Source: an uncultured Bacteroides sp.
GTDB lineage: Bacteria > Bacteroidota > Bacteroidia > Bacteroidales > Bacteroidaceae
NCBI GenBank assembly: GCA_900557355.1
Contig: USSR01000029.1
Span: forward strand, 1 to 20,627
Length of the DNA stretch: 20,627 bases
Direction: 5' to 3'
Below, one piece after another: positions 1 to 20,627 of the stretch. Made by a program: the position numbers and the translations under genes. The notes beneath the pieces are model-generated. The model had not been told where the DNA came from and did not search any database. It saw only the letters and a program-made list of their open reading frames with translations. How positions within the stretch are numbered: the stretch's first letter is position 1; each line of letters begins with the position of its first letter.

Positions 1-1596
1 CCGATAGTGTATACTGAAACCGGGCGTTGGATGAATGCCTATCTCATTGACAAATACGAGACGATGGACTCCCCTTCCCTATTTACCGAATGGGCAGGTG
101 AATACACCAACAATACTCTTAACCAAGGGTATGGTATGTGGGCCTTCAAATTTGCCAACACAACCAGCAACACCTATCCGCGTGGTATTAAATCGGGACA
201 TCATTTTATTTGGCAAGGCAAGAGAATCGTAGAAGATGCTTACAATAACGTAGCATTGGGGAAGAAAGTCATTGATTTGACTTCTTCACATCCTGCACAA
301 GTGAAAGTGATCACCGACGGCAACAAGACTGATGCCTCCATGTGGACATCTGTGAATACAGACGAAAAGAAATGCCTCGAAATAGATTTGGGAAAGAGTT
401 ATTCTTTGGGTGCGGCCGTGGTATATACTGGCTCGGAATACGGAGTCTACACAGGTCCGGACCGCGTGAAGAATTTCCGGTTACAATATTGGGAGGGCAC
501 CGGTTGGAAAGATATTGAAGAAACTATTGAAAACAATGCTCGCTATACGCAATCTTTCTTTCTATTTAAGACTCCTGTGACAAGTTCGAGAATTCGTTTT
601 ATTGCTACTGATAAGGGCAGTATCAAGGTGAGGGAGATAAAATTGTTTGATGAAGAATCAGTAAAAAACATCCCGGAATCTTATGATATAAGTGGTATTC
701 AGCGGACGGGCCAGGTAGTCCGGCTTTTTGCAAAAGGTTTTAAGGACGAACGACCGCTATTGGAAACAGTGAAATCAGTTCCCGATAATGAGGTAGATGC
801 ATTAACCTCTTACAACCCGAAAGAAATGCGATATTATATATGGCTTGTACAACGTAAACTCTCGCCAAACACACTGACTTTGGATTTAAAATCATTAAAC
901 CTCCCCACCGGTACAAAGGTATTTGCCGAAGAAGTAAGTGCGAATGCCTATGGCGAAGTGGTGTGGTCAAAAGAAATTTCTGAAAACGGACAACTATCGT
1001 TCGAACTACCGGCTCAAAGTGTGATGCTTCTTACTATCCCCGCTTGCCAAAGTACACCCTACACTTTGACTGCTACAGCAGATGCCACTATAAAAAGTGG
1101 CAGTAATAGCGAAAAGAACTTTGGCAAAATAAAAAAGATGAGTATAGAAATGAACGCTTCACAGATTAATCACAATCAGGTCAGCTACATCAAATTCGAC
1201 TTGTCCAAAGTAGATAATATAAATGCGGCACTACTGCAAATTTATGGTAATTCGTCGGACAAGTATTCATATCGTTTCCATGTCTATGCCTTAGACAACT
1301 GCGATTGGGATGAAGTGTCCTTAAATTGGAATAACGCTCCTAATCTGGATAGGGAACAGATGCGTATAACCCAAGTAGGGAACACCGCACATGTAGCGGG
1401 AGAAATCGTAGTCGATAAAAATGCTTCATATCATCAGCTCGATGTTACTAAACTGATACGTAAGTGTAAGCAGAAAGAGATCACTTTCGTACTGATAAGG
1501 GAGCTCCGGCAATTGGGCGATGATTCGGACAATGGTAAAAGTTGCTATTTGGATACAAAAGAGTCTAACCATAAGCCGATATTATCGATTTGGTAA
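1..1596 (+). CDS. C-terminal part of a multidomain glycosidase-like protein (F5/8 type C, beta-sandwich, CBM96/DNRLRE-like)
   Basis: The reading frame is open from base 1, so the gene starts left of the window; the GTG at base 7 is not a credible start. The first ~75 residues contain 'TEWAGEY' and 'GYGMWAFKF', which look like the end of a TIM-barrel glycosidase, with the Glu of TEW a candidate catalytic residue (inference). Residues ~80-215 resemble an F5/8 type C (discoidin) domain, with 'ASMWTS' and 'CLEIDLGKSYSLGAAVVY'. Residues ~215-345 look like the beta-sandwich that often follows clan GH-A barrels. Residues ~350-529 resemble a DNRLRE/CBM96 module, with 'ADATIKSGSNSEKNFGK' and 'YIKFDLSKV'. 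The role is probably hydrolysis or binding of the PUL glycan outside the cytoplasm. The glycoside hydrolase family cannot be set because the catalytic core is off-window. It lies 114 bp upstream of susC, on the same strand. Confidence 0.75.
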   Translation, partial: PIVYTETGRWMNAYLIDKYETMDSPSLFTEWAGEYTNNTLNQGYGMWAFKFANTTSNTYPRGIKSGHHFIWQGKRIVEDAYNNVALGKKVIDLTSSHPAQVKVITDGNKTDASMWTSVNTDEKKCLEIDLGKSYSLGAAVVYTGSEYGVYTGPDRVKNFRLQYWEGTGWKDIEETIENNARYTQSFFLFKTPVTSSRIRFIATDKGSIKVREIKLFDEESVKNIPESYDISGIQRTGQVVRLFAKGFKDERPLLETVKSVPDNEVDALTSYNPKEMRYYIWLVQRKLSPNTLTLDLKSLNLPTGTKVFAEEVSANAYGEVVWSKEISENGQLSFELPAQSVMLLTIPACQSTPYTLTATADATIKSGSNSEKNFGKIKKMSIEMNASQINHNQVSYIKFDLSKVDNINAALLQIYGNSSDKYSYRFHVYALDNCDWDEVSLNWNNAPNLDREQMRITQVGNTAHVAGEIVVDKNASYHQLDVTKLIRKCKQKEITFVLIRELRQLGDDSDNGKSCYLDTKESNHKPILSIW

Positions 1597-1710
1597 CATA
1601 AACCAGGTAACCGTATGATTTTACTCTCTTTTCGTACAATCCTCTTATATTATATTTCTTTTTTTGAAGACTTTTGTTCAGCTTATTCAATAATTAAATC
1701 TTATGTATAA
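1597..1710 (+). promoter_or_regulatory. Intergenic region before the SusC-like gene with a weak Bacteroides-type promoter candidate
   Basis: This is the widest gap in the run, so it is the most likely place for a promoter for the susC operon. TATATTTC at 1651-1658 matches the Bacteroides -7 consensus TAnnTTTG at all but the last base. The only -33-like TTTG resemblance upstream is TTTC around 1630-1633, with a spacing of about 17 rather than 19-21, so the match is poor. No rho-independent terminator was seen after the upstream gene, so read-through is also possible. No good Shine-Dalgarno precedes the ATG at 1711, which is usual for this phylum. Confidence 0.25.
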
Positions 1711-4700
1711 ATGAAAAACAATCAATTAAAACTAATCTTGCCAGCTATTTTCCTAATGATTATGGTAGGCATACATGCGCAAAATGTACGAGTGACAGGT
1801 GTTGTGTCTGACGCACAAAGCCCATTGATTGGAGTGAATGTCCATGTGAAAGGAGGTACCACCGGTGTGATTACCGATATGAATGGAAAATATTCTATTG
1901 AGGTACCTTCTAATGCCACACTTGTATTCTCCTATATAGGTTATGCAGATCAAGAGCATAAAGTAGGCAATCGGAAAGTTATCGATGTAACCATGTCCGA
2001 AGACTCTAAATTACTGGAAGAAATCGTGGTAGTGGGTTACGGTTATCAAAAGAAAAGCGATATCGCTACTTCCGTTGCTTCCGTCAAGACTGATGAGATG
2101 AAAAGTTTCCCGGCAGGGAATGTGGGAGATATGCTCCGTGGACGTGTGGCGGGAGTTAATGTAACAAGTTCATCAGGCAGACCCGGATCTGCTCCTACCA
2201 TCACCATCCGTGGAAACCGTTCTATCAGTGCACAAAACACGCCATTGTATGTTATTGACGGTTCAGTATCAAGTAGTGAAGAATTCAGTACTTTAAGTGC
2301 GGAAAGCATTGAGTCTATCGAAATTCTGAAAGATGCAGCTTCTCAAGCCATTTATGGTGCACGAGCCAGCGACGGTGTAATTCTTGTAACAACCAAACGT
2401 GGTATGCAAGGTAAAATGGAAGTGAATTATAACGGTTATGTAGGTATTCAGTCTTTATGGCGTAACTTCGATTTTTATTCTCCACAAGAATATATGATGC
2501 TTCGAAGAGAAGCAATGGCAAACGATAAAGGCATTATTGACGCCCGCGAAATCTCTGTTGCAGAGGCTTTGAGCGACGAAATAATGAGTGAAGTCTGGGC
2601 GAACGGAGAGTTTGTCAACTGGGAAGATCTGATGTTGAAGAATGCTCTTTACCAGAACCATGATTTAACCGTACGTGGCGGAACTGACAAACTCCGTGTT
2701 TCAGCCGGCCTCAATTACTTTGATCAAGACGGTATGGTAACGACCGGCTCGGGATATAAAAAAGCAGCTTTCCGCCTAAATGTAGACTATAAAGTGAATA
2801 AATGGGCTAGTTTCGGAGTGAATACTTCCTACGCATTATCCAAAAGTGAACGTGAAGATGGAAATTTTACGGAGTTCATTACCCGTACTCCGCTGGCTAA
2901 AGTATATAATGCAGATGGTAGTTATACTAAATATATCGACACTGCTAACGATGTTAACCCACTTTACAGAGCACAGAATTATGCACGCGAAATAACGAAT
3001 AACAGCTACCGTGTCAATATCTTCCTGGAATTGAAACCTTTCAAAGGATTTAATTATCGTTTAAATACTTCTTTCTATAACAGACAGCAGGAAGATGGAG
3101 AAGTGAAAGGTGTCAATTATCCCGGTGGAGGAGCAACTGCCAAACTAACCAATAACGAACAGAGAAATTATCTGATAGAAAACATCTTCACTTATGAGGT
3201 TCCGATAAAAAAACAACAGCATAAACTGACGCTTACTGCCGTACAGTCAGTAGACCATTCTCAAACGAAAGGACTGGGATATGCCACCAGTGACTTACCT
3301 GTAGACATGGATTGGAATTTTATATCCAACGGCCAATTTTCCGGCACACCTACGAGAACATTCTCTGAAAATAACTTGGTATCTTTCATGGGACGTGCTT
3401 CTTACATATTTATGGATAGATACATAATGAATGTAGCTATCAGACGAGATGGTTCAAGCCGCTTCGGCAAGAACAACAAATGGGGCACATTCCCTTCTGT
3501 CGCCCTGGCATGGCGTGCAAACGAAGAGAGTTTCCTGCGTAATGTGTCATGGATCGATAATTTAAAACTTCGTTTGAGTTATGGTATTGTAGGTAACCAA
3601 AATGGAATTGGCAACTATACAACACTTGGGTTAACTGATCAAGAACGCTATGAATTCGGTGACAACTCATACATGGGTTATCTTCCCGGAAAAGAGCTTT
3701 CAAACCCTAATTTAAAGTGGGAACAATCACGCACAGCCAATATAGGTCTTGATTTTGGCTTCTTCAACAATCGTTTGTCAGGTACAATTGAATACTATAA
3801 TACCCGAACGACAGACTTGATCGTTAAGCGTGAAATAAACTCCGTCTTAGGATATGAACAAATGCTTGATAATTTGGGAGAAACCAAATCACATGGTATT
3901 GATATCAGTATCAACGGCGACGTCTTCCGTACAAAGAATTTCACATGGAGTTTAGGAGCTAATTTCAGTCAGTATGCTAATGAAATAGTAAAGATTGACA
4001 ATCAGGTCGATGAAAACGGTAAACCGTTGAGCCAACCGGGTAATAGTTGGTTTGTAGGTAAACCTATACATGTTTATTATGACTATTTACCGGACGGTAT
4101 CTATCAGTATGAAGATTTCGATATCAAACGAAATGCTTATGGCAAATTGGAATATGCATTGAAACCGACAATTGATACCGATGGCGATGGTATAGCTGAT
4201 AAAGCCTTGACACGCGAAGATAATGTTGCTCCGGGATCTGTAAAAATAAAAGATGTAAATGGCGATGGAAAAATAAATGCAGATGACCGTACACCTATCT
4301 CCAGAGATCCGGACTTCACACTCTCCCTAAATACAACTCTCAAATGGAAAGGTTTTGATTTCTATATGGATTGGTATGGTGTGTCCGGTCGTAAAATCAG
4401 AAATGGCTATCTCTCCGAATCCAATAGTGGTGGTTCTTTACAGGGAAAACTAAACGGCGTGAAGGTAAATTACTGGACTCCATTCAACCCTTCAAACGAA
4501 TTTCCACGACCTAGTCATAACACAAATGTCACTTATCATGGTTCCCTGGCAATTCAGGATGCTTCTTATATCCGCTTACGAACCTTGCAGCTGGGATATA
4601 CTTTCCCGACAACCTGGATAAAGAAACTCCAGCTACAGAAATTAAGAGTATATGCTACAGCAACTAATCTTCTGACATTTACAGACTTTTTGTCTTATAG

Positions 4701-4770
4701 TCCGGAGTTGACACCGGGTGCATATCCTGAATCAAAACAGTATGTATTTGGAATTAATGTTTCATTCTAA
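1711..4770 (+). CDS. SusC-like TonB-dependent outer-membrane transporter
   Basis: It imports oligosaccharides across the outer membrane, powered by TonB/ExbBD, as a complex with the SusD-like lipoprotein encoded 16 bp downstream. The 1019-residue length is typical of the family. Residues 1-24 are a signal peptide. A carboxypeptidase-D-regulatory-like beta-sandwich follows (~26-98), then the TonB-box-like segment 'LEEIVVVGYG' (102-111), a plug domain (~115-232, with 'LRGRVAGV', 'TIRGNRS', 'YVIDG' and 'GARASDGVILVTTKRG') and a 22-strand-type barrel ending in Phe ('GINVSF'). Two Asp-rich, EF-hand-like loops (D822-D826 and D848-D859) probably bind calcium, as in many SusC proteins. There is no N-terminal STN domain, so this copy is not expected to signal to an anti-sigma factor. 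The substrate cannot be read from the sequence and is inferred from the neighbouring enzymes. Confidence 0.96.
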   Translation: MKNNQLKLILPAIFLMIMVGIHAQNVRVTGVVSDAQSPLIGVNVHVKGGTTGVITDMNGKYSIEVPSNATLVFSYIGYADQEHKVGNRKVIDVTMSEDSKLLEEIVVVGYGYQKKSDIATSVASVKTDEMKSFPAGNVGDMLRGRVAGVNVTSSSGRPGSAPTITIRGNRSISAQNTPLYVIDGSVSSSEEFSTLSAESIESIEILKDAASQAIYGARASDGVILVTTKRGMQGKMEVNYNGYVGIQSLWRNFDFYSPQEYMMLRREAMANDKGIIDAREISVAEALSDEIMSEVWANGEFVNWEDLMLKNALYQNHDLTVRGGTDKLRVSAGLNYFDQDGMVTTGSGYKKAAFRLNVDYKVNKWASFGVNTSYALSKSEREDGNFTEFITRTPLAKVYNADGSYTKYIDTANDVNPLYRAQNYAREITNNSYRVNIFLELKPFKGFNYRLNTSFYNRQQEDGEVKGVNYPGGGATAKLTNNEQRNYLIENIFTYEVPIKKQQHKLTLTAVQSVDHSQTKGLGYATSDLPVDMDWNFISNGQFSGTPTRTFSENNLVSFMGRASYIFMDRYIMNVAIRRDGSSRFGKNNKWGTFPSVALAWRANEESFLRNVSWIDNLKLRLSYGIVGNQNGIGNYTTLGLTDQERYEFGDNSYMGYLPGKELSNPNLKWEQSRTANIGLDFGFFNNRLSGTIEYYNTRTTDLIVKREINSVLGYEQMLDNLGETKSHGIDISINGDVFRTKNFTWSLGANFSQYANEIVKIDNQVDENGKPLSQPGNSWFVGKPIHVYYDYLPDGIYQYEDFDIKRNAYGKLEYALKPTIDTDGDGIADKALTREDNVAPGSVKIKDVNGDGKINADDRTPISRDPDFTLSLNTTLKWKGFDFYMDWYGVSGRKIRNGYLSESNSGGSLQGKLNGVKVNYWTPFNPSNEFPRPSHNTNVTYHGSLAIQDASYIRLRTLQLGYTFPTTWIKKLQLQKLRVYATATNLLTFTDFLSYSPELTPGAYPESKQYVFGINVSF

Positions 4771-4786
4771 TAAAACCCCGCAGAAT

Positions 4787-6400
4787 ATGAAAAATAAATT
4801 ATATATAGCAGCTTTGGCAGTATCTTCCATTACGCTATTGTCTTCTTGTGAAGATTTCCTGAACCTCAAATCAAAAACAGATATTACTACTGATTATCTG
4901 ACCACCTCCCCTGACGGATTGTATCGCGCAGCGATAGGATTGTATAGCTTGGACAGAGAATTAGCCAAAGGAGACGGAAGCGGTGGCAGCAACCTCTATA
5001 TAGTAACGATGTGTGATTACAGCACTGATATTATGGCTTTTCGCGCAGGAACAAGTACCGCAATCGCAAAACTACAGAATTTCATGCCCAATAACAGTGA
5101 TGTAGAATCATTCTGGCAACACTATTATTTCATCATTGGCAAAGCCAATGAGATTATCACCGGAGCCGAACAACTAGGATTTGACGATCCTGTGACTACC
5201 CGCGCATGGGGTGAAGCTAAATTCTTCCGTGGACGTGCATATTTTGAACTATGGAAACGTTTTGAACGTCTCTATCTGAATACAATTCCTACTACAGTAG
5301 ATAATTTGGAACGTGATTTTCATCCGGTTTCCACAGAACAGATATTTACTCAGATCAAGACAGATTTGGATGATGCTGTCAATGCACTCGAATGGGGAAT
5401 ACCCAATAATGACTATGGTCGTGTTACCAAAGCTACAGCCAAACACGTGAGAGCACAGGTGGCCATGTGGGAAAAAGACTATGATAAGGCAATTGAAGAG
5501 TGCGAGGATATATTCAGAGATGGAACAATGTACTCTATGATGTCCAAAACAGGGGATGTATTCAACAGTGCGGACATGCGTTCCGCCGAAGTTTTATGGT
5601 CTTATCAGTTCTCTGAAAATATGGGCGGAGGCGGAACCGGTACCCCATTGATGGGACACCGCGCCGCAATTATTACCACTACCCGTTCCCAAGCTAATCC
5701 AGATTGTACATTTGAAGCTGCCCAAGGAGGATATGGATGGGGACGTGTTTATCCCAACACCTATTTGTTCAGTCTATATGATAAAGAAAAAGACAATCGT
5801 TATAAAGATCTTTTCATCCATACTTTTTACTATAATGACCAAAGTAAACCTAATTATGGGCAGGAAATCCCTAAAGATTTATATGGTAAGGCGGCAGGTT
5901 ATATGGAAAGACTGCACCCGATGTCAAAGAAACACTTTGACCAATGGACCAACGCGACACAACCTGACCGCACCAGCAGTTTCAAAGACCTGATTGTTTA
6001 TCGCTTAGCCGAAACATATTTAATGTGTAGTGAAGCCTATTTCCATCGTGATGGTGGCGACAGTCCCAAAGCTATAGAATACTACAACAAAACTTGGGAA
6101 AGAGCAGGTAATACTCACGAAAACGGTCCATTAACCCTCAATATGCTCCTGGATGAATATGCCCGCGAACTACACTTTGAAGGAGTACGCTGGTCATTGT
6201 TAAAACGCCTTGGTATTTTGGGCGAACGCGTTCGTCAACATGGAGGTGACCTTATGCTGGAAGACCCATATCTGGACAAAGATTATGCCGAATGCCGCCA
6301 GAACTTTGTAATAGGCAAACATGAAACATGGCCTATTCCACAAACGCAGATTGACTTGATGGGAACTAATGTCTTTCCGCAAAGTGATCCTTGGAAATAA
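4787..6400 (+). CDS. SusD-like glycan-binding outer-membrane lipoprotein (RagB/SusD family)
   Basis: This is the lid-like substrate-binding partner of the SusC transporter. I chose the ATG at 4787 (537 residues). It gives a clean lipoprotein signal peptide, K2-N3-K4, a hydrophobic core and lipobox LSSC with Cys21, and it avoids overlap with susC. An in-frame ATG at 4718 would add 23 polar residues and overlap susC. Cys21 is followed by E-D, consistent with the acidic surface-export signal known for Bacteroidota lipoproteins. Family hallmarks include the early 'EDFLNLKSKTD', the helix 'WGEAKFFRGRAYFEL' (a TPR-like element), 'RLAETYLMCSEAYF' and the C-terminal 'WPIPQTQIDLM' near 'QSDPWK'. It is co-transcribed with susC by spacing. 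Confidence 0.95.
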   Translation: MKNKLYIAALAVSSITLLSSCEDFLNLKSKTDITTDYLTTSPDGLYRAAIGLYSLDRELAKGDGSGGSNLYIVTMCDYSTDIMAFRAGTSTAIAKLQNFMPNNSDVESFWQHYYFIIGKANEIITGAEQLGFDDPVTTRAWGEAKFFRGRAYFELWKRFERLYLNTIPTTVDNLERDFHPVSTEQIFTQIKTDLDDAVNALEWGIPNNDYGRVTKATAKHVRAQVAMWEKDYDKAIEECEDIFRDGTMYSMMSKTGDVFNSADMRSAEVLWSYQFSENMGGGGTGTPLMGHRAAIITTTRSQANPDCTFEAAQGGYGWGRVYPNTYLFSLYDKEKDNRYKDLFIHTFYYNDQSKPNYGQEIPKDLYGKAAGYMERLHPMSKKHFDQWTNATQPDRTSSFKDLIVYRLAETYLMCSEAYFHRDGGDSPKAIEYYNKTWERAGNTHENGPLTLNMLLDEYARELHFEGVRWSLLKRLGILGERVRQHGGDLMLEDPYLDKDYAECRQNFVIGKHETWPIPQTQIDLMGTNVFPQSDPWK

Positions 6401-6444
6401 AAAGAAACTGATTTTAATTTATAAATCTGTAAAAGAATCGTAGT

Positions 6445-8271
6445 ATGAAAAGACTAACATTGATTTCATTGATTCTGGGTATGGTATTAACTTCTTGTAA
6501 AGAGTATGGTGAAGTAAGAATCATGCCTGAATTTAATAATAGCGGAACAGAGGTTGAACTCTACAAAAATGAAGGTTCCTCAAAAACAGTGGTAATATCC
6601 ACTACAGCAAATGAAGTGACAGCTGACTACAATGCCAGCTGGCTCTCGGTAGATGCCAATAAACAACGTATCATCTATACAGCCCTTACGACTAACGAAA
6701 CCGGTGAAGTGCGCTCTGCCACCGTCAAGTTAAATGCCGGAGAATTCTCTATGGAGGTGACGGTAAACCAGTTAGCGAAAGACGAGTCGGAAGTGAAGAC
6801 ATTAAAAGTCGGACAATTAACGGAAGATGGCCTTGGAATGATATTCTGGGTTGATCCGGATAATCAAGAAGCAGGGAAGGCTATTTCACTAGAACGTTGG
6901 GGCGGTAATCCGTTTGAAGCATCCATTAAATTGCACAATGCTTTCTCCACGATAAATGGTATCGAAAATACAGCTCTGTATACTGATGCCGGCAACAATG
7001 ACGCAGCTGCTCTATGCACAAATCTGGGAGAGGGATGGTATCTGCCTGCATCTGAAGAATTAGGACATTTGTTTGATATCTATAACGGAATAGCACGCGA
7101 CAATGGATTTACAAATGCTACCCCAAATCAAATCAGTGATGCTGAAAAGGCTTCCCGTGCTACATTCGATAAAAATTTAACTGACCTTGGAGGGGCAGTA
7201 ATAAACGCAGCCGCAGAAAACGGTAACGGAGAAAGTTACTGGTCGAGTACGGAAAACGAAGACGGACAGAAAGCACGCTATGTACGTTTTGGAAAATATG
7301 GAATGGATTATGGTGCCAAGACAGGTACAAGCCGTTTTGTACGTGCCATGAAAATAATCGGTGACTATAAATTCCCCGAAGAACCTGCGACCTTATCTGT
7401 TTCACCAATGCAGGTAGAACTGACAAGTGAAGAAGGGGCTACAGCAGATGTCACAGTTAGCACAAACAAACCGTCGTTTGCATACGCCATTGAAGGTAAC
7501 GGCAATACATGGCTTTCTGCAGAACAGAATGGAAATAAAATTGAATTTACAGCTTTGTCTAAGAATGACGGCGACGAAGCTCGTACAGCCATCGTAACAA
7601 TAACAGCCGGCAACGGCGATGCTCAAGCTACAGCGACAGTAACCATAAGACAACAGAAAGAACAGACGGAAGTTGCTGCTTTTCAAATAGGAGATTTTGT
7701 AAAAATGGATGGTGGTACAGAACTGGCTGAAGGCGGTATCGTATTTTGGGTAGAGGGTAACAATGCTAAAATTCTGTCTTTAAAGCGTAGTGCCACTGCC
7801 ATAAATTGGGCTAACGAAGGATTTACAGACGCATTAGGTTTAACAGATCAGGAAGATGGTGAAGCTAATACTCAAAAGATGAGAGAGAGTGGCATAGCTG
7901 CTAATATTCCGATTCTGGAATATTGTAAAGACGGTTGGTATCTACCTGCAAGAAATGAAATGGAAGCGGTATTTAATGCATATAACGGCGGGCCTTCACA
8001 AAGTAGCGGGCTGAAGCCTGATGCTATCAAACAGGAAGAAAAAGACGCTCGGGCAGCCTGGGATAAAATCCTCACTGATAATGGAGGTGATGTTATGAAT
8101 GTAAAAGCTGACAATACCGCTGGTGACAGCTATTTCACCAGTACGGAAGCAGATGATGCTTCAAAAGTATTCTATGTACGTTTCGGACAGTGGAATCCCG
8201 GTTTGACTGGTGCCAAATATGCCAAATCTCCTGCACGATATGTACGTTGTATTCGAAAAATTTCCAAGTAA
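6445..8271 (+). CDS. Probable surface glycan-binding lipoprotein with duplicated BACON + DUF1566-like domains
   Basis: It occupies the SusE/F or SGBP position directly after susD and probably binds the polysaccharide at the cell surface (inference from position). The signal peptide ends in lipobox LTSC (Cys18) followed by K-E. The 608-residue protein reads as two tandem copies of one architecture. A BACON-like Ig domain (~30-115, Trp66 in 'SWLSV') is followed by a domain resembling DUF1566/Lcl C-type-lectin-like proteins (~120-305, 'GWYLPASEEL' from G197 and 'YVRFG' from Y279). A second BACON-like domain (~312-405, Trp356 in 'TWLS') is followed by a second lectin-like domain (~415-608, 'GWYLPARNEM' from G497 and 'YVRFG' from Y577). 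The two GWYLPA motifs are exactly 300 residues apart. No catalytic residues are recognised. The domain names are pattern recognition, not a database match. Confidence 0.82.
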   Translation: MKRLTLISLILGMVLTSCKEYGEVRIMPEFNNSGTEVELYKNEGSSKTVVISTTANEVTADYNASWLSVDANKQRIIYTALTTNETGEVRSATVKLNAGEFSMEVTVNQLAKDESEVKTLKVGQLTEDGLGMIFWVDPDNQEAGKAISLERWGGNPFEASIKLHNAFSTINGIENTALYTDAGNNDAAALCTNLGEGWYLPASEELGHLFDIYNGIARDNGFTNATPNQISDAEKASRATFDKNLTDLGGAVINAAAENGNGESYWSSTENEDGQKARYVRFGKYGMDYGAKTGTSRFVRAMKIIGDYKFPEEPATLSVSPMQVELTSEEGATADVTVSTNKPSFAYAIEGNGNTWLSAEQNGNKIEFTALSKNDGDEARTAIVTITAGNGDAQATATVTIRQQKEQTEVAAFQIGDFVKMDGGTELAEGGIVFWVEGNNAKILSLKRSATAINWANEGFTDALGLTDQEDGEANTQKMRESGIAANIPILEYCKDGWYLPARNEMEAVFNAYNGGPSQSSGLKPDAIKQEEKDARAAWDKILTDNGGDVMNVKADNTAGDSYFTSTEADDASKVFYVRFGQWNPGLTGAKYAKSPARYVRCIRKISK

Positions 8272-8292
8272 AATCCCTTAAAGAAGACAATT

Positions 8293-9843
8293 ATGAAAGT
8301 TTATTCATTCTATATCAAAGCATTGCTAGTTTGCCATGCTATTATACTCGCTTCGTGTACGGATTATGTAGTGAAAGATCCTAATTTTATGCCGCCGGAT
8401 GTTGTTATTACTGACGACACAGGTAACAATGACATCATTGAAGGGTTACCAACTCCCGGAGAAATGCAGCCTTACAGTCCTTCACTCTTAGGCAAACCTT
8501 ATCGTCCGATAAAAGTTAAGTATTCCAATGAATTTCCACCAGTGACTAAATGGACGGAGAGTAATACCCGTATTATCGCATACATGGGAGAATACAAACC
8601 TACCATTAAATCTGAAAGTGACTACAAAGCCATTACAAATAAGTATGGCAGTTTCATTTCAGGAACCAAACAACAGGCCACAGGGCGTTTTTATGTAAAA
8701 AAGGTGAACGGTCGTTGGTGGATTATCGACCCTGAAGGTTATCCACATTATGAGAGAAGTGTCACTTCCATGCGTTACGGTTCTTCGGCACGCAATAAGG
8801 AAGCATGGAACAAACGTTTTGGCACTGACGCCAAATGGATAGCAACATCACAAGCCGAATTGGCTAGTATCGGTTTTCACGGTACAGGAGCCTTTTGCAC
8901 GAATACATATGGAAAGATTCAAACTCATAATTCTTCCATTCCTAATTCTCCGTTAACGTTGACTCCTTCATTCGGATTTTTAGGACAATTCAGATCGCAA
9001 AATGGCCATACTTATCCAGGCAACACATCGGATAATGAATTGGGACTGGTACTTTATGATGACTGGCCAGATTTTTGTAAGAAATATGTAAATACGTCTT
9101 TAGCTCCTTACTTGCATGATGCCAACGTATTGGGTTTCTTCTCAGACAATGAGATCAACTTCTCATCACAAAATTCCAAAATTTTAGACCGTTTTCTGGC
9201 ACTTACGGATAAGACTGATGTAGCTTATGTTGCGGCAAAGAAATTTATGGACGAGAAAGGGGCAACAGGGGTGACTGATAACCTGAACAGTGAATTTGCA
9301 GGCCGGTTAGCCGAAATTTACTATAAAGGAGTAAAGGATGCCATTAAGGAAGCTGACCCGGACATGATGTATCTAGGCACACGCCTGCACGGTACTCCCA
9401 AATATATGAAAGATGTAGTGGCCGCCGCAGGTAAATACTGTGACATCATATCCATCAATTACTACAGTCGTTGGAGCCCGGAACTGGACTCATACGTTAA
9501 AAATTGGGGAGAATGGACAGATACTCCATTCCTAGTTACCGAATTTTATACCAAAGGACAGGATTCCGATTTGAATAATCTATCAGGAGCCGGATTCACG
9601 GTTCCGACTCAGAACGATCGCGCCTATGCTTATCAACATTTTACGCTGGGATTGCTTGAAGCAAAAAATTGCGTAGGATGGCATTGGTTCAAGTATCAGG
9701 ATGACGACGGTACAGATAACAGCGGAAAACCGGCTAATAAAGGAGTGTATGACAATCATTATGAGATGTATCCTTACTTGGGCAAGTTTATGCAGGAGGT
9801 GAATTACAATGTCTATAATTTAATTGAATATTTCGACAAATAG
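8293..9843 (+). CDS. Agarase-like (GH50-like) clan GH-A glycoside hydrolase, surface lipoprotein
   Basis: It is probably the surface enzyme that cuts the polymer before import. The start at ATG 8293 gives a lipoprotein signal peptide with lipobox LASC (Cys22), followed by T-D. After a linker rich in Pro and Asp (~25-70), residues ~115-516 resemble the beta-agarase-like TIM-barrel proteins related to GH50: 'GRWWIIDPEGYPHYERSV', 'LGFFSDNEINF', 'DIISINYYSRWSP', 'FLVTEFYTKG' and 'CVGWHWFKYQDDDGTDN'. E287 in SDNEIN is the candidate acid/base and E417 in VTEFYTKG the candidate nucleophile. Their spacing of 130 residues fits strands 4 and 7 of a clan GH-A barrel. True agar activity is not implied, because similarity to agarases is common in enzymes of other specificity. 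The length of 516 is shorter than many GH50 agarases. It lies 21 bp after the binding-protein gene. Confidence 0.78.
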   Translation: MKVYSFYIKALLVCHAIILASCTDYVVKDPNFMPPDVVITDDTGNNDIIEGLPTPGEMQPYSPSLLGKPYRPIKVKYSNEFPPVTKWTESNTRIIAYMGEYKPTIKSESDYKAITNKYGSFISGTKQQATGRFYVKKVNGRWWIIDPEGYPHYERSVTSMRYGSSARNKEAWNKRFGTDAKWIATSQAELASIGFHGTGAFCTNTYGKIQTHNSSIPNSPLTLTPSFGFLGQFRSQNGHTYPGNTSDNELGLVLYDDWPDFCKKYVNTSLAPYLHDANVLGFFSDNEINFSSQNSKILDRFLALTDKTDVAYVAAKKFMDEKGATGVTDNLNSEFAGRLAEIYYKGVKDAIKEADPDMMYLGTRLHGTPKYMKDVVAAAGKYCDIISINYYSRWSPELDSYVKNWGEWTDTPFLVTEFYTKGQDSDLNNLSGAGFTVPTQNDRAYAYQHFTLGLLEAKNCVGWHWFKYQDDDGTDNSGKPANKGVYDNHYEMYPYLGKFMQEVNYNVYNLIEYFDK

Positions 9844-9894
9844 AATAAGTTTATAACAACAAGGAACAAGTATAAATCCTTTAAAGTGATGGTA

Positions 9895-12273
9895 ATGAAA
9901 ATTAGAAAGAGAATATTAATTATAAGTCTGACTCTGCTGGCGGGTTTTACCTGTTCGGCAGGGGCAGTGACAAAGGGCATGAAGAAAGTCATTGATGACG
10001 CTCTTGATTTTTCTGTCAAACAGTCAATGTCCATGTTCAATGAGATGAAAGATCAAAAAGGCATACTTCCGAGAACAGCGGAAAATGGCAAGATGATTAC
10101 ATGCGAATCTGCTTGGTGGACAAGTGGCTTTTATCCGGGTACCCTTTGGTATTGTTACGAATATAGTAATGACCCGCAAATAAGGGCTGCCGCAGAAGAG
10201 ATGACTTCACGTGTAGAACAACAGAAATATACAACCAGTAACCATGATGTTGGTTTTATCATCAATTGCAGCTTTGGAAATGGATATCGTCTCACGCACA
10301 ATGAAACATATAGGAAAGTAATAGAGACTGCTGCCAAATCATTGTCGACCCGTTTTCATCCGGTAACAGGATGCACCCGTTCCTGGAATAGTAAAAAATG
10401 GCAATTCTCTGTTATCATTGATAATATGATGAATTTGGAACTACTCAACGTAGCTTCTTCCCTAACCGGAGACAACGCCTATTATAATATGGCCAAATCG
10501 CATGCAGACCGGACAATGATTAATCATTTCCGCCCTGATGGAAGTTCATACCACGTGGTAAGCTATGACACGATTACGGGAAAAGTTCTGAATCAGGTGA
10601 CACACCAAGGAGTAAACGATCAATCTTCTTGGTCACGTGGACAAGCATGGGGATTATATGGCTTTACAATGATGTATCGGCAGACTGGTAAAAAGGAGTA
10701 TTTGGATCACGCTATTAAGATTGGTAAGTTCATTATGAATCATCCGCGTCTGCCTAAGGATAAGATTCCTTATTGGGATTTCGATGCTCCCAATATTCCC
10801 AAAGAAGACCGTGATGCCTCTGCCGGTGCCATCATGGCATCAGCCTATGTAGAATTGAGCACTTATGTAGAAGGGGAACTAAGCAAACAGTTCCTCACAA
10901 TAGCCGAACAACAGATAAAATCGTTAGCTTCTCCTGCTTATCGCGCAAAAAAAGTAGGTGATAATAACCATTATATTATCAAACATTGTACGGGCTTCAT
11001 GGCTAAACAATATGAAATTGATGCCCCTCTGACTTATGCAGACTATTATTTTATAGAGGCATTAATCAGATATAAAAAACTACTGGAAAATCGTCCGGTT
11101 GTTGAAACAATAACAGCTTTCTCGGAGAATTCGGATCGTTCTCTCTGGTTAAGTTCACTCCATCGCATTTCTTACCCACTGTTAACGAATATGGCAAAAG
11201 GGGAACTTCGGAAGAATATGCCGGTTGAATCTATCGCTGCTGATATGCAAAAAAGAAAAGAAGTTACGCATTTGGAGGCTTTAGGAAGATTAATTACCGG
11301 GATCTCAACATGGTTGGAATTAGGACCAGACAATACAATAGAAGGCAAACTACGTGCTGAATATATTGATTTAGCCTTGAAATCCATTTCTAATGGAGTA
11401 AATCCACAATCTCCTGATTATCTGAACTTCAATAACGGACGCCAGCCATTAGTCGATGCTGCATTTCTTGCTCACGGCTTGCTAAGAGCACGCACGCAAT
11501 TATGGGACAAACTTGATAAAACGACTCAAGAACGAGTCATTAAGGAACTTAAATCATCGAGAGTGATAAAGCCTTCTGAAACCAATTGGCTATTTTTCTC
11601 AGCAATGGTGGAGGCTGCCTTGAAAGAATTTACCGGTGAATGGGAATATGAGCGTGTAAAATATGCTTGCGATCGTTTTGCACAATGGTATAAAGGGGAC
11701 GGTTGGTATGGTGATGGTGCTGATTTTCACCTGGATTATTACAATAGCTTCGTCATACATCCCATGATGGTCGAAGTTTTGGAAATAATGAAAAAAAACG
11801 GTATAGAAAGCTCTATACCTTATGATCTTGAACTCGAACGTTATGCACGCTATGCCGAACAACAAGAAAGACTGATATCACCTGAAGGTACATTTCCAAT
11901 AGTAGGTCGTTCATTGGCTTATCGATTCGGTGCTTTTCATGCATTGTCTGATGTTGCCTACAGAAAATTGCTTCCTGAAAGGGTAAAGCCGGCTCAAGTA
12001 AGATCCGCTTTATCCGCTATCATCAATCGTCAGGTTAATGCACCCGGAACATTTAATCCTGAAGGCTGGCTACGAGTAGGTTTTGCCGGATATCAACCCT
12101 ATATCGGTGAGACATACATATCGACAGGCAGTCTGTATCTATGTGCAGCCGTATTTATCGCTCTTGGTTTACCGGAGTCTGACGAGTTTTGGTCTTCTCC
12201 TTCTGCAGATTGGACCTGTAAAAAAGGCTGGGCCGGTATTGATCTGGACGTAGATAAAGCTTTAAAAAAATAG
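9895..12273 (+). CDS. GH88 unsaturated uronyl hydrolase fused to a C-terminal DUF2264 domain
   Basis: This is a two-domain exported enzyme of 792 residues. Residues 1-25 are a signal peptide (K2-I-R-K-R, hydrophobic core). I prefer the ATG at 9895 because it places this basic n-region first; ATG 9889 and GTG 9886 are in frame just upstream. Residues ~30-390 match GH88, which hydrates and releases 4,5-unsaturated uronic acid from lyase products. Candidate catalytic Asp residues are D118 in 'SNHDVGF' and D176 in 'VIIDNMMNLELL', about the spacing known in Bacillus UGL, and 'SRGQAWGLYGF' and 'DRDASAGAIMASAY' are also typical. Residues ~410-792 are a complete DUF2264 domain, with 'LELGPDNT', 'WYKGDGWYGDG', 'HLDYYNSFVIHPM' and 'YISTGSLYLC'. 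I recall this family overlapping CAZy GH154, which includes a beta-glucuronidase, but could not verify that. GH88 proteins normally end near residue 400, so the fusion doubles the usual size. Confidence 0.9.
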   Translation: MKIRKRILIISLTLLAGFTCSAGAVTKGMKKVIDDALDFSVKQSMSMFNEMKDQKGILPRTAENGKMITCESAWWTSGFYPGTLWYCYEYSNDPQIRAAAEEMTSRVEQQKYTTSNHDVGFIINCSFGNGYRLTHNETYRKVIETAAKSLSTRFHPVTGCTRSWNSKKWQFSVIIDNMMNLELLNVASSLTGDNAYYNMAKSHADRTMINHFRPDGSSYHVVSYDTITGKVLNQVTHQGVNDQSSWSRGQAWGLYGFTMMYRQTGKKEYLDHAIKIGKFIMNHPRLPKDKIPYWDFDAPNIPKEDRDASAGAIMASAYVELSTYVEGELSKQFLTIAEQQIKSLASPAYRAKKVGDNNHYIIKHCTGFMAKQYEIDAPLTYADYYFIEALIRYKKLLENRPVVETITAFSENSDRSLWLSSLHRISYPLLTNMAKGELRKNMPVESIAADMQKRKEVTHLEALGRLITGISTWLELGPDNTIEGKLRAEYIDLALKSISNGVNPQSPDYLNFNNGRQPLVDAAFLAHGLLRARTQLWDKLDKTTQERVIKELKSSRVIKPSETNWLFFSAMVEAALKEFTGEWEYERVKYACDRFAQWYKGDGWYGDGADFHLDYYNSFVIHPMMVEVLEIMKKNGIESSIPYDLELERYARYAEQQERLISPEGTFPIVGRSLAYRFGAFHALSDVAYRKLLPERVKPAQVRSALSAIINRQVNAPGTFNPEGWLRVGFAGYQPYIGETYISTGSLYLCAAVFIALGLPESDEFWSSPSADWTCKKGWAGIDLDVDKALKK

Positions 12274-12293
12274 AAGAGAAAATTTAAACACTT

Positions 12294-13679
12294 ATGATAA
12301 AAGTAGCAGGTATATTACTATGTGAGGTCAGTGTATTGTTTCTCACTTCTTATACACAAGCAAAAGAATATAAGAAGCCGAATATTCTTTTTATAATGAC
12401 CGATCAACAAAGATACGATATGTTAAGTTGTGTAGGTAACCATTATGTTAATACCCCTTCATTAGATCGCCTAGCCAGTAATGGAGTTCGTTTTGAACGT
12501 AATTACTGTGCAAATCCAGTCTCCATGCCATCACGTTTTGCAATGGTAACAGGACGTTTTGCCGGTGAAATTGGATATACAAATAATTCTAGCCAACCAG
12601 ATACTTTGGCCGTATTGCCTGCTGCACGAAAAAGCTCTATAGGAAATATCTTTCGTAATGCCGGATATAAAACACTTTATTCCGGATATGCAGGCTTCTA
12701 TTGTGGAAAGACAAATATCGAAGACTATGGATTTACGCAAAATGGAACTGATTACAATGCAGGTCCAGCAAACTTTGCTAAAAAGTTTTTTATGAACTAT
12801 AATCCCAAAGCAAATGAACCATTCTTTCTATATCTATCATTTATGAACCCACATGATATTTGTTATGGTGCTGGTTTTGATCCCAGATTTCCAAACAAGT
12901 TGCGCCCTCATCAAATAGCTGCTACACAAAAGTATATAGAATTACGTAAAACATTAAGTGATGAAGAATATCGTTCGCAAGTTCCCCCTGTGCCGGGTAA
13001 TACAGAACCTAACGGAGCATATGCTGAAATAAAGGAAATTGGCTCCGGCTCCCGAAATTGGACAGAGGAACAATGGGCCTTCTACCGTTGGATGTATTGC
13101 CGACTCGTAGAAGATGTGGAGCAACAAATCGGACGAGTTCTTGCTGCACTGGAAGAATCTGGTCTAGCAGATAATACAATAGTTGTATTCACTTCAGACC
13201 ACGGAGAAATGAACCAATCACATGGTCTTGTATTTAAAAGTCAGTTATTGGAAGAGGCTACCCGTACTCCACTTATTATTTCGGGTCCGAAAGTGAAAAA
13301 AAATATAGTGGACTCAATAAACTTGACGTGCGGAATAGATCTAGTGCCTACGATTTGTGATTTAGCTGGGATTCCTATACCCGAAAATTTGTCCGGCAAA
13401 TCATTAAAGCCAATTTTGACAGGAGAAACCAATAAAATTGATCGTAATTATATTATTATAGAGTCTAGTTCTGGTTATCAAATTAATGACGGGCGTTACA
13501 AGTATACAACTTTCACACGTGGCAACAAAAAAGAGAGTTTGATGGACATTTCGATTGATCCGGGTGAAATGTCAGATAAAAGTGCAGACTCTGCTTATGC
13601 AACAACAAAAAGACGCTTGCAACACTTGTTGATGATAGATATTAAAAGAATAACTGAAAATATTTCGGTTATAAAATGA
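12294..13679 (+). CDS. S1-family sulfatase, serine type, exported
   Basis: It removes sulfate esters from the PUL glycan or its oligosaccharides, probably in the periplasm. A signal peptide (1-23, ending TQA) precedes 'KKPNILFIMTDQQRYD', the N-terminal metal site (D37; Gln follows instead of a second Asp, a common S1 variant). The maturation motif is 'SMPSRFAMVTGR': S77 would be oxidised to formylglycine by an anaerobic radical-SAM maturase (anSME), which is not in this window. A second metal site is 'TSDHGEMNQSHG' (D302, H303). 'YCGKTN' stands where many S1 enzymes have GKWHLG, so this belongs to a different S1 subfamily from the sulfatase domain downstream. The 461-residue length is normal. 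The regiospecificity (2-, 3-, 4- or 6-O) cannot be deduced. It lies 20 bp after the GH88-DUF2264 gene. Confidence 0.93.
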   Translation: MIKVAGILLCEVSVLFLTSYTQAKEYKKPNILFIMTDQQRYDMLSCVGNHYVNTPSLDRLASNGVRFERNYCANPVSMPSRFAMVTGRFAGEIGYTNNSSQPDTLAVLPAARKSSIGNIFRNAGYKTLYSGYAGFYCGKTNIEDYGFTQNGTDYNAGPANFAKKFFMNYNPKANEPFFLYLSFMNPHDICYGAGFDPRFPNKLRPHQIAATQKYIELRKTLSDEEYRSQVPPVPGNTEPNGAYAEIKEIGSGSRNWTEEQWAFYRWMYCRLVEDVEQQIGRVLAALEESGLADNTIVVFTSDHGEMNQSHGLVFKSQLLEEATRTPLIISGPKVKKNIVDSINLTCGIDLVPTICDLAGIPIPENLSGKSLKPILTGETNKIDRNYIIIESSSGYQINDGRYKYTTFTRGNKKESLMDISIDPGEMSDKSADSAYATTKRRLQHLLMIDIKRITENISVIK

Positions 13680-13710
13680 AACAGAGTATTTATTAATCTT
13701 AGTACTGTAT

Positions 13711-15513
13711 ATGAGAAATATATTATCTATTTTATTCGCTTCACTTACTTTGTTTTCCTGCTCGGTGAACAAGTCTGCTGAAAAACAAACTACCTTCTGT
13801 AATCCAATGAATCTGGATTATGGTTGGGGAAACTTTCAGACAAGAGAAAAGAAAGCCCGTTCCGCAGCCGATCCTGTTATCGTATTGTTTAAAAACAAAT
13901 ACTACTTGTTTACCACAATGGACATTGGTGGCTATCGCGTATCTGACGATTTAATCACATGGAAGAATATATACTTTAATCCGGAGGTAAAGACGTCCGC
14001 TCTTGATGTCGATCATTATGTAGCACCAGCCGTGGCAGCCGACGAAAACTATGTATACTTCGTTAATTTCACCAGAGACCGTACCAAGAAAACGGTAGAT
14101 GTCATTCGCTCATCCGATCCGGAAAATGGGAAATGGGAGAAATGTGGTGAAGTAAGACGGATGGCCGATCCTTGTTTATTTATTGACAATGGGCGCTTCT
14201 TTTTCTATTATGGTTTAGGTGGAACTCAATCTACTACTTTCTTCGAAGTAGATCCTACCACATTCAAAGAAATAGAAGGCTCAAAAAAGGTCTTGAGAGA
14301 ATATGTAACAGATATCAATCAGTGTAAATCCGGCTTTCATTTTGGGCGTAGAGAACTGTATGATGAAATTGACGCCTCTGCCTGGCTGGGAAAATTTTCC
14401 AAAGTACCATGTCCTGAAGGTGCATGGATTGTGAAGAACAAAAATAAATACTACCTGCAATATGCCACTCCAGGTACTATCTGCAATTGGTATTGTGATG
14501 TGGTTCTGGAAAGTGATAGTGTAAATGGTGGTTTTGTAGAACAACCTTATAATCCTGTATCTCTAAAAGTCGGTGGTTTTATCGGAGGAGCCGGACATAG
14601 TTGTGTATTTAAAGACAAATACGAAAATTGGTGGCAAGTCACCTCCATGTGGGTAGGTAATCATGACGAATTTGAAAGAAGAATAGGTTTATTCCCTGTT
14701 TCTTTTGATGATAAAGGAAGAATGAGAACCCATACTGTTTTAGGGGATTATCCCATGTCACTACCTCAAAAAAGATTCAATCCTCAAGATATTTCCGCTT
14801 TTGGCTGGATGCCCCAATCCTATCATAAAAAGAGTACAGCGTCTTCTTCATTACCGGGTTTCGAACCGGAAAAGGCAGTGGATGAAAATGTTCGTACCTG
14901 GTGGTCGGCTACAAGTGGCAAAGCAGGTGAATATTTCGTAATGGACTTAGGCAAGAAGATTCGTATGAATTCCGTTCAGATAAACTTTGCTGAACAAGAC
15001 ATAAACCCTGATGCTCCCAAAGAAACAGATTATCACGCTTATAAGCTGTACGTATCTGACAATGGAAGAGATTGGAAACTAATAGTGGATAAATCAAAGA
15101 ACATGGTTGCCATACCACATGAATATGTTGAATTCCCTAAGCCGATAGAAACTTCCTTTGTTAAAATAGAGAATGTCCATACTCCCAAAGAAGGCAAGTT
15201 TGCTTTATTGGATTTGCGTGTGTTCGGTTTCGGCTATTCGGACAAACCGGAAATAGTTAAAGAACTGTCAGTAAAAAGAAACAAAGACGACGAAAGATAT
15301 GCTTCGCTTAGCTGGAATAAAGTATCCGATGCTGATGGTTATCTTGTTCGCTTTGGTTATCAGCCCGATTTTCTTAATCAATGTATCCAGGTCAAAGATA
15401 AAGAAACGACCGATTTACAGCTCCATATTCTTACCAAAGGCGTACAGTATCATTACCGAGTTGACAGCTATAATGACAGTGGAATTACAGAAGGCATCGT
15501 TATCTCTGAATAA
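13711..15513 (+). CDS. GH43-like five-bladed propeller glycosidase with F5/8 type C and FN3-like domains, lipoprotein
   Basis: It probably releases a terminal sugar such as arabinose, xylose or galactose from side chains (family-based inference). The lipoprotein signal peptide has lipobox LFSC (Cys17). The residues after it (S-V-N-K) lack the acidic export signal, so it may face the periplasm. Residues ~25-370 look like a GH43-type propeller with the expected triad: D54 in 'AADPVIVLFKNKYYLF' (base), D153 in 'MADPCLFIDNGRFFFYYG' (modulator) and E236 in 'CPEGAWIVKNKNKYYLQY' (acid). 'GGAGHSCVF' is the typical propeller closing region. Residues ~375-510 are an F5/8 type C domain ('KAVDENVRTWWSA', 'YFVMDLGKKIRMNSVQI', 'LLDLRVFG'). 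Residues ~515-600 look like fibronectin type III ('ASLSWNKVSDADGYLVRFG'). The GH43 subfamily was not assigned. The stop lies 6 bp before the next candidate start. Confidence 0.84.
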   Translation: MRNILSILFASLTLFSCSVNKSAEKQTTFCNPMNLDYGWGNFQTREKKARSAADPVIVLFKNKYYLFTTMDIGGYRVSDDLITWKNIYFNPEVKTSALDVDHYVAPAVAADENYVYFVNFTRDRTKKTVDVIRSSDPENGKWEKCGEVRRMADPCLFIDNGRFFFYYGLGGTQSTTFFEVDPTTFKEIEGSKKVLREYVTDINQCKSGFHFGRRELYDEIDASAWLGKFSKVPCPEGAWIVKNKNKYYLQYATPGTICNWYCDVVLESDSVNGGFVEQPYNPVSLKVGGFIGGAGHSCVFKDKYENWWQVTSMWVGNHDEFERRIGLFPVSFDDKGRMRTHTVLGDYPMSLPQKRFNPQDISAFGWMPQSYHKKSTASSSLPGFEPEKAVDENVRTWWSATSGKAGEYFVMDLGKKIRMNSVQINFAEQDINPDAPKETDYHAYKLYVSDNGRDWKLIVDKSKNMVAIPHEYVEFPKPIETSFVKIENVHTPKEGKFALLDLRVFGFGYSDKPEIVKELSVKRNKDDERYASLSWNKVSDADGYLVRFGYQPDFLNQCIQVKDKETTDLQLHILTKGVQYHYRVDSYNDSGITEGIVISE

Positions 15514-15519
15514 AAAGAT

Positions 15520-18085
15520 ATGGACAAAAAACTGCTTATTTATCCCCTACTCTTTTCTGCCGGGCTATTGCAAGCCCGGCAAGCAGAAACCTAATGTTGT
15601 GATTATTTTCACAGACGATCAGGGTTATCAGGATCTTGGTTGTTATGGTTCGCCATTGATACAGACACCCTTTATTGACCGCATGGCAAAGGAAGGTATA
15701 AAGTTGACAGATTTTTACGTATCATCTTCCGTATCAAGCGCTTCACGTGCGGGACTTCTGACCGGCAGATTAAATACACGGAATGGAGTAAAGGGAGTAT
15801 TTTTTCCTGAATCTGAAGGCATGCCTTCGGAAGAAATCACTTTAGCCGAAGCATTGAAAGAGCAAGGTTACACAACCGGTTGCTTTGGCAAATGGCATTT
15901 AGGTGATTTAAAGGGACATTTACCCACAGATCAAGGATTTGACTACTACTATGGCATACCATACAGTAATGATATGTATATCGGCCCTTCCCAGCAATTT
16001 GCTTCCAATGTAACCTTCAGAGAAGGCTATAATTTGTCAAAAGCGAAAGAAGATCAGGAATTTGTGAGGACTTCCAGTAGAGCAGATATAAAAAAAAGGT
16101 TGAACAACGCTTCTCCACTATTTGAAGGAGATAAAATTATTGAGTATCCCTGCGACCAGTCTACTACCACCCGACGTTATTTTGATCATGCCATAGATTT
16201 TATAGAAAATAATCCGGAGCAACCTTTCTTCGTCTATATCACCCCATCAATGCCTCATGTACCGTTGATTGCCTCCGAGCAGTTTAAAGGTAAAAGCAAA
16301 CGAGGACTCTACGGTGATGTTGTAGAAGAAATTGATTGGAATGTAGGCCGTTTACTCGATTACCTAGACCAAAAGAAATTAGCAGAAAACACTTTAGTTA
16401 TTTTCGCATCGGATAACGGACCGTGGTTGTCTTTCAAAGAAGACGGAGGTTCCGCTGAACCATTACGAGGCGGTAAGTTCTCTTATTATGAAGGAGGTGT
16501 CAGAGTTCCTTGTATCCTCCGTTGGAAAGGGAATATACCTGCCGGTGTAACTAGTGACGCAATAGTTGCCAGCATCGACCTTTTCCCTACAATCATGCAC
16601 TATGCAGGTTGCCAATCTTTCAAACAAAAGATTGACGGTATAAATATTTCATCCTTTCTCAAAAATCCTTCTCTACGGTTACGTGACGAATATGTTTATG
16701 TAAAAGGTGGTGAAGTTCACGGTATACGCAAAGGTGATTGGGTCTATTTGCCTAAAACAGGTAATAGTAAGTTCAAAAAAGGAGATGTTCCCGAATTGTT
16801 TAATCTAAAACAAGATATCGGCGAATCGAATAATCTTCATCTGCAATATCCGGACAAAGTAAAAGAGCTACAGGAAGTGATGAAGAAGTATCAATCAACT
16901 TCTACTATGCCATATTCACAAATACGTGATACTCTTAATAATGACAGACAATATTGGATTCAGACACTCGTAAAAATAGCTGATCCGGTGATAAGCAATC
17001 TTAGCAAAGACCAACTGAAAAAAAATATTCCTGTCGGGCGTTCGTCATCAGCTTTGGCCAGCAATCGGGAGTTTATCACTCACATGGAGGCTGTAGGCAG
17101 AACCATCGCAGGAATAGCACCGTGGTTGGAACTCGGACCGGACAATACTCCGGAAGGCAAGCTACGTGAAAAATATATTAAAATGACGTGCAAGGCGCTG
17201 GCAAACTCTGTAAACCCGGAATCAAATGATTATTTCAACAGCACAGCTACCCGTCAGATATTAGTAAACAGTGCATTCTTAATACAAGGGTTATTGCAAG
17301 CACCTACACAGTTATGGGGAAATCTGGATGACACCACCCGCAAAAGACTCATTGAACAGTGGAAATCGACCCGTACAATGAAACCGGGAAATAACAATTG
17401 GTTGTTATTTTCTGCCATGGTGGAGTGCGGATTAAAAGAATTTTCCGGAGAATGGAATTTTCCGACAGTAGAAAGAGCCTTGACTTCTCATAAAGAATGG
17501 TATAAAGGAGATGGCGTTTATGGAGATGGGGCAGATTTTCATTTAGATTATTATAATAGCTATGTTATCCATCCTATGTTACTGCAAATCCTGAAAGTGA
17601 CAGTAAAACAGAGGCCGTCCTTCCAGTCATTTCTGAATGAAGAATGGATACGATTTATTCGTTATGCCGAAATTCAAGAGCGCATGATAGCTCCCGATGG
17701 CAGCTATCCGGTACTAGGCCGTTCTGTCAGTTACCGTTCAGCAGCATTCCAAGTTTTGGGAGCCTGCGCCTTATTCGGAAAACTTCCGGAATCATTGAAG
17801 CCCGGACAAGTACGTGGAGCCATGACAGCCATGCTTAAGCGTCTTTTTGAACAACCGGGAACTTTCGATAAAGAAGGTTGGCTGACGATCGGAGTTTGTG
17901 GTGAACAACCGGAACTAGGAGATATTTATCTGTCTACTCCTTGCGTTTATCTGTGCTCATTAGGCTTCCTGCCCTTAGGACTCCCTGCCAATGACCCTTT
18001 TTGGTGTAATCCAGTTGAACCATGGACAAGTATAAAAGCATTTGGTGGTATCGATTTCCCAATAGACAAGTTTATTAAACCATAA
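15520..18085 (+). CDS. S1-family sulfatase (serine type) fused to a C-terminal DUF2264 domain; apparent N-terminal frameshift
   Basis: The ATG at 15520 opens a convincing 24-codon signal-peptide frame ('MDKKLLIYPLLFSAGLLQAR') that stops at TAA 15592-15594. The sulfatase body ('KPNVVIIFTDDQGYQDLG') lies one frame over from 15587, so the sequence has one base too many, or two too few, around 15570-15592. The body has no good in-frame start. The body is intact: ~832 residues. Residues coded at ~15587-16920 are an S1 sulfatase with TDDQ metal site, 'SSASRAGLLTGR' (Ser codon 15734 to formylglycine), 'CFGKWHLGD', 'SMPHVPL' and 'SDNGPW'. From ~16939 to the end is a complete DUF2264 domain. Compared with the other two copies it has 'SYRSAAFQ' for 'AYRFGAFH' and 'YLSTPCVYLC' for 'YISTGSLYLC'. 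It is either a recent null mutation, a sequencing error or a recoded gene. The sulfatase-DUF2264 fusion itself is clear. Confidence 0.85.
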
Positions 18086-18094
18086 AATAAAATC

Positions 18095-19318
18095 ATGAGA
18101 TATAGTATTTTAATTGTTGCCTTTCTGATGTTTAATCTCACAGGTTATTCACAAACAACTTCAGGGCAGGAAGACAGGATCTATTGGGTCAACATATTAT
18201 CTCAAATTGCCGACCCATTATTGAATAGCATGAGTAAAGGAGAACTAAAGAAGAACATGCCTGTAGAAACGATCTCCGGTGTGCCTAATCCATCCAATGC
18301 GCGTACCACTCATCTGGAAGCTTTAGGACGCTTGTTTGTAGGAATGGCTCCTTGGCTGGAACTCGGCCCGGACAATACACAAGAAGGACAAATACGTGAG
18401 AAATATATCTGCCTGATGATTGAGTCCATCAATCACGGATTCAATCCCCAATCTCCGGATTATCTGAATTTTACAGTCACTCGACAACCTCTGGTAGATA
18501 CTGCGTTCTTTTGCCAGGGACTATTGCGTTCCCCGAAACAAATATGGAGTAAACTATCAGCTGAAACCCAAAAGAATATCCTGAACGCTTTACAACAAGT
18601 AAGTAAGATTAAGCCGGTAGAAAGTAACTGGTTACTCTTTTCTGCTATGGTTGAAGCTACCCTGCTGGAATTGACTGGTAAATGTAATATGCATCCCATA
18701 GAGTATGCCATTATGCGGTTCAAAGAATGGTATAAAGGCGATAGCTGGTATGGTGACGGAATAAACTTACATATGGACTATTATAACAGTTTTGTCATTC
18801 ATCCAATGCTCCTGGATATTCTGGAAATCATGCAGAAACATAACAAAGGCGAAACCGACCTTTATAAAAAAGAACAGCTACGTTTCTCCAGATATGCCGA
18901 ACAACAAGAAAGAATGATTTCTCCGGATGGAGCATACCCTGTAATCGGCCGTTCTATAGCATACCGTTTTGGAACATTCCATGTACTTTCAACAGCAGCT
19001 CTTAATGATTTGCTACCAACTACCATTACCAAGTCACAAGTCCGATGCGGACTAACTGCTGTCATAAAAAGGCACATGGCTATAAAAGGGAATTTCGACG
19101 AACATGGATGGCTGACTTTAGGGTTTGCCGGACATCAACCTTCAATCGCTGAAAGATACATTTCTACTGGCAGCCTGTATTTATGCTCTACTGTATTCAC
19201 AGCATTGGGACTTCCCGCTACTGATGAATTCTGGAGTGCCCCTTATGCGGAATGGACAGGGAAAAAGATTTGGTCAGGTAATCCGAATGTAAAATTGGAT
19301 AAAGCAATAAAATTATAG
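18095..19318 (+). CDS. Stand-alone DUF2264 protein (probable glycosidase, possibly GH154-like)
   Basis: This exported protein of 407 residues has a signal peptide at 1-20 (ending GYSQ) and then one DUF2264 domain over almost its full length. Conserved elements shared with the two fused copies are 'MSKGELKKNMPVE', 'WLELGPDNTQEGQIREKYI', 'NWLLFSAMVEA', 'WYKGDSWYGDG', 'HMDYYNSFVIHPMLLDILE', 'RYAEQQERMISPDGAYPVIGRS', 'AYRFGTFH' and 'RYISTGSLYLC'. The helical pattern suggests an (alpha/alpha) barrel, the fold also used by GH88 and GH105 (inference). I recall that CAZy GH154, containing a Bacteroides beta-glucuronidase, covers these proteins, but could not check it. A role in removing a terminal uronic acid would fit the neighbours. 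It starts 9 bp after the stop of the sulfatase-DUF2264 gene. Catalytic residues are not known to me; the invariant Asp and His in 'YGDG..(H)xDYYNS' are candidates. Confidence 0.88.
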   Translation: MRYSILIVAFLMFNLTGYSQTTSGQEDRIYWVNILSQIADPLLNSMSKGELKKNMPVETISGVPNPSNARTTHLEALGRLFVGMAPWLELGPDNTQEGQIREKYICLMIESINHGFNPQSPDYLNFTVTRQPLVDTAFFCQGLLRSPKQIWSKLSAETQKNILNALQQVSKIKPVESNWLLFSAMVEATLLELTGKCNMHPIEYAIMRFKEWYKGDSWYGDGINLHMDYYNSFVIHPMLLDILEIMQKHNKGETDLYKKEQLRFSRYAEQQERMISPDGAYPVIGRSIAYRFGTFHVLSTAALNDLLPTTITKSQVRCGLTAVIKRHMAIKGNFDEHGWLTLGFAGHQPSIAERYISTGSLYLCSTVFTALGLPATDEFWSAPYAEWTGKKIWSGNPNVKLDKAIKL

Positions 19319-19341
19319 AACCCCGATAAAATAGATGATAA

Positions 19342-20448
19342 ATGAAAAAGATTCTTGCCTTATTTTTAGTATCAATAAATTGTAGCCTGAATGCTCAACA
19401 ACTTTTTTCATCAAAGATGGAGAAAGAAGATAATACCAAAGTTTGTAATGCCGTATCCGAATGGCAAATTACCCATCACAACGAAGTAAAACATAATCCG
19501 CTGGACTGGACAAACGGCGCCCTGTATCGTGGAATGACAGAATGGGGAAAAGTCTCGGGAAATCAATCTTGCTATGACTTTGTCCGTACTATCGGCGAAA
19601 AGCATAAGTGGAATATGTGGAACCGTGTATATCATGCCGATGATATTTGTGTGGGGCAAGCATTCATCGAGATGTATCGCAGATTTGATGATAAGCGTAT
19701 GCTACAACCGGTAATGGAACGCGCTTATTATGTGGCTTCCCATCCTTCGAAAGCTCCGCTACAAAAGACAGATGCTGTGGGAACAACGGAACGTTGGTCA
19801 TGGTCGGACGCCTTGTTTATGGCACCTCCGGTTTATGCGGCTCTATACACGATAACCGGAGATAAAATCTTTCTGAATTATATGGACAGTGAATATATAG
19901 AGTGTGTAGACTCACTATATGACAAGGAAGAACATCTTTTTTATAGAGATAATAAACGAATTCCCCTCCGTGAGAAAAATGGTAGCAAACAATTCTGGGG
20001 AAGAGGTAACGGTTGGGTATTTGCCGGACTTCCTCTTATTGTTGACAATTTGCCTCTCAACTGTTCTTCACGTAGCTACTATATCCGGCTATTTACTGAA
20101 ATGGCGGAAGCAGTTCGTAAAACTCAATGCAAAGACGGGGACTGGCGCACCAGCTTACTAGATCCTGATTCGTATAATATGCCCGAAAATAGTTGCTCTG
20201 CCTTTATGTGTTTTGGCATTGCCTGGGGAATCCGTAATGGCTACCTGCCCCAACGAACCTACAAACCTGTACTTGAAAAAGGTTGGCAATCATTAGTAAA
20301 AGCTGTTCATTCTGATGGAAAATTGGGATATATACAACCTGTTGGTGCCGCACCCAAAGCTGCCGGTTTCGATGCAACAGATGTATATGGCGTAGGTGCT
20401 TTCTTATTGGCAGGAAGCGAATTATACAAATTGTCATGTGCTTACTAA
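19342..20448 (+). CDS. GH105 unsaturated rhamnogalacturonyl/glucuronyl hydrolase
   Basis: It hydrolyses the 4-deoxy-4,5-unsaturated uronic acid from the non-reducing end of lyase-produced oligosaccharides, after import. The length of 368 is standard for YteR-like GH105. A signal peptide (1-19, ending NAQ) indicates a periplasmic location. D101 in 'VYHADDICVGQ' and D156 in 'ERWSWSDALFMAPPVYAAL' have the same 55-residue spacing as D88 and D143 of Bacillus YteR; D156 would be the catalytic proton donor. 'QFWGRGNGWVFAGL' and 'DVYGVGAFLLAGSE' are further family motifs. It is the last gene of the run, 23 bp after the DUF2264 gene and 16 bp before the hairpin. GH105 members act on pectin fragments, ulvan and other uronides, so the sugar partner is not fixed by the family. 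Together with the GH88 domain it implies a polysaccharide lyase elsewhere in the locus. Confidence 0.94.
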   Translation: MKKILALFLVSINCSLNAQQLFSSKMEKEDNTKVCNAVSEWQITHHNEVKHNPLDWTNGALYRGMTEWGKVSGNQSCYDFVRTIGEKHKWNMWNRVYHADDICVGQAFIEMYRRFDDKRMLQPVMERAYYVASHPSKAPLQKTDAVGTTERWSWSDALFMAPPVYAALYTITGDKIFLNYMDSEYIECVDSLYDKEEHLFYRDNKRIPLREKNGSKQFWGRGNGWVFAGLPLIVDNLPLNCSSRSYYIRLFTEMAEAVRKTQCKDGDWRTSLLDPDSYNMPENSCSAFMCFGIAWGIRNGYLPQRTYKPVLEKGWQSLVKAVHSDGKLGYIQPVGAAPKAAGFDATDVYGVGAFLLAGSELYKLSCAY

Positions 20449-20464
20449 ATGTGAACAATGTATC

Positions 20465-20517
20465 AATAGTAAAAGCCGGTTATTGAGTGAATTTCTCAAT
20501 AACCAGCCTTTACTATT
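20465..20517. terminator. Long hairpin between convergent genes, probable bidirectional terminator
   Basis: A 23-bp inverted repeat (20465-20487 with 20495-20517) encloses a 7-base loop, TGAATTT. In the + strand transcript two positions are A-C mismatches. In the - strand transcript the same two positions become G-U wobbles, so the stem is fully paired. It lies 16 bp after the GH105 stop and 18 bp after the stop of the convergent gene. The stem arm ends in T-rich sequence but no long T-tract follows, so termination is inferred from position and stem length. Confidence 0.75.
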
Positions 20518-20535
20518 TACCTGCTATCCTATGTA

Positions 20536-20627
20536 TTAAGCTACTTTCTTAAACTGCCGGAACTGCCACCACAACATTCCTCCGGATATAAGACTAGCCG
20601 CCAAATCTGCCACAGGCATACTGGCAT
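20536..20627 (-). CDS. C-terminal end of a probable MATE-family efflux transporter (partial)
   Basis: On the - strand, a frame open from the right edge of the window (from base 20625) runs to a TAA at 20538-20536 and encodes 29 residues that include 'MPVADLAASLISGG' and 'LWWQFRQFKKVA'. A small-residue helix beginning 'PVAD', followed by an aromatic and basic tail, is typical of the last transmembrane helix and cytoplasmic end of MATE (multidrug and toxin extrusion) transporters in Bacteroidota. Only the tail is visible, so the assignment is tentative and the rest of the gene is outside the window. It converges on the PUL and shares the hairpin at 20465-20517. It marks the right boundary of the PUL and is probably unrelated to glycan use. 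Confidence 0.6.
   Translation of the reverse strand, partial: ASMPVADLAASLISGGMLWWQFRQFKKVA

Follow-up and report, generated by a model that had tools for sequence, protein, structure and literature searches.

The three DUF2264 domains encoded by a sugar-degradation gene cluster in a 20,627-nucleotide stretch of DNA from an uncultured gut Bacteroides sp. (contig USSR01000029.1, hereafter the window) are likely to be uronate dehydratases of the BcGDH family, copy A working within a bifunctional exo-enzyme and copies B and C as a matched dehydratase pair. This explanation builds on homology, the fold of copy A, retained active sites, gene order and fusion history; all genes described lie on the forward strand. 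We showed that PF10022 matches each copy over model positions 1–353, above its curated cut-off of 25 bits: copy A after a GH88 domain (residues 417–776 of the 9886–12273 product; E 4.2e-116, 388 bits), copy B after an S1 sulfatase domain (residues 549–909 of the 15299–18085 frame; E 1.2e-107, 360 bits) and copy C alone (residues 27–387 of the 18095–19318 product; E 4.6e-115, 385 bits). The motifs GPDN, YGDG, DYYNS and IHPM each occur once per copy, and the initial annotation was right to describe three complete domains with these motifs in common. Protein identity is 50.5% for A–B, 55.8% for A–C and 48.8% for B–C, and codon-aligned DNA identity 56.5%, 59.2% and 55.1%, respectively. In a 103-row tree, comprising 28 randomly drawn GH88-fused proteins and all other domain types and leaving out near-duplicates and the chimeric fragment P0038, A, B and C fall into three different old clades with orthologues elsewhere. 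A recent tandem duplication is thereby ruled out as their origin, as had been proposed from their DNA divergence.

In 2025, 'GH154', the family to which DUF2264 corresponds, was reassigned to beta-D-glucuronate dehydratases of the BcGDH type, whose product carries a delta-4,5-unsaturated end, the substrate hydrolysed by GH88 and GH105 enzymes (PMC12269599). This assignment is the work of one laboratory; earlier reports name GH154 members beta-glucuronidase or beta-galactosidase. Ten active-site residues of BcGDH were compared, each of which gives an inactive enzyme when mutated to alanine (PMC12269599). Nine of the ten are retained in A, all ten in B and nine in C, the sole varying tested residue being N176, which is Thr in A, Asn in B and Ser in C. 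In a fold comparison made for copy A, its fold agrees with that of 9o4u. DUF2264 very probably catalyses the step immediately preceding uronide removal, as a dehydratase supplying the GH88/GH105 substrate; the initial annotation had placed it directly before or after that step, and the published activity (PMC12269599) and the retained residues favour 'before'. Nor is the family any longer poorly described, as it had been called, with structures 9o4u, 9nwf and 8oi4 available. Among 47 DUF2264 genes from 40 genomes, a set that left out two short DUF2264 fragment rows (G040, G063), at least 14 have a GH88/GH105 match within 10 kb; this is a lower bound, since 92 of the 200 PF07470 matches entered the count, whereas the expectation was computed from all 200. 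Counting against the dehydratase reading, the other 33 had no such match at that distance among the matches listed.

Copies B and C form a recurrent pair. Copy C (18095..19318) is a stand-alone DUF2264 protein of 407 aa whose N-terminus is hydrophobic and, by eye, resembles a signal peptide. The B and C genes are constantly adjacent across the loci examined, and the two domains are fused in tandem in 9 of the 142 proteins listed. Directly after copy C lies a GH105-type unsaturated-uronyl hydrolase (19342..20448), whose nearest solved structure is 4ce7 (ulvan). The B and C dehydratases would most likely feed this adjacent GH105, each suited to a different uronate environment. Constant adjacency and the tandem fusions also suit a hetero-oligomer, in which B and C would be two unlike subunits of one dehydratase rather than two independent enzymes, and BcGDH is indeed tetrameric, with a neighbouring subunit donating a Tyr (PMC12269599). 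However, tetramer interfaces are not conserved across the family (PMC12269599), and B and C each keep all nine constant active-site residues, which equally fits two working enzymes; we consider the hetero-oligomer possible, with the odds against it. At position 134 (BcGDH numbering) the B lineage has exchanged an acid constant in the family for Asn: all 13 of its rows have Asn there, the other 90 rows having Asp (85) or Glu (5).

The sulfatase fusion of copy B has a history of its own. Its open frame (15299..18085; open reading frame, Pfam) encodes an S1 sulfatase domain at residues 98–437 (15590..16609; Pfam, structure matches; PF00884, 210 bits) and the DUF2264 domain at residues 549–909 (16943..18025). 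The translation contains SSASR, a formylglycine-type motif; such sulfatase motifs follow the pattern C/S-x-P/A-x-R. In the window the gene is frame-broken after its signal peptide: compared with genome G001 it carries a small insertion, which puts the likely gene start (ATG 15522, with the signal peptide) in a different frame from the sulfatase domain. Intact homologues exist. DUF2264 is present in six of the 120 closest S1 relatives that were listed. With at most six candidates scored in each of 149 Bacteroides genomes, the fusion was whole in two and interrupted in one, and in B. clarus S1 and DUF_B are separate neighbouring genes. Within the genomes examined, the S1–DUF2264 fusion is young, local and confined to a few Bacteroides; its origin is explained if two adjacent genes lost the intervening stop codon, spacer and signal peptide. 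It therefore tells little about a general coupling of desulfation and DUF2264. The sulfatase fused to B would probably take off a sulfate at or adjacent to the uronate. The S1–DUF_B pair, a single protein in certain Bacteroides and two in others, would offer a natural experiment on the benefit of fusion.

Copy A (9886..12273; open reading frame, Pfam, structure matches) is a GH88–DUF2264 fusion of 795 aa, whose frame opens at GTG 9886, the start given previously (9895) being an in-frame ATG. Residues 31–403 (9976..11094) form an unsaturated glucuronyl hydrolase domain of family GH88 (Pfam, 32.6 bits; match to PDB 3wiw, E 6e-106) and residues 417–776 (11134..12213) the DUF2264 domain. Asp121 and Asp179 of the GH88 half, which has the GH88 fold, align with the catalytic aspartates of UGL and are both retained. 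This polypeptide is best read as a dehydratase and an unsaturated-uronyl hydrolase in a single chain. We infer its catalysis and step order: the C-terminal half would remove water from a saturated terminal beta-glucuronate, leaving a delta-4,5-unsaturated residue, which the N-terminal GH88 half would hydrolyse off as 5-keto-4-deoxyuronate, so that one chain would do the work of a glucuronidase through elimination, then hydration. GH88–DUF2264 accounts for 112 of the 142 proteins listed, a set ordered by similarity to A and B and thus not a random sample in composition. It was found in at least 2 of 393 genomes of the order (E <= 1e-180) and at least 1 of 395 genomes of the phylum (E <= 1e-190), lower bounds given that at most two candidates were scored per genome under strict cut-offs. 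Dismissing the fusion as commonplace is thus only partly true: the frequency survey called for initially finds it common among listed relatives yet rare per species. GH105 is a further fusion partner of DUF2264, in a different clade from the GH88 fusion (an order-level search gave 6 of 393 genomes, one row spanning the whole fusion and five the DUF2264 part only), and one protein has GH88 and DUF2264 in reversed order. As far as these sequences go, the GH88 and GH105 fusions are old and recurrent, and the 'repeated fusion' of the initial annotation merges two unlike events, these and the young S1 fusion.

GH88 enzymes usually act after lyases, and S1 and DUF_B illustrate how a simple deletion can fuse neighbours at this locus; the halves of A might accordingly work on different residues, GH88 finishing lyase-made ends from elsewhere and the fusion tying only expression and export. 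We regard this as improbable: the GH88–DUF2264 join is old and paralleled by GH105–DUF2264 and by the reversed-order protein, and neither the window nor a scanned subset of the G001 proteins yielded a member of a lyase family; the 1006-aa protein of G001 has no assigned catalytic domain. Least probable of all, by a little, is that DUF2264/GH154 proteins are true beta-glucuronidases or beta-galactosidases, the fusions joining independent hydrolases or a hydrolase and a sulfatase: PDB 8oi4 was deposited as a beta-galactosidase, but the aryl-glycosidase activity of preparations was traced to contaminants such as LacZ, the acid/base–nucleophile layout is absent, dehydration was shown for two members (PMC12269599), and the recurrent partners hydrolyse unsaturated uronates and would be left without a substrate by an ordinary glucuronidase. 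For the locus as a whole we venture a more speculative extension of the dehydratase reading: it would use no classical glucuronidase, relying on an eliminative 'glucuronidase' chain (GH88–DUF2264) and the B/C pair, and Asn134 of B might admit a sulfated or just-desulfated uronate, S1–DUF2264 desulfating and dehydrating one residue in one pass.

Copy A shares family, fold and partner class with BcGDH of Bacteroides caccae (9o4u, 9nwf), which acts with BcGH88 (PMC12269599), and B and C share the family; BcGDH and BcGH88 are two separate proteins, whereas the window has dehydratase and GH88 in one chain and three dehydratase copies in a single locus. In the B. plebeius porphyran PUL-PorC, Bacple_01684 is a uronyl hydrolase–GH154 fusion adjoining the GH50 protein Bacple_01683, as in the window; it is labelled GH105|GH154, whereas copy A has a clear GH88, and the likeness is one of label and neighbour (PMC12316285). 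P29_PDnc and GH105 follow the same logic in ulvan degradation, a terminal uronate being dehydrated and then removed unsaturated, although P29_PDnc is unrelated to DUF2264 in sequence and the two are separate proteins, unlike copy A (PMC12269599). The heparin-specific unsaturated glucuronyl hydrolase 3wiw is, as deposited, a single-domain chain without a dehydratase, unlike A. In the open-licence literature searched we found no description of a dehydratase–GH88 single chain or an S1–DUF2264 fusion and no paper mentioning the name DUF2264: PMC12269599 uses 'fusion' and 'fused' once each, neither about these fusions, PMC12877422 mentions neither GH154 nor dehydratase, and PMC10807430 does not mention GH154. 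If the dehydratase reading is true, more than 100 protein clusters annotated DUF2264 or GH154 would be eliminative uronate removers, and the GH88/GH105 fusions would offer the cleanest test, one purified chain being expected to convert a saturated glucuronide to 5-keto-4-deoxyuronate. Prediction of glucuronate-containing PULs would change, because a locus lacking both a lyase and a glucuronidase could nonetheless remove terminal GlcA, and the role of a domain still listed as function-unknown would become directly testable.

The remaining genes bear on the substrate, which the initial annotation hoped to read from the arrangement; the fusion arrangement alone does not give the glycan, and none of the candidates (glycosaminoglycan linkage, porphyran, arabinogalactan) is demonstrated. 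The window encodes SusC (1711–4770), a SusD-like protein (frame 4718–6400) and, adjoining copy A, a GH50-type protein (8293..9843; structure match, nearest solved 5t3b). Two other loci (L036, L037) keep the core without a GH50 match in the available DNA. A GH86 agarase identity for the first protein of the window gained no support from its G001 homologue, and no agarase structure matched the 1006-aa protein of G001. A stand-alone S1 sulfatase (12294..13679; PF00884, 164 bits; SMPSR in the translation) is missing at the equivalent place in G001, and the nearest solved chains of the S1 sulfatases are mixed. It is followed by a GH43 protein with F5/8C and a weak fn3 match (13711..15513; Pfam), and GH43 always adjoins S1 in the loci where both are found.

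Three DUF2264 (PF10022, GH154) domains lie in the window: one at the end of a GH88-DUF2264 fusion (A, 9886-12273), one fused behind an S1 sulfatase (B, 15299-18085) and one as a stand-alone protein (C, 18095-19318). The initial annotation had described them as complete and well diverged, and both statements hold: PF10022 is matched end to end in all three (E 1.2e-107 or better), and their pairwise identity is 48.8-55.8% for protein and 55.1-59.2% for DNA. In a tree of 103 rows, A, B and C fall into three separate clades: the A clade comprises 34 rows (support 99/97), the B clade 13 rows, including the first halves of P0001-type proteins (100/100), and the C clade 8 rows, including the second halves of the same proteins (100/100); the branches linking these clades have weaker support (84/94 and 86/89). 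A study of the Bacteroides caccae beta-D-glucuronate dehydratase, BcGDH, reports that clean preparations of the enzyme act as a dehydratase, not a glycosidase, turning a terminal beta-GlcA into a delta-4,5-unsaturated residue that BcGH88 then removes; that BT_3677, which founded GH154, likewise dehydrates methyl glucuronide; and that GH154 genes are frequently found near GH88 and GH105 genes by STRING (PMC12269599). We found that nine of the ten residues mutated in BcGDH are identical in A, all ten in B and nine in C, the proposed catalytic residues Tyr229, Arg285 and Tyr289 being retained in every copy. The nine mutated residues other than N176 are invariant in 101 of the 103 domains aligned. 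The two exceptions are the first halves of the tandem proteins P0126 and P0129, which lack Tyr289 and are perhaps non-catalytic partner domains.

We then assessed how often DUF2264 is fused to other enzymes. Two protein searches, with matches ordered by their similarity to A and to B, gave 1679 and 1311 matches, and the best 120 of each were pooled into 142 different proteins. Among these best matches, GH88+DUF2264 accounts for 112 proteins, and P0108 alone has the reversed order DUF2264+GH88. Thirteen carry two DUF2264 domains, in nine cases B-type then C-type, and five are S1+DUF2264. One further S1-DUF2264 protein of 977 aa, P0104, represented by a single member sequence, has a partial internal duplication of DUF2264, possibly an assembly artefact. 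By the probes used, DUF2264 stands alone in ten, among which two have a GH16-like match, one a lipocalin-like match and one SusC-type Pfam domains; by C-terminal domain, P0130 and P0137 (GH16-like) and P0131 (lipocalin-like) are further fusion types. In the family, 81 of 151 genomes have a DUF2264 match, and 11 of the 29 loci drawn from the strongest of these (L006-L034) contain GH105+DUF2264. These GH105 fusions lie on the same side of the tree as BcGDH, apart from the GH88 fusions, so the union of DUF2264 with an unsaturated-uronyl hydrolase arose more than once. A match to PF07470, the Pfam family used for GH88/GH105, lies within 10 kb of at least 14 of the 47 DUF2264 genes examined in 40 genomes, versus 1.67 expected (Poisson 3e-9), and of 11 of 44, versus 1.45 expected, when G001, the nearest to the window of the genomes compared, is excluded; the other 33 of the 47 have none among the matches listed. 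Counted by genome, the GH88 fusion is rare (at least 2 of 393 and at least 1 of 395 in two surveys). Earlier publications already cover the DUF2264/GH154 family, the dehydratase role, the co-location with GH88/GH105 and a GH105|GH154 label; in the open-licence literature, which misses most subscription journals, we found no description of a dehydratase and an unsaturated-uronyl hydrolase acting in one chain, nor of the S1-DUF2264 fusion.

The sulfatase fusion has a different distribution. DUF2264 is carried by six of the best 120 S1 relatives (of 7974 matches), all at 81% identity or more. In 149 Bacteroides genomes, with at most six candidates scored per genome, the S1-DUF2264 fusion is whole in two and interrupted in one, while the two parts are separate neighbours in two and on different contigs in one. 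Among named records, Bacteroides sp. 51 and one MAG have the fusion, B. clarus has two separate genes, and B. oleiciplenus has them on different scaffolds. The B. clarus sulfatase gene ends in a stop codon, after which come a spacer and a DUF2264 gene that encodes a signal peptide of its own, a stretch that the fused forms lack. The linker of P0124 is shorter, and this protein clusters with the split forms (support 95/41), so a second fusion, or a fission, may also have occurred. The joining of these adjacent genes is young and gives no deep evidence for a sulfatase-dehydratase unit, although it is compatible with two steps on one substrate. In the window itself, a small insertion within 15522-15600 breaks the frame between signal peptide and sulfatase domain; the frame is intact in G001 and in database homologues, and the break may be an assembly error or a real inactivation.

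B and C form a constant pair. Wherever a named locus has a whole B (five loci: L036, L037, L039, L041 and L042), C adjoins it and a GH105 is also present; B and C are likewise adjacent in G001 and in the window. In the 149 Bacteroides genomes, a count that overlaps the named loci, C lies beside seven of the eight B copies of at least 76% identity, the eighth B stopping at a contig edge; 9 of the 142 proteins listed combine B and C in a single chain. Two positions vary among the lineages: position 134 (BcGDH numbering) is Asn only in B and Asp (85) or Glu (5) in other rows, and position 175 is Glu in window A and in 8/8 C rows, Asn in 11/13 B rows and Tyr in 11/11 GH105 fusions. In BcGDH, Tyr175 can meet the second sugar (PMC12269599), and the differences at 134 and 175 hint at different aglycones. 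In two Bacteroides loci (L041:12408-14390 and L042:12383-14353), the B/C pair is directly followed by a protein of roughly 660 aa that has no match in Pfam.

On its + strand, the window holds a polysaccharide utilization locus of the Bacteroides type. It runs from a C-terminal fragment of a CBM96/F5_8C protein (1-1596) through SusC and SusD-like, BACON/Lcl_C and GH50-type proteins to A, which is followed by an S1 sulfatase, GH43, B, C and a GH105-type hydrolase (19342-20448). The solved structure nearest to the GH50-type protein is 5t3b, a B. plebeius GH50. One clue to the substrate is this GH50 beside copy A, since a GH50 also lies beside a GH105|GH154 fusion in B. plebeius PUL-PorC (PMC12316285). 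Other clues are the GH43, the sulfatases and the ulvan-type GH105; in B. clarus, moreover, genes for a GH2 and a glucuronyl-esterase-like protein immediately precede copy A. Sulfated arabinogalactan proteins would fit as substrate, by analogy with one gut Bacteroides, for which a sulfatase is reported to be needed for their use (PMC8406133). L036 and L037 retain the core, with no GH50 match found in the locus DNA compared. Of the words sampled from the window, 43% also occur in G001, which has the same gene order at 95.1-96.6% DNA identity. Further upstream, G001 encodes a two-component regulator, a GH2-type protein, a SASA esterase and a full-length counterpart of window 1-1596 (L004:2362-5382; 1006 aa, F5/8C + CBM96 domains). 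For the middle part of this protein, perhaps an unassigned enzyme family, neither Pfam nor, at E 0.1, the solved structures gave a match. The stand-alone S1 sulfatase (12294-13679) is missing at the same place in G001, is unmatched in L036 and L037, and has counterparts in B. clarus (L039) and B. oleiciplenus (L040); it is a presence/absence difference inside one locus.
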